Of a stretch of 64,000 nt of DNA, positions 1-64,000 are shown one piece after another. Below the pieces are notes generated by a model. That model ran no database searches. It was not told the DNA's origin and saw only the letters and a program-made list of their open reading frames with translations. Within the stretch, counting starts at the first letter, position 1. Every line of letters begins with the position of its first letter. The position numbers and the translations under genes are program-made. The stretch is from NCBI RefSeq assembly GCF_019649055.1, contig NW_026570264.1:124001-188000 (forward strand), written 5' to 3'. This DNA is from Paramacrobiotus metropolitanus. Lineage: Eukaryota > Tardigrada > Eutardigrada > Parachela > Macrobiotidae.

Positions 1-294
1 TGGTTTTTGCTGTTGGAATATGAGCACTCAGATTACGGAAATGGTTTTTGCTGATTCTATACGGGAAAGCTGGGTTCGTGTATCCCTTTTTATTTTTTGT
101 GGTAAAGATCTAGAATGTAGATACCGTATTATTCCGTATTATACGGAATAATTTAAGGACTGTATATGCTGATAATTAATCCCTGTCCTTAGTTTTGCTC
201 GGACTGCAGTGAAAGGTCAGCCCGTTTAAACGATTACTATGGTCAGTTTGGTTTGCAGCTGCCTTCAAATGGCTTTAAACGAGAGTTCTTATTC

Positions 295-877
295 TTAAGG
301 GAAGTGGGCCGGTATATGGTACCAAATTCGTGTACATGCACGAAACCTTACACTTTCGCGCACTCCCAAACACATTTTTGTTTCGGTTTATGACTTTCTG
401 TAGCCCGAAGATTTGTATACACTGGCGTGAAAACCGTTTGTGCGCGCAATATCCGGTTCGGGAGTTATGGCTTTTAGAAAATTCCAAAAAGTTTAAATGC
501 ATTCAGGTGTACCAAAAGTCTCATTATGGACCGATCTCGCTCAAATTTTGCACGTAAATGCGCATGTCCAGGAAGTTCGTTTTTACACCGATCCAGGCTT
601 CCATTATTTTTTTCAAATTTTAAAATGAATTTTAAACTTTTTGAAACTCATTTTAAAATTTGAAAAAATTGCTGGAACAATGGATCGGATCATCGGTGTA
701 GAAAGGTGTAGAAATGCTCTTCGCGGTTATGTGCATTTACGTGCAAAATTTGAGGGAGATCGGTCGATAATGAGACTTTTGGTACACCTGAATGCATTTA
801 AACTTTTTGGAATTTTCTTACAGCCATAACTCCCGAACCGGATGTTGGTACCATGTACCGGCCCACTTCCCTTAAGT
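295..877. repeat. Long foldback (inverted-repeat) element
   Basis: The two halves are imperfect reverse complements around a centre near position 630. The outer ends both carry a CTTAAGGGAAGTGGGCCGG-type sequence (295-313 and the complement near 859-877). A second matching block covers about 458-566 and its complement about 725-835, and the centre is an AT-rich palindrome at about 615-665. The short open frames seen on both strands mirror each other because of this symmetry, so I do not call them genes. It is most simply a non-autonomous foldback or MITE-like element with long diverged arms. Confidence 0.8.
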
Positions 878-1448
878 CATGTTTTTGAGCGCTTTAAATT
901 GTTAACGATTTATTTAAACAGAGTCATTCACTAGCAGCATCGTTTGTGTTACTGCTAATTGGCTTTTCTAGTTTTGTAGGAGAATAACCTTTATAATTTG
1001 TTGATCTAAAAAGGGTACCAGTTTAAATTTACTGGTGTCGTGCTCCATGCAACAGGACTTTGAAAATTGTTTTCAAGGTCACCTTGAGCTTTCAGCTCTA
1101 CCGGCACCGGTGTCTCTGCACGGAAGCCGGAGCGGATAATTACCAAAACAATGCATGTGACACAGTTTCCAGACATGCTGAATCGAATGGCGTTAGCAGT
1201 TTTTCGATTAATTTTTTGGTTTGTTCTGACCAGATCGTACGGGGTTTTCCGTTGTAATATAGATCTTTACCTTGATAAATGTTTTTCCTTATTTTTTATT
1301 AATTTTTCACGTTACACCACCGTCTTCAAAGACCGAGAAGCGCTTTTTCTAAGCCACTGTACTGCAACACACACAAACAACAGTAAAACCGAGCAATCAG
1401 CCGACACGGGTAAAACTGTAAGAATCAAACTTCAATTCTAAAAATCCA
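878..1448. other. Intergenic stretch, no gene recognised
   Basis: Mostly AT-rich sequence with short open frames on the plus strand that show no domain, signal peptide or convincing splice signals. I see nothing else in it. Confidence 0.4.
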
Positions 1449-1953
1449 TTAATCAATCGTAGACGTCCCGCAGCGCATATACTGCTTCCACGAATCACTC
1501 ATGATCTTCCGACCGCCGCTGGTGTGCTTCTTCCCCGCCGATCTCCGCGCCGGACGTCGACGCATTCACGTTGACGCTCCCGCAGTCCGATCCGCCGGTC
1601 GCCCAGCCACGCGTGCATCGTCCCGATGTTTTGCGTGAAAATGCTGGGGGAAAATCCCTGATCGACCTCGTTGGTCCAGGCGATGGCCTCCTCCAGGGTG
1701 CGGTATTTCAGGACGTATAAAATGGGGGCACAGGTCTCTTTCAGAATAATGACGGAATTGTGCTGTAGGTCGGGGATGACGGTCGGTTCGACGAAGTTGC
1801 CGCTCGCGGGATGTTAGATAGGTTTCCCGCCCACCAGGACGCAGCCGCCGGCCTACTGGGCGTCGGCGATGGTCTGCTGGTACAAAGAGACGCCCGCCGC
1901 CGTGTGCATTGGGCCATACAGCGTTTCCGGGTCCAGTGGATCGCCTTCCATTA
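1449..1953 (-). pseudogene. ALDH7A1: ALDH7A1 (antiquitin) pseudogene, 3' fragment
   Basis: Read on the minus strand, this gives the C-terminal third of an aldehyde dehydrogenase family 7 protein (alpha-aminoadipic semialdehyde dehydrogenase of lysine catabolism). Visible blocks in order are GDPLDPETLYGPMHT, a GNFVEPT segment, CAPILYVLKY, WTNEVDQGFSPSIFT, a SVNVN-type block and WKQYMRCGTSTID before a TAA. The catalytic-loop half is absent. It is dead: TAG and TAA codons interrupt the frame in the first half, and a frameshift is needed after AEIGG to reach KKHTSGGRKIMSDSWKQYM. No introns interrupt it, which suggests a truncated retro-copy or a fragment of a large exon. Its GC content is much higher than the flanking DNA. 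Confidence 0.85.
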
Positions 1954-2684
1954 ATTAGGATCTATTTAGCATTTAATTCAGCACTGGTTTATTTTTTGAT
2001 TCAGCATTCAGCAATTAATTTATTAAACAATTTAAAGGAAATTAATAATATATAATTATTCGTTTTTTATTAAATAATTTGCAGGTCATTAACAGCATGT
2101 AATTATTCATTTTTGATTAGGTGATTAGCAGGTCATTAATAACATCTAATAAATTAGTTAACAACATCTAATAAATTAGTGTTTAGCTGGGTATTCAATA
2201 ATTTAATTTGTAAATCAGTGCAGTAATTAAATTTATCCCTAATATGCAGTCTGCATAGTATATAACATTTGATTGAGAGAATAAGGTAACTATAATTTTC
2301 CACGTGTGCATGAGCGCGGTAGAGCGTTTGAGGGTCCAGTGGAACACCTTAACTAAACACCATCTAATTCAGAATTTATCTCAGTTATTCATTCGGTAGG
2401 TAATTTATTACGTATATTTAAAGTCCTGAAAGTAGGAAATTTCATATTTATATGTTGTACTTAATAGTTAAATTTAGCCCTGATAGTGAGCTTCAGAAAT
2501 TAATTTCATTAGTAATAATTTTTACTGCACCCGTTAAATGGATACCGAATTTCAGTTGACGCAATTACAATTAGTTGTATGTACTCGTAATAAGTAGTTT
2601 AGCCTTAATAGCATGAATATTCAGTCAGTGCTTCGCTTCAGAATCCCTCTATTACTTTTTAAAATATAATAGCTAACACCACCT
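1954..2684. other. AT-rich intergenic DNA with a second ALDH7A1 scrap
   Basis: Very AT-rich, with repeated TTAATAACATCTAATAAATTAG-like words near 2095-2180. A 45-bp segment at 2304-2350 is a diverged copy of 1902-1949 from the ALDH7A1 pseudogene. Read on the minus strand it encodes a GVPLDPQTLYRAHAH-like peptide. Otherwise nothing gene-like. Confidence 0.5.
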
Positions 2685-2770
2685 CATCACACCAGGCCTC
2701 TTAAAAATCACGGGGATTCCACGCTATCATCTGCGTCAGTAATTATTTCACTTGGCAAACTGTGTGTAAG
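2685..2770. repeat. Direct repeat, copy 1 (partner at 4221-4300)
   Basis: The block with AATCACGGGGATTCCACGC and CTATCATCTGCGTCAG reappears in the same orientation at 4221-4300 with a few substitutions. The two copies bracket the retroelement fragment at 2830-3438 and the foldback at 3508-3693, about 1.54 kb apart. They could be terminal repeats of a composite element or a local duplication. Confidence 0.7.
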
Positions 2771-2829
2771 ACTTTATTTGAAACTTGTACAAGCAAATGC
2801 CATTTACACTTAACTCAAATATCGAATAG

Positions 2830-3438
2830 CTAGAACAAATAAAACAACTCTTCAAGCTCTTTTGAATAACCAACAGTCCCCATGACAGAAGCGGCATTTC
2901 CACGCTGAATTTCAACACTAATACGCTGCCACAAAAAATCAGTAGCGCGCGCTTCTCCTGTTTGATCTTTTATGCGTCGACCAACTTCATTTATGAACTG
3001 ATGGGTACTGGCGCCGCAACTTCCCATAGTCTCCAAGGACACAGGTTGGAAGCAATAACGATCAGTCAATTCCTCGTAATTGCGCCTCTTTCGTTCCTCC
3101 GCGTCTTCTGCTGCCGAACCCGCTGCTTCTGATGAGCCGGCGATGTACGATATAGCAAATGTGTCGCACACTGTCACATCCCAAATCAAAGGGAGACCGT
3201 TCTTCCAAGGGAAAAGAGACAAACCGTCCGGGCGCTTCCCATTTGACATGCTCAGTCCAGGAGGTTCCAAAATAGTCGGAACTTTAGCCGATCCCAGGCT
3301 GCGTTGAATAAGGCTGTTCAGGCTTGCGTGACGCCTGAATCTCCCCTGACTTTTTAAACATGACAATCCATGCAAACCTTGGGCATCAACCATTTCACCG
3401 CATCGACACTTGTGCTGCTTACAAATCGGAGCTCCCAT
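2830..3438 (-). pseudogene. Retroelement fragment: Cys/His motif plus restriction-like endonuclease-type domain
   Basis: A 202-residue open frame. It begins with a Cys/His motif (CRCGEMVDAQGLHGLSC) and continues with RH-x-LN, LEPPGL and GKRPDG, then about 14 residues to WDVTV. An RPD followed by DVTV at that spacing is the pattern of the PD-(D/E)XK restriction-like endonuclease at the C-terminus of R2-like non-LTR retrotransposons. The end QRGNAASVMGT also occurs in the two other copies in this window (5935-6564 and 31090-31498). No reverse transcriptase is attached, so this is a 3' fragment even though its frame is intact. The start is the first Met, and the true upstream protein is missing. 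Family assignment is inference from motifs. Confidence 0.65.
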
Positions 3439-3507
3439 ACGTAAAGCGACAGCGACTCGTAGTCCAGTATCGTCTAAAAGTGTCGTTCAATAAGCATTCA
3501 CTTCAGC

Positions 3508-3693
3508 TACGAGGACATTCATTGGGTGCTGTGAACATACCCTGCACGATTAGGCTGCGATGAACAGCCGGCTAAATTTATAGCCGTTTGCGTTCAGACT
3601 GTGATATCAGTAGCGTTGCGAGCTACGGCTAACCAGCTGTTCATCGCAGCCTAATCGTGCAGGGTATGTTCACAGCACCCAAATGTCCTCGTA
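3508..3693. repeat. Inverted-repeat (foldback) element, about 58-60 bp arms
   Basis: The left arm 3508-3568 (starts TACGAGGACATT, ends CGATGAACAGC) is almost perfectly complementary to the right arm 3636-3693 (GCTGTTCATCGC ... CCTCGTA). The spacer is about 67 bp. High arm identity implies recent insertion or gene conversion. It is a MITE-like element just 5' of the retroelement fragment, with no open frame inside. Confidence 0.9.
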
Positions 3694-4220
3694 CTCTAGA
3701 TTTTGGCTTCTGTTTATTTTTGAGAGGCTTGTTTTTGATAATATCCGCAATCATTGTACTGCTGCCTTTACCCGGCTGACGTTGTGGCTATAAACATGGT
3801 GCATATTTTTTTCATTGTCCAGGCTTCTTATAAGCTGCACTCGTAGAATCGATGCATTTTAATTTTGTATTTCGATACATGCATAGTTATAAACACAAAA
3901 CGAAAATGTGCATCAGCCATTAAAAGTTCAGATAGGGATTTGGTGTTTCAGCTCGGCCCATTTTTCCACTATTTCTCGTTACAGAGCAGTCGAAGCTTGT
4001 GTATAAATGAACGAGCAAGTTGACTTTAAACAAACACTTGGAATTGTGCATCACGTCAATCCGAATAGATTAGTACGAATTCGGTGCATGATGAAACGTA
4101 GAAAAATGCAGTAATTATACCAAGAATCGAGTCTTAAGCTTGTGGACATCCGAAAAATTGGCTGATTCGCGTTTTTTCACAAGTATTTCCGATGGTAACG
4201 CCGGCACAGCTGAATCAGTG
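3694..4220. other. Intergenic stretch, nothing recognised
   Basis: AT-rich sequence without a sustained open frame or repeats I can identify. Confidence 0.4.
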
Positions 4221-4300
4221 TCACCACATCAGGCCACTTAATAATCACGGGGCTTCCACGCTATCATGGGCGTCAGCAATTCTTTTGCATGGCACACTTA
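4221..4300. repeat. Direct repeat, copy 2 (partner at 2685-2770)
   Basis: Same orientation as copy 1, with the shared words TAATAATCACGGGGCTTCC and ACGCTATCATGGGCGTCAGC. See copy 1. Confidence 0.7.
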
Positions 4301-4480
4301 CACCGTACACGAACTCATATAAAATGCTCGTATGTCGGTAGTCATTTCATAATAACGGGGATTCATAACCTACGGGTTATTTAAAATAAACTGAATTGTA
4401 AACGTCGTTCTGATGATATAGCTTTGTGTATTATTACGATATCACCTTTTTGTTTTACCGATCATTTACTGATTGACGAA

Positions 4481-4807
4481 ATGTATGGTTTCACTGTGTT
4501 CCTTGTTGTCCTGCCGTTTCTTCCAGTGCAAGGTGTAAGCGTGGTCAAACCACCGCATCCCACAGCGTCCAATAACTGCTGCTCGTCTGTGTGTTTCAGA
4601 CTCCCATCCAGGATTTCCCAGAACATAGCGATGATCATGCGAGTTCTTCCGACGTGGCTAACACTAGCACCGCAGACGCCGCCATCATCAACGCTCGTCG
4701 TACGTTAACAGTTTTGCCGGCATCATGAAAGAGTCGACTGTAAGCGTTTCATTTGTTTTGCAGATAAGCGAGATGATATAACGATCGGGGACGTGGTCGA
4801 CGACTAA
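4481..4807 (+). CDS. Small secreted acidic peptide, three exons (65 aa)
   Basis: Predicted exons are 4481-4534, 4600-4699 and 4764-4807, joined by two GT-AG introns (GTGTAAGC-type donor usage; acceptors GTTTCAG and TTTTGCAG). The frames close exactly to 65 codons plus TAA. Residues 1-17 form a classical signal peptide (MYGFTVFLVVLPFLPVQ). The mature part begins near GTPIQDFPEHSDD, is rich in Asp, Ser and Thr, has no cysteines, and carries one dibasic site (HKR) followed by DDITIGDVVDD. That layout fits a secreted peptide precursor, with cleavage at KR as an inference. I recognise no family. It is isolated, with repeats on both sides. The same frame after the stop stays largely open and is cysteine-rich (see findings), so the annotated stop could be a lesion or the real end. 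Confidence 0.55.
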
Positions 4808-5631
4808 TACTGTGCTCCCTGCAATGAAGAAACGGTTTGCAGTCCTACTCGCCAAGAGTTTGAGAAGTATTGTCGCATTCGCAGAGGTGAAGGCGCAGGT
4901 CTTTGGCCAGGCTAGGAAAGGTCTTGCGGCTGCTGCGCACCAGTTTTAACGCTCTTGTGCTAGTTTCCGCGTTGAATTAATTTTCGTAACGTTGTCTTTA
5001 TTTTACCACAATGCTTCGATATTCTCATTGTATTCATCAAATCCACTGTATAAAATCAGTATATATGAATTACTTGACCCAATTGACAGCATCTGTGGCG
5101 GATGGTTACATAGCAACCACGGCTGACTGAAATGCAGTTTAAGCACTGGTATTTCTGAATATTTTTTTAACTGCACGGGGAAAGTTGAGTTATGGGTGAT
5201 TAATTGACGTTATGCGACAGGGCAGCCGCGTACGGACGGCAGTTCGTGAAAACCAACGAGTTTCCGGAAGTCGTTGTTTCTGTCGCTAAGCACATGTCCG
5301 AAACAGCGACTTTAAATACTGCTCGTGCAGCTAATGAGGTGTTAACTAAACCAGACCATAACCAAAATGTACAGAAAAACGTGCTCTACAAGGAAATGTT
5401 AGCTGGCACGTGGAAATCTGTTACTGCAGTGACTTATTGCCGCCAGCGCTTTGCTGTTTGCACCATGAAATTCGGTAATTATAGATTGTGTTACACTGCG
5501 CATCTGTAGTTTGCCCTGTTAGCGCTATGCTTAATTCTCTGTTCTTTGGCCACTCACATAGCCAATGAGCGTGTTTGCACCGGCACCGCCCCTCTACCGC
5601 ATACCAGGAATATATTGGTTTGTAATTTGCG
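4808..5631 (+). other. Downstream of the small peptide gene; ambiguous short frames
   Basis: Just after 4807 a frame reads YCAPCNEETVC and on to FEKYC before a TAG. A different frame gives a 41-codon ORF from 4824 (MKKRFAVLLAKSLRS...) to a TAA near 4949. A 101-codon open frame at 5204-5509 has no recognisable domain. None is strong enough to call as a gene. Confidence 0.35.
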
Positions 5632-5850
5632 GCTATGGCTATTTTACCCCAGTATTCTGCAGTGTGGCAAAATAGCCTTTTGCTATTTTGCCCCACACTG
5701 AGTTCAAATAGCCTTTTGCTATTTTGCCCCAGTATGGGGGGCAAAATAGCCTTTCGCTATTTTGCCCCACACTGCGCCCAAATAGTCTGTAGCTATTTTG
5801 CCCCAGTATAGTCGGCAGAATAGCCTTTAGCCATTTTGCCACACATTGTG
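5632..5850. repeat. Hairpin minisatellite array 1 (GCAAAATAGC family)
   Basis: About six degenerate units of roughly 30-50 bp. Each holds an inverted core AAAATAGC-(4-6 nt)-GCTATTTTG followed by CCCCA and CACTG or AGTAT. Every unit could fold into a small hairpin. The same unit in opposite orientation forms a second array at 12872-13058. Confidence 0.9.
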
Positions 5851-5934
5851 TGTTCGAATGGTGTGACGTATAATCACGTATTGCGATGTCTCGCAAATTG
5901 TTCCGGCACGGGTCGTAGCAACCTCATTTTTTTA

Positions 5935-6564
5935 TTACTGTTTTTTTTCAGTTAAAAACGTTAAAAAAAAATAAACAGCATTAGGACCGTCAAGTCGTGG
6001 AACAGTCGACGTTATCGACAACGCGTTTCCCCGCTGTGTTTCAATGCTAAGACGCTGTATCAAAAACTCGTAAGAGCGTCGTTCTCCAGTAGCATCCTTT
6101 AACCGCTTGCCCAGTTCGCGTAAAAACTTCAAACTTGCTGGGCCAGTGACATCAAAAGTTTCAAAAGCTAACGGAACAAACTCGTGCAAATTACCTAAGT
6201 CTTCATATTTCCGGCGCTTTTCTTCTTCCGCTTTCCTGGCTGCTTCTCCCGCTTTCTCACTGCAGTGGATAACATTGGAGAAGGCAACTGTGTCCATGCA
6301 CGTGACATCCCAAGCTAACCGTCGTCCGTTTTTCCAAGGCGATACACCGTCCGGCCGCCGGTCATCCACGTCGCAGGTCCCTCGCGGTTCGAGTACCGCC
6401 GGTATATTACCAAGCTTCTCCGAATTACTTCGTTCAAAGACGAATGTCGAATGATACGTCCTGCGCATTTTTTGCCTGAGAGTCCATGATGACCGTCTAA
6501 AGCTAGATCCAGAATGGATCCAGATACGGCGACCTAAACGGAATAGATCCCGTGGAGTGAGCAA
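5935..6564 (-). pseudogene. Retroelement fragment, second copy of the RLE-type domain
   Basis: A 209-residue frame that shares with 2830-3438 the blocks LEPRG, DRRPDG-x-SPWKNGRRLAWDVTC, an alanine/glutamate-rich KAEEEKRRKYEDL helix, FVPLAFETF, LRELGKRLKDATGE, FLIQRLSIETQRGNA. The RPDG to WDVT spacing is that of a restriction-like endonuclease core. The N-terminal Cys/His motif is missing, so this copy is more truncated at its 5' side, and its C-terminus is different (ends LTEKKQ). It is probably a remnant of the same non-LTR family, with domestication unlikely. Confidence 0.65.
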
Positions 6565-7090
6565 TGCTGAAAGTATTGCGAACAGCGAAATAATACGCGA
6601 GATCCGCTCAGCTACTTGCTGACTTTATGACTAAATTCAACACTGAACAACACTGAGCGAGGTGCCCGATTCAGTCGCTCTCGCATGCGCCCTAAGCCGC
6701 GACAACAAATCACAAACAATGAACGGCTATGGCCGTCAACCAATCAGAAGAGACACAACACAGACACGTAATCCGGTGGCGTAGACTGGCGAGGGTGAAC
6801 GCCAGTGATCCAGTCGCTTACATGCCTCTGGCTGGATGCCGAGCTCCGTTGAGGCTCATCATACTCCGGAATCAACGAAAAGACGGCGGTCGCCGCTGTC
6901 TGTGTGTGCTCATATGCTAATAAAAACATCAGATTCTCTTAATCCGTTTTATCACATCAATTCCATAAGGCACAATTCCATTAACACGACGTGAATAAGA
7001 GACCTTTCTATAAAAATACTATCAAATCAAATCAACATAAAACAGATCAACAGAAGTTTTAATCAATGTATATTAGGATCCTCCATTTCT
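6565..7090. other. Intergenic stretch, nothing recognised
   Basis: Short overlapping frames on both strands with no domain. I see no clear repeats or RNA genes. Confidence 0.35.
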
Positions 7091-7659
7091 GACTCGTAAA
7101 GGTCACAGGTTCTGTCTACCGTTTCCAGCACTTTGGCCCATTCCGCTCTGTTGAGCAATCCCGCGCATACGTAATGCGACTTTATCCCAATCCGCTTGAG
7201 AATCAGGTGCGTATCTAGTACGACTTAGGAATACTGCTTCATCTTTGGAATTTGGTGCGAATCAATCGTACGACTTAAAACTGGGATCCATAAAGGTCAT
7301 GGAGGGACGTCGTTAAAGACAAGCGTGATTCGCTTCCTCACTGGTAAAAGTCATCCTTTGTTGAGATGATCCAGGATGTGCGGCTTATTTGGGTAGTAAC
7401 GGTCCCAAAGGTCATGCGACTTTCTTTCCGACATGGTGACTGGTTGGGCTGTAATGATCCCAAAGGTCATCCAACTTCCTCTTTTCAAAGCTTCCATTAA
7501 AGGTCATGGAGGAACTTAGCCAATTTTTTGTGGCGTTCAAGCACTTCTTCGCTTGCCACCCTGGTAAACAGTTTAACCATTTGACCTTTTGCCGCACATC
7601 CAACTTTAACATGCCTCGAGCGGCCAGAATGCCGGCAAAGTTCACAGTCGCTTCTCTGA

Positions 7660-7905
7660 TGGGACCGGCTAACTACCGCCTTAAATTTACCCCATAATAC
7701 TCCACTTATTGTCTTTCTTTTTTTCGCCGCTTGTGGCCCACGTTTGTAACGAGAGATCCGGCTTGATTACCGTAGTTTCTCTCGATAGGGTTTGACACTG
7801 AATCGCTAAAAGAGGAGAGCTATATGCCGTAACAACTCCTTTGGGGCCGGCTAATGTACCGAATCAATTTCAACCCCACAATACTCCACATAATCTCTTT
7901 CTCTT
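7660..7905. repeat. Short direct duplication within the octamer field
   Basis: The block CCGGCTAACTACCG ... CCCCATAATACTCCAC ... TCTTTCTTTTTTTC at about 7666-7730 recurs at about 7848-7911 as CCGGCTAATGTACCG ... CCCCACAATACTCCAC ... TCTTTCTCTTTTTC. It is two diverged copies about 180 bp apart. Confidence 0.65.
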
Positions 7906-8617
7906 TTTCAGTCAATTCTGACCTTTACCATTCTTAATGAGAGTGAACCGACTGTTCGCCGTAGTGCTGCTCCCGCTATTTGAATTTCCTGAAATGATAA
8001 CAGTGAAAGCAACAAATACACGAACGCGGTTTCAGTAATATGTTACGTGACCTTTATACTTCACCATTGCGCCTAGTTAGGCTATTACCGTACTGAACTG
8101 AGACTTTCACATTCACTACTGATGACCTTTCGTTACTTCAACGTGATGACCTTTCACGTGCAATTATTAAGTTCAATCGTCTCATTCTAACACGGTGACC
8201 TTTCACGTTTTTGACGTTTCCGCCAGTTCAAGAGCTCCGTCAATATTCAAACATTCAACAGTTTTTCTGATCCATTCCCCATCTTTTCTAATATTCAGTT
8301 TTAACATTTTGAAGTCGACAGCCATGCAGTTCAAAAGGTCAATCAATGTCTCTGCGTTTGTTCCGCATTATCATATTCCGTTCCGATATTATCATTTCCC
8401 GAATCCGTTATGACCACTCTCCACGCTTTCCATCTACCGTTCGAGAGCACTACTGGTTTTTCGTCAGGTTCTGCTGTTATCATCCAATGGTGCTCCGAGC
8501 CGGTATGTCTTTCGCTTGTGTACCGCTGGTTTCGGGTTTCGGGGGGGATGCTGAGTCCGTCGAGGACGAGGATGGTTCATGACCTTTTTCCGCTTCCTCT
8601 TTTTCATCGAAGTCCCA

Positions 8618-8722
8618 TGACCTTTCGATTGGTCTGGCACTTGACCTTTTGGTTGATCTGTCATTTGACCTTTCAGTTAGTCTGTCACTTGACCTTTCGG
8701 TTCATCCGTCGAGTTGACCTTT
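8618..8722. repeat. 24-bp minisatellite carrying the octamer
   Basis: TGACCTTT recurs at 8618, 8642, 8666, 8690 and 8715, a spacing of 24, 24, 24 and 25 bp. On the minus strand a 24-bp period gives an 8-residue repeat of the form K-G-Q-V/M-T/P-D-Q-P/S, interrupted by a TAA and one single-base slip. So it could have been coding. Confidence 0.75.
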
Positions 8723-9570
8723 TGGTTCGTCTGTCGCTTGACCGCACTTCTTCCAGTCAGAGTCCGATGACCTTTCGACTGGACGACCATTTCTGACAAA
8801 CTTTCGTCTTTGATGACCTTTTTGATAACCGTCTGACGACTTTGAGGAATTTTCGAGCTTTCTGATGATTCCGGACACTCGTGACCTTTTCGTTGTTCCG
8901 TTTGAATTAAGGTTGGAGTGTCTTGACCTTTCGATTGGAGTGTCTTGGCATTTCGATCGTGACCTGGACCATATGACCTGTCATTTTTCGGGCGTTTTCC
9001 AAATTCTCTTTACTTTTTGACGTTTCCGTTTGCATTGCAGTCGGATTCTAGTGACCATTCGACTTGATGTCCTGTCATCCTTGATGATCCTTCTCTTGTC
9101 CGCTTTGATGACCTTCCAACCTTCACGATGACCTTTTGTCAGAGTGGTGACTTTTCCACTAGCAACGAAAACGATAACGATTGGCCGCTTTCGCTATATC
9201 GCGGCCCAATCGATCGGCTTTCGTTTTGACCGCTTCTATTTCCTCTCTTCTCATTCTTATGAGGTCATTCTCATTGCCAGTAACAGTGCGTGGATCGAAA
9301 AAGGATTGTTGCAAGTCCTCTTTGGAAGCACGCTCTGGTACTTCTCCGACATTCGGGTGATTCTCATTATTGGTAGAACTGCGTTGTTCGAAAAATTCGT
9401 TCGTACTGCGGTCTGCTACATTGAAGCCTGAATCCTTGGCGCCACTTTCTGGTAACCTTTCTGTCAAATTCCCAACTTCTGCGTTCAACTTTATTGTAAC
9501 TTCTGTTTCGAAATCTTTGTCCTCTTTCCTTTTTCTTCCTCTCTTCTTTTTCGGTTTATCTCCACTTGTA

Positions 9571-9792
9571 TCATGTAGCTGGGAGCGTGGTTCGAAAAAT
9601 GGACTCGTACAAGTTTTCGAAGCATGCTCGGTTTCTTTTTATTTGTTGGTGCACCTTTGACGTCAATGTTATGTGGTACCCCTTTGACGCCGCCGTACGG
9701 TTTCTTCGAGGTCGGGAATTCTGTCCGGTATTCCCATGCAACTGCCTTAAGTTGGCGAGTTGCTCATCGGTCAAGTTATTTCGGAAGTTCAT
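9571..9792 (-). pseudogene. Ty3/gypsy-like pol remnant (linker before reverse transcriptase)
   Basis: The minus-strand frame contains NLTDEQLANLRQLHGN, then an arginine-rich segment and SKGYHITLTSKVHQQIK. This resembles the LTxEQxxxLxxLL stretch followed by the H-x-I-x-T segment that precedes the reverse transcriptase in Ty3/gypsy polyproteins. No RT catalytic motif is visible downstream. The frame is short and shifts near its start, where an overlapping frame reads EPLEMMTDDQKIIEARVNE. I treat it as a decayed element. The assignment is an inference from weak motifs. Confidence 0.35.
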
Positions 9793-10030
9793 GCCGTTGC
9801 TCCTCTTGGAATTCCGCGTCTTCCTTCTCCACTTGGGTTTCGTTGACTCGTGCTTCGATTATTTTCTGATCGTCCGTCATCATTTCCAATGGTTCGACTC
9901 GACCCATCGGTGCACTTCTGCGTTAGGTGAACTCACGCTGAGTATGGTTTGCTACCATGACGGTGAATCGTTTCCCGTCGTGTTTGGTTACACCGTACAC
10001 CATCTCGACTCCGTCTCGTTTGGGGTCGGA

Positions 10031-10438
10031 TTAACCCAGGTACATCAGTTTTCGTCCGATGGATACTGGTCCATCCATGACGACTTGTACCATCGTTACG
10101 GCTCGAGGTAGGAGTTTGACTTTTTGTTGATATCGAACTCGTGTTGCCTCATAATCTCGAGGTCTTGGCTTTGGCTTGGCCAGCCATGTTTTGGCTACTC
10201 CAAATGGTAGTTCCCAGATAACATGCTCGTTGTCGACATCCAGTTCGTATATATCGCTGTATTGCATGTGGCCAAGTCGTACGCCTTTCTTCAATATCTT
10301 CGGTAGATGGGTCGTATTCTGGATGTTTATCCAGGCCGTGTCTATCTGAGGTCGAATTTCAATCCTGGCTTCGATTGGCCGGACAGGTGGGACTTTTCGC
10401 CTTAGGGTGACAAAGTGAATATGCCTCATAGGGTCCAT
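10031..10438 (-). pseudogene. Retroelement-related open frame, possibly gypsy pol spacer
   Basis: A 135-residue frame with the segment AWINIQNTTHLPKILKKG followed by VRLGHMQ. The pattern N-T-x-x-x-x-x-I-x-K-G-x-x-LG is common in the spacer between protease and reverse transcriptase of Ty3/gypsy elements. It ends VVMDGPVSIGRKLMYLG then TAA. It lies upstream (in minus sense) of the weak gypsy-like linker at 9571-9792, which is the right order for one degenerate polyprotein. No protease DTG or RT motif is seen. Confidence 0.35.
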
Positions 10439-10492
10439 CGGTTTGGCCGTCCGTACCTTAATAGAACACGTTGAGTATGGTGTGAGGGATAC

Positions 10493-10756
10493 TCACTCGC
10501 TGTTAAAGACCACCTGTCGGTCTAACGGCTTAGAGTCAATGAATGGGTCCAGCTTCAGATGGTAAACTTCTGGGCTTTTGTTGCCCAGGTTTAACTCTTC
10601 GATCGTCTTGACTTTCGCAATCCGTGCCTTCCATCGGTTGAAATGCGCTGACTTCTGTTGGTCGTTCAAATTAACCGAGGTGGGTTTTTCGGTCAACAAC
10701 TGCTGAATAAATGACCATCGTCGGAGGTTGGAGATCGTCTTTCTTTGTTTTACCAC
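10493..10756 (-). pseudogene. Uncharacterised frame upstream in the same putative element
   Basis: An 87-residue frame, MVKQRKTISNLRRWSFIQQLLTE..., ending VVFNSE. Immediately after SE there is a GTGAGT donor, with a TTCTATTAAG acceptor 40 bp on, but joining them puts 10031-10438 out of frame. Either it is not an intron or the gene is broken. Function unknown. I group it with the retroelement remnants only by position. Confidence 0.25.
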
Positions 10757-10891
10757 CTCACGATTCTCTTGGGATTTCAGACGGTTTGTGTTCGGCTTGT
10801 TACTTGGGGTGCGCCGGCTTATACTGTTCGGTTTGTTCCGGTAAATCCTCGACTATGAGTTCTGTGTGAACTATAGACCGCAATGCTGTAG

Positions 10892-11377
10892 TTAGCCAGA
10901 CGTCGAAGGTCGGTTCTTCATCCTCCGATGACGATTCGTCCGAATCGTCTTTTCTTGGTTTGTCCGTCTTGCAGTGTCGGACTGACTGATCGAATTCTTC
11001 GTCGGATTCCTCCGACGGTTATCGGAGTCTGTGTTCGCCGAGTCGTTCGTGCTTTGTACGTCCGAGCCGTCCGAGTCATAGTCCTCATTTTCTACGGCCA
11101 TTTCGTCTTCATGTCCGACTTGAGATGTATTACCGTCTTCGACCTGTGCGGTCGGTTGACGTTGGTCGGCCGTATCCGTCGGTTTGGTCGGTCGACTCGC
11201 TCCGTCTTGATTTTTGAGTTCGGTTGGCTGTGAGCCTATGTTGCTCAGCCATCGGATGACTGTCGGTTGAGTCTTCCGAAAGCGGTCTACCTTCCGGTCC
11301 GGTTGCGGAAATGATGGTGACGACGGTCTGCTGTCCGACCAAGTAAGGTCGTGATGCGTTTTGATCGCTCGTATCAC
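10892..11377 (-). other. Low-complexity acidic/polar open frame
   Basis: A 161-residue minus-strand frame rich in Asp, Ser, Asn, Thr and Arg (for example EDYDSDGSDVQSTNDSANTD). No domain is visible. It could be a disordered N-terminal part of the element on this strand or a chance frame in biased sequence. Confidence 0.2.
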
Positions 11378-11409
11378 TCCGTTGTCTGCTTTCGCAGAGA
11401 ATCGTCAAC

Positions 11410-12871
11410 CGAACCGGCAGGATAAAGCAACCGGTAGCGCGCTTTACTTTCCATCTTTTACTCCGTTAAAATTAGAGGATCGGCAGACAGAAGTACACAA
11501 ACTCAGCGCAGACAGAATCATCTGACCTTTCGACGTTGTCGCAATTACCACTTTGGACTGTGTACCTCTAGTCGTCTATAGGTATCTAGACGGGTGCGTC
11601 GTTATAATGGAGGGGGTAAATCAACTTATAGCTTTGTACAGTTCCCTTGCCTTGCACTCTTTATGTCGACTTCATGTCACTTGCTATTATTTTTTATTAT
11701 ATCCAGCGCGGAGCAGGTATCCGATTTTCGGTTAGGGTGACATATTAGCGTGAGGTTTTAAACCGGGCCAAACAGTAAATGCACAGAAATACAGACAGGC
11801 AAAAAAGAGTGCTTAATCAAAATTAACACGGTAAAAGTCATGCTTATAAGCGCCAGTAGTACGAGTATCGAACAAATCAGAAAAATTAAGATAAATAAAA
11901 ATGTCCACAATATATTAAGCTTCCAAGCAAAGGTGGTTCCGTCAACTTTTTTCTTCCCTCCTCTTGATTATGGAGCGGTTTCCTTTTCTGAGGTTGTACG
12001 GTGTTCGGATTCCACCATCACGGTGATGCAGTGCGCTACATGGAATCTTTCTGGATGTTTGGTCTCGTACAGGCATATTGCTTCTTTTTGCTTCCATTTC
12101 GTGAAACAATTTTCGATTTAGAAATGGGCGATTTCAAATTTTTGCTTGATTTTCAAATTATCAACAACTGCGGCCGCGCTGTTAAAAACTGTTAATGAAA
12201 AAATAAACTGCTTATGCCCAAATGGAAGGAGCAGAAAGTAGGTACTGCTTGAGAATAAACCTGCAAGTTTAAAAGGAAATAGATGCTTATAGTTTTTGTC
12301 TGACTTAAAACGAAGTAATGTAGAGGATGCCTATAGAAGTGGTGTAGTGTATGTCTACTGTCTAAAGAGGTACACAGAGAAACAAAAAACCTGTGTTGGT
12401 GTATAGCGGAAGACACTGCGTTTACACTTTCCTCGCTGTACATACAGTTAAAGATTAAGCAGTCGCCCCTCTCATACTCAGAATTCCTAAGCCATGGTGT
12501 GCAGTCCAGTGTACGACAGTCCAGCTTAGTCGCAAAATGGGCTACGTCACATTCTTACATAGAAGACTGGGTTTGAGAGCGCGCGGCAGCTAACTTGATT
12601 CAACAGTTTTAAAGCATTTGGGAATCGTTTTTATTACGCCAAAGCATCAAACAAGGTGCCGAGCCGCCCATATTTCAGTTGTTGTCCGCATGACACTGGA
12701 TGACAGTGTCCCCTGGCCCATCCCTTTTTATCTCCAACAAAGGCACCCAGACACACAACAGCGTGCTAGATCGCCTCCTCTAGATGAGATGCATATTCAT
12801 ACTGCCGCGAGTTAGCTAACGAGATATTCTGCCAACGACTGCGCCAAAATTCAAAAAGGCTAATGCAACAC
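11410..12871. other. Intergenic stretch, nothing recognised
   Basis: One isolated TGACCTTT octamer at 11523. Short frames only. No gene, RNA or clear repeat found. Confidence 0.35.
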
Positions 12872-13058
12872 AACTGGGGCAAAATAGCAGAAGGCTATTT
12901 AGCCGCCAATACTGAGGCAAAATAGCTAAAAGCTATTTGAACTCAGTGTGGGGCAAAATAGCAAAAGGCTATTTTGCCTCGCATACTGGGGCAAAATAGC
13001 CAAAAGCTATTTTGCCACAAAGACTGGGGTAAAATAGCCACTTCGGTAATTTGCATAG
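12872..13058. repeat. Hairpin minisatellite array 2 (inverted relative to array 1)
   Basis: About five degenerate units of the form ACTGGGGCAAAATAGC-(A/C)AAAGGCTATTTTGCC. This is the reverse complement of the unit in array 1 at 5632-5850, 7 kb away. Each unit carries the internal AAAATAGC/GCTATTTT inverted pair. Confidence 0.9.
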
Positions 13059-14067
13059 CAGACTTGGTAATAAAATATTGAGAATGTTGAAATATATTTT
13101 TCTTCGTACTATTACAAATGTATTGAGCAAATAGAAGTTACCACAAGTCGTGCTAATAGCATAAAAATCTGTGCATTTATAAAGTTTTGTTTTATTAGCA
13201 AGGACCACGCCAAAGCCAGTTCAAACGGAATGGCACATTCCTTATATGATTGGAATTTCATATTAGCAGATCCCTCATCGGATGCCTTCTTAGGTCCATA
13301 ATAACTGCCCATTCAGATCATTCACAGTAATCAATTTTAATATTTTTCTGTGAAAATGTGCAGTGGATTATCTGCAACATTCGTTGAAACATTACACGTC
13401 CTTCTGTAGAAGTAGATTGTGGAAGATTTGAGCTTGGCAGTTGTCATAAGTTACACACAAGTTTCATGTTGGATAACTCTGGTAATACACTAAAGAATAC
13501 CTGATTAACTTCCATCCACATTTTGATATGACACAAACACAAAATTCAACCGCTGTTGACGTTGTTTATTACCAATGAAAAAAAATGCTTGTCTATATGA
13601 CCGATTAAGAAGGAACAGTGCACAAGGTAACAGAGCCTGTACAATGATCCGACTGGCGGCAATGTTGGACGAACGGAGGGGCATCCTGCTGACATTGTTG
13701 CGAAGACCTTGTTTATAGTGGTTGAAAAGACGTGATCTCTGCCATCAGGAGAGAGGATAGAATTATTTACTTATCTTTGGCTCCTATATAAGCGCTCACA
13801 AGAACAGTATTTCTTCCGCATGTTCGCACAAATATCAGACGTACTGTGCAGAAAATTTAGCTCAGCTTAGCAGTTGATAAATGGCAGAATGGCAACGCAC
13901 TGGCACTAGGTATGAGTACTTATGGAATAACACCGAGTAACGGATTAATAAAGCGCATTTTATAAGAAAACGAACTTGAATTACGCACTCCAACGATATA
14001 CTAATCCGAAGAAAAAATCACCGGTGCAGTTACTTATTTGAGAAACAGCATATTGTCTCTAATATCG
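13059..14067. other. 3' flank of the melatonin-receptor-like gene
   Basis: AT-rich. No sustained frame on either strand, and no repeat found. Confidence 0.35.
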
Positions 14068-17000
14068 CTATTTACTGCTTTTAGACGGTTGCGACTGCGA
14101 CGCTATTGACTTCTGCCGGCGTAAATGGAAGTTAGTCTTGGTGTCTGTCGGTTCGGCTTTGGTATCACCTGGTAGCACACGGAGCGATCGCATCCCCAGG
14201 ATGATCTTGTAGCCTTCGCGGAATTTATCGTTACTCATCCCGTAGATGACCGGATTAACGGCGGAGTTCCCGTGCGCCATAATGATGGCGATGACGTACA
14301 CCCAGCCCGGTACGCTGCGGGGCTGGTGCGCTAGAACCAGTATGGCAAACAGTGCCCTGCAGAGAGTAAAATGAGTGTATAAATATGTAAGAAAATTATT
14401 ATGTACTTTTACGTTTTCCGTATTAAGACGTTTTGCTCGAACATCAGCAGCTTCTCAAAATAAGCAATTACCACAAAACTTCTGCTCGCATTAGTCTAAA
14501 CAAAATGTTATTTTCTAGGACTAAACAGACATATATTGTAACTGCTAAGAAAATTAATCCCAGATTAAATTACTAAAAAAACAATAAAAAAAGCGCATTC
14601 GGCAACGATGTCTGAATAAAAAAGGTTTGTTTGATATGCGCAAATGCTGACTGTCATTAATGATTAATTGCCGTACTGTAAGTTGCCGCGCAGTAAAGGG
14701 GATCTTACAATACACCTGACCATTTCTTACGCAACTTTATGTAGCGAAAGCGCTTCTATTGCGTAAAACATCGGAACAACGCAGAGGAATATTTGGGAAT
14801 ATTTTACATGCCGTTTTACTTAGAAACGGCTAAGATATACCAGCACGCCAGGAACACCGCGAAGGCTTCGAACAACGTCTTCACCAGCTTAATGTCGTCC
14901 TGCGTGAAATCGGAATGCCGCGGGCGGGTCTGTTTGCCCGGCTCGGAGATGGATCCGGATTTGTACAGTTTCATCTGCGTGCGGACGGTGCGCACTCGGC
15001 GGAAGATGCCGGCGTAGCCGACCAGGACGCCCAGCAAGGGAATCACCACACCGGTGATGACTGTGGTTCACACAGTAATGTTTACATAATGCCAACGGTA
15101 ATGCGTGACCGAGTTTGTGCTTACTATAGAAAATAGCGTAGGAATGCAGTTCCCTGAAAAATATCAAGCAGACGTCGATTGTCATTACCCAGTGTTTAAT
15201 GCTGATGAGGAGAAAGGCTTCTTGGATTTACTTACATGTCGAAAGAGCAGAGATAGTAATCCGACTGGAAACGACTCATGCCCCACCCTAAATTAAGCAC
15301 AACTGACGATAGTAAATTTCCCGAATGGATAAGTAAAAAGCATCTATTGAAGTTTTACATAATCACCCACATTTTTATGTGGTTATTATTTACAATGAAT
15401 TGCAGCTAAACGAAAACATGCGTTGTCATGAGGGCGCCGAATATTTATAACGTACCGACATGGTTGGGAAGATGGAACAAATGGCACAAAATCCATATGC
15501 CGACACACATGAGAATAGTGTTGGCCTGGGTGAAGATGCGCGCGTATTTTGCGTGATGACAGATGAGAACGTACCTGCCGTAATGACCATTAATTAGCTG
15601 CATTTTTCTAGGAAAATTTATTGATGAACAGCGAAAGTGCATAGTCACCGGTTCAAACTTATGGCGCACATGTTCCACATGGATCCCATACAGGCCGGGG
15701 CACAGAAAGCGGCAATCCACTCGCACAGGCTGGGGTTGTGGACGAGAACAGAGCGACCTGCCACCGTACCTAAAACATAATTCTTTCCTTGGCGCACTTC
15801 GGGTAATTTTAACGATGTCCTCTTTTTATGTATACAATCAGTTATGGTGCATAAATTCTTAGCTAAACTGTTCAATGATAACAAATTAAAGTTACAAATG
15901 CCTTTCTCAGCGAAAGAGCGAAACTATTAAAATAAAGAGCAAAAATGAACACCTGACTGGACTTTCCGGACATTTTTAATTATTTTATTAAATAAGAATA
16001 GTTCATCTTTGGTATTTCATAATATCAAACAATTCTTATCTTTGTCATATTAATTTCATTAGTTTTAAGAAGGCGGTTAATAATTTGTTTATTGGCGCAA
16101 TCCGCCAATGTCGCAACCTGCAGAAATTTCGTCCAACGGCAAATACAATCTTAAGTAAACGGGATTCTTATTTTGTGGGTGAAAAACCTAGTTCCGGTAT
16201 TCGATCGGCAATCGTTAAAGGTTTCTCCAAAATTAGCTGTAATTTTATCGATAATAATTTTGCAGCTCACCGACAACGTTGAAGGGATCAATGAGCATCG
16301 TGACGATAAGGTCAGCCAGGGCCAGATTGAGGACAAAGTAGTTGCCGCACGTTCGCAGTGTCTGGTGTGCATAAAACAAACCAAATTACACATGACCTTG
16401 CCAGGTCATTGCCGCGCTGATATTACCTTTATCCGCAGGATGACAACAATCACCTAAAAATAGGAAAAATATATTTAAGATGTCAACATATAAAACTGGT
16501 TGGTCTTCACCAACAATATAAAAACAGAGTGTTGACGTTATGTTCAGTCGACATAACTAGCAAAAAATTCTGTAACTACGTACATGTGATGTTATAAGCG
16601 TGTTGCCGAGAACAACGGCTTTATCAGTTCAAGTCAGAAACTACAATAACGATCCTTTAATCGATTTTTATTGGAAGTGAAGGGCGGTTGAAAGGTTTTT
16701 TACAAAAGGGCAACGAAGCTTTGCATAGAAACCGTTCTTATTCTAGCTCGTCAATTAATTTTATTAAAATTGCCAGTGGGTGTGATGATTGTCGGTTCAT
16801 AAATCCGGTAAGTGGTTCATCTAGGCCAATTAACGCCATTGATAAATGACGCCGGCACGATGCTGTTTTCGTACAGAATTGGGAATACGAGGAATAATCT
16901 TGGGAATACGAGGAATACGAGGAATGTGCCTACGTCTAACTCTTCAGATTCATCACAAATTAAGGGAGACACGTGTAATAAGCGTTGCCGACTTCCGGTG

Positions 17001-17636
17001 AAAATTTCATTCCCAGAAGCAACCTACGTTAGTGGCTGGAAACAAGCACACATTCGGATAAAAATTCAGCCCGTGCCCAAGCAAAGCTGACCGTTCGTAC
17101 GTTTCTATAATTACAGCACCGTTCAGCGTGACATGGAGATGGGCTGAATTTATAGCCGGACTGCCAAAAACATATATGTTTCTGGCAGAATTTAAAATCA
17201 AAGCATTTTAAAATTCAACAAAACAAATGCAAAAATAAAGAAAATTATTTAAATAGTAAATATCAACCAACATTCAATCGATTTTCTCGGACGTGAAGGA
17301 TGCTACTTTTATTTTATAAAAATTTAGTTGCTTTTAGAAATTTTAAAGTTTTAAAAATATTAATTTCTTTTCTGCTGTCTACACATGTTCATACTGGAAC
17401 AAATGGAGAATTTTTGTTCTAGGTTTAGTATTTAAATTACATTTTTATGTGTGCCTGGGCTAATTAAGACTATAGGTACCCGTACGTACAAGCAGATTTC
17501 CGAATGATCCAACCGCCGCACTGATGGACAAGAGCAACGCGGTCAGTACACGCAGACCGGTGTGTTCTTCCAGATAGAACACTGGCAACTCCGCTGTTCC
17601 ATTTTCCCAACTATCGTTTCCTATGGGAATCATCAT
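14068..17636 (-). CDS. Melatonin-receptor-like rhodopsin-class GPCR, nine exons (364 aa)
   Basis: Exons in transcript order are 17636-17490, 16453-16427, 16361-16271, 15769-15649, 15574-15456, 15287-15236, 15153-15125, 15060-14841 and 14356-14068. All have GT-AG borders and all phases close, giving 364 codons plus stop. The 27-nt and 29-nt microexons are needed for closure. Landmarks: N-glycosylation-type NDS and NGT near the N-terminus; GNLL in TM1; LALAD with D75 in TM2; C104 paired with C182 (YYLCSFD) in loop 2; NRYVLICHHAKY at 128-139, which matches the melatonin-receptor NRYxxICHxxKY signature; CWAL with W269 in TM6; NPVIY at about 303-307; and a basic, Ser-rich tail. It is a plasma-membrane receptor. 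Ligand is unknown, and melatonin itself should not be assumed in an invertebrate. It could equally be called moody-like. Confidence 0.85.
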
Positions 17637-19240
17637 CCTCCCACCACGTTAAACACAACCAACATGTGGAACAAAATCTAAGTAAAGTAGAAAGTTTCTC
17701 GATACAACCACATTTCCGTTCCTGTTTCATTCACAAAAATGCTCAACAGCAGCGGTACTTCAAGGATAACTATAACTTCAAAACAGTAATTTGCCGCTGC
17801 AGTCGTGCAAAATTGCTGCAGATTCCCAGTGCAAAATTGCTATTTACTATTAGCATTCCGACGGAGCAACGCGTCGGTAAAGACACAAATTGCAGGTAAC
17901 GGAAGCTGTTTACCGGGACTTTCTGCAAATTACCTACGCCCGTCGCAATAAAACGACTGCTGACTGGTCCCAGATTTCTCTGTACACGACTATTTTTTAA
18001 GCAGCGGCAAAATTGATTAAATGCGCACCGGCGATCAATACACATCCACACCGGCAAAGATCAATTTAATTTCCTCCACTGTATCATCAAGTGTTTTATA
18101 TTGTGTCCACACAACACCGGCAAGAAATTAATCGAGCAACCGTCACAGGCTGACAAGATTAATCCCCTGTGACTCACAGGGGATTAATCTTGTCAGCCGA
18201 TACGGTGCATAGGCTACAGTTTACGACAATATTCTCTTTCCGTCTAACAATATTGCTTAAAGCGCAGCCAAGTAGGTTTCTGTGCATGCAAATGAAGCAG
18301 AAGGAAGGCAGTACTGTTTGTATGCGGTTGAAAAACTGAACAATAAAATCACCAAACAGAGTTCAGCAATATGCAATACGTTAATCGCCAACACTGTGTT
18401 CGAATAGAGAAAAGCTTGTTGGCGGAGTGTGCATTAAAACAAAGCATTTAATGTTTTCCGCCTTACATTATCAGAGTTAGAGCGACACAGATGGCGCACA
18501 TATCGGTTATCCAATTACAACTGGAAGAACCGTTTGTCTTGTGGCCAAGGCGAAAGTCGACGTTGACAACCAAAATTCTGATCGGTTGGCCTATTTGTCT
18601 GCCGGTCCGATGGTAACAGAATAATGTCCTAACTTTGTTCGGTAACTCAGCCGTTACACGCAAAGCGGCGTGGGTGGATTGTCATCGGTCGTTAAACGTC
18701 CATCATAAGTCATAACTAATTCTGTGCCGGTTTTCTATAATTGTTATAGGTTTCTCTGCGGTATTTATTGTCCTCCAATTCCTTCTATCGACTCCGTGGT
18801 TTGTATAACCATCTAAACGAGTTAGTAATTTGGTTTATCTTTTACCTGATCGGTAATTGCAACAAATTACGTATCTACAGAGCAGTGGAAGATGCACTAA
18901 CGCGCTTCCGTTAAAAATTTTGCCAGGCATGTATCGCGTCAACATTGTGCGCGTATAAACTGAACGTGACAGGAAATTAGCCATATACCACTGTCTCGCT
19001 TAGATGGGGCTAGCTCGATGACCGCAGCGTGCCTGGATCATATTAGTAAAATTAATCTAATAAACCACCTATTTTAAATCAATGTAAAGACAAATTTTTG
19101 GCAGGTAAGACCGTAAAGATATGGGCCTAGCGATAGAAAACTTGCGCTCCTTACTTTTTTTTGAAAAAAAATGTAAAAATAATAAACAGGTACATTGCAA
19201 TCCTAAAATTCCATAGAAACCCCTTCGTACTCAATGCAAA
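17637..19240. other. 5' flank of the receptor gene and intergenic DNA
   Basis: Contains the long perfect palindrome at 18148-18198 and otherwise only short frames (for example minus 18463-18663) with no recognisable domain. Confidence 0.35.
18148..18198. repeat. Perfect 25-bp palindrome with a 1-bp centre
   Basis: GGCTGACAAGATTAATCCCC plus TGTGA (18148-18172) is followed by C, then its exact reverse complement (18174-18198). A near-zero loop is unusual in assembled animal DNA. It could be an insertion-derived terminal structure, a hairpin, or an assembly fold-back. Confidence 0.95.
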
Positions 19241-21815
19241 TGAAACATATTTCGCAGCTTACGCCAAACGAAACGAGGTTTCCCATATGCATAGTACTCT
19301 TCCTGGCTTTTCGGCGCTTCACTCTTGACCTGCCAATACTTGCCAACTGCTGCGTTATGAACCGAAGCTATTAAGGTTTCTTGTTGGTGGACCGTAACTG
19401 ATTTCTTGAGCAGGTTGTTTTTTCGTTTCCCTCTCTTTAGTTGTATAGGAAACTGGTTGAAACATTTGGGGAAAGCTAAAACTCACGCCACAATAAATAC
19501 GATCCACGGGTTCAGTGTGCTGTAATTACGCCAAATTTCCACCCTATTCATCGCTGTTGTCTACAGGCTACAGTCACATTTTTTTCACACTTCATTGTCC
19601 TCTTCATCGTCCTGTATGTCATTGACGCCAACAATGTCTACAGCATTAAAGGTAATGTAGAACGATCCCATAATAGATGTGCTGTTTCTTTGGCTACATT
19701 CACTTGCGAATAATTCGTGATGTCAAAATATTAGTGCCTGTTATTACTTCAAAATAATTTGTAATACCTGCAAATAATCAGCAACTGGAAGTAGCCGAGC
19801 GTACAGTACAACAAAGATTTGCATATGAAGATACATGTTTGATTAGTGCATCTGCTGGGTCGCCTGCGTCCCATGCCGGGACGAAATATCCGAAGTATAT
19901 ATTTATAAGCACAAACGGGCATCGTCCCGGCTAAAGAAAACAAAAATACCCGGCTAGTACATTTCAGAAAAAAACGTTTCGGTGACATCCAAACGCAAAC
20001 GCTTTGCATCGACCTTACCTCTTCGTATGGCCGTGGATCACTGGTAGATTTACTTCGTCGTTGTGTCCTGGATGAACAAATGATTGGTGTTTGGTTTCGA
20101 AAGGTTAGCCTGCTCATACCTATTCGAGCAGTTGGGCCTTGCGTTACCGGGATAATACAGCCGACTATGGCTCCACAGTGCATTCCGCATCATGGGATAA
20201 GTAAGCGCTGTATATAGGCTAATACAGCGAACGCGGTTAATATAGCCGCTAATAAACCCCGATAAAATACAGTCGCCTGAAACGTACGCGTAAAGTTTCC
20301 AAAAAGTCGCAAACACCTTAATCTATGAGTATTTACTTCGGTTACGGCTCTTACGTAATTTTCTGTCGTTCGCTGTCATTGTCATTTGTTCGCTCGCTGT
20401 CACTGTGAGACAAAGAACTCACTTCTGAAACATTCTTCAATGAGATGTAATCACAGACGGGTGTGAATATACGTACCATAGAGCCATGAATAAGAGACTT
20501 TTACCTCCACATAGGCGTGTCAACGAAAATTTTCACATTCCGGTAACTAATGTTGACTTTCTTAATAAATTTCAGTGATTAGCGGCTTATTACACCAAAT
20601 TACTGCTATTCCGATAGGCGGTTTGCACGGTCACGCTGCATGGTCCATCGTCATTGCGTGGAAATTTTGGGCTGAAGAAATAAGCCAACGACTGGCTAAA
20701 GCAAACAAAATCCTCGAGCTAACTTTCGTCAAAGAACCCTCTGGGTCAGGCGGCGAGCGTTTTTCTTTTTGGTTCTGTTGTTTGATTGACTTTCTCAATT
20801 CGGTACCTTATAAAAATTGAACGGTCAAATAAAATGCTGGTAAGCGTTTTGCACGCGCCAGGAGAATCGTGCACTTTTCTCATGTTTGTCTCATATCTTG
20901 TGTTTGTAATGCAAATTGAGCTGATAGAGCAACAATCTACCACGTTATCGCCCTTGAATCAACCAAACCAGATTGCGCTGCTGCTCAGTTGCCATGTGGT
21001 TGGGTTGTGCGCTCATTGTGCCGAGATGTACAGTTTAACAATGTGCTCGCCTCAATGCGATCACCGCCAGCAAAAGTGTTCCGTTTTTATGATGGTGCTT
21101 TCCCTAATACTGACAACACAACTCATGACACTCTGTACAAGTACTGCAGTTAAAAATGGACGTTAACACCATATTCAGTGCCAGTATTCAGCTTTTCTCG
21201 CAAAGCGCGACGTCGCTGTGCACGTTCTTGCGCTGGCTCAAGAAAAACAGGAAGTAATGCAGCAGAGATGGGTGTCACCTATCCAGCAAACAAATTATAA
21301 GGTGAGCTTGTAACACGGATGCCCCGGGTACGGGTTAATTATGGCATGACCTTAAAGCGTTATCAAGCGAGTCGCTACCATCACAGCAACCGTCATCGCT
21401 ATCTGCCGTTGATGCTGGCATCCGCATAGTTAAACTGCGGATATGGAATAATCTCCCGTTGCTCCAGTATGTAACTGCTTTCTTGGAACCCGAAATCGCA
21501 ACCGATTAAGCGACTTTGATGTCACAACCCGTATCGGATTGGATGTCATGCTAAATTTTCCACAGCCGGCTTAGCATTGCCTAGAACGTGAGCAAGAGTA
21601 GAAATTCGGAAAATGAGCGCTTGCTAATTTGATCACATTTGACTTATTTTCGAAGCAACAGTCAGCGCTTCCCAGAAACGTTATACAGAAATATACTTGT
21701 AGATCTCGCACGCCTCCAAGATTCCAGAAATTTCGTTTACGGGAGCATGTGTTCTGCATGAATAGAGCAATTCCCTTCTTTTTCTTAAGACATTTTGTCT
21801 CTAACAAGAAACGGT
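19241..21815. other. Intergenic stretch with a possible GPCR fragment
   Basis: On the minus strand at 19487-19560 a frame reads YSTLNPWIVFIVA, like a TM7 with an NPWI motif, ending at a GTGAGT donor. A basic segment (SRVKRRKARKS) lies in frame at an acceptor near 19350. The upstream join would need a 30-nt intron, which is doubtful, so no gene is called. Plus-strand frames at 20575-20820 and 20786-21166 show no domain. Confidence 0.3.
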
Positions 21816-23444
21816 ATGAATTATTCAGACAACGCAAGTTACGCAGTGAGCCTTCATATTACTATTCGTGAGTCTCACAACCTAACCAAGCTCCTTCGCA
21901 ATGTGGATGGCGGCTGGACGCCTTTGGTCACCTGTAAACTTATCATCTCTATTTTATCCGTTATTCTGAACGCTGGTGTACTGTACATCCATTACCGTAT
22001 CCCCGCCTACGTCAATCCATTTAGCATTTATCTTTTGGCACTGTACATCTCCAACATTTTCTACATCCTGACCACGCGTCCTATCGGAACCCTGGAGGAG
22101 GTGTACAATATATATCCGGCTGCCGGTTGGTTGATTTTGCTCTCATGCAAAGAAGCGACTGTGTACAGATTCAGAGCATTTTACATCAAATTTTTGATTT
22201 GTTTAAAATATCCCTTTCTAAATTATTCTTTTCTTGATTTTAAAACTGGAATAAAAACGCCGTGAAAGTGGCTCTCTGGTTCAGTATCATCATTTTCGTA
22301 GTACTGCGCCTTCACGGCGAAGGTTCAAGAAGAGGAGTGGACAATAAAATTAATAACCTGACTTGCGGTGCACGTCATTAATTATTCGCATTTACCGGTT
22401 TAACTACCGAAACGCTGCCCATAATTTTACCAAACAATTGGAAGATTTTGTATAGAACTAACAAAACCGATATTAAATCCGCTCCATAGGGACGATAGAA
22501 TGTCACTGAATGAGCCAAAAACCGAGGGCAGCCATTTAACGGCGCCATGCCCTTTATGTACTGTAGCGGCTCGATTAAGTGGCACCACAGAGTTTGTGCA
22601 CGGGAAATCAGCACTTGGAAAGTGTGCACTGCTCATGGTTGCGAGCGCATAAGCATGCACACGCTGCATCTGTGCTGTTTTGCCGTACATAAACTCTGTG
22701 GTGCAACTTAATCGAGCCGCTACAGTATCGCTTTTTGTTCATACAGGTTATTCGGTGTGCGCCCTGTACCAATACACCCGTGTCAGCAGTATCCCGCCGG
22801 TGTTCTTCCACACCCTCATTTCTCTGAACCGAGTGTGGGCCGTGGCCTTCCCGGTGTCCTACCGTCAGCGTCATACCAAGCGTCTGGCGGTGTACATCTG
22901 TTTGGGCACCGTGGTGTACGTGCTGATCGTCAATGTGCCGCCATATTTGGTAGATATACTACTACATTATCCGGCTGTCTATGCCAAATATCACGACTGC
23001 GTGCATCTCTCCATCACCTTTATGGATTTCCTCAAGGTCGACGAGATGCTGAATCGAATCGTTCCCATGCTGATTGTCTTGGTGGCCTATGTGTTTATTC
23101 TTGTCAAGCGTCACAGGAAAGGTACAGTCGGTGCAAAACACTCGGTACCGATACCCGAAGAGCTTTCCCGGAACACGCCGGCGGCGAGCCATCTACCGTC
23201 AGCGTCCTCTACCGGGCTGCAACGATCCGTTAAGCCGTTCGTAGTGTTAACGTTGACGTCCGTCAGCGTGCTGGTTTGCTGGGTTCCAGTGCAGGCGGCC
23301 TTCTTTCTCGCCCTGTTCGTGCGCATTAACCTATCAGGAACTGCATTCACCGCTGTTTACATGCTGTACTCGTTGCAAATGATATTCGATCCGCTGATGT
23401 GGGTATTTAGTTTGCGTAAATCAAAAACATCGTTTGTAAAATAA
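21816..23444 (+). CDS. Divergent rhodopsin-class GPCR, array member 1, two exons (335 aa)
   Basis: Exons are 21816-22125 and 22747-23444, with a phase-1 GT-AG intron of 621 bp. The join restores YPAAG-YSVCALYQY, which matches the intronless paralogues. The Met at 21816 (MNYSDNAS) is chosen because it aligns with the others, although an in-frame ATG at 21795 exists. It has an N-terminal N-glycosylation site and seven membrane segments. TM1/TM2 read ILSVILNAGVLYIHY and FSIYLLALYISNIFYIL. TM3 ends LISLNRVWAVAFPVSY, so NRV replaces DRY. TM6 has CWVPVQ and TM7 DPLMWVFSL in place of NPxxY. It is the most diverged member with 24296. The intron is carried by a fold-back element (22559-22727), so intron origin by insertion is plausible. 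Ligand unknown. Confidence 0.85.
22559..22727. repeat. Inverted-repeat element inside the intron of array member 1
   Basis: The arms 22559-22600 (TACTGTAGCGGCTCGATTAA...) and 22685-22727 (complement, ending TTAATCGAGCCGCTACAGTA) match with only a few mismatches, and the spacer is about 84 bp. The right arm ends 20 bp before the splice acceptor. It is a MITE-like insertion. Confidence 0.9.
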
Positions 23445-24295
23445 AAGACTTCATTGTTTTTTGCATTGCCAATGCTTACGCTAAATTATTTTACAAACCA
23501 AGCGCTGTGTTTCAAAAAAATTTGATGATATCACTTCGCCGTACCACGTTGTCCTGTACTTTTTCGTGCCACGATTTGCTATGAAATAAACTTTCTGAGC
23601 CGTCATAATATTTGCCTAACGATAGCAAGTACACGTAGAAAATCATTTTTCTTGTGAGCCGATGCGGGGAAATTTGTGTGACGATTGTTTGTTTTACGAA
23701 GTTATTCCGGGAGAGCATTCATTTTGATAAACATCGAAGAGATGCTGAAGCAGCGATCCCGGTTGTTCCACACCCTGAAATAACTTTGTTACTTGTGTTG
23801 CGGTGCAACTAAGGTCAGAACACCCTGATTGAATTCGCATAATAGGAAGACTAAAATGCTTTTGTTACTGTCAGGTGATAAGGTTTCGAGTCCAAGTGAG
23901 CTGCGCATGCAGCACAAGAATCACAGCCACACCTGTCACCCTTAATCATCTGTTTGTTCACCTGTCTAAAAGCAGAAACACGATATTTCGGCCATTTTAA
24001 TTTTTAATTAGAACTCCATAAGGCGCAACCTAACAGTAATCAGCATTCTCCAGTTTAATAACATGCGATTCGCTGCAATTATTTAATCAGCCATATTGTA
24101 TTCTGCGCACGTTATTATTAAGGTTTCATGACTGAACCCAAGTAGTCTGAACTTGTGATCCACGTAACAAAACATTGCAGTGCTGTCTTGATGTGTCATC
24201 GGATTTTCAGTTACAGGGTACTAAGAAGACCTTTACTGTCCTGAACGGTTTCGTCGAAAGTTTAGATCTACAGCTTTCTTCCGTATTGCTTAAGA
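23445..24295. other. Intergenic between GPCR array members 1 and 2
   Basis: AT-rich with short frames only. No extra GPCR remnant was seen. Confidence 0.4.
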
Positions 24296-25321
24296 ATGTA
24301 TCATTTCAACGATACAACCTTCCCCAACACAACAACCAATCACTCGCTTAGCTGGGCCGCTCAAGATTCCACATACGTGACCCTCCGCCGTTCCGCCACA
24401 GGATGGACGCCGCTCGTCACCCTGAAGCTGCTCATCTCCATCTTCTCCGTGCTCCTTAACGCCGCCGTCCTTCTCGTCCACTACTACATCCCGGCCTACA
24501 TCAACCACTTTAGTGTATACCTGCTGGCGTTGTTCCTCTCCAACCTCTTCTACATCCTTACCTCACGTCCCATGGGAATCCTGGATGAACTATACGGGAT
24601 CTATCCAGCCGCCGGTTATCCTGTGTGCGTTGTGTACTTGTACAACAAAGTCAGCAGCGTCATGCCGGTCCTCTTCCACGTCCTCATCTCCCTCAACCGG
24701 GTATGGGCCGTTACCTTCCCCATCTCTTACCGCGAACGCCACACCAAACGCCTGGCCGTTTATATCTGTCTGGGAGCGATCGTGTACGTTCACGTTTTGA
24801 ATTTTCCGCCATTTTTAGTCGATTCTCTCCTGTACTATCCCGCTGTTTACGCAAAGTACCAAGACTGTGGGCACATTTCTACCAAGTCTCTGGATTTTAA
24901 CAAAGCCGATGAAGTCCTGAACCGCATTCTCCCGATGGTGGTGGTCATGGTGGCGTATGTGTTTATTATTGTTAAGCGGTGGAAGAAGAGGCATGCTAAT
25001 CGCAGCGTTCAGGTTAGCATAACGAAATCGACACCAGCGACCAATCCTAGTCCACAGGATGGCGCTACGAAGCAGAATCCGCCAACAGCTGTTGTTCAAC
25101 CAGCGCGCCCGATTAAGAGCGTTAGACCGTTCGTCATCTTAACGCTGACGTCGATCAGTGTGGTGGTGTGCTGGGCGCCGGCGCAGACGTTTTTCTTCAT
25201 TGGATTGTTCCTCCACATCAGTTTGCCGGGTGTGGTGTTTACTACGGTGTCCTTGTTGTATTCGCTGCAGATGATCTTTGATCCGCTCATGTGGATATTC
25301 AGTTTGAGCAGCGCCAAATAG
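24296..25321 (+). CDS. Divergent rhodopsin-class GPCR, array member 2, intronless (341 aa)
   Basis: A single uninterrupted frame. The extracellular N-terminus has several N-glycosylation sites (NDT, NTT, NHS). TM1 is about 38-63 and TM2 about 70-90 (VYLLALFLSNLFYIL). C111 (PVC) in TM3 and C191 (DCGH) in loop 2 would form the conserved disulfide. The TM3 end is LNRVWAVTFP (N134-R135-V136), so DRY is replaced by NRV. A basic second loop (YRERHTKRL) follows. The third intracellular loop (about 228-275) is Ser/Thr/Pro-rich. TM6 keeps CWAPAQ (292-297). TM7 has D329-P330-LMW in place of NPxxY. It is a plasma-membrane receptor of unknown ligand and G-protein preference. In an array with 21816, 38275, 43543 and 47205, all on the plus strand. 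Codon usage is GC-richer than the flanks, as in the paralogues. Confidence 0.9.
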   Translation: MYHFNDTTFPNTTTNHSLSWAAQDSTYVTLRRSATGWTPLVTLKLLISIFSVLLNAAVLLVHYYIPAYINHFSVYLLALFLSNLFYILTSRPMGILDELYGIYPAAGYPVCVVYLYNKVSSVMPVLFHVLISLNRVWAVTFPISYRERHTKRLAVYICLGAIVYVHVLNFPPFLVDSLLYYPAVYAKYQDCGHISTKSLDFNKADEVLNRILPMVVVMVAYVFIIVKRWKKRHANRSVQVSITKSTPATNPSPQDGATKQNPPTAVVQPARPIKSVRPFVILTLTSISVVVCWAPAQTFFFIGLFLHISLPGVVFTTVSLLYSLQMIFDPLMWIFSLSSAK

Positions 25322-27500
25322 TTTGGCAGCCATAACATGACACTACAGTTAAAGGAAGATCGACGTTCCCTATCACCTATCGGTCAGCCAGAAGCATTCA
25401 TCAGTTGATCGAAATTTTAATAGCAAAGCTCATGCAGACTCTGATCTGAATTTATCATTACCTAAGAAGCCCGATATTTTTATCATCAGTCAGATATTCG
25501 TCATTTTCGTGTACAGCACACGGAGTGTCTCGTACGGAGTGTCTGGTACGTACCTAAATGGATTTTGAAGCAAAGCGCATTACATAATGAAAAAGCAGAA
25601 TTTAAAGCGGTAAACCGCACGCCAAGAATTTTAATTAAATAATATGTAAGAGTTTATCGCGACCGAACAACCAGGAGTCCCGCCTGTTCAACCCACCGGA
25701 ACCAGAATCTTGTTGCCATGTACAATCAAAAACTCATCACGACTAATGTTATTTAGCCGCAGGCTGCTAGCTTGCCTCTTAATTTCTCTTAGCAAGTACT
25801 CTTTAATTTTTATCCAGCATTTATAATTCATTTATCTTGGATATCGTATGTGCATGAACTTGTACAACTAAAACACTCGTACGATTCTGCCACACTTAAA
25901 AAGCATGTGCATTTTTCTCGTACATTTGCGGATTTGCCGTACTGCGTACATACTTTCCTAAATCAAGCTAAGGACTTGCTCATAGATCGCTAATGAAATT
26001 CCCAAGCAAGAGCATGATAATAATTATATAAATTAATAAACGTCAGATCTTAAGCTTCAGTGAAAGTTTAGTGAACAGAGCCAGCCAAAGCATACTTCAA
26101 AATTCAGATCACTCGCCGGCTATACAATACAACGTCATGCCAGTGCAATGATCTTTGCGTTCAGCGCTATCGAGACATTCATTGATACTGTATAACGAGA
26201 TCGGGATTTCGAATACTTCGACATCAGATTACGCATCGAAATGAATTCGCCAGATTACATGATCAGCATTTGCCCACAACGGAAAAACATCCGGTCGGTT
26301 TATGAGATTTCAGTTAGTTACTTACTGCTTAATTACCGGCAAGGTAATTGTTAATCGAACTCTTGTCTCATTTTCCAGTGCGCTTGTAATGTAACTTTAA
26401 GCAAAAATTAGGAGGCGGTGAGGTACGACGTATGCACATGTACCGGTAGAGAGTATGTGGGTTTGTGCTATCATGTTGATTAATGGGGTACCTGTAATGT
26501 AATTCTTTACTATTTTTCGCACGCGCAAACACTCTAAATTATTTACTGTATCTGAACGTTTCCTTGATATGTGTGCCAACATCGTCACCAAAGCATCGCG
26601 TTGCATTGCATTCATACATTTTGTTGCAGAGCTATGGTAGTGACCGTATAATTAACAGTATTCAGTCCAGTTAATTGTTATTAAGTGCACTGCGGTAAAT
26701 TGTATAAGTGAGAACGGTTTTTTAGTGCGGTAATGCAAATCTGTAGCATCATTCAGCGTTGCACAACTTTTTCATGAATGCTACTCGCGCCAGTGGCATC
26801 GAGTGGCTTGAATTACAGAGACTAGTCTGTATAGCCGTGGGTAATTCCCGTCATATCGTCAGTCCGCAAGCCACAGATTCAAGAGGGATTTCCCAGCTGT
26901 GGTTAAATCTTCGATGGTTTCAGTTCCGACCTGTGCTGCTATTTTAAACTATTTAACTTCATTTGAATTACTTTTCAGTTATCGAGATTCCGCGTAACTT
27001 AGAAACAATAAAAACTAAATTCCAACGCAACTGGCATAAAATCTGTACTCGTATAATTGGCATCTATGGTAGCGCAACTCACGATACACACTGAAAACTC
27101 GGTTTACGTGCATTAATAGCGTAACTCGCACGTTCCCTGTAACTTGCAACTCAACCGCTGATAAATTTTCCGTTACTGCACACTGCACAGGTCTGATGCA
27201 AGCGCGATGCCTGAACAGTGGTTTTTTACCCAAATGACTTACTCGCCGGCATCAAGTTGCAGTAAAATCCGCTACGTGTACGCGCATTGTTTAAAATGCT
27301 TTCATGCCTCTGCAGCGTGCAAACTGCAGAGACAAGCTAGCTGGGCAGGCTATCGATCGGTTGTCGGCGTATTCTCTACTCCGTGGAATTTGTACCGGCA
27401 TCAGGCAGCTAGACGCAACGCAGCCCTCGCCTATGGTGTAATAATTCATGGGAAATACCGGTCGCCACTCGACCGACAAGGCCAGCAATGCGCGCTCAAA
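25322..27500. other. Intergenic stretch
   Basis: About 2.2 kb of AT-rich DNA. Frames at 26397-26615, 26759-26947 and 27207-27509 have no domain. I see no repeats of note. Confidence 0.35.
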
Positions 27501-27502
27501 AT

Positions 27503-27510
27503 TATATAAA
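27503..27510 (+). promoter_or_regulatory. Possible TATA box of the reticulon gene
   Basis: TATATAAAG sits in a GC-richer local context, followed by GCCAGCTGCACGC. It is about 410 bp before the reticulon ATG, leaving room for a 5' UTR that may be spliced. Assigned by sequence and position only. Confidence 0.4.
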
Positions 27511-27915
27511 GCCAGCTGCACGCTACTACCAGGAAAAACCCAGACATTTCATTATTTTTGAAGTAACACAATTTTATTGAAAACGATCTTGGATCTTTTG
27601 GATTTTGAACATTATCATTCCACTGTCAAGTAAGTCCATTCTTCTCTGATTACCGGCAATCTTTAATATGGTCCTGCAAATTGTATTGCCTGCGTTTAAA
27701 TCCATTCCTTTCTTTGTTTTTTTGTATTTTATTCTCCTATACCTTTATTGGCAATAGCCACCCAAATAGCAATAATTGCAAGCGCTGGTACACTACTTAA
27801 TAGTTAATTCTTCTTACTTTTCTTAATACGTGGACGTCTTATTACGTGTTCTTACTTACTTAATACGTATTCTTACGTCTTAATACGTGTTCTGAATCTT
27901 GTAATTTTATTTAGA

Positions 27916-29145
27916 ATGGACTCGATGAATATGCAGAGAAAAATGAATGCCGATGAGCCGGAATTCTTGTACAAGAAGAAAACCACATCAATCGAACCGG
28001 TCCGGCGTATGGAGCAGGAGCAGGGTTTCCAGCGGGAAGAGCGCTCCGACATGCACGGACGCTCTAGTCCCACCGAGACATACGTTCGCGAGGAAGCGTC
28101 GCCGGCAGACTGGCGCAACGGTACTCAGTTCGGCAGCCAATACGAGGACATTTTTCCGCGCGACAACCTCGACGCCCGTGCCGACCGGCTACTCATGAAC
28201 CAGAGAGACAACCAGAAAATTCAGGAAGAAGAGCGCTACACATCGCACCCCGTCGCCACCGAATGGCAGCAGCCGCTCGCCACGCCGACTGTGGTCACAC
28301 CGCTCTTGCAGCAGGAAGCGGTGGAGCAGCGCACCGACATCACGCAACTACCGCCCCAGATGGCTGAATTCGAGATGAACAAGCGCCGGCAACAGGAGCA
28401 GGATTATCCGGATGTTGGGGAAGACAGGCGCGGTGCGGACCAGGCGCTGCAGTCCGCGACAGAATCCTGCCAGGAAACTCAGCCCATCCGCTTGCGCCCG
28501 CTGTTTCACGTAATACGTGACCTTTGCCTCTGGCGCCGCGTCCTGGACTCGGCGGTGGTGTTCAGCGCGGGGTTGGGCTTGATGGCCGCCCTGTCCTACT
28601 TCAGCCTGATCAGTATCTTTGCCTATTTATCCCTGGGCACCCTCATCATCAGCGGGGCTAGCGTTATCGGCCGGCAGATTTTGTATACGCTGCAACAGCG
28701 TCCCGGCGTCGCGCATCCCTTCCAGCGTATCATGCAACGCGACACCGTACTGGATGCGGAATATGTACACGAGCAGATGGACGCCGTGCTGCAGCCGCTG
28801 AACCGGAAGTTGGTGGCCCTGCGCAACCTGTATTTGGTGGACAGTGTGGGGCAGACGCTGAAGATGATACTGTTTATGTACGCCCTGACCTATGTCGGCC
28901 ACTACTTCACCCTGACGAGTCTGCTAATGGTGGGCTGGGTGCTGGCGTTCACCCTGCCCAAACTGTACATGATGTTCCGGCCGCAGTTGGACCGAATGTG
29001 GAATAGTGCCCGCCGACTGCAGATGGGCATTGGCGAGAAGTTCCAACAGCAGAAACAACGCGCACAACAGCGCCGCGATGACATGCAGTCCGTTGATAAG
29101 AAGGTCACCTTCGAGAAGACTGAGAAGACCGAGAAAATCCAGTAA
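27916..29145 (+). CDS. Reticulon-domain protein (409 aa)
   Basis: A single-exon frame with an N-terminal disordered region (1-195, rich in Glu, Gln and Arg) and a C-terminal reticulon homology domain from about 201 to 375. The domain reads DLCLWRRVLDSAVVFSAGLG, then the first long hydrophobic hairpin (about 213-250), a hydrophilic loop beginning HPFQRIM (RTN loops start HPF), LRNLYLVDS like the RTN LRRLFLV-x-D, and the second hairpin ALTYVGHYFTLTSLL (about 314-352). Reticulons are ER membrane proteins that bend tubules. The tail is charged and does not end in a KKxx signal. Animals usually have introns inside the RHD, so the intronless domain is notable and may mean a retro-copy or lineage intron loss. 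The start is the first Met of a long open frame, preceded by an in-frame stop. Confidence 0.9.
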   Translation: MDSMNMQRKMNADEPEFLYKKKTTSIEPVRRMEQEQGFQREERSDMHGRSSPTETYVREEASPADWRNGTQFGSQYEDIFPRDNLDARADRLLMNQRDNQKIQEEERYTSHPVATEWQQPLATPTVVTPLLQQEAVEQRTDITQLPPQMAEFEMNKRRQQEQDYPDVGEDRRGADQALQSATESCQETQPIRLRPLFHVIRDLCLWRRVLDSAVVFSAGLGLMAALSYFSLISIFAYLSLGTLIISGASVIGRQILYTLQQRPGVAHPFQRIMQRDTVLDAEYVHEQMDAVLQPLNRKLVALRNLYLVDSVGQTLKMILFMYALTYVGHYFTLTSLLMVGWVLAFTLPKLYMMFRPQLDRMWNSARRLQMGIGEKFQQQKQRAQQRRDDMQSVDKKVTFEKTEKTEKIQ

Positions 29146-31089
29146 CCTGAACAGTGCATATTATGATATGCGCTCTACTTTATTTTTTTTATTATTTTGA
29201 ACACGATATTTCTTTAATGATCTTAATATCATGGGAATCAATTAAGTGGCGGAAGCTGCGCTTTCCTCGTTGTTGGTTTTACAACAGCCGTGCCTTCCGC
29301 TTATTTTGCATATCACGGTTAATTATTTTTAATAGCTGATGGCAGACTTCATGCATAATACACGCAAATCTAAGTTTCATTCCATATTAAACGCAAAACT
29401 GTTTTGGTTAACGTACCACATAAACCGTGATGCACCTTTGTCTGAATAAAATTATTAATCATCATAAAATTCACGTGAACGGTATAAAAATATTCGACAA
29501 TAAAAAAATAATAATAATAACGCGATAATAAAAATTAATGCAATATTAAAGTGAAGTACTGCAGTTCAAGCAACACAATGGAATTTGCAAATTTTCGGCA
29601 AATGCAAGGATTCGATAAGTAAGCCTATTCTAGCAGATAATGGTATTATTGTTCTTACACAGCTGAGTCTTTCCCGACTCGGCCAGATTTCCAGCCTTTA
29701 AGATCTGCATGAGCGTTCGACGGTATTTTTCCCAAAATATCTAAAAAAAATTGGGAAAATCGGGAGGGTGGTACCGGACTATTAAATGAAACGTTCTTTC
29801 CAGAATTATTATTTTAAGCATTTTCTAAATAAATTTATTATGCATTTTTACTTAACATTGGAATCACGACATCACTCGCTGCAACTCATCCAGTTTTCCA
29901 ATGCGCGTAAATAAATGAACCGGTCGATGGTATTTTTATCGCTGTAGTTTAAAGAACTTGCAACATCGTGTACTTGTACATGTGCTAGACCGAGTTTCAA
30001 AACAGTATTAACGTAATTTTAAAAACGCCTTTGAACTGGATTTCTCTGATTGGATGTTCGGTTGCAGAAAAGTACGAGGTGTACTTAATATGTGATTGGA
30101 AGGTCATTGTTTTGTTTGCATAACCACAGGCCATAATACTCGTATTATGGCCGTCAAGTAGAATGCATAGAAATGAGCCGTTCTGTATTCATGTAGTATG
30201 AATGAAATTGAGTACGGCAGTATTGTTACTGACACCAAAGGAAATGTTCTTCTTTAATTTTTATACACCAAAATTGATTCTTTAAGATTTTACAAAACAA
30301 TTTCACAAAAACTTTTAATAAAAATGTAGGACCTACAAAGTGTATATGTATAACGATTCTGAAAGAAACACCAATCTAAATAAAATTGGCGTAATAACCT
30401 ACATTGGGGCAAGAACAGCTTATAAGCTAACTGCGTTTGCTTTCGGCATACTTCGGTTTTCGGTTCATTCCATCGCACAGTTATATTGCATATTTTAGAA
30501 AAGCATCTATGGCACGGTTAGTACACGTTAAATTTTTGCGGACATATGACTTGTATCCACAGTATGCCACAGTACCATCTACGTATCCTTCATGTATCCT
30601 GTGAATTTTCTACTTTTTTTATCACTGCCATATCCCACTGCATCTCTGCAGTACCCTTTGTGCATCCGAATGTACGGAAAATTATCCGGTTACTCGGAAA
30701 ATTATCCGGTTACATCGAAAATACTCGGCACGTATTATTGAAGGGATACGGTAAGATACGTTGGGATACGGAAGTATTTGATAACCCGCAAAGTAGTATT
30801 CACGAAAGGACACATGAAGAATACTGAGGGATACGGTGGGTTGCCGTGGCTTTCGATGGAGATGCGCATGCAAACATCACTTATATAAGTATTCTGCGCG
30901 TATCGCAATATTGTTACTGCATTCGTTCTCTCTAACTAGCGTATCCCACAGGATGCTTTATGTATGCTCCATGTATCTATATTCGTTAATTTTCGGAGGT
31001 TTTTCTTTGGTTTCCTTTGGTTTCTTGGGCTTGGGCTTTTTAGGTTTCTCAGCCGGGTCTTACTGCATCGTATGCCGGTTTCTTGTGTC
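29146..31089. other. Intergenic stretch after the reticulon gene
   Basis: AT-rich. Candidate polyadenylation signals (AATAAA) are near 29446. Contains a short palindrome GGCCATAATAC-TC-GTATTATGGCC at 30129-30152 and GGATACG-type words repeated at about 30745-30835. No gene called. Confidence 0.4.
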
Positions 31090-31498
31090 AGCTGGGATTC
31101 CGGCAAACCTGGAGCCGCGTGGCACATCGCATACGTCCGAAGGACGTCCTGATGGCTGCACAACCTTCGCCTGGCAGAGAGGGATGTGCTTAGCATGGTA
31201 AGTCACTTGTGTCGCCACGGTTGCGCATTCCCACGTCAAGTCTACGGCAGCAAACGAAGCGGAAGAAAAGAGTCCCGGCTTTATTTGTATCTAAGTGGCA
31301 AATACCGATATCTTCGTACCGATAGCTTTCGAAACAATGGGCCCTTGGGGGCCGTCCGCTATCGCCATCATTAAAGCACTGGTTAAACGACTCGAGCAAC
31401 ACACGGCGGAAGCCCGTTCTCATGAATTTTTACGCCAAAGATTGTCACTGGAGATTTAGCGCGGCAACTCGGCGTCGGTTATGGGAACAATGGAATGA
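31090..31498 (+). pseudogene. Third copy of the RLE-type retroelement fragment, heavily broken
   Basis: The plus-strand reading shows IPANLEPRGTSHTSEGRPDG, then MCLAW followed by a TAA inside the WDVT core. AFETMGPWGPSA comes after a second in-frame TAA, then LVKRLEQHTAEARSHEFLRQ and RLSLEI, a TAG, then RGNSASVMGTME and TGA. The same blocks in the same order as 2830-3438 and 5935-6564 identify it. At least three in-frame stops make it non-functional. It is on the opposite strand to the other two. Confidence 0.8.
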
Positions 31499-32867
31499 GC
31501 AGAAACGTTTAATGAAATTCTGATGTTGTAAAAAATGTTGATGTTTTCTATCATTAAAAATTTACGTTGTACCTCAGGTGAAATAAAACGTCGTACTGCC
31601 ATACAGCCGCGCACACCAAACTTTACCGTAGCTGTAAGAGAACGCCGTGGAAATTGTCGGTACCACGTCGGTATTGAATTAGTATCAGTACTTCTATGTT
31701 TATAAGCCAGCAGACTTTTTCTTTCATACATACTTATTCCTTTGCCGCAATCGGCTCGAACTATTCCCGGAGGTTTTGGCAAACTACCAATGAGGCACAC
31801 CGTTCCGGTTTCTGCAGTTTGTATCACCTAAACAGCCGCACATCGTGACCCATGGACTGAGCGGTGTCAAGCGCGTCGGCGTGGGGACCGCAATACAAAA
31901 GTAGTTCAAAATTTTGCTCTGGTCCAAGCTCGCGTGTCTGCACTGCATAATGTAATCCGTCGCTAATACTTTGTATTTCTGGCTATACATAGCACAACAT
32001 TTTTGGCTTTTTGCACTATAGCAGGCTTTCGTTTCAGCTTCTGCTACTACATAAGTCCGCTGCTGTACATTGACGGTGTTGATTTTATTAAAATAGTAAC
32101 GTCAGCGAGGCTAGAGCATCTCCACTCCACGCCTTGAAGGAGCGTTCAGATCTGTAGATTGCTAAAAGTTCTTTACATCGCGATGAGTGCGTTTTCCAAA
32201 ATCAAGATTTTACCGATTGGACAGTAAGTTAACGCGAAGTGGCTAGCGAATTTTCAAAATAATTATCAAAAATTACCTTTGCTCATCTTACAGAGCGCTT
32301 TTTATACTACATGAAGCGATAATTGGAGTGAGTATACCTTTTTTCGTTAACAAGCAAAAAATCAAAGTTGTACGAGTGGTAGAGGGGGGCACGTAAGGTG
32401 AACCGCAAAATAATGGGTTGCGCCGCGCTTATTGTGAGTGATGGCATATTCCTTCAATCGCCACCGACATCACTGGTTGGCACTGAAGTAATCGCAATCA
32501 GGTGCGATCAAAATCTGCAACCGCCCCATCCAGCTTTGTTGAGCTTGTTGACAAGAAAGAGAAACAAAAGACGCCATAAAAGCAAATCTGCCGTGTGACT
32601 GCGGTCTTTTGTTTTAGTGTCTATGACTGCATCAGTCTGCATGAATGTTATATGGCTGCCTGCCTGTTCTGCGTTGCTCCAAATGTGCATGTGCTTTTGT
32701 GTGCGGCAGCCAGCACCTCTCGGTACCGGCACCAAAGCCGTGAAAGAGGTATACTTTTGCAAACTAACAGTGAACAAAACGTAAAAAAACTTTGAAAATC
32801 AGCTGTGAATACATTTGTTTGCCAAAAATTACGAATAAAATCGCAATAAATAAAGTACCGCAGCCTG
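31499..32867. other. Intergenic stretch, nothing recognised
   Basis: No sustained coding frame or repeat identified. Confidence 0.35.
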
Positions 32868-33024
32868 AGCTTATTATACGGACAGAATCTCTGTTTAGGG
32901 TTTTGTTCGGCAGATATGGTCAGAAATATCCAGGGGTAGGGTGCCCCAAGCACTTCTTTGGCACCCCCGATTTTTTTTATTTTTCTGTTTTTTATCAATC
33001 AAAATTCTGTCCGTATAATAAGCT
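32868..33024. repeat. 157-bp MITE with perfect 21-bp terminal inverted repeats
   Basis: AGCTTATTATACGGACAGAA plus T (32868-32888) is exactly complementary to 33004-33024. The interior is AT-rich with a GGGGTAGGGTGCCCC word, and there is no coding capacity. I could not see an unambiguous target-site duplication. It sits 5' of the gustatory-receptor-like gene. Confidence 0.9.
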
Positions 33025-33873
33025 TCTAATACTTCACTCTACAAAATTGCCGTTTCAGAATATTTTTTTCACATCTCTACTCTGTAAAAATCGACTTCAA
33101 ATTTTTCACTTTAAAAGCTGGTTTCTCAGTAACAACAAATGCGGTACTATTACTGAACCTATTTTAAAGTACAAAAATCACATCTGTATGTGTCATATGC
33201 TACGGTTTTGCCTAAAAGTTAAACGCGTCGACGGTATGCCCGTTTCCGCAGAAGGACCGAGTTGCTAGCCACTTCGCGTTTATTGGCGTTGAGAGCTTCT
33301 CCTACGAACGGAAGAACGATGCGAGGCGAAAGCCGGAGTCAGAAACCGTTGGGGTCAGCTTTCAGATCGGTGCGGTTAGGAAGCGGTCATGGCAAGCTGG
33401 TTGAGCAAGTATTCCAAAAACGGTGAAGCATTTAGACAATATTCGCATCCTAATGCATGGACGTACGAATGGGGATGTTATGGCTAATTTCGATATACGT
33501 AGAATGGTTCATTCAATATTTGCTCGGGAGTGTGGACTATTAGTTACCAACTTGCCATTAGCGTCGGTGTGGTGCTTAGAGTACTAATCGCGAGAGAAAG
33601 AAAGCGATGGTAGGCGACTTCCCAATGGACCTTCGTCATCCGGCTGTGGTCTAAGCAAATAATGCGAATAATGTATAGAGTGTATTGCAAGTACTGTATT
33701 GCTCTACATTCACCACCCGCTGTCCTTATAATATTAGTCATACCCCACAGAATAATACTGTATGCGAGCGCTCGTTGGGAATTTTGTAGTAAAGGAAAGT
33801 GTAAAATTCCGTCTAAGATTCAGCTTCTGGACAGGCTTTTTCTGAGTTACGCGCTAACTTCTGTTATTAACAG

Positions 33874-35159
33874 CCGACACTGTACTGCTGTACATGATGC
33901 GTTGTTTAACCGCCATAGCCATTCCTGACTTGCTTACAACGGCGCTGCCCATGTTGCAGTTGTTGGGCTGGTGGGACGGCCACCAACGACCACCGCATCA
34001 CGCTTTGAAAAGCCTGATTAACTGTGTATGGTGCATCATGATTTTCATTGCATTTTGCTTGATTTCGGGGACAACTTATAACTTATTCGTCACAATACCT
34101 CCCCTAACTGCTGCACCAAGCGAAGTCGTAAGTGCTGCAACAAAGTTTATGTTCTGCCTGATACTACCAGTGCAGTACGCCAGTACGGTGTGGGGTTTCC
34201 GCCATCTGCGACACCATCTGGCGAACTCTCAACATTTTTTCGTAAAATATCTGGATACGCGAGATAAAGCAGCCATTATCTGCTGCACAGCTGCATTTGC
34301 CATATTCTTTGGAGTGTCATCCCTCAGTCCGGTGGAAAAATGTGTTACTGTCAGTTACTGGTCTCTGGTTGGATCCTCTGGCTCTCCAAACACTCATGGC
34401 AACGATACGTCGTCCCTATGGAACACAGTAGCGGTGATGTTACCGCAGATCAGTCTGGTACCAACTTTACACGCCAGAGTTATGACGCTGTATTTTGCGG
34501 CGTGGTCGCTGTCCATGGGCGTGCTTTTCCGCCGGTTGGAACGCCTGGCATGTAGTCACCTTACAAAAGAGCTCGTTATTCATCATGCGCAGTTGCGAAA
34601 ACTGCTGCGAACGATCGCTGAGGAAACGCAGTTGAGCACACTGTGTCATGTTACGCTGTCCTTCTTGACCGTCTTGGGAGCAGTGAGCGCCGCGCGGACG
34701 TTTAAGGCATACCACGCCGGCCAGACGTCCCTCCGGGAACAGCTCGATTCCATGGTGTTCGTCGCGACGACGTGTATTATGGTTGCGTCAATGATTTTTA
34801 CGTTCGACAAGGTCCCGAAGAACTTTTACGTGTCGAGTATTATTATACCTCCCTTTTTTTCATACAGGTGCATGACTACCGTACCGCATTGCAACCCGAG
34901 GTGATTTCCAGTCAGCCAAAAGATGTGGGCAAACTGCTGCGCGCGACCATTTACGAGTTGGATACTCGACCCGTGGGATTTCATTTTGCCGGTGTCTGCA
35001 TGATTAATCGCCAGTTTATGGCATCAGTTGAGTCAGTCACAGTACTAGTACGTGTTACTGCATATCAGAAGTTCGAAATTTTTTGTTATTCAAACGTTTT
35101 GCATTCAGATGATTGGTTTGTTGGTAACGTACGTTCTGCTGACCTTGGAGAAAACTTAA
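33874..35159 (+). CDS. Gustatory-receptor-like seven-transmembrane protein
   Basis: Proposed exons are 33874-34811 (or to 34829), 34868-35047 and 35109-35159, with GT-AG borders and phase-0 joins. The large exon encodes several hydrophobic segments, NHT/NDT-type loop sites and a basic intracellular stretch (RRLERLACSHLTKEL). The second exon has RPVGFHFAGVCMINRQF, which matches the arthropod gustatory receptor F-x-A-x-G-x-F-x-I-x-x-x-L segment before TM7. The last exon ends VTYVLLTLEKT-stop, where TYxxxxxE replaces the TYhhhhhQF signature of insect Grs. Such proteins are ligand-gated ion channel subunits of the chemosensory Gr/Or superfamily. The N-terminus is uncertain. The frame is open upstream to an acceptor at 33873, so a first exon is missing from this model (an ATG at 33389 is one candidate, but its phase does not fit). 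Two donors for intron 1 fit equally. Confidence 0.65.
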
Positions 35160-35776
35160 GTCGTGCTGTTCATCCTGGCAGATTCGCTGGTATCTTTTGC
35201 CCGCCGACATGCAGCTTGCAATCCTATGCTCCTTATTTCAAAGAAAACGCAGCATACAGCTTCTTTGTCTCTTGTTGGCTTATATTACTTTGGCGACACC
35301 ACGTACTGTCTACTGCTTGACGAGATGGGATCTACGCATTCGATTTCATGTTAATCAATTCCCCTTCCCGAATTTAAGCGAATCTGTGTCATTAAGTTAT
35401 GCGAGATTCACCTTCAGCTTGTAACTTTACTTACCAGTCTAACCTAATTAGCCAGAATAATTTGAGTAATGCACAATAGTTCGGCATTGATGCCAGTATT
35501 CAGCATGCCCTCTCTACTCACCGGGAAAGTGGCATGTCGCCAACAGGGACAGTCGTTTTCGGTGGTGCGGACATTACATATACGGTGATATACCTGATTG
35601 AGCGGACATACAATAAAACCTGTAAGAGCGTATGCCACGGATTTACGACAAAATTGCATCATTATTACAATAATTATTATTACTTTTTATTTGCATAAGC
35701 CAGTACATCGCCAATTTCGCAAAAAAAGGATTAATTACAACATAAAAATAAAATGTTTTGACCTATTATTTCCCGT

Positions 35777-35984
35777 ACTTAGGGAGTCTCTCAATTTCGA
35801 AGCAAATCTCGTTACAATACAGCAAATCCACCTCCCGAGGTGGCTTCGTATACCTTATTGGTTTCGTATTCCCGTATACCCTATGCTCGAGGTGGCTTGC
35901 GAGCGTGGCCACTGCATACAGCAACTGTACCAGAGCTATGTAGATTCGCTTCGATTCCTTCGAAATTGAGACACTCCCTTAGTA
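35777..35984. repeat. Inverted-repeat element, about 25-bp ends
   Basis: CTTAGGGAGTCTCTCAATTT and CGAAG near 35779-35803 is complementary, with few mismatches, to the end near 35958-35982 (CTTCGAAATTGAGACACTCC...). The interior contains GAGGTGGCTTCG/GAGGTGGCTTGCG repeats. It is a small non-autonomous element in the 3' flank of the Gr-like gene. Confidence 0.75.
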
Positions 35985-37120
35985 GTTACTAACTACTAGT
36001 TAATACTGGTTACTGTATATATACAGGCAAACTCAGTTATGTCAGTTGAGTGGGCAGCTACCGGGGTCTTTATTTCGGGGACAATTTTAAAATTCGCGGA
36101 GGATTTTTACTAATTACGCAGGCTTAAGACGAGCATTTTGTGAGTTTAATTGAATCTTTCAAATGCTAAGAAAAGGAATTAGAATATTATTTCGTTTCCT
36201 GTAAAATAATGAAAGATGCACTGAGGGAAAAAATCACAGGTAGGAGTATTTTGTAAAACCGATTGAAATTTCGTATACCTTATACTACGTTTTTGTAATA
36301 TATCGGTGGCATTTTTACGGGTGTCGTTTCCTTTCCCCAATTTTTATAAGCCCCGGTTTGTATTTTTCGGAATGGGTCACTATAAATTCGCAACATGAAG
36401 GCATGGGACTAGTATGTCGAGGAGGGATTCTAAAACGGGGAGGATCACTAGTCGATACAATAAGTAGGTTGCGTTTTGCACGGCGTTACTATTAACGGCA
36501 AAATTAACGACGATTTTAACGTTGATAATTTAAGGCTTCGTAAATGCGAAAAAGAGGTTGCGTTTTAGACTGGACAATTACCTCCTACAACTTTAACGGG
36601 ACGAAATTGATGAGTTTTCTTTTTCCAAACATTCATTTTCAAATTTCTTTAGTGATAACAAATATCAAAAATTTCATTTTGCAGCGTAAAAAATCAAAGC
36701 TGTTTTAGTGGGATAGAATATCAAGCAGAAACGGAATTATAATTTCCACCTAGTCAAAGAGCGCAGTATTCCATTCTGGAATACATGCGTGCCGTTTGCT
36801 GCTGCTTTAAGGCGTCAAATTTCTTACATTGTACTGGTCATTGGGTAACCCCCAGTTATACTATACTAATCTTATAACTGTATTATAATTAGTCAATAAA
36901 TTTAAAGCACGCCGTTTGAGAAATCAGTTTGATTTCAGCTGGCAAAGAAACCAGTAGCAGCAGTGCAACGGTCGGGGATTGCAATTTCTAAAAATTCGAG
37001 TCGAGTTGGCAACTCAGGATTGAATGCCCAGGCAGAAATTCACTTGGTAGACTGTCTCGCCTGCGCAGTCTTCGTGCTCAATGGTGTATATGGGCCCGGT
37101 CGTTAATTACTGAATTTCAA
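35985..37120. other. Intergenic stretch
   Basis: AT-rich, no sustained frame, nothing recognised. Confidence 0.35.
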
Positions 37121-37168
37121 CGTCGTTATTAACGAAACGATACCCCCTTCGTTTCGTTAATAACGACG
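37121..37168. repeat. 20-bp palindrome, 8-bp loop
   Basis: CGTCGTTATTAACGAAACGA (37121-37140) and its exact complement (37149-37168) flank TACCCCCT. Further CGTCGTTAAT or GTCGTTAAT words on each side (37099, 37202) suggest it is the core of a slightly larger inverted-repeat element. Confidence 0.9.
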
Positions 37169-38274
37169 GGTATTGCCGTTTAAACGTTCGGTAATTGTAC
37201 GCCGTCGTTAATTCTGTCGTCAATCGCACCCCTTCGTCGATACCGCAGCCTGCTTAATAAGCTATCTTTAACATCCGGACTTGTGTTCAAGGAAAATTGA
37301 TAGCAGACGTTTGCCCAATGTACATGAGTAGCTTTTACACTAAGCGTTTGCCAGCTGATCAATGACACCCCTTGAATGTTTTACGTTTTGTATATTCTGC
37401 GTGAGAAGGTGGCATGTTACGCTCTACCAGCTTGGATGAATTACGTTAATGGATCGTGGGGGCGTTTTATTAACGAACAACTAAACGTAACCCAGAATTA
37501 TGTATTTTGTTTCATTCAGCGAACGATGATTCTACCCGGTCAGTTGGTACTTGCTAGAGTGGGTCCGGCTCTAATCGCTGTAAGCGGTTAGGAATAGGAT
37601 GAAACGCCCTGCTTCGCTGTACAGATATAATGCCAACATTGCGAATACGACATTCTGCGCGCGAGCTTGCATGGTGAATATCCCGCGCACGCCGAACGCT
37701 TTTTCGCTTCTATGTCACTTTGCTTCACTGTAATCTACTTGTTTATCACGTGAGTATATAGGTCCTTTTTTGCATCCCATAAATGTTATCGTACTGCTCC
37801 AGCTCAGGTAGTAATTTCAGTTCTGCGGCGTCTTGAAAAACGTGATAACCGCTTGGAGCTTTGTATTTAATTCTACCACTTCGAATCCAGCTCTGAGAAT
37901 CCAAATATGTGAATATAATTACTTAATTCCTCGCAACGCTTCAGTAACGCCGTGTTATTAAAACTGCAGACGTGTTGGAATATTCCATGCTACATTTCAT
38001 GCGAGGGCTAAGATTTACGCTAGCGATCAATTAATCATGTAAATTCTTCCGCCTCGTCGACGAGCAAGCAAGTAACCTTCGACGCTTACAACTGCCGTTG
38101 CGGGACGCCGGGAGTATTTCGATGCTAAATTTGCTCCACAAAAAGCTTACCTTCCGCCATATCCGTTGATATTTCCAGTCAGCAATATCTCTTTTCTCCA
38201 TTATCAATAAATAACTACGTTAGATTCGTGAGGTAAATCAGGGCTGTATATCTTGATTTTCCCTGGAAAAAGCC
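37169..38274. other. Upstream flank of GPCR array member 3
   Basis: No gene recognised. Frames at 37180-37368 (minus) and 37376-37591 are short and featureless. Confidence 0.35.
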
Positions 38275-39239
38275 ATGGAGCACCCAAACATCACAAACTT
38301 TAGTGACACGACAATCAACGGCAACATCACCGACGAATCCATCGTAACGCTACGCCATTCAGCTGCCGGTTGGACCATCCTGGTGACCCTTAAACTGCTC
38401 ATCTCGGTGGTTTCCGTTCTTCTCAACTCCGCCGTTCTGCTCATCCACTATTTCATTCCGGTCTATGTAAATCCGTTCAGCGTGTACCTGTTGGCGCTGT
38501 ACTTAGCCAACCTCTTCTACATCCTCACCTCGCGTCCCATGGAGATCCTCGACGAGCTCTTCGGCCTCTACCCCAACGCCGGCTATCCCGTTTGCATGCT
38601 GTATCTCTACCAAAAGGTCAGCAGCATCGTCCCGATTCTTTTCCACGTTCTCATCTCCCTCAACCGTGTATGGGCCATGACCTTTCCCGTCTCCTACCGC
38701 GAACGCCACACGCGTCGCCTGGCGGTATTCATCTGCATCGGTACCGTTGCTTACGTCCATCTTCTCAATTTACCTCCGTATTTAATCGACGTGCTCCACT
38801 TTTATCCATCGGTATTTGGCAAGTACCACGACTGCGGTCATCTGTCTACTAATTCGATGGATTTCCCAAAAGTGGATGAAATCATCAACCGGATTCTGCC
38901 GACACTGATTGTATTAGTTTGTTATATCTTCATCATCGTGAAACGGAGGAGTAATCGGATCAGTGCGAGCCGGTGTTCGACACGTACGAAACATGAGGAT
39001 TACTCGCAGCAACCGGGTCCGCTACGGCGCTCCGTCAAGCCGTTCGTTATCGTCAGCGTGACGTCAATTAGTCTCCTAATTTGTTATCTACCGGTCCAAG
39101 TTATTTTCTTTCTGGGGCTATTTTTCGCATAAGTTTGCCAAGAAACGTCTACAGCGCCGTGACCACGTTGTATTCTATGCAAATGATTGTCGACCCGCTC
39201 ATGTGGATGTGCAGTCTGCGTCCCACCAGGAAGCCATAA
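38275..39239 (+). pseudogene. Divergent GPCR, array member 3, frameshifted before TM7
   Basis: The frame is intact from MEHPNITNF through TM6 (ICYLPVQVIFFLGLFF). A one-base loss in the TTTTTC run near 39120-39127 then gives a premature TAA at 39130-39132. In the +1 frame the missing part continues cleanly as RISLPRNVYSAVTTLYSMQM and IVDPLMWMCSL, to a TAA at 39237-39239, closely matching 43543 and 47205. So the lesion is a single indel and the rest is conserved. It is either a very young pseudogene or a homopolymer sequencing error. As elsewhere in the family, NRV replaces DRY (LNRVWAMTFP), and TM6 has CYLP in place of CWxP. Truncation as read would remove TM7. Confidence 0.8.
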
Positions 39240-41519
39240 GATTAATAATAATATGCTGCACGGATTATTAGATGCCATTGCAAAATTATGTAATAATGCT
39301 GTAGCGGTATAATGATTGGTTAAGATTGTGGAATGATTACGATGGTGATTCATCGATGGAGGATGACGGTGATGAATCTTCATCACCAAATGTCACCACC
39401 ATCATCAGCATTATGATGACGTTATTGCAAAACTATTATATTATAGATGTTATAATGTTGGTAATATTTTAGACTTCGGAGTTTATCATGAATGTACGAA
39501 ATTTTCGAAAGTTTAAATGATAGACGAAAGCACAGACGAAGACACTGAATTGATAGTAAGATATATCGTCGAGTTTCTTATTCGTACACAACCCCGTCCG
39601 ACCATTTACCGCTTAAAATTTCAGCTAGTAAGTAGCGAACGCTATGTTTTCACTTGGATTTAAGGCCTCTGCACTACAGATATGGCATAATATATCTATT
39701 TCTTCAAATATATTTGGACACTTTCCTTCACATTTTGTAATTTCATATTTTCTTTTCTAATGCTTGCTTTTGCCACACAACGAGCGGCGCTCCTCATCGC
39801 GAATTCTCTCTGCAAAATTCATCGAATGGCTGCTGCGCAATTTTTTTGTGTAGTTAGGTCGTATCCAGTTTTCTTTGCACCCGATAAAGAAGGTTGTGCC
39901 GTAGATGCCGACATCTAACCACCGATTACCAAGCGGTGTGTTGCCAAAAGGTCGGCTTCCTGCCTGGGAAATCTCCCCCATGCGCCCGCACGATTCTACC
40001 TTTGTGCCCGAGCAGTTCTACCAAAAAAATTGGCATGTTACAAACCACTATATCCCGTTAATCAATAGGTCACCCGGTGGGAAGTAGTATGCCCCGCAGG
40101 TATTTTCGCGGTATGAACGTTATTTGAGATGATGTTTGACCTTCCTGACTTTTTAAAGCCTTCATCTACTCGTCCAAACAACGAAGCTGGCCGACACGTG
40201 AGGAGCGGAACCAATTACTACGATGCAGTCGGTGGGCGTGCAGTAATACGGTAAGAGACTGCCAAGTGCCATCCCACTAATTGCGAAGCTGCATACTTGC
40301 TGCGAAAATAACCAGGCGTGAAATCTCCCTGCCATGAAATATGATATACACAGTACACTGCGCACGATGCGTTTAATTAGAAATTAAGGAATACCTTAGA
40401 GACGAGGCGATAACGTGAGACGCACAGAGTTTGCTGCACGAATGTAACAAAGTAAGCTAGTAAAGCTACTAGTGGTGTTGCTTATTAGAACGTAAGTAAG
40501 TTGTTGACTTTGCCAGGTAGATCCTAATTTAAATTAAATCAAATCGGAATTTATTACAATTAAACGCAATCAATAATGAAAGCGTCACAGAAAAAAAACT
40601 AGCGCAAACACCGTCTACAAAAATTTCAATACCACATGCCGACGAAATTAACACGTAACAATCACGAAAACAGCTGTAACTCGTAACAATCACGAAACGT
40701 CTCGTAACAATCAGCTGCATACGGTGCCCGTATGCAGCTGCACACGCGAGCGGCTTCCTACAGATGCTTATCACACTCTTTTACAAAAAATTGTGGTAGC
40801 ACCCAACATTCGAATATTCTTTTAGAAAACTAATCCGTAACTCAGTATCTGGGATAGGAGCGCATGAAGATACAATATCAAGGCACATTTTCTTCTGCGA
40901 GTCATTGTTATGCTGTCCTCATCCAGCAAACGAAAGACCTGGACAATTCTGAATTTGAGTTGGGTTTGGTTTGGCAAGTCAGGTGTCATAATTATGGCTA
41001 TGGACTATAATGCCACTCCCTTTTCAAACCAAGGTTCTCCTGGAGGAAAACACATACAGGGCGCCGCGAGGGGGTAGCGTATACTCCCTTTCGGAGCAAC
41101 TCCACCGGAAGAATCGTGCGCTGGTGTAATAAAATGGGCCGAACGCATGGAAATTCCATATAAAGAGGTCAAGTGATGGCTCTTTTGCGCCACTTTTCTA
41201 TGATTGCTGGATTGAGGAGTGTAAAAGTTCGGGCGGTAGTTGCAGCTTCCCACGGGCATGTGGTACTGAAAGACAGTTTTTTCAGCTCTTCGAGTCTTCA
41301 CACACGCACCTTTTCTGCAAGTATTTTTGCACCTTTCTGCACTAGCCCTTTCGTTGGGCCCCTTTCGTAATAGATTGTTTTGCTATATTAGTAAGATATG
41401 CATCAGTCGGGACTCGGAATGATTCGTTCTAGCTAGCGTTTCTAGCTGCTACTACTGCTTCGCTTCTGTCGTACTCTGTACTTGCTAACTATTGCAACCG
41501 AAAAGAAACAGGGAACACA
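39240..41519. other. Intergenic stretch
   Basis: A GATGATGATTCATCATCACC-like low-complexity patch at about 39340-39420. A tandem CTCGTAACAATCACGAAA word with TCAGCTGCATACGG and its mirror near 40655-40745. No gene called. Confidence 0.4.
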
Positions 41520-41632
41520 ATGCGTTTTCCTTTTGCGTCGTTTTTGATTTGTTTGACGGGCGCCGTTCTTCTGCTGTATCCTGTCGATGGCTTCCCCGTC
41601 CGCGCCAATGCTTACTCGCCTAACTTGAATGG
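41520..41632 (+). CDS. Candidate first exon of a secreted protein
   Basis: ATG at 41520 opens MRFPFASFLICLTGAVLLLY, then PVDGFPVRANAYSPNLN, ending at a GTATGG donor (exon end about 41632). Residues 1 to about 25 look like a signal peptide. The downstream exon is not resolved. Near 42560-42690 two plus-strand frames are open behind plausible acceptors (one reads FGNAFAEMFRSVGRKLRDP to a TGA), but neither joins with certainty. It may be a peptide precursor, but this is an incomplete model. Confidence 0.35.
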
Positions 41633-43542
41633 TATGGCCGTTTTCCAAACTTTTTTTTACGTCTCAGTTGTCAACGTTTAACGAAAGGTAAGAAAAAGAA
41701 GACTGCACAAAAGATTTGCCTACGCGCAACATTTGCCGATTTCGCTGACAGTAGCGGCAGTTTGCAGTTCAGAATTCGTACATGCGTTTTTCTGAATGTT
41801 GAAGCTGTTAAAATATTTGCCTCAGTCCGTGGCGTCTCATATAGCCCATGCGTAGGTCGGATTGTTATTCTTCCAAAAACTGGAACAACGTTATTTTTCT
41901 TTATCACATTTGTCGTTTCAATTTTCCTACCAATCTTCGTCGTGACTAGTTGGCTTGAAAATAACCAGCGCATGAGCACTGGTAACGTAAGAGGGTTTGC
42001 GCACTGGGCCCCAGCATGCAGTCCATTGGGTGCAGTTTGTTTCTCGCGTATTTAATGACCAACCAAGTAGCAAAATTAAAACGTGCGGCTGGCGCCGCTT
42101 AATCGGCCCTGGAGAAATTCATGTCCGATCTAAGTAACCGATTCCAAAGCTATTTCGAACATTTTGGCGCATCAGAAACTCGGAAAAAATGTGATGGGCA
42201 AAATTTGTACTCTGTAGTAAACTTTTAATTGTTTTGCACATTTCAACTGTATGGTCAATTGTCAGTAAATAATTGCTGTTTGCTACTTCTAAACAGCACT
42301 GACTCAAAGCAAGTGTGTGCAGTAATTTCCGTCGCCTGTTACTTGAACTTCGCTCCGCGCTGTTTTGTACAAGATATTCTTGACTCTAATTTTCGAAAGC
42401 TGATAAGCATAAAGTAATGAAGAACGCTGAACAGGTAAAGCCGTTCTTCTCTTGAGACCAGCTACAGAGTACAGTGCCCAAAATAAAAGCCACATGCTGA
42501 TTTTCTAAAGAAAAACGGTCTTATTTATTCCGTTAGTTTCCTTGAACGCTGCAAACCAAGGTTTCTGCTTTATCAGCTGGCCGTTAATACCCTCGGAACT
42601 TTTGGGAACGCGTTTGCGGAGATGTTCCGTTCCGTTGGAAGGAAGCTACGGGACCCGATAGGAGATTCTCGTTCATTGCCTTTCTGAGACAGCAGTGAAG
42701 TCTGGCTGTGGGTAGGGGTAACGCGGCCGTTGTTCTTGGTGCGCTGAATACAAAACGCGAGGTCGAATAAGTGGGAGAGCTCTAATGATTTTGGGTGTTT
42801 TTTTAACATTTAGATATGCATCATTTTTCGTAGTGTGACCGCGAAGACTATTTTTGTTACGTGACTATTGCCTGATAAACAGATACAGCTTTCTGCTGAT
42901 AAATGTTTTATATTAAATCTGTGATCGACGAAGTCGGGGACTGAAATCTCGTCGCGAAACGCTTAGTCGGCCATTTTCCGGTTGTGCACATCTGTAAACA
43001 TTTCGTCACGTGGCTGCTAGATGGTTCCCTGACGCTTTTGTGGTTTATGAGCGAGAAAATAGTAAGAAATTACACTGATGATCGAAATACTCGTATTATC
43101 TTAATTCAAAACCGTTGTTTCCAGACCAGCATGGCAGTTCGGTACAATTATCGCGACACACCCAGAACGAAATCCGGTCTCATTCGCATTTAAACGAATG
43201 CGTATCCGCACATCTCTTTCATGCACATCATCTTCATCGCGCGTATCCGCACATCTCTTCCTGTCCCCAGCAAGATCGCATGTCTTGTGTGAGCTGCAGT
43301 TAATACTCCGTTAATCACAGTTTAAAGAAGCTTACCACGTACTTGCAAGGCTAACCGGTAATTAAAATTACAGAGGCACGGCAATCATCATGGAGATCCA
43401 GTGACAATTTACACATAACGCAACGGTATCCATGCACTGGCGTCCAGTACGCAGTTTTTGACGGAACAATTATTCTTTCGACATCAGACCACGAACGTCA
43501 AGAGGGATTCTATACACTGTGTATTTCGTTAACGATCGAATC
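41633..43542. other. Intergenic or intronic stretch before array member 4
   Basis: Apart from the possible downstream exon at about 42560-42690, I see only short frames. CGTATCCGCACATCTCTT occurs twice at 43201-43260 (a 45-bp direct duplication). Confidence 0.35.
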
Positions 43543-44520
43543 ATGGCATACCCAAACACCACGATCTTTAATGCCACCATCCATAACGTCACCAACCTCG
43601 ATTCCTCCGTCATAACGCTGCGCCATTCGGCCGCCGGATGGACAGCATCGGTGACCATCAAACTCCTCATCTCCGTGGTCTCCGTGCTTCTCAACTCCTC
43701 CGTACTCCTCATCCACTACTTCGTTCCTGCCTATATTAATCCGTTTAGCGTGTACCTGTTGGCGCTGTATCTTGCTAACATCTTCTACATCCTCACCTCG
43801 CGTCCCATGGAGATCCTCGACGAACTCTACGGCCTCTATCCGGCCGCTGGCTACCCACTGTGCATGTTATACCTCTACCAGAAGGTCAGCAGCATCGTTC
43901 CGGTCCTGTTTCACGTCCTCATCTCTCTTAACCGGGTGTGGGCCGTGACCTTTCCCGTCTCATACCGGCAACGCCACACCCGTCGCTTAGCGGTGTACAT
44001 CTGCCTTGGTACCGTCGCCTACGTCCACTTCCTCAACTTGCCACCGTATTTAGTCGACACCCTCAAATATTACCCACCGGTCTATGCAAAATACCACGAC
44101 TGCGGGCACGTCTCCGTAAATTTTCTGGATTTCCCCCGTGTGGACGAAATTATTAATCGTCTTCTACCGACATTTATTGTACTGACGACATACATCTTCA
44201 TCATTGTAAAGCGCTGGAAACGGAAGGCCGGAAATCAGGTCAGTGCGAGCAAATCGCTAACACGCACCACACAAGAGCAGTCGCTGAAGACGTTGGAAAC
44301 GTCACGCCGCTCGGTGAAGCCGTTTATCGTCGTCAGCGTGACGACAGCCAGTGTGCTGATATGCTATGTGCCGGTACAGATTGTCTTCTTCCTGGTGTTG
44401 TTTTTCCGCATGAATCTGCCGGGGAGCGTGTACAGTGCCGTGACCACGCTATACTCACTGGAGATGATCGTGGATCCGCTCATGTGGATGTGCAGTCTGC
44501 ACCGCACTAAGAAGCCATAG
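43543..44520 (+). CDS. Divergent rhodopsin-class GPCR, array member 4, intronless (325 aa)
   Basis: The start at 43543 (MAYPNTTIFN) is preferred over an in-frame ATG at 43519 because it aligns with MDHPNIT and MEHPNIT of the neighbours. N-glycosylation sites (NTT, NAT, NVT) lie in the N-terminus. TM1/TM2 are followed by TSRPMEILDELYGLYP. TM3 has LCMLYLYQKVSSIVPVLFHV and ends LNRVWAVTFP (NRV instead of DRY). The loop-2 cysteine is in DCGHVSV. Loop 3 is basic (KRWKRKAGNQ). TM6 has CYVPVQ in place of CWxP. TM7 reads SLEMIVDPLMWMCSL, lacking NPxxY. Very close in sequence to 38275 and 47205, so a recent tandem duplication. Seven-pass plasma-membrane receptor, ligand unknown. Confidence 0.9.
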   Translation: MAYPNTTIFNATIHNVTNLDSSVITLRHSAAGWTASVTIKLLISVVSVLLNSSVLLIHYFVPAYINPFSVYLLALYLANIFYILTSRPMEILDELYGLYPAAGYPLCMLYLYQKVSSIVPVLFHVLISLNRVWAVTFPVSYRQRHTRRLAVYICLGTVAYVHFLNLPPYLVDTLKYYPPVYAKYHDCGHVSVNFLDFPRVDEIINRLLPTFIVLTTYIFIIVKRWKRKAGNQVSASKSLTRTTQEQSLKTLETSRRSVKPFIVVSVTTASVLICYVPVQIVFFLVLFFRMNLPGSVYSAVTTLYSLEMIVDPLMWMCSLHRTKKP

Positions 44521-45683
44521 CTACTGTAGTTAGATAGCACTTTTCGTATTCTGTAGCATCTACAGATATAAGGTCATACGCGTTTTATTATTGTCGTCGC
44601 CGCTTATGCTACTGGCAATTGCAGCATATTTTGTTTCGTGCTCGTTTTCTCGTGCTCGAAATTCTTCATCGTATATTTTCAATGCTTTCTTATACGCCAT
44701 TTTATCATCTTTGCGTAATGCTAACAAACTGTTACGACGTCATTTCACCGATACGTAGTTGGTCGCCTTAACGACGCGCCGCGAACATGATACTTGTAGT
44801 CAGGCGGCTCATGCCCCCCTTTTTGCCGCCTGATAAGTGATCCTGAGAATTAAATTACAAACACACCGGAAAACCATACAGACACCAGAAATGCAAGCAC
44901 CTTGCCTGTAATTAAGCAGTAGGTAATTAACTAAAAACCTCATTAACCGGCCGGATGTTATTTCGCTGCGAGGAAAAACTAAACCTGCCATCCGGCTGTT
45001 TCCCCTCGACGAAGAAAGATGCGTAATGTAATGACACAGGTACATGTATTCGAAATCCTGATTTCGATATACAGTTCCCATGGCCCCAATAGAGCTGCAC
45101 GCGTAGATCACTATATACCGAATGCAATACGTAAGCAGGTGATTTGACCTACTCGTATGTCTATAATTAAAGTTCTGCTAATAAATTACTTGTGCTGTCG
45201 CTTTGGTACTGTAATTGTCGCTCTTATCTAACGCTTTTGCTTGACTATTCCATCAGCGACTGTACTGCCTCAAAAAAATTTAATTATGACTTGGACAGAT
45301 TCGGTGTCGTACTGTTAAATGGAAAGTTCCTTATGCGTAAAGCGTTAAGTTATGCGTCCTTTTTGTAGCAGGATAGTAGTCATGTTCACTGTGTACAAGG
45401 CACGCAATTCTTTTTACTATGTAGTTTTTCATTTCATTTGATTTTTTTTGTTATTCCAATTTATTAATGTAACAATCATAACGTTATCCACTGACACTCC
45501 ATGTTTTCATCTGTTGTACTTACTAGATTACCGTACAAAAGAAAATTTCAACGTGATCGGAAATTTTCGCCATTTGATATCCAAATGAAAAACCGGCACA
45601 AATATTGTCGCATATAGGTATTTCTTGCTAATGCGACAATCATGTTATCGTAAAATATATTAACGACTTCCACTGCTGATATA
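44521..45683. other. Intergenic between array members 4 and 5
   Basis: No sustained frame. A minus-strand frame at 44809-45111 has no domain. Confidence 0.4.
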
Positions 45684-46427
45684 CAGGGGTGCCAAGCCAA
45701 GTTGGGGCAGTTGTGTAAAACTAAATTTAAAAATTTGCCATACGCAGTTCTGTTTTCGTTCATGCATTTTCTAGCTAAACCTTTTCTTGCCGATCCAGCA
45801 GTGTTAAAGTTGAAATCGTTTGCCGTGACAGTAAAGGGCGAGACTAGGATTTATGGGAAGGGGGAGTGGTCATTTTTCGGAGTCTTATAACTGCTCCTCT
45901 GGAAAATACACCAACTGATACTTTTATGTGGACATGTCTGAAATCTGTTGAGTGACCCAGAAGGTGTCCGTGAGGGGTCAACATAGGGACGTTATGCCAT
46001 CATTGCTCGAGGTGACCTCGAAACAAGTTTCATCTCCCATAGACTTGTATGTTAAAAAGCACCTTCAGAAAATGCGATTGCCTAGAGCACTGATCCCATT
46101 AGACAAGATGTCAATGCTTAAACAAATGCTAGGAAGGTTCCGTTAAACATCTACGCTATCCACTAAAACTTCTCAGCCTCCTCCAATTTTTAAATAATTA
46201 TCGACTAAACTTGATTATTTCTTAGTAAGCACTGTCATTTCTGCACCAAAAATTAAATTATAAATTTGGATCCCGTTCCCTGACCCTAAGTTTTTTGCAT
46301 GGAAACAAAATCACTGAAGGTGCTAGAGACCAAGAACTATCATGCAAAGATTCGATAAAAATTTTCCACTTCACTGGTAGAAGTGGAGAAATTTTTTTAA
46401 CTGCCCCAACTTGGCTTGGCAGGGCTG
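45684..46427. repeat. 744-bp element with terminal inverted repeats (hAT-like ends)
   Basis: The left end CAGGGGTGCCAAGCCAAGTT continues GGGGCAGTT. The right end, read in reverse, starts CAGCCCTGCCAAGCCAAGTT and continues GGGGCAGTT. Both begin CAG, as in hAT-superfamily termini. Flanking 8-mers (CTGATATA, TAATATTT) do not match, so no clear target duplication. A 64-residue frame inside (45952-46146) shows no transposase motif, so it is non-autonomous. Confidence 0.75.
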
Positions 46428-47204
46428 TAATATTTATAACTCTTTTTCTCTGGTGTCATAAAAGAGATGCTATTAGCGTGTAAAACTAATCAATGACGTT
46501 ATACGTGTACTCCGTCTGTGATTATGGCCACCGGCGATGACGGAATGGGCTGGGATGATACGGCATTTACAAATAGCCTAGCGTAGTCAATACGCCAGAG
46601 TGCAGGTGTTTATTGGGATCGAACGGTAAAAGCCTCAAACAATATAACCGCTATGTAATTACGATATGCAGCTTTCTCTAATATCCAGACACGATCCTGT
46701 AATTTTTCCGAAAGAGAGACACACACTCTGAGATTTCATCCTCCACCGCCGAATCAGCCCAGTAATTGGTACGATATTGTTCTTATGGTAATTGCGTCAC
46801 ATGAGTGTTATTGTGATGGTATTAAGCTTATTATTCCCGTCGCGCACGATACCAGTTTCGTGGCTATTCCGGATAAAAAGCGGCACTTTTCTCGGATTTC
46901 CAATTTGTTAGCGGGAAAACGTGGCTACTTTGGTTCGCTTAACGCAGGCAATCAACTTGATAATCCCTTGGAGATCCTATTGACGAAATCCTACTGCACG
47001 GCATGTTACTTATACCGGCAGTTAATTATCAGTTAACCATGCTTCCCCCGGCTGACGAGGGCGATGAAGCCAGTAATTAACATACCATAGTCACGAGACA
47101 TCAACACCATCAAGACAATTGTTCCCGTTACCGGATCCCTGCATTATTTTGTTCAGATTCGGCCCGTGCATACGACGACAAATTTATTTATCTTTTGACC
47201 AATC
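46428..47204. other. Upstream flank of array member 5
   Basis: No gene recognised. The plus frame at 46785-47036 (83 codons) has no domain. Confidence 0.35.
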
Positions 47205-48200
47205 ATGGACCATCCGAACATCACGCTTTTAAATTCCAGCACACACAACACCACAGCGACTGATTCCTCCGTCTTAACGTTGCGCAACTCGGCTGCCGGA
47301 TGGACCGCATTAGTGACCCTTAAACTCCTCATCTCCGTGGTCTCCGTTCTCCTCAACTCCGCCGTTCTACTCATCCACTACTTCATTCCTGCCTATATAA
47401 ATCCGTTCAGCGTGTACCTGTTGGCGCTGTATTTAGCCAATCTCTTCTACATCCTTACCTCGCGTCCCATGGAGATCCTGGACGAGCTCTACGGCCTCTA
47501 CCCAAACGCCGGCTACCCCGTGTGCATGCTATACTTATACCAAAAGGTCAGCAGCATCGTCCCGGTCCTCTTTCACGTCCTCATCTCTCTTAACCGGGTA
47601 TGGGCCGTGACCTTTCCCGTCTCTTACCGCGAGCGCCACACCCGTCGCTTGGCAGTGTTCATCTGCCTCGGTATTGTCGCCTACGTCCATATTCTCAATT
47701 TACCGCCGTACTTAATCGACGCGATCAAATACTATCCGGCGGTGTTTGCAAAATATCACGATTGCGGCCACATTTCCACGAATTCGCTGGATTTTCCCAA
47801 AGCGGATGAAATCATTAACCGACTGTTGCCGACGTGTATTGTACTGGTTAGCTACGTGTTCATTATCGTGAAACGCTGGAAGAGGAAAACACCCCGCAGC
47901 AACCAGGTCAGCACCAGCCGTTCAACACGGACGGCACAGGAGATGTACGCTTGGCAGCCGGCGCGTAAGATGTTTAACCGGCCTCGCCGGGCGGTTAAGC
48001 CGTTTGTCGTCGTCAGTGTGACGACAATCAGTGTTCTGATTTGTTATTTGCCGGTGCAAGTCATCTTCTTTCTTAGCCTGTTTTATCGCATCAATCCACC
48101 GAGGAACGTCTACAGTGCGGTGACTACGCTGTATTCATTGGAGATGATAGTGGATCCGTTAATGTGGATTTGTAGTTTGCGTCGCATACGAAAGCCATAA
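47205..48200 (+). CDS. Divergent rhodopsin-class GPCR, array member 5, intronless (331 aa)
   Basis: A full-length frame, MDHPNITLLN..., with N-glycosylation sites (NIT, NSS, NTT) and seven hydrophobic segments. TM2 reads VYLLALYLANLFYILTSRPM. TM3 contains VCMLYLYQKVSSIVPVLFHV and ends LNRVWAVTFP. The loop-2 cysteine is in DCGHIST. Loop 3 is Ser/Thr/Arg-rich (KRWKRKTPRSNQ). TM6 is SVLICYLPVQVIFFL without the usual Trp. TM7 SLEMIVDPLMWICSL lacks NPxxY. It is the last member of the array, about 2.7 kb after 43543 and in the same orientation. The missing DRY and NPxxY suggest altered activation or a decoy role, which is inference. The frame is intact. Confidence 0.9.
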   Translation: MDHPNITLLNSSTHNTTATDSSVLTLRNSAAGWTALVTLKLLISVVSVLLNSAVLLIHYFIPAYINPFSVYLLALYLANLFYILTSRPMEILDELYGLYPNAGYPVCMLYLYQKVSSIVPVLFHVLISLNRVWAVTFPVSYRERHTRRLAVFICLGIVAYVHILNLPPYLIDAIKYYPAVFAKYHDCGHISTNSLDFPKADEIINRLLPTCIVLVSYVFIIVKRWKRKTPRSNQVSTSRSTRTAQEMYAWQPARKMFNRPRRAVKPFVVVSVTTISVLICYLPVQVIFFLSLFYRINPPRNVYSAVTTLYSLEMIVDPLMWICSLRRIRKP

Positions 48201-48263
48201 ATATTACGAAGCGATTTCACGATGTTTAACCGTAACATATGAATTTCTGTCGTACTCTTGACC

Positions 48264-48440
48264 ATTCGAGCGAAGCCGAAACTTTGCGAAACTATATTGC
48301 GATACTGGATGATCTTTTTTTGCTCGAGTGAAGCGATGTTGTTTCTTTGATTTCTATAATTTTTTTCGAACGAGCGAAGCGAATATTTTGTAATATTGCA
48401 TGATACTCTGTCCTAGTTTTCTGTACTCGAGCGACGCGAG
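48264..48440. repeat. Four spaced copies of a CGAGCGAAGCGA motif
   Basis: ATTCGAGCGAAGCCGA (48264), CTCGAGTGAAGCGA (48323), CGAACGAGCGAAGCGAA (48367) and CTCGAGCGACGCGAG (48426) recur every 48-59 bp in AT-rich DNA just 3' of array member 5. The GC-rich word stands out. Role unknown. Confidence 0.6.
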
Positions 48441-48974
48441 CATTTTTTTATTTTTAACGGCGTTTTCACATCCGCGAAACTTGACATTATTGTCGAGAAT
48501 GGCCATTTTGTACAGCTTTACGCTATAATTAACGTCGTATTCATTATGTGTATAATGGTTAAAAATGACACAATACCAGCACATCGACAGCATCATTAGC
48601 GCGGTTAACAGCGCTTCATCGTGTCAACCATGTCAGCGTATTATATACACGCCGCGCTTTGTTGTTCCTGCCAATCACTACTGCAAAATTACATTGTGCG
48701 ATATACCGCGCGGTGTCTCCGCATTGCAGTTTACACGATCAAAAATGTTGCCCAGTAATTAAGCCGCGCGTAATAGACGCCGGATTCCGCTGACTAACCG
48801 GAAAAATTTCCGCTTGACTAGATCTTATATTTGTTCCGTAAGGATTCTGCCGGTTGGAGTCGTTCAATGACAGATCCTTTATGCGAAAATACGTACCGTG
48901 GAAAATGTGGCGGTGATTTTTTATTTGGACAATGGTGTATTCTTGTTGTTACCGCCTGGAATATCGGTATCACA

Positions 48975-51294
48975 ATGACGAACGGGGCGATGCTGATTTT
49001 ATTCACCATGGGATTATTCCCGGCCGCGCTGGCTTATTATCAGCGCTACAAATCTTACGGTAAACCAAATATGTCAAAATATCTATGTTTACTTTATAAT
49101 CTGCTAAAATTGTTTTTCATTTATATAGTTGCCTGTTTTATTTTTCACAGTATCTTTTAATATTAATTTTTTTATTATTTATGCTCCATTTATATTATTT
49201 CATTAATATTTTTGTCGTTTTTTTAATTTTGTTTATTTTCTTTTATATTTTTAGCTAGATTAAAGCATTTTAGAAGTACTTTCCTTATATTTCAATAATT
49301 TTTATATTCCGCGTTTGTTTCTTCAGTTATTATTTGTGTATTATTTAGTTTAGGTATCTAAAGTTTTTTCATCATCTATCATTTTTATTTTTTTTTGTTT
49401 GGTTGCATTTATTCGATAGTAAATTACGGATTCTGAAGCTTTTTTTATTAAACAGGCACCGGCGACACGATCATAGCGACGGGATACCTAGGTGGCGGTT
49501 CCGTCGATGAGTACCAGCGGTGGCTGATTGAGTGTAACGATGGAGAAGGCATGACCGGTACAACTGCAGTTACAATTTAATTTTCCCTAATTAAACTCAC
49601 TCTTCAGAATCTTTGTCGGTATGCGGAGTTTTGTTGCAGGAATTTTTGCTGCTGCTTTGATGCCGTTTTATGGAATCTCCCGTAAGTGTACTCCCTCCCG
49701 ACTCCCAGAGGGAATGCTAACGGTACATCATGTCTTTGCTTGCAGAAGTCTGGTGTAACTTTTTATTCCCAAGGAAACCGCCATCCGCCGGCATCTATCC
49801 GTATTATCCATCTTGTAATGTCCGGTAAGATTGTGTCACCACCAGCGTATTTTTTGGTAATGGTCAAGGAAAGGAAATTATCGCCGATATTTTGCAGGAA
49901 TATGAGCGTACACGAGCTGTACTGCTACGATAAAGTGTGGCCGCGAGACACCGCCGATACCTTCGTCACCGGTACGTCATTTCACAAATTTTACGCGAAT
50001 TGTTTTGGATATACTGTATATGTATTAAAGCAAAACGCTACTCTTTTTCGCTTCAGTGAATTTAATTTGAGACCTTACTGTATCATTTTATACCATAACA
50101 GGATTTGTTTTTGGCAGTCTTCCTCTTTTTCTCACATTTTTATTTGTCAACGTTTACAAATTTTACATATTTCTTTAAGCAGTAAATTTAATATTCTATT
50201 ATACTAATCGGCGAATTGCCGGAATACGCAATGTTTTCTTCCCGAATTTAGGTTTATATTCTTCGGTCAACTACGATCCGGTAAGCCCGACACTGTTCAA
50301 ATGCTGTAAGTTCAAGCTGGCAGTAAACCTGTCCCAGAAATTGTACTACGTGCGGTAGTTGAAAACTGTCATTTTTTTCTGAAGGCAAAACTCCAACAGG
50401 ATACAAGCTGGATTACAACAGATGCCAATGGAAATACACTCACGACAAGTATGAGCATATTGACTGTAGTGTAAAAAGTACACTGACTGCAGATTAAATT
50501 TATTTAATTCTCAGCTTATATCTCTAATGTTTACCGATAGAAGTACAGTATATATCGGTACACCTATACGAGTTCTATTAACTTCATACTTCAATAGGAT
50601 GGGTGAGCATTATGATGGATACTGGATCACCAAATGCGATACAAATAACGTGATGACAGGTACACGATACAGTGGGCAATATGGTGCCTAGAACACTTGC
50701 ATCGGAAATTTTGTTGTCGTCATAGATAGAATTTTTAAAATATTTTAGTTTTTGAGTTAGAGCTGTTTCTGATTTCTTTACTCATTGGATCGGAACGATT
50801 CAAAACATTTGAACTTTTGATGTTAGCTTCTTATACAATGTTTATCCCGCACTATTACCCCGTAAAAAATGGTAGAAAATTTTAATATGACCAGTAACCA
50901 GAGACTTTGTGAGGAGCACTGCGAAAGACACGCAGTTTCCCAGTGCAGCAGGTCATCACTATATCGGCTCCTAAATCCAATAATAACATTACAGTACATT
51001 ACAAACCTTACAACTTTAATCTTTAATTTGAAAGCTGACTTAATAGCCACCCGAAAAGGACGTGCGATGTATATTGAATAGTAAGATGCATGTATGATGT
51101 CATTCTTTAGGAATTGGATGGGCGAAGAGTCCCTGGGACGACCAGTTCCATTACACATGGATTCAGGTACGTATCACCTCTTTTCTCCCTTGTTTTGTTA
51201 TGATCAGCCCTTTGGTGACTGGTGTGGTTTGCAGTGTTGCCCGGTGGTGTATTTACCCGGCGTACAAGTGCTTAGCGCCAGCCAGCTATTCTAA
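48975..51294 (+). CDS. Secreted ten-cysteine protein, dermatopontin-like, paralogue A (225 aa, ten exons)
   Basis: Exons are 48975-49059, 49456-49557, 49640-49681, 49746-49824, 49898-49971, 50252-50305, 50385-50448, 50598-50659, 51111-51166 and 51235-51294. All are GT-AG and the phases close to 225 codons plus stop. A signal peptide (MTNGAMLILFTMGLFPAALA) precedes YYQRYKSYG. Three similar modules follow. Each is a Trp or Tyr next to a Cys, an M/V-T-G turn, and a later aromatic-rich strand ending in Cys or Cys-Cys: RWLIECNDGEGMTG...VWCNFLF; ELYCYDKVWP...FVTGLYSS...LFKCC; YDGYWITKCDTNNVMTG...FHYTWIQCCP. The W-x-x-x-C and CC spacing resembles dermatopontin (DERM) repeats. Ten cysteines suggest five disulfides and an extracellular-matrix or secreted role. 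Family assignment is inference. An AATAAA lies near 51488. Confidence 0.7.
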
Positions 51295-52040
51295 CTGGCC
51301 CATCTCCATCGGATCTGGCGAAAACCAACTTGAAGGGAAAACAACTCTGACAACTACAAAAACAATTTCGTTAATCATTGTTTTGTTTCTTGTTATTGGC
51401 TGATACCTACCGTGACCTTTACTGCCGCTACCCGGTTAATGATCTCTATGTTACTAATGTTCATTACTTGACGCTCGTTAGTCGTTTTAATAAAAGTCAT
51501 GACTGACAAACGTATCACTTCCGATATACCGGTATAATTGTCAGGTGGACAACAGCATCAGTGTAATGAAAATTGACTTGTCTGTCTTGCGTCCGTTTAT
51601 TTCATTTGTACGGATTTTTTGCGATCCAAAGGCAGCTTAAAAAAACACATGCACATTTACAAAGCACAGAGATTGACGTGCCTCTTTCTAAAATATTGAT
51701 AGCAACGATAGTACACTGTGTGCATCGAGCATGTAACCGTTTAATCTCCGATCTGGCGACTATTTTCTGCACATCGCGGACGTAATTTTGCCCCACGCGT
51801 GATCTATTGAAACAGGGTCATTACCCAAGGTGTCAGTCATCAGATTCTCACGCTGTAGACGGGGTTACGTTTTGCTGTGTACGTACTCCGCTGTAAATCA
51901 CGTTACAGCGCCATCCACATGGTTATACTCCTCAAAGCAGAATTAGGCGATAACTAGAGCTTCTTTAAATTTTTTGTTAACTTTCCTAGAAAATATTACA
52001 TTTCTGGTGGACGTTGTTTTTAATTAGCGCGCATGCCGAG

Positions 52041-53849
52041 ATGAAGTCCGGTCTCGATAATTCCTTCTTTTTGGCACTGATATCTATTTTATTTGGGACG
52101 GTCGTGGGATATTACAGCCATTATAAATCGTTTGGTATGTCTTAACGGAAATATTTAGCTTTTATAAGCAAGTACTGCAAAAAAATTTTATGGCGAATAT
52201 ACTGTCTGGATGGTTTAAAAATAAATTGTTTATTATCCACTGTCTGTTTTCTTACGATATAGGATTCTAGTACTCGTACAAAGCAACTAAAATGATGTTT
52301 CCAATAGTGCGATGTTTGGGTACAGGTTCTGGAGATACGATAATAACGGCCAGCTACATGGGTGGCGGTTTTGTCGACGACTACCATCGATGGTTAATTG
52401 AGTGCAATGACGGAGAAGGCATGATCGGCATCTATGACACGAGCAAACAGTTTACCGGCATCTCGCGTACGTCCCATCGCGGCATCCGGAATAACCTTCT
52501 TCCTCATTGCACTTTTATATTGTCAACGCTTTTCATTTTGCAGAGGTCTGGTGCTACTTTCTCTTTCCCAAGAAACCTCCATCGGCTGGGATCTATCCCT
52601 TTTATCCCAGCTGTCACGTTCGGCAAGAATAACAACTTTTTTTAAAAATACAAGCAGATAGCAATTATTGGTATCAGGGTACAACTTAATACTGTAACAC
52701 AATTGTTACGTTATAAGTACGGAAATATCGATTAGGCTCTTGTTATTACACTTTTGCAGGAATTTCTCATTGCACGAGTACTACTGCTACGAGAAGCTAT
52801 GGCCAGTGGATACTTCTGACACATTTGTCACCGGTAAGTATAAATACTTCCCCGGTGCTGTGCTTTATGTAGAGTAATATGTGGCCGGTGATCCGCGTTT
52901 CAGAATATGCTCTCTTTACTGACAATCATCAATCTCTTAGCCATTTTTTAAAAAAAAATTAACTGCATGATTGTGATTGCTGTGCAGGACTGTACTCACC
53001 GACGATCTACGATCCCGTCAATCCCAATTTGATGAAATGCTGTAGGTTGGACCGTAGTTACCATAGATCTTGCCAGCCCCACATGACAGCATTGCCATGT
53101 AACCAATACGTTACGTATGACACAGGCAAAACACCGCCAGGATACCGGCTCGACTATACGCGCTGCCAGTGGAAGTACACCCACGATAAGTACGCTTTCG
53201 TCACTTGTGTTTATTTTGCTATGAAATCAAAGCACAATGAGTAACGTTCCGCCCTTATAGAGCCGGTGAACACTACGACGGATACTGGGTGACCAAGTGC
53301 GATACCAACTTTGTTATGACCGGTAAATCTGTAATTTATCACAAACTTGAATATAAAATATTATTAAAAATTATAACAATTGTTAATCATAATAATTATG
53401 ATTATATAAATATTATAATAATTATTAATTAATAATTATTATATAAACCAATTATTAATTTGGTGCAGTTTTATGATACATCAGTGTGTGATAAGGGGGT
53501 AATTAAGTCACATTTAAGTGTACTTACTGTAATATTATTTACTACAACAAAATATTTCATAAATTCAATAAATGGATCCTACCAAAATTCCATAATTATG
53601 ATGATGTAGTCCATTACACTATTCTTTTATAAGTCTGACGCGCCCTATACCCTTTACACAGGCATGGGCATGGGAATGAATCCTTGGGAAAACCAACTGC
53701 ACTACACATTTATTCAAGTACGTAACAATGATTCCCTGTAATAATGAGAGATGCGATCGAAACTACTTTAGAAAACTGTGGTTTTATTGTAGTGTTGTCC
53801 GGTGATACATGATGGGCGCGTTGTGGATATGTCGCGGCAACTCCTGTGA
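52041..53849 (+). CDS. Secreted ten-cysteine protein, dermatopontin-like, paralogue B (226 aa, nine exons)
   Basis: Exons are 52041-52134, 52326-52466, 52544-52622, 52760-52833, 52988-53041, 53126-53189, 53261-53322, 53662-53717 and 53793-53849. The phases close to 226 codons. Exon lengths 79, 74, 54, 64, 62 and 56 are identical to paralogue A, showing duplication of the whole gene. The signal peptide (NSFFLALISILFGTVVG) is followed by YYSHYKSFG. It has the same three modules and ten cysteines (RWLIECNDGEGMIG; EYYCYEKLWP...LMKCC; YDGYWVTKCDTNFVMTG...FIQCCP). Two differences: the intron that splits exons 2 and 3 in A and C is absent here, and the intron after 52622 starts GCAAGA, a GC-AG intron, where A and C have GTAAGA and GTAAAC. 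An AATAAA lies near 54101. Confidence 0.7.
53338..53462. repeat. AT-only low-complexity tract in an intron of paralogue B
   Basis: Composed of AATTATTAAT and ATAATTAT words, with a few internal palindromes. Simple sequence in the intron between 53322 and 53662. Confidence 0.8.
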
Positions 53850-54357
53850 TTTTTCACCGGATAAAAGAATATTTCCACTGGCTTCCCGTTTTTTTTTGTT
53901 GCGTTTTTTGAGAAATCGTGGTTGTGTTGTAACGCAAAATAAAAAATTTAAGGCAATTGTTGACCCTTTAAAAATTGCCCTGTGTGCGTTGTTGCGATCT
54001 GTCCAAAGAAGCGCTCGACGATTGTATCATTCTTGATAATTAGCCAAAGATGACTGATGTGAATTAAGCGCCGGTACCGTTTTGTTAGCGTTGTTGCAGA
54101 CCAATAAAAGCGATGTATCTGTCACACTGTGCTGTAATCGAGCCGCGTCCATCAAACATGATCACTTTATACCAACCGGTCATTGACTACACATGTCAAG
54201 ACCGATTAGAATTTAAAAACATCTTTCTCATCCGCTGTATTATTCTGCCGGTCTTTTCAATCTCAACAACAACGGATATTGCCGAATAATTTCCAATCTT
54301 CGTCAATGGAAGTAACCGTTTAGAAGGTGAACGTCATTCGTTACTGTTAAACTCAAA

Positions 54358-56419
54358 ATGAACGGTCGGCGGATTAGCATGGACAAGATGGCGTGGAAGC
54401 TATTCGGGATTGTGGCAGCTGTTTGTCTGGGAGTATGTTATGGATACTATGAAGATATGCGTACATTCGGTAAGCCTAAATAATACAAAATATCACAGTT
54501 TTTGTCTGTGTAGTTTAACTGAAAGTAACTGAATGATAAGCACAATAATTATCGCAACGCTAGCTTTCGTTAACTGATTTCTCGTAAACTTCGATTTTTA
54601 TCGCATTATAAACGCTTTTCTTATATGGCTTCGCTTAATAAGCACCCGCTCGACAAATTCCCGCATAGTCCCTAGGAAAAATTATTTTCAGTAGCTTAAC
54701 CGAAAAATAAACATTACAAATTTTGATAAATTTTATTTTAGAATTAAGTATTTAAAATGCAGTAAAACACACGTTACCGTAAAAGAGTGTTTGAACAAAG
54801 ACATTTGCAGTTCAGTTGTTGACTTTCGTCGACTGTCGTGGTTTACGTAGTCGCGCGGTAGAGCGGCTGCTAATGCTGCAGCTGACTGAAGTAAAAAAAA
54901 ACTGTGCATTTCTGTCGGAGTTGTGTAAATGTTAATGTTGGAATAACAGGATCGGGGGATTCGATACTGACGATTCAGTACATGAGCGGCGGATTTATCG
55001 ACGAGTACCACCGATGGACATCCGAGTGTCAAGATGGCGAAGCGATGATCGGTGGGGATTCCTTAATTATTATTGCGGAAAATTCTTGTTGCATTTCTTC
55101 AGCGATTCTTCCTTATTCGTAGGGATCTATGATTCGTTTCGTCAGTTTATGGCCATCAACCGTAAGTTTAGCGCAGACAGCTTTTCTGGGACGCGACGTG
55201 CGCTGCAAGCATTTAGCTAAAGGGTTTTTGGGGAGAATATGTGGGAATACCATCTTTTAGACGAGCGCCACAGTTCACATTTCCACCGCATTTTCAACAC
55301 ATAATTTTCGACGCCGAATGGAGCTGGTTGAACAAATGTTTTTCTTTTAAATATTCTGCATTGCAGAAGTTTGGTGTTATTTCATGTTCCCCAAAAAGCC
55401 GCCGTCCAATGGAGTTTATCCATATTATTCCAGTTGCAATGTCCGGTAAACGAGATTTGTACGACATATGGAGTAAATTATGACGGCGGTACAGAAATAT
55501 TACATTGCGAGACATTGTTGCAGGAACATGAGCCAGTATGAATATTACTGTTACGACAAGTACTGGCCGGAAGACACATCCAACACATTTATCACCGGTT
55601 AGTCGCTTTAACGGCGAAGCAATTCAATTTTGTGGAAAAATTTCGGGTAATAGGCGTGCATACAGGTTGACGATGATTTAGGGTTATGGGGTCAAGCCGG
55701 TGGCTCAGGATTCCAGAATACGCCAACTGTGATGAAATGCTGTACGTTGGTGTACCGTACGCTGTAACTTCAGACATTATCAGCGCTATTAGGAATGAAA
55801 TAAACTATAATTTATAGCAGCATAACGGAAATTGTGATCGAGAGAAAATACTCTCTAAGTAAATTATTAATTTTAATAAAAAAATAGAAATGTATTGTAA
55901 AACGATGTGGTTGGCAGGCAAAGCGCCGAGTGGATATAAACTGGATTATAACCACTGCCAATGGAAGTACACGCATGACAAGTAAGACAAGACAATTATA
56001 CTGTTTGCAAAGAAATATCCCATCGCTATACGCGCTCATATTTTAGCATTTCTTTACATAATTTTATGCGTGAAATAAGTGATTTTATTTATTTTGCAGA
56101 ATGGGTGAACATTATGACGGAGTGTGGCTGGTAAAGTGCGATACAAATTACGTCATGACCGGTACGGTTACAACGCCTCCACTTAACAGGCAATCAGGAT
56201 ACGTATGAACGTTCGAATTCCATAATTATAATTATTTTTAGGAATGGGTCAGGCGATGAATCCCTGGGACGGTATTATACATTTTACTTGGATACAGGTA
56301 CAGATAAGCCGCGAGCTTCACAACTGCAAAGTACAAAGTTATGACCTTTTTTGCAGTGCTGCCCCGTGATTTACACCGATGATCATTCCGACAAACTGCA
56401 ACGATATCACCGCCGGTGA
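54358..56419 (+). CDS. Secreted ten-cysteine protein, dermatopontin-like, paralogue C (236 aa, ten exons)
   Basis: Exons are 54358-54469, 54950-55051, 55123-55161, 55367-55445, 55524-55597, 55682-55741, 55918-55981, 56100-56161, 56242-56297 and 56357-56419. The phases close to 236 codons. The N-terminus has an extra basic stretch (MNGRRISMDKM) before the signal hydrophobic core WKLFGIVAAVCLGVCYG, so an internal Met at 54379 or 54388 could be used. Modules: RWTSECQDGEAMIG...VWCYFMF; EYYCYDKYWP...FITGLWGQ...VMKCC; YDGVWLVKCDTNYVMTG...FTWIQCCPV. Exon 6 uses the acceptor at 55681. An earlier acceptor at 55665 would put a TGA in frame. The C-terminal tail is longer and charged (HSDKLQRYHRR). Same strand and order as A and B, with spacers of about 0.5-0.8 kb. 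Confidence 0.7.
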
Positions 56420-57064
56420 TACTTATGTAACAGCTGTTTTTTACCTGCATTTGACCTTTTGACAAATTTGTATCGATATTCACTAATCAAGTTAAGCCTG
56501 CATAATGATTAACTTTTATCCTGGTCCACGTGCTACGTGTTCAAGTAGCGTGTATCAGTTATCCAAAGCGTCAATATGTCGATCTGGAAAAACCGGCTTC
56601 CCGCTGCATTCTGTGATAAAATTTCCCAAGCCGCTGGATACTCTCTTCTGTGTAAAACGTCGCGTTATAATCCGGCTTTTATACAGACCAACATGTTTCG
56701 ATACACTGAACGCTGAATCGATCCACATGCTTTTCATCTCCGACAACAACATTCAAAACAGTGTACACTGCATTTTCGGCCCAGACTAAACACTCAATAG
56801 GGATTACATCAGGCACACCTGCCAATTCGCCGGTTGCTGCACAATACTGTAGTGACCGTGAACAAAAGCACAACATCAACGCGATTACGTAACCGTCAAA
56901 ATGTATGAGAAAGCTGTATCGACTTTTCTACATACACAGCTGATACACCGCGCATCTGAGTCAACAGTTATCCGACGCGCGCTGACAGTCGTTTTGCATT
57001 GGCTGCATTATCAACGGTTTTAATCTGTGTGACACGAGATAAAATCGCATATCCGGTTTTGACC
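56420..57064. other. Intergenic between paralogue C and the CBM14 gene
   Basis: Frames on both strands are short and have no domain. An in-frame upstream ATG at 56999 would add 22 residues to the next gene but would destroy its signal peptide. Confidence 0.4.
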
Positions 57065-58445
57065 ATGCGCGTACGTCTGTTGACCGCTGCAGCGCTACTG
57101 GTCATTCCGCTGGCCGAGTGCGTGACGTACGTCTGGGATTTACTGAAGCCGCCGCTCAACGCGGTGCAGAGTCAAGCGGCTCTAGCCACTGCCCAACCGG
57201 GGCGGTCGTATCCGACGTACAGCTATATTCCGGCGACGAGTTTTCAGTGTGGTCAGGAGAAGCAGGCGGGATACTATGCTGACACGGAGACGGAATGCCA
57301 GGTGTTTCACCGGTAAATTTATCTTTCTGTTTGCGAAAATTATCCTGCACTAGTTCGCAACCTTTTTCCGCTGATATTATAGGTGCGACTTGGACGGGGT
57401 CATGACCAGTTATTTATGCCCGAATAAAACCATATTCAATCAAATCACATTGGTCTGTGATTTCTTCTACAATGTTGAATGTGCCAGGTAAAAAAATGTT
57501 CGGAAAGAAAAGGAACATTGCCTCAAAAACGAAAATGCTTCTTTCGTTATTTTAAATATACTCGTACTAAAAAATAAGCACATGTACCACATTTTTATAA
57601 TTTATTTATTTTTTATAATTTTTTATCTAGCATTTTTTTTATTTTACAAAATAAATTTCGTAACGTTCATGCAGTTTTATTTTATGATTTATTTTTCGAA
57701 GTGTTTATATTTTTATTGTTTTACTAATTCCTTAATTACCACCAAAATTTTTTATTTTGCTCGTAGAAGCTATACTATTTATTTTAATAATTTTATCGAT
57801 CTATTTCGGCGCGATCAATGCTTTCAAGTGCCGCATTATGCAACCACTATTGACAAGTTAAATTTACACCGGCGAGTGGCATACTCGACATTTTGGCTAA
57901 TTAATTTAAAACGCAGTGCAAACGATTTCCGGTCGACTGTTTACAGATCTTCAGAGTTTGTCGATTTTGCCAATTCCCGCTTATATTCCAACGGCCCGTT
58001 GTTCGAGTCGCCGCCCGCCGACTACATCCCGCCCACATCCGACGCTGACGCTGCCACCGCACTCAAGCAAATGCCGCCTAACACGCCTGCCACCCCCGCA
58101 AGGCGGCCGCCGCTTTCGCCGCCGCGGCAACCGACTTCTCGTCCGCCTGTGCGCCCGCCCGTGCGTGGCGGTGCGTCTACTGCGCCACCCCGTGGACCAG
58201 GTGGGCGACCGCCCGCAGGTGGCGTGTCGCGCGTGGTGACCACGACCGCATCCGGTCCGGAGGAGAACGTGATTGGCGGGCAGCGGCACTACAGTATGTG
58301 TCGGCTGTACGATCAGTTCAAGAACACGCTGTGTCTGGCCAAACCCGGCTTCAGTACGGACTCGTTCCAAGCGCTCAGGCAGACGAAGGCGAACACCACG
58401 GAGGGACCGGTCGAGCCTGACGCCACGGATCAATCCGAACATTAA
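57065..58445 (+). CDS. Secreted CBM14 (peritrophin-A) chitin-binding protein with Pro-rich tail (283 aa)
   Basis: Exons are 57065-57312, 57383-57487 and 57947-58445, GT-AG, with phases closing to 283 codons. The signal peptide is MRVRLLTAAALLVIPLAEC. A single type-2 chitin-binding domain spans about residues 60-118 with the six-cysteine spacing FQC ... EC-x5-C ... LC-x12-C-x7-C and the aromatic residues usual for the family (CDFFYNVEC). This is followed by FVDFANSRLYSNGP, a conserved linker in arthropod cuticle CBM14 proteins. Then comes a proline/arginine-rich low-complexity region (about 150-225) and a C-terminal block with RHYSMCRLYDQFKNTLCL. The third intron is within the 57488-57946 AT-rich tract, and a long open frame extends into it but is intronic by homology. 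It likely acts in the cuticle or extracellular matrix. An AATAAA overlaps the 3' end just after the stop. Confidence 0.85.
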
Positions 58446-58534
58446 AAATAAATTTCTGCAGGCTAAAAATTAGAAAAGAACCAAATCACGTACCCAAAGT
58501 GGAACTGTGCAATGCTGTGTATAAAATCTAATCA

Positions 58535-59062
58535 AAAAGAGCCAAAGATTGTACTGGTATTTCCGGTGGAATTGGTATGGGTATCATCAGGGTATGTAAA
58601 AACTACTCAATATTTAATATTGAGTAGCTTTCTCAGCGGCGGAAATAAAATAATAAAATATCCTCGTACATTTAAAAAAAAACTGCGTTGTTGCGATTGA
58701 AGAACAATATTAATAGACAAAATAATAATAATAAATTATTATGAGCAAAATTGATATACAAAGATTTACGTACGGCTGTGTTGCCTCTGTATAAAATTGG
58801 CACTGGTATTTCCGGTGGAATTGGTAGAGTCTGTAATGTTACGTACTTTTTCTCACCGGGAACACAGAACACTTAATCTCCTTGCACATTTCAATAAAAA
58901 CTGGGTTTGCTTATTGTAAGATTAAGTAGCAAACTAATACACAAATATCATTAAATTTATTAGGGAATTTGCTACGGCCCAGATTTTTGCACCGTTGCGA
59001 ATAAAAATTAAATCAGAAGTTGCCGTAGATGTGCATTGGAATTTCCGGTGGAATTGGTTATC
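58535..59062. repeat. Degenerate tandem repeat, unit about 240 bp
   Basis: ATTTCCGGTGGAATTGGT occurs at about 58559, 58808 and 59041, and the sequence before and after each copy also aligns (CTGTGTATAAAAT... before; TACATTTAAAAAAAAACTG versus CACATTTCAATAAAAACTG after). So it is three decayed copies of a unit of about 240 bp lying between the CBM14 and DDX42 genes. Confidence 0.7.
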
Positions 59063-59524
59063 TGCAGGAAAATGAATCCATGCAGGCTGCAGCGCAGATA
59101 ATTATTCGCATAAAGGCAATTCCAAACGAAAATCTAATTATTCGGGTCATCCATTGATTGGATTTGCTGAAATAATCGTAGTAATACTTTGGAAAACACG
59201 AATTAAAAACAAGCCAGAAAAGGACGATACGACTCGTTGCGGTGTGTAAAGTCTGTTTCATTACCAACAACTGGAATGGGAGTCGCAGTATTGGAATTGG
59301 AAGCCTCTAGCCTTGTGATTGATTACTGGCTGTTTTGTCATGCCAGTTGAGTCAACTCAGATAATTTCAGAGTTCAAAATTTCTTGACTTTTCAATTTTC
59401 TTTGCTTCGCGTTAAACCCGAATGAAGGTTGATTTACATTGTAAAATTTGTAGTACCTTTGTCAACGGTTTTAGTATATTCTGGATGATCGTTTCTCGGG
59501 ACTAACATCACGCACAGCGAGAGA
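59063..59524. other. Upstream flank of the DDX42 gene
   Basis: No TATA box seen. ATG context at 59525 is GAGAATGT. Nothing else recognised. Confidence 0.35.
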
Positions 59525-62500
59525 ATGTCATTCCGCGGACGGCCCGTGCGCTCGCCGTTCGTCTCCGCATCTACAGGCAGCAACTACGTCTACGGCGCCT
59601 CTAAGCCCCCTGCCGCGGGGCGCCCCGACCAAAAATCCCTCGAACAAGGTAGAACATCATGCCCTGATTTTTTCTAATTTTCTAACCTACCCCCCTCCTC
59701 CCCCAGCCTTCCCCATCGCCACCCGCATGGGCGGAACCGTCGTCAATAATTTCCCCTCGATGCACGAGGACGCCAGTCTGGAGGCCTACCGTTCCGCTGC
59801 GTCCCACCACCAGTCGACAAAACGCCGGGTCTGCGATGAGGATGATGATGAGTAAGGGACGAACATGATTTTGGCGCAGAATGGGGGGTGTTTGATGGAG
59901 GTTTGTAGGTATTTTGACGAGGATCCCGCTGAGGAACCAACGGGAGGTGCTCGCGAGAGACACGACCGCCCTGCCAGTGGCAGTCGGTCGTCCAGTGGGG
60001 TACGGCCGGAGGAGGATGAGGAAGAGGATCCCCTTGATGCTTTCATGGCGGATATTGCCGTAAGTGGCTTGGTGTAATTTGTGGGAATTATTGTGGCCAT
60101 TTTCCGGGGTTTTTTTTTATTTTTTTAAACATTTTCCGTGAATACTTTGTGGAACATTTTCGAACCATTGGCTGGTATATCAACGGAGCAAATTGCCAGA
60201 TTCATAATATTGGTTAGAGGTAAATTTTTTCGAAAAGTAAGAAGCTTAGAGTAGAGAAAAGCCCTGTGATTTGTGCTTATACAGTATAAGTTGTTTTATA
60301 ATTTGAATTAAATTCAGATTAATCAGTGCCTGTTTGCTATGAGGATGCGAGTTGTCGTATACTCGTAGTACAGTGTGTCATCGCTAATTACGGTTCGGTG
60401 TAATCCGATTTCATCTGATGCTTTACTTAAATGTTGAAATGAATGTTTGACATTGTTAGCTTTTTATTTCTGAATTTTTCGATTTGGATGGATTCTCTAG
60501 TCGGCCAAAATAATGCAACGTACTCGTATAAAGCGGATAAACGGAGAAAATGCCTGTCAAATCAAATCCCTGAAAAAATGATGTAAAATGAAATATTTCT
60601 GCAAAATTAGATCCTGTACTATGAAAAATATACGTAGTATAATAAAGAACTAAAAAAAAAGTTGCTGTAAAATTAGATCTGAAAAATACGTTGCATTTAA
60701 AATTATTTTTGAAATCTAAACTGAAGCTAAAAATCTCAACTGCATGTAATATGTAAAATTAAATCCAGTAAGATTAATTTTTAATTGTACAACTGGATTG
60801 TGCATGTAAAATTAAATCCAGTAAAAAAATTCTAAAATTAAAATCAGATATACCTGTAAAATTAATTATCTGAAAAATGCGTGTGCAACTAAAAATATTA
60901 AAAATATCTGTAAATATGGATATCCGAAATAAGTACGTGTAAAATATTCCAAATAAGTAAAATACCTGACAACAGTGACAAGTGAAGAATAGAAAATTTT
61001 GGGATTGGAAGTACTAACAAATTGGTTGGTTACTGTAATTCTACTTCGGATTCTGCCTCATATGCAAGAATTATACAGCTAATCTTGTACGGAAGTTCTT
61101 CCAAAATCCGGCAAAAAGATGAATGAAAACATTCACATTTAATATAGTTTTTCTGTAATGCAATAGAAAGAAACGAAGAAATCCTCCGCCGTCAGCGCGC
61201 CCCACCGTCCCTCCACACAACCCTCCCCCGCCGTCCCCCCGCCCCCGGATGGCGCCGCCAAAAAAGCCTACCGCGCCGACATTGAGGAGGAGGACAACGA
61301 GGAGTCCTACTTCCGGTTCATGCGGGAGAACCCCAACGCCGGACTGGCGGCCGGCGAGGAGGACATCCCGCTGGAGTACGACGAGGACGGCAATCCCATC
61401 GCGCCGCAAAAGTCCAAACACATCGACCCCCTCCCGCCCATCGATCACGCGCAGATGGAGTATGCGCCATTTGAGAAGAACTTCTACCAGGAACACGAGG
61501 ATATCGTCAAACTCAACAGCGCGCAGGTCAGTTCGTAGGATAATGAGAAAAATCGTTGTTCGCGAGGATTTCGCTGCGGTTGGGCATTTTTTTTCCGTGA
61601 TACCATTTTTATGGTTGATGTTATTTCTTGTATTTTTTTATATTTACACCTTTATATCGATTTATCTTATTAACCGTTGATTAGGTAATTTGTCGTTTCG
61701 CTTTGTTTCATTCTTTAGAATTATTTTAGTGTTTTTTGTCAATTTTTATTTGATTGTGTTTGATGGTTTTTTATGGTTTTCCTGATCTTCCTTATGCGTA
61801 ATAAGTTTTGACGATTTTCACTTGGTTTTATGCGTTGAAATAAAACCTGGAATATGTTTACTCTGTTTATTCGTAGTAGATCTTTGATTAATTGGCAAAT
61901 TTAATTTAATTGAATTCCCGTGCGAATACCAGAACAGTTAACAACTGGGCAAGTTGATCTTTCCTTGTGAGTTGTGATTACTAAAGATTGTAGTGCAGTG
62001 GGATAATTATTTCACCATGAGTGAACCATCACTAACTCAGATATTTCGAATACACTGAAGCTGATGCATCCGCGTACATTTCTACCAGTTAGAAGTATTC
62101 ATGAATTTACTGTATATTTATTTGAATATATTTTTTTAAATCTCTGTCAGTAATATCTTATTTTTAGTTTAATTTTTGTCAGTACCAACCTATTTTTTAA
62201 TTTTTGCCCGTAATTTTGTTGGGTTTTTCTCACCATCAGTGCCAACTTAGTGTCTATACATTCTGCCAGTATTGGACTGTAGTGGATGATGCCACGCAGC
62301 GGTTGTGCATTGCAGGATGACAATGTTTTATTAAAAAAAGTCTTTATTGGGCAAAAGCCATAAAAATAATATAATATAATAATAATAATATAATAATAAT
62401 AATAATGTTTTATTGCAGGTGAATGAGCTGCGCCAGAAATGGGGCATCCGCGTCTCCGGCGCGTCCCCGCCCAAACCGGTGGCCTCGTTCGCTCATTTCA

Positions 62501-63387
62501 ATTTCGATGAAGCCCTCATGTACGTCGCCTTGCGGCTGATCGTATCATTTTTCCAACATTTTACAGCCAAGGAAATTTCTCTTGCTAGACAATTATTTTT
62601 TGATGTTACACTTTCCTGCTTATTATGGCAAAATTGTTGTAAAATCATTCAGGTTTCTTCTCATTACATAATGCCAATTTAATTGCCGACGGCTTTGTAT
62701 ATATTGATCGGGTTGAAAAGGAATGCGTAGAATTGTTAGCAGAATAATTTGTTTTTACACAAAGGCTTTTTAGTTTAAATGTTGCGGCAGCTTCAATTCC
62801 CAGTGACGAGAAAGATTGTGCGACAGTTTTTGCCATAACATGAAAATCAAAATCGTGTGTTTTCATATTAGGTTTTTACTATTTCAAAACGTTCGTTTTC
62901 TGTTTAGTAATTTTTATGCCAGGTTTTTTATTTTAATATTTAAATTGATTTTTTTGGAAAGAGCTTTTCTTTCAGAACCTTTGCCGCAAGTTAGTCGTTT
63001 AAGTTTATGCCGAGTGGATTGAAATTATGTGCAATGAATTCTGCATTTTAAATTTTAAAAAATTCTACAGTAATTTTTGATGAATAAATTGCAGGAAAGC
63101 CATTCGGAAGCTGGAGTTCACGCAGCCGACGCCCATCCAGGCGCAGGCCATCCCGGCGGTCCTCCAAGGCCGCGACGTGATCGGCATCGCCAAGACGGGC
63201 AGCGGCAAGACCGCCGCCTATCTCTGGCCCCTGCTGATGCACGTCATGGACCAGCCGCCCCTCCGTCCGGGCGACGGACCTATCGGTTTAATCTTGGCGC
63301 CCACCCGCGAGCTGGCCCAGCAGATCTACAACGAAGTCCGCAAATTCGGCACCAAAGTCTACAATCTCACCACCACCTGCATCGCCG
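59525..63387 (+). CDS. DDX42: DDX42-type DEAD-box RNA helicase, 5' part (391 codons, continues past the window)
   Basis: Exons are 59525-59648, 59707-59851, 59909-60059, 61167-61526, 62419-62519 and 63095-63387, all GT-AG with closing phases. The last donor at 63388 leads into an intron that runs out of the window. The N-terminus is a Gly/Arg-rich tail. Landmarks of the SF3b-associated helicase DDX42 follow: an acidic [11 protein letters not shown] block, [75 protein letters not shown]. The helicase core then begins with the Q motif (FTQPTPIQ, about 302-309), motif I AKTGSGKT (about 326-333) and motif Ia PTRELAQQI (about 363-371). DEAD, SAT and later motifs lie beyond the window. It is a nuclear ATP-dependent RNA helicase in pre-mRNA splicing. 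GC-rich coding exons contrast with AT-rich introns. Confidence 0.93.
60540..60960. repeat. Degenerate short tandem repeats in DDX42 intron 3
   Basis: TGTAAAATTAAATCCAGTAA and similar words (CTGTAAAATTAGATCTG, CTGTAAAATTAATTATCTG) recur many times with poor periodicity. Low-complexity intronic sequence. Confidence 0.6.
62365..62406. repeat. ATA/AAT microsatellite before DDX42 exon 5
   Basis: A run of AATAATATAATAATAAT units ends 12 bp before the exon-5 acceptor. Simple trinucleotide-type repeat. Confidence 0.85.
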
Positions 63388-64000
63388 GTCAGTTTATTCG
63401 AATTTTTTTGTTTATTTTATGTGCGAAAACTTCGGTAGAAATCGGAATAAATTCGGTAGAAATCTGGCTGATCGTGTTCACATTTCCTCTGATATTTAAA
63501 TTAAAAAATGAGAATATTCGTCCAAGTGGAAATAACTTAGATATTCTGTAATGGAGACGTGGCATGGATAAAGTGACGATGCGCGTAGTGTGTGGGCGTG
63601 CCTGTTATTATGATGTGTTGTTTGTAATCGCTGCCGAAAATTATGCATTACGTATTGCAAAACTAAATTAACCCGGCATTTTCATAATTGGATATTTAAA
63701 AATTATTTTTGAATGTTTGTTGGCTTTTTATTGTTATTTACAGGCATTGTTTTTTCTGTATAGTTAATAAAAAAAACCGTTGAAACTGCGTTTAGTCGAT
63801 GGAACAGCGGCTTCTGTGCTATCGGGTGAATTTAAAACGATTAAAAATTCACTTGTTTTTTGTAACTCAATATTTTTGTTACTTTTATTTATATTTACGA
63901 ATTCTTTATTTCTGTCGAACGAATTTAGACAAAAGAAATTTAGATTTTTTTTTATTTTTTGTTTTTGAATTTTTTTATCTTTTTGAGTTTCTTTTTTCTG
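63388..64000 (+). other. DDX42 intron, cut by the window end
   Basis: Starts GTCAGT and is AT- and T-rich. No acceptor with a continuing DDX42 frame is visible, so the next exon lies outside the window. Confidence 0.7.

What the first reader, a model, noticed from the sequence alone, without database searches (positions are those of the whole stretch)
48975..56419. Three intact tandem genes for a ten-cysteine secreted protein family, possibly dermatopontin-like
Splice-by-splice reconstruction gives three complete genes (225, 226 and 236 aa) with signal peptides, identical exon phases and mostly identical exon lengths (79, 74, 54 or 60, 64, 62, 56 nt). All ten cysteines and three W/Y-x-C ... 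TG ... CC modules are kept. None of the genes contains a long ORF, so ORF-based annotation would miss the whole family. The W-x-x-x-C and CC pattern resembles dermatopontin repeats, but the sequence is divergent enough that it could be a new family.
Basis: partly seen in the sequence, partly recalled or inferred. Interest (0 to 1): 0.85.

Follow-up and report, generated by a model that had tools for sequence, protein, structure and literature searches.

The report
Large secreted ten-cysteine animal gene family
Three neighbouring, intron-rich genes encode secreted-looking proteins with ten fixed cysteines; they belong to a family of about fifty genes in this (probably tardigrade) genome that the domain libraries tried here do not recognise, with a weak, unproven resemblance to the matrix protein dermatopontin.

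Summary
The three genes (48975-51294, 52041-53849, 54358-56419; 225, 226, 236 aa) have consistent splice sites, shared phases, signal-like N-termini and purifying selection. They belong to a family of about 54 loci on 20 contigs (hand count). I modelled 44 genes; ten cysteines are invariant in the 40 kept. B and C each have a closer relative on another contig, so they are not recent tandem copies.

"Dermatopontin-like" is only partly supported. None of the members tested matches Pfam DERM, and the DR-x-W signature is absent from the modules. Whole-profile comparison is weak (1 to 9 of 100 shuffles as good). A DERM single-repeat profile finds two proposed modules in register better than nearly all shuffles in clade 2, but the window genes' own clade scores low. 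A phase-1 intron in the corresponding glycine codon supports an internal three-fold repeat.

Best reading: a lineage-expanded family of secreted, disulfide-locked, probably glycosylated proteins of three DERM-like modules acting in the extracellular matrix. The function is inferred; no expression or structure data.

The parts
48975..51294 (+). Gene A, 10 exons, 225 aa, ten mature cysteines
48975..49059 (+). A exon 1: signal-like N-terminus
49456..49557 (+). A exon 2: module 1, first half (ends in the Gly codon of TG)
49640..49681 (+). A exon 3: module 1, second half; most divergent and least certain exon of A
49746..49824 (+). A exon 4: end of module 1 and linker with Cys3
49898..49971 (+). 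A exon 5: sequon NMS and module 2, first half
50252..50305 (+). A exon 6: module 2, second half, into the CC pair
50385..50448 (+). A exon 7: linker 2 with Cys7
50598..50659 (+). A exon 8: module 3, first half (CDTNNVMTG)
51111..51166 (+). A exon 9: module 3, second half
51235..51294 (+). A exon 10: final CC and tail, stop
52041..53849 (+). Gene B, 9 exons, 226 aa; intron 3 has a GC donor after 52622
52041..52134 (+). B exon 1: signal-like N-terminus
52326..52466 (+). B exon 2: module 1 in one exon (102+39 joined)
52544..52622 (+). B exon 3: end of module 1 and linker with Cys3
52760..52833 (+). B exon 4: sequon NFS and module 2, first half
52988..53041 (+). B exon 5: module 2, second half
53126..53189 (+). 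B exon 6: linker 2 with Cys7
53261..53322 (+). B exon 7: module 3, first half (CDTNFVMTG)
53662..53717 (+). B exon 8: module 3, second half
53793..53849 (+). B exon 9: final CC and tail, stop
54358..56419 (+). Gene C, 10 exons, 236 aa (start codon uncertain between 54358, 54379 and 54388)
54358..54469 (+). C exon 1: signal-like N-terminus
54950..55051 (+). C exon 2: module 1, first half
55123..55161 (+). C exon 3: module 1, second half
55367..55445 (+). C exon 4: end of module 1 and linker with Cys3
55524..55597 (+). C exon 5: sequon NMS and module 2, first half
55682..55741 (+). C exon 6: module 2, second half (60 nt)
55918..55981 (+). C exon 7: linker 2 with Cys7
56100..56161 (+). C exon 8: module 3, first half (CDTNYVMTG)
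56242..56297 (+). C exon 9: module 3, second half
56357..56419 (+). C exon 10: final CC and tail, stop

Best explanation
Three functional genes of a large, lineage-expanded family of small secreted proteins. Each mature protein is built of three modules with the plan aromatic-x(2-3)-C ... T-G ... C or CC, joined by two linkers that each carry one cysteine. Inferred pairing: each module closes its own loop (Cys1-2, Cys4-5 or 4-6, Cys8-9 or 8-10), and linker cysteines 3 and 7 tie to the spare cysteine of each CC. Inferred fold: three dermatopontin(DERM)-like beta modules, as a diverged sister of DERM or a family that works like it. Inferred role: a soluble, often N-glycosylated, disulfide-locked protein of body cavity, cuticle or basement matrix that binds matrix polymers or surface glycans through variable loops on a fixed scaffold; the expansion would diversify binding or tissue of use. 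Shown here: consistent gene models, purifying selection, family size, invariant cysteines, support for an internal repeat. Not shown: secretion, pairing, fold, ligand, expression.
For: Consistent splice models with shared phases. Near-random fourfold sites but conserved positions 1+2. About 54 loci. Ten cysteines plus 20 further columns invariant in 40 of 40 kept models. Hydrophobic N-terminus in the three window genes (weakest in A). A sequon at one column in 29 of 40. Phase-1 intron in the corresponding Gly (Ala in 8) codon of module 1 (14 of 40), module 2 (36 of 40) and module 3 (16 of 18 in clade 1). M1-M3 profile match: 0 of 60 shuffles as good. DERM repeat profile: in clade 2 the three best places are module 3 over its full length, module 1, and seven columns of module 2; best score reached by 1 of 150 full and 0 of 150 cysteine-keeping shuffles, sum of the two best by 0 of 300.
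Against: No Pfam DERM match for the window genes, the 21 members of A2 or four consensus pieces. Whole-profile comparison with DERM is weak: 1 and 3 of 100 shuffles as good for clade 2, 3 and 9 of 100 for all rows; hhalign probability at most 2%, against 73% for human against bacterial DERM. The repeat hit itself has probability 8%. With all 39 rows the repeat test loosens to 7 and 5 of 150; clade 1 alone, which holds the window genes, scores 12.9, its third place is not module 2, and it was not tested against shuffles. M2 matches the other modules poorly. In module 1 the intron lies at column 50 or 52 in 14 other rows, and clade 2 has no listed intron at the module 3 glycine. DR-x-W is absent from the modules. 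Twenty invariant non-cysteine positions, several charged, are more than a plain scaffold needs. The models were guided by family profiles, which favours kept cysteines.
Confidence: 0.45

Rival explanations
1. A secreted cysteine-rich family unrelated to DERM: a fold of its own whose three cysteine loops arose by internal duplication and resemble DERM by convergence. Function again extracellular binding or matrix.
For: No convincing Pfam, NCBIfam or PDB relative; weak whole-profile match; no DR-x-W in the modules; no DERM match over the cut-off in this genome (an exon-split DERM gene could be missed).
Confidence: 0.4
2. A secreted enzyme or metal-binding protein: the invariant E46, D49, D172, D188, E192 and near-invariant H187, D195 (alignment columns) form a functional site.
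For: These polar residues are invariant or kept in 38 of 40 rows, although the two clades are only 35-51% identical to each other.
Against: No enzyme family match worth following; the residues lie in module 1, linker 2 and module 3 and could equally be structural or calcium-binding.
Confidence: 0.1
3. Artefact: pseudogenes or an over-fitted splice reconstruction.
For: The models rest on DNA alone, no RNA; A exon 3 is divergent; B uses a GC donor; four relatives look incomplete or broken (L005, L014, L031, L033); one region was first modelled as a chimera of two genes.
Against: Purifying selection; the same cysteine plan in 40 kept models; shuffled stretches score 27-43 against 228 or more.
Confidence: 0.02

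Closest known systems
Dermatopontin / DERM (Pfam PF14704)
   Same: About 200 residues, ten cysteines in the human protein, three repeats of aromatic-x-C...G...C; first six cysteines in the same order with CC at 5-6 (typed human sequence). Secreted (recalled). A snail dermatopontin is N-glycosylated (PMC3374290, passages and a reference title seen).
   Different: No HMM match; no DR-x-W in the modules; in module 3 a first cysteine and a CC where the human protein has one cysteine at the end; longer linkers; extra conserved blocks (WCxFxFPxKPP...YPYYxxC, THDxxxExYD); about 54 loci.
Tardigrade secretory abundant heat-soluble (SAHS) proteins
   Same: A secreted, tardigrade-specific, multi-member family (start of abstracts and passages seen).
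   Different: Recalled: SAHS are lipocalin-like and not cysteine-rich. No alignment was made.

Membership tests
DERM / dermatopontin (PF14704) | Score above the family's curated cut-off | tested here: not met
   No DERM match for A, B, C, the 21 members of A2 (18 relatives, one of them a chimera of two genes, and the 3 window genes), 4 consensus pieces; control human dermatopontin 145.1 bits
DERM / dermatopontin (PF14704) | DR-x-W signature in each repeat (feature recalled; present three times in the typed human sequence) | tested here: not met
   1 of 40 models has any DR-x-[WF], and it lies at the start of module 2, not before a closing cysteine
DERM / dermatopontin (PF14704) | Three tandem repeats with intra-repeat cysteines | tested here: inconclusive
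   Intron-in-Gly pattern and M1-M3 match support repeats; match to the DERM repeat profile beyond most shuffles in clade 2 but weak for the whole domain and for clade 1
DERM / dermatopontin (PF14704) | Five disulfides in the DERM pairing | not testable with these tools
   Ten cysteines invariant in 40 of 40 kept models; pairing unknown
DERM / dermatopontin (PF14704) | Signal peptide, extracellular | tested here: inconclusive
   Hydrophobic N-terminus in A, B, C; 27 of 43 models pass a crude test, several of the rest lacking exon 1; no dedicated predictor run
DERM / dermatopontin (PF14704) | DERM fold | not testable with these tools

The most novel reading that the evidence does not exclude
A previously undescribed animal secreted-protein family, expanded to about 54 loci in two clades in this genome, in which a DERM-like module was triplicated within the gene (same intron in each module) and rebuilt with new fixed cysteines and an optional sixth disulfide (C-[FY]-G-[ST]-G-D-C), giving a diversified extracellular binding repertoire.
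Probability: 0.3. Interest if true: 0.65.

Novelty: new variant of a known kind. Interest (0 to 1): 0.45.

Why it matters
About fifty secreted-looking, cysteine-locked genes without a Pfam match in the members tested are a sizeable unexplained part of this animal's secretome. If the organism is a tardigrade (inferred), the family is a natural candidate for cuticle, body-cavity or immune functions. The alignment (30 invariant columns, two clades) gives a ready profile for testing other panarthropod genomes, and would show whether DERM-type modules reached this lineage in disguise or a new fold arose.

Tried and rejected
Direct membership in DERM: not upheld by the Pfam tests.

A DERM gene elsewhere in the genome: the only PF14704 candidate at E up to 10 (C5:2923314-2923496, E 0.146, below the cut-off) reads like a CCP/sushi module by eye (motif recalled) and does not fit the family (scores 50 and 58). 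The bacterial DERM protein found nothing (the tool warns that an empty answer shows nothing here). Introns could hide a DERM gene.

Relatives outside this genome: none in viral contigs (57 pattern matches, none confirmed) or phages (with the chimeric query). Plasmids and genome contigs were not searched with the family; both genome-contig scans went to DERM. No other animal genome was on hand, so absence elsewhere is untested.

DERM sequences for a better profile: found only in Pseudoalteromonas. Of 369 genomes of that class 1 is over the cut-off, the centre itself, and one more matches at E 8.8e-4 with 11 stops. The DERM profile rests on one typed human and two near-identical bacterial sequences.

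PDB: gene B alone none; the profile of A, B, C two Ras-like chains at E 0.42 and 0.54, taken as chance; the 21-row profile none. Pfam on the 21 members: RcnB E 0.0014, DUF2101 0.11, DUF2712 0.32, DUF1541 5.1, one member each, taken as chance. NCBIfam: two families, one member each, E 0.15 and 0.18, taken as chance.

Model errors found: L035 was first modelled as one gene but is two neighbours. The chimera is, is row 5 of A2, is in the profiles, and was the query. Two models replaced it. A2 holds 21 of the 39 models. Four models were dropped before the 39- and 40-row counts: L005 and L014 (incomplete), L031 (stop in the model), L033 (garbled first part). L003 has a 5-kb intron and may be two genes. 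Shuffle tests were not run for clade 1; module and repeat borders were set by eye.
Full report
What is there. The region 48975-56419 holds three genes on the + strand (exon ends, lengths and phases: A and B, C). A has 10 exons and 225 aa, B 9 exons and 226 aa, C 10 exons and 236 aa. The introns are GT-AG except B's third, which is GC-AG. B has the 102- and 39-nt exons of C as one 141-nt exon. A profile-guided spliced aligner, built from the same three proteins, returned A and B exactly and C without its first 8 residues. Mature identity is 58-69%, and dS could not be computed, as expected for saturation. Fourfold sites agree in 19 of 54, 16 of 40 and 14 of 43, positions 1+2 in 68-77%, and no intron of one gene matches an intron of another: old duplicates under purifying selection.

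The family. The genome holds 169.8 Mb in 533 contigs. Searches with B and C (E up to 10) and with a distant relative, a chimera of two neighbouring genes (E up to 0.1), reported 166, 166 and 159 exon matches, from 150 scored of 176, 183 and 164 candidates; the lists were cut and include the window genes. Grouping the listed matches by eye gives about 54 loci with two or more exons on 20 contigs, and three single-exon places. One pair (C428 and C13 near 1824 kb) has nearly equal scores throughout and may be two alleles. I took 40 regions. All 40 gave spliced models scoring 228 to 735, against 27 to 43 for 12 shuffled stretches. With one region split in two and the three window genes this makes 44 models; 10 of the 54 loci were not modelled. 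Four models were dropped as incomplete or broken, leaving 40.

In the 40, ten cysteines and 20 other columns are invariant. Identity is 41-86% in clade 1 (18 rows), 47-78% in clade 2 (22 rows) and 35-51% between them. An N-terminal motif C-[FY]-G-[ST]-G-D-C carries two more cysteines: both in 9 rows, neither in 23; in 8 rows the first position is missing (6 without and 2 with the second cysteine). No row has one kept and the other replaced. This suggests an optional sixth disulfide. A sequon at one column is kept in 29 of 40 and is in A, B and C.

The tree puts C beside L006 (support 100/100) and B beside L007 (98/89), both on contig C70 nearly 400 kb apart, with A next to the B pair (100/89). 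The window trio is thus not a fresh tandem triplication.

Three modules. A phase-1 intron splits the codon of the glycine that ends the T-G (or I/V-G) of each module: column 55 in module 1 (7 of 18 in clade 1, 7 of 22 in clade 2), column 126 in module 2 (16 of 18 and 20 of 22; Ala in 8), column 214 in module 3 (16 of 18 in clade 1, not listed for clade 2). Against a perfect pattern: in module 1 ten rows have the phase-1 intron at column 50 and four at column 52, and B has none there. Module profiles: M1 against M3 is reached by 0 of 60 shuffles, M2-M3 by 5 of 60, M1-M2 by 9 of 60. Together this favours an internal three-fold repeat, with module 2 the weakest.

Dermatopontin? Pfam gives no family for A and B or C with the limit at E 10. 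Among the 21 members of A2 (18 relatives, 3 window genes) four families each match one member, none of them DERM; four consensus pieces match nothing. A bacterial DERM protein was found in Pseudoalteromonas (119.1 bits, cut-off 28.3). Human against bacterial DERM scores 36.2 with probability 73%; this family against the three-sequence DERM alignment scores 18.5 (all rows), 15.8 (clade 1) and 20.4 (clade 2) with probability at most 2%. Column shuffles of DERM do as well in 1 and 3 of 100 (clade 2) and 3 and 9 of 100 (all rows).

A profile of six single DERM repeats, which I cut after seeing the sequences, has its top three places in clade 2 at module 3 (full length, score 19.9, probability 8%), module 1 (16.1) and module 2 (11.4, seven columns). 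Shuffles reach the best score in 1 of 150 and 0 of 150, and the sum of the two best in 0 of 300. For all rows together it is 7 and 5 of 150 for the best, and 3 and 1 of 150 for the sum. Clade 1 alone, to which the window genes belong, scores 12.9 at module 1 and 9.6 at module 3, with its third place outside module 2, and was not tested against shuffles. So a DERM relation is plausible but not shown, and rests on clade 2. The DR-x-W signature is absent from the modules.

Function. The evidence shows a secreted-looking, constrained, cysteine-rich, expanded family; it does not show a function. Dermatopontin is said to regulate collagen and fibronectin fibril formation (PMC7230369, start of the abstract seen in the listing) and occurs in snail and limpet shell matrix (PMC3374290, passages seen). 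By analogy I infer an extracellular matrix or binding role. The invariant charged residues leave room for metal binding or catalysis.

Organism. The genome size, 169.8 Mb, fits the 170 Mbp reported for Paramacrobiotus metropolitanus (PMC11191345, passages seen). That is inference.

Literature. Searches for dermatopontin with tardigrade (one paper, on a snail), with horseshoe crab and agglutination (none), with Limulus (four), with invertebrate and cysteine (17), with disulfide and repeat (47, 12 listed), for Paramacrobiotus metropolitanus genome papers (14), for tardigrade secreted cysteine-rich tandem families (one mite paper) and tardigrade family expansions (none) showed no title or abstract start describing this family. 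Only two of these papers were opened, and only for passages.

Noticed in passing
window 24266-25318, 38257-39129, 43462-44517, 47199-48197 (+): Four rhodopsin-type 7TM receptor genes upstream of the three genes (7tm_1, E 7.4e-16 to 9e-19), each largely one open frame; frames at 21789-22265 and 22653-23444 look related by eye (not run through Pfam).
   Followed up: partly
window 57065-57487 (+): Directly downstream, the first two exons of a secreted-looking gene with a chitin-binding CBM_14 domain (E 7e-11 for the piece spliced by eye; exon 1 alone gives none).
   Followed up: partly
window 27808-29142 (+): Single open frame with a reticulon domain (E 1.2e-26).
   Followed up: no
window 63084-63548 (+): Open frame with the start of a DEAD-box helicase domain (E 9.5e-24).
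   Followed up: no
window 2830-3486 and 5935-6624 (-): Two open frames sharing RPDG...PWKNG...WDVT that look like the end of a mobile-element polyprotein (recalled); no Pfam match at E 0.01.
   Followed up: no
L041 507-1298 (Pseudoalteromonas plasmid NZ_CP022523.1): A bacterial DERM protein, 119.1 bits to PF14704, not listed in the plasmid gene table; close copies in two Pseudoalteromonas genomes; in 369 genomes of the class only the centre genome is over the cut-off.
   Followed up: partly
L005, L031, L033: Family members that look decayed or mis-modelled (no terminal exon found, stop in module 2, garbled first module), which may mean gene turnover.
   Followed up: no
clade 1 relatives, alignment columns 14 and 20: Two extra N-terminal cysteines occur together or not at all where both positions can be read (9 both, 23 neither); an attempt to find the missing first exon of L019 and L020 gave no candidate.
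   Followed up: yes
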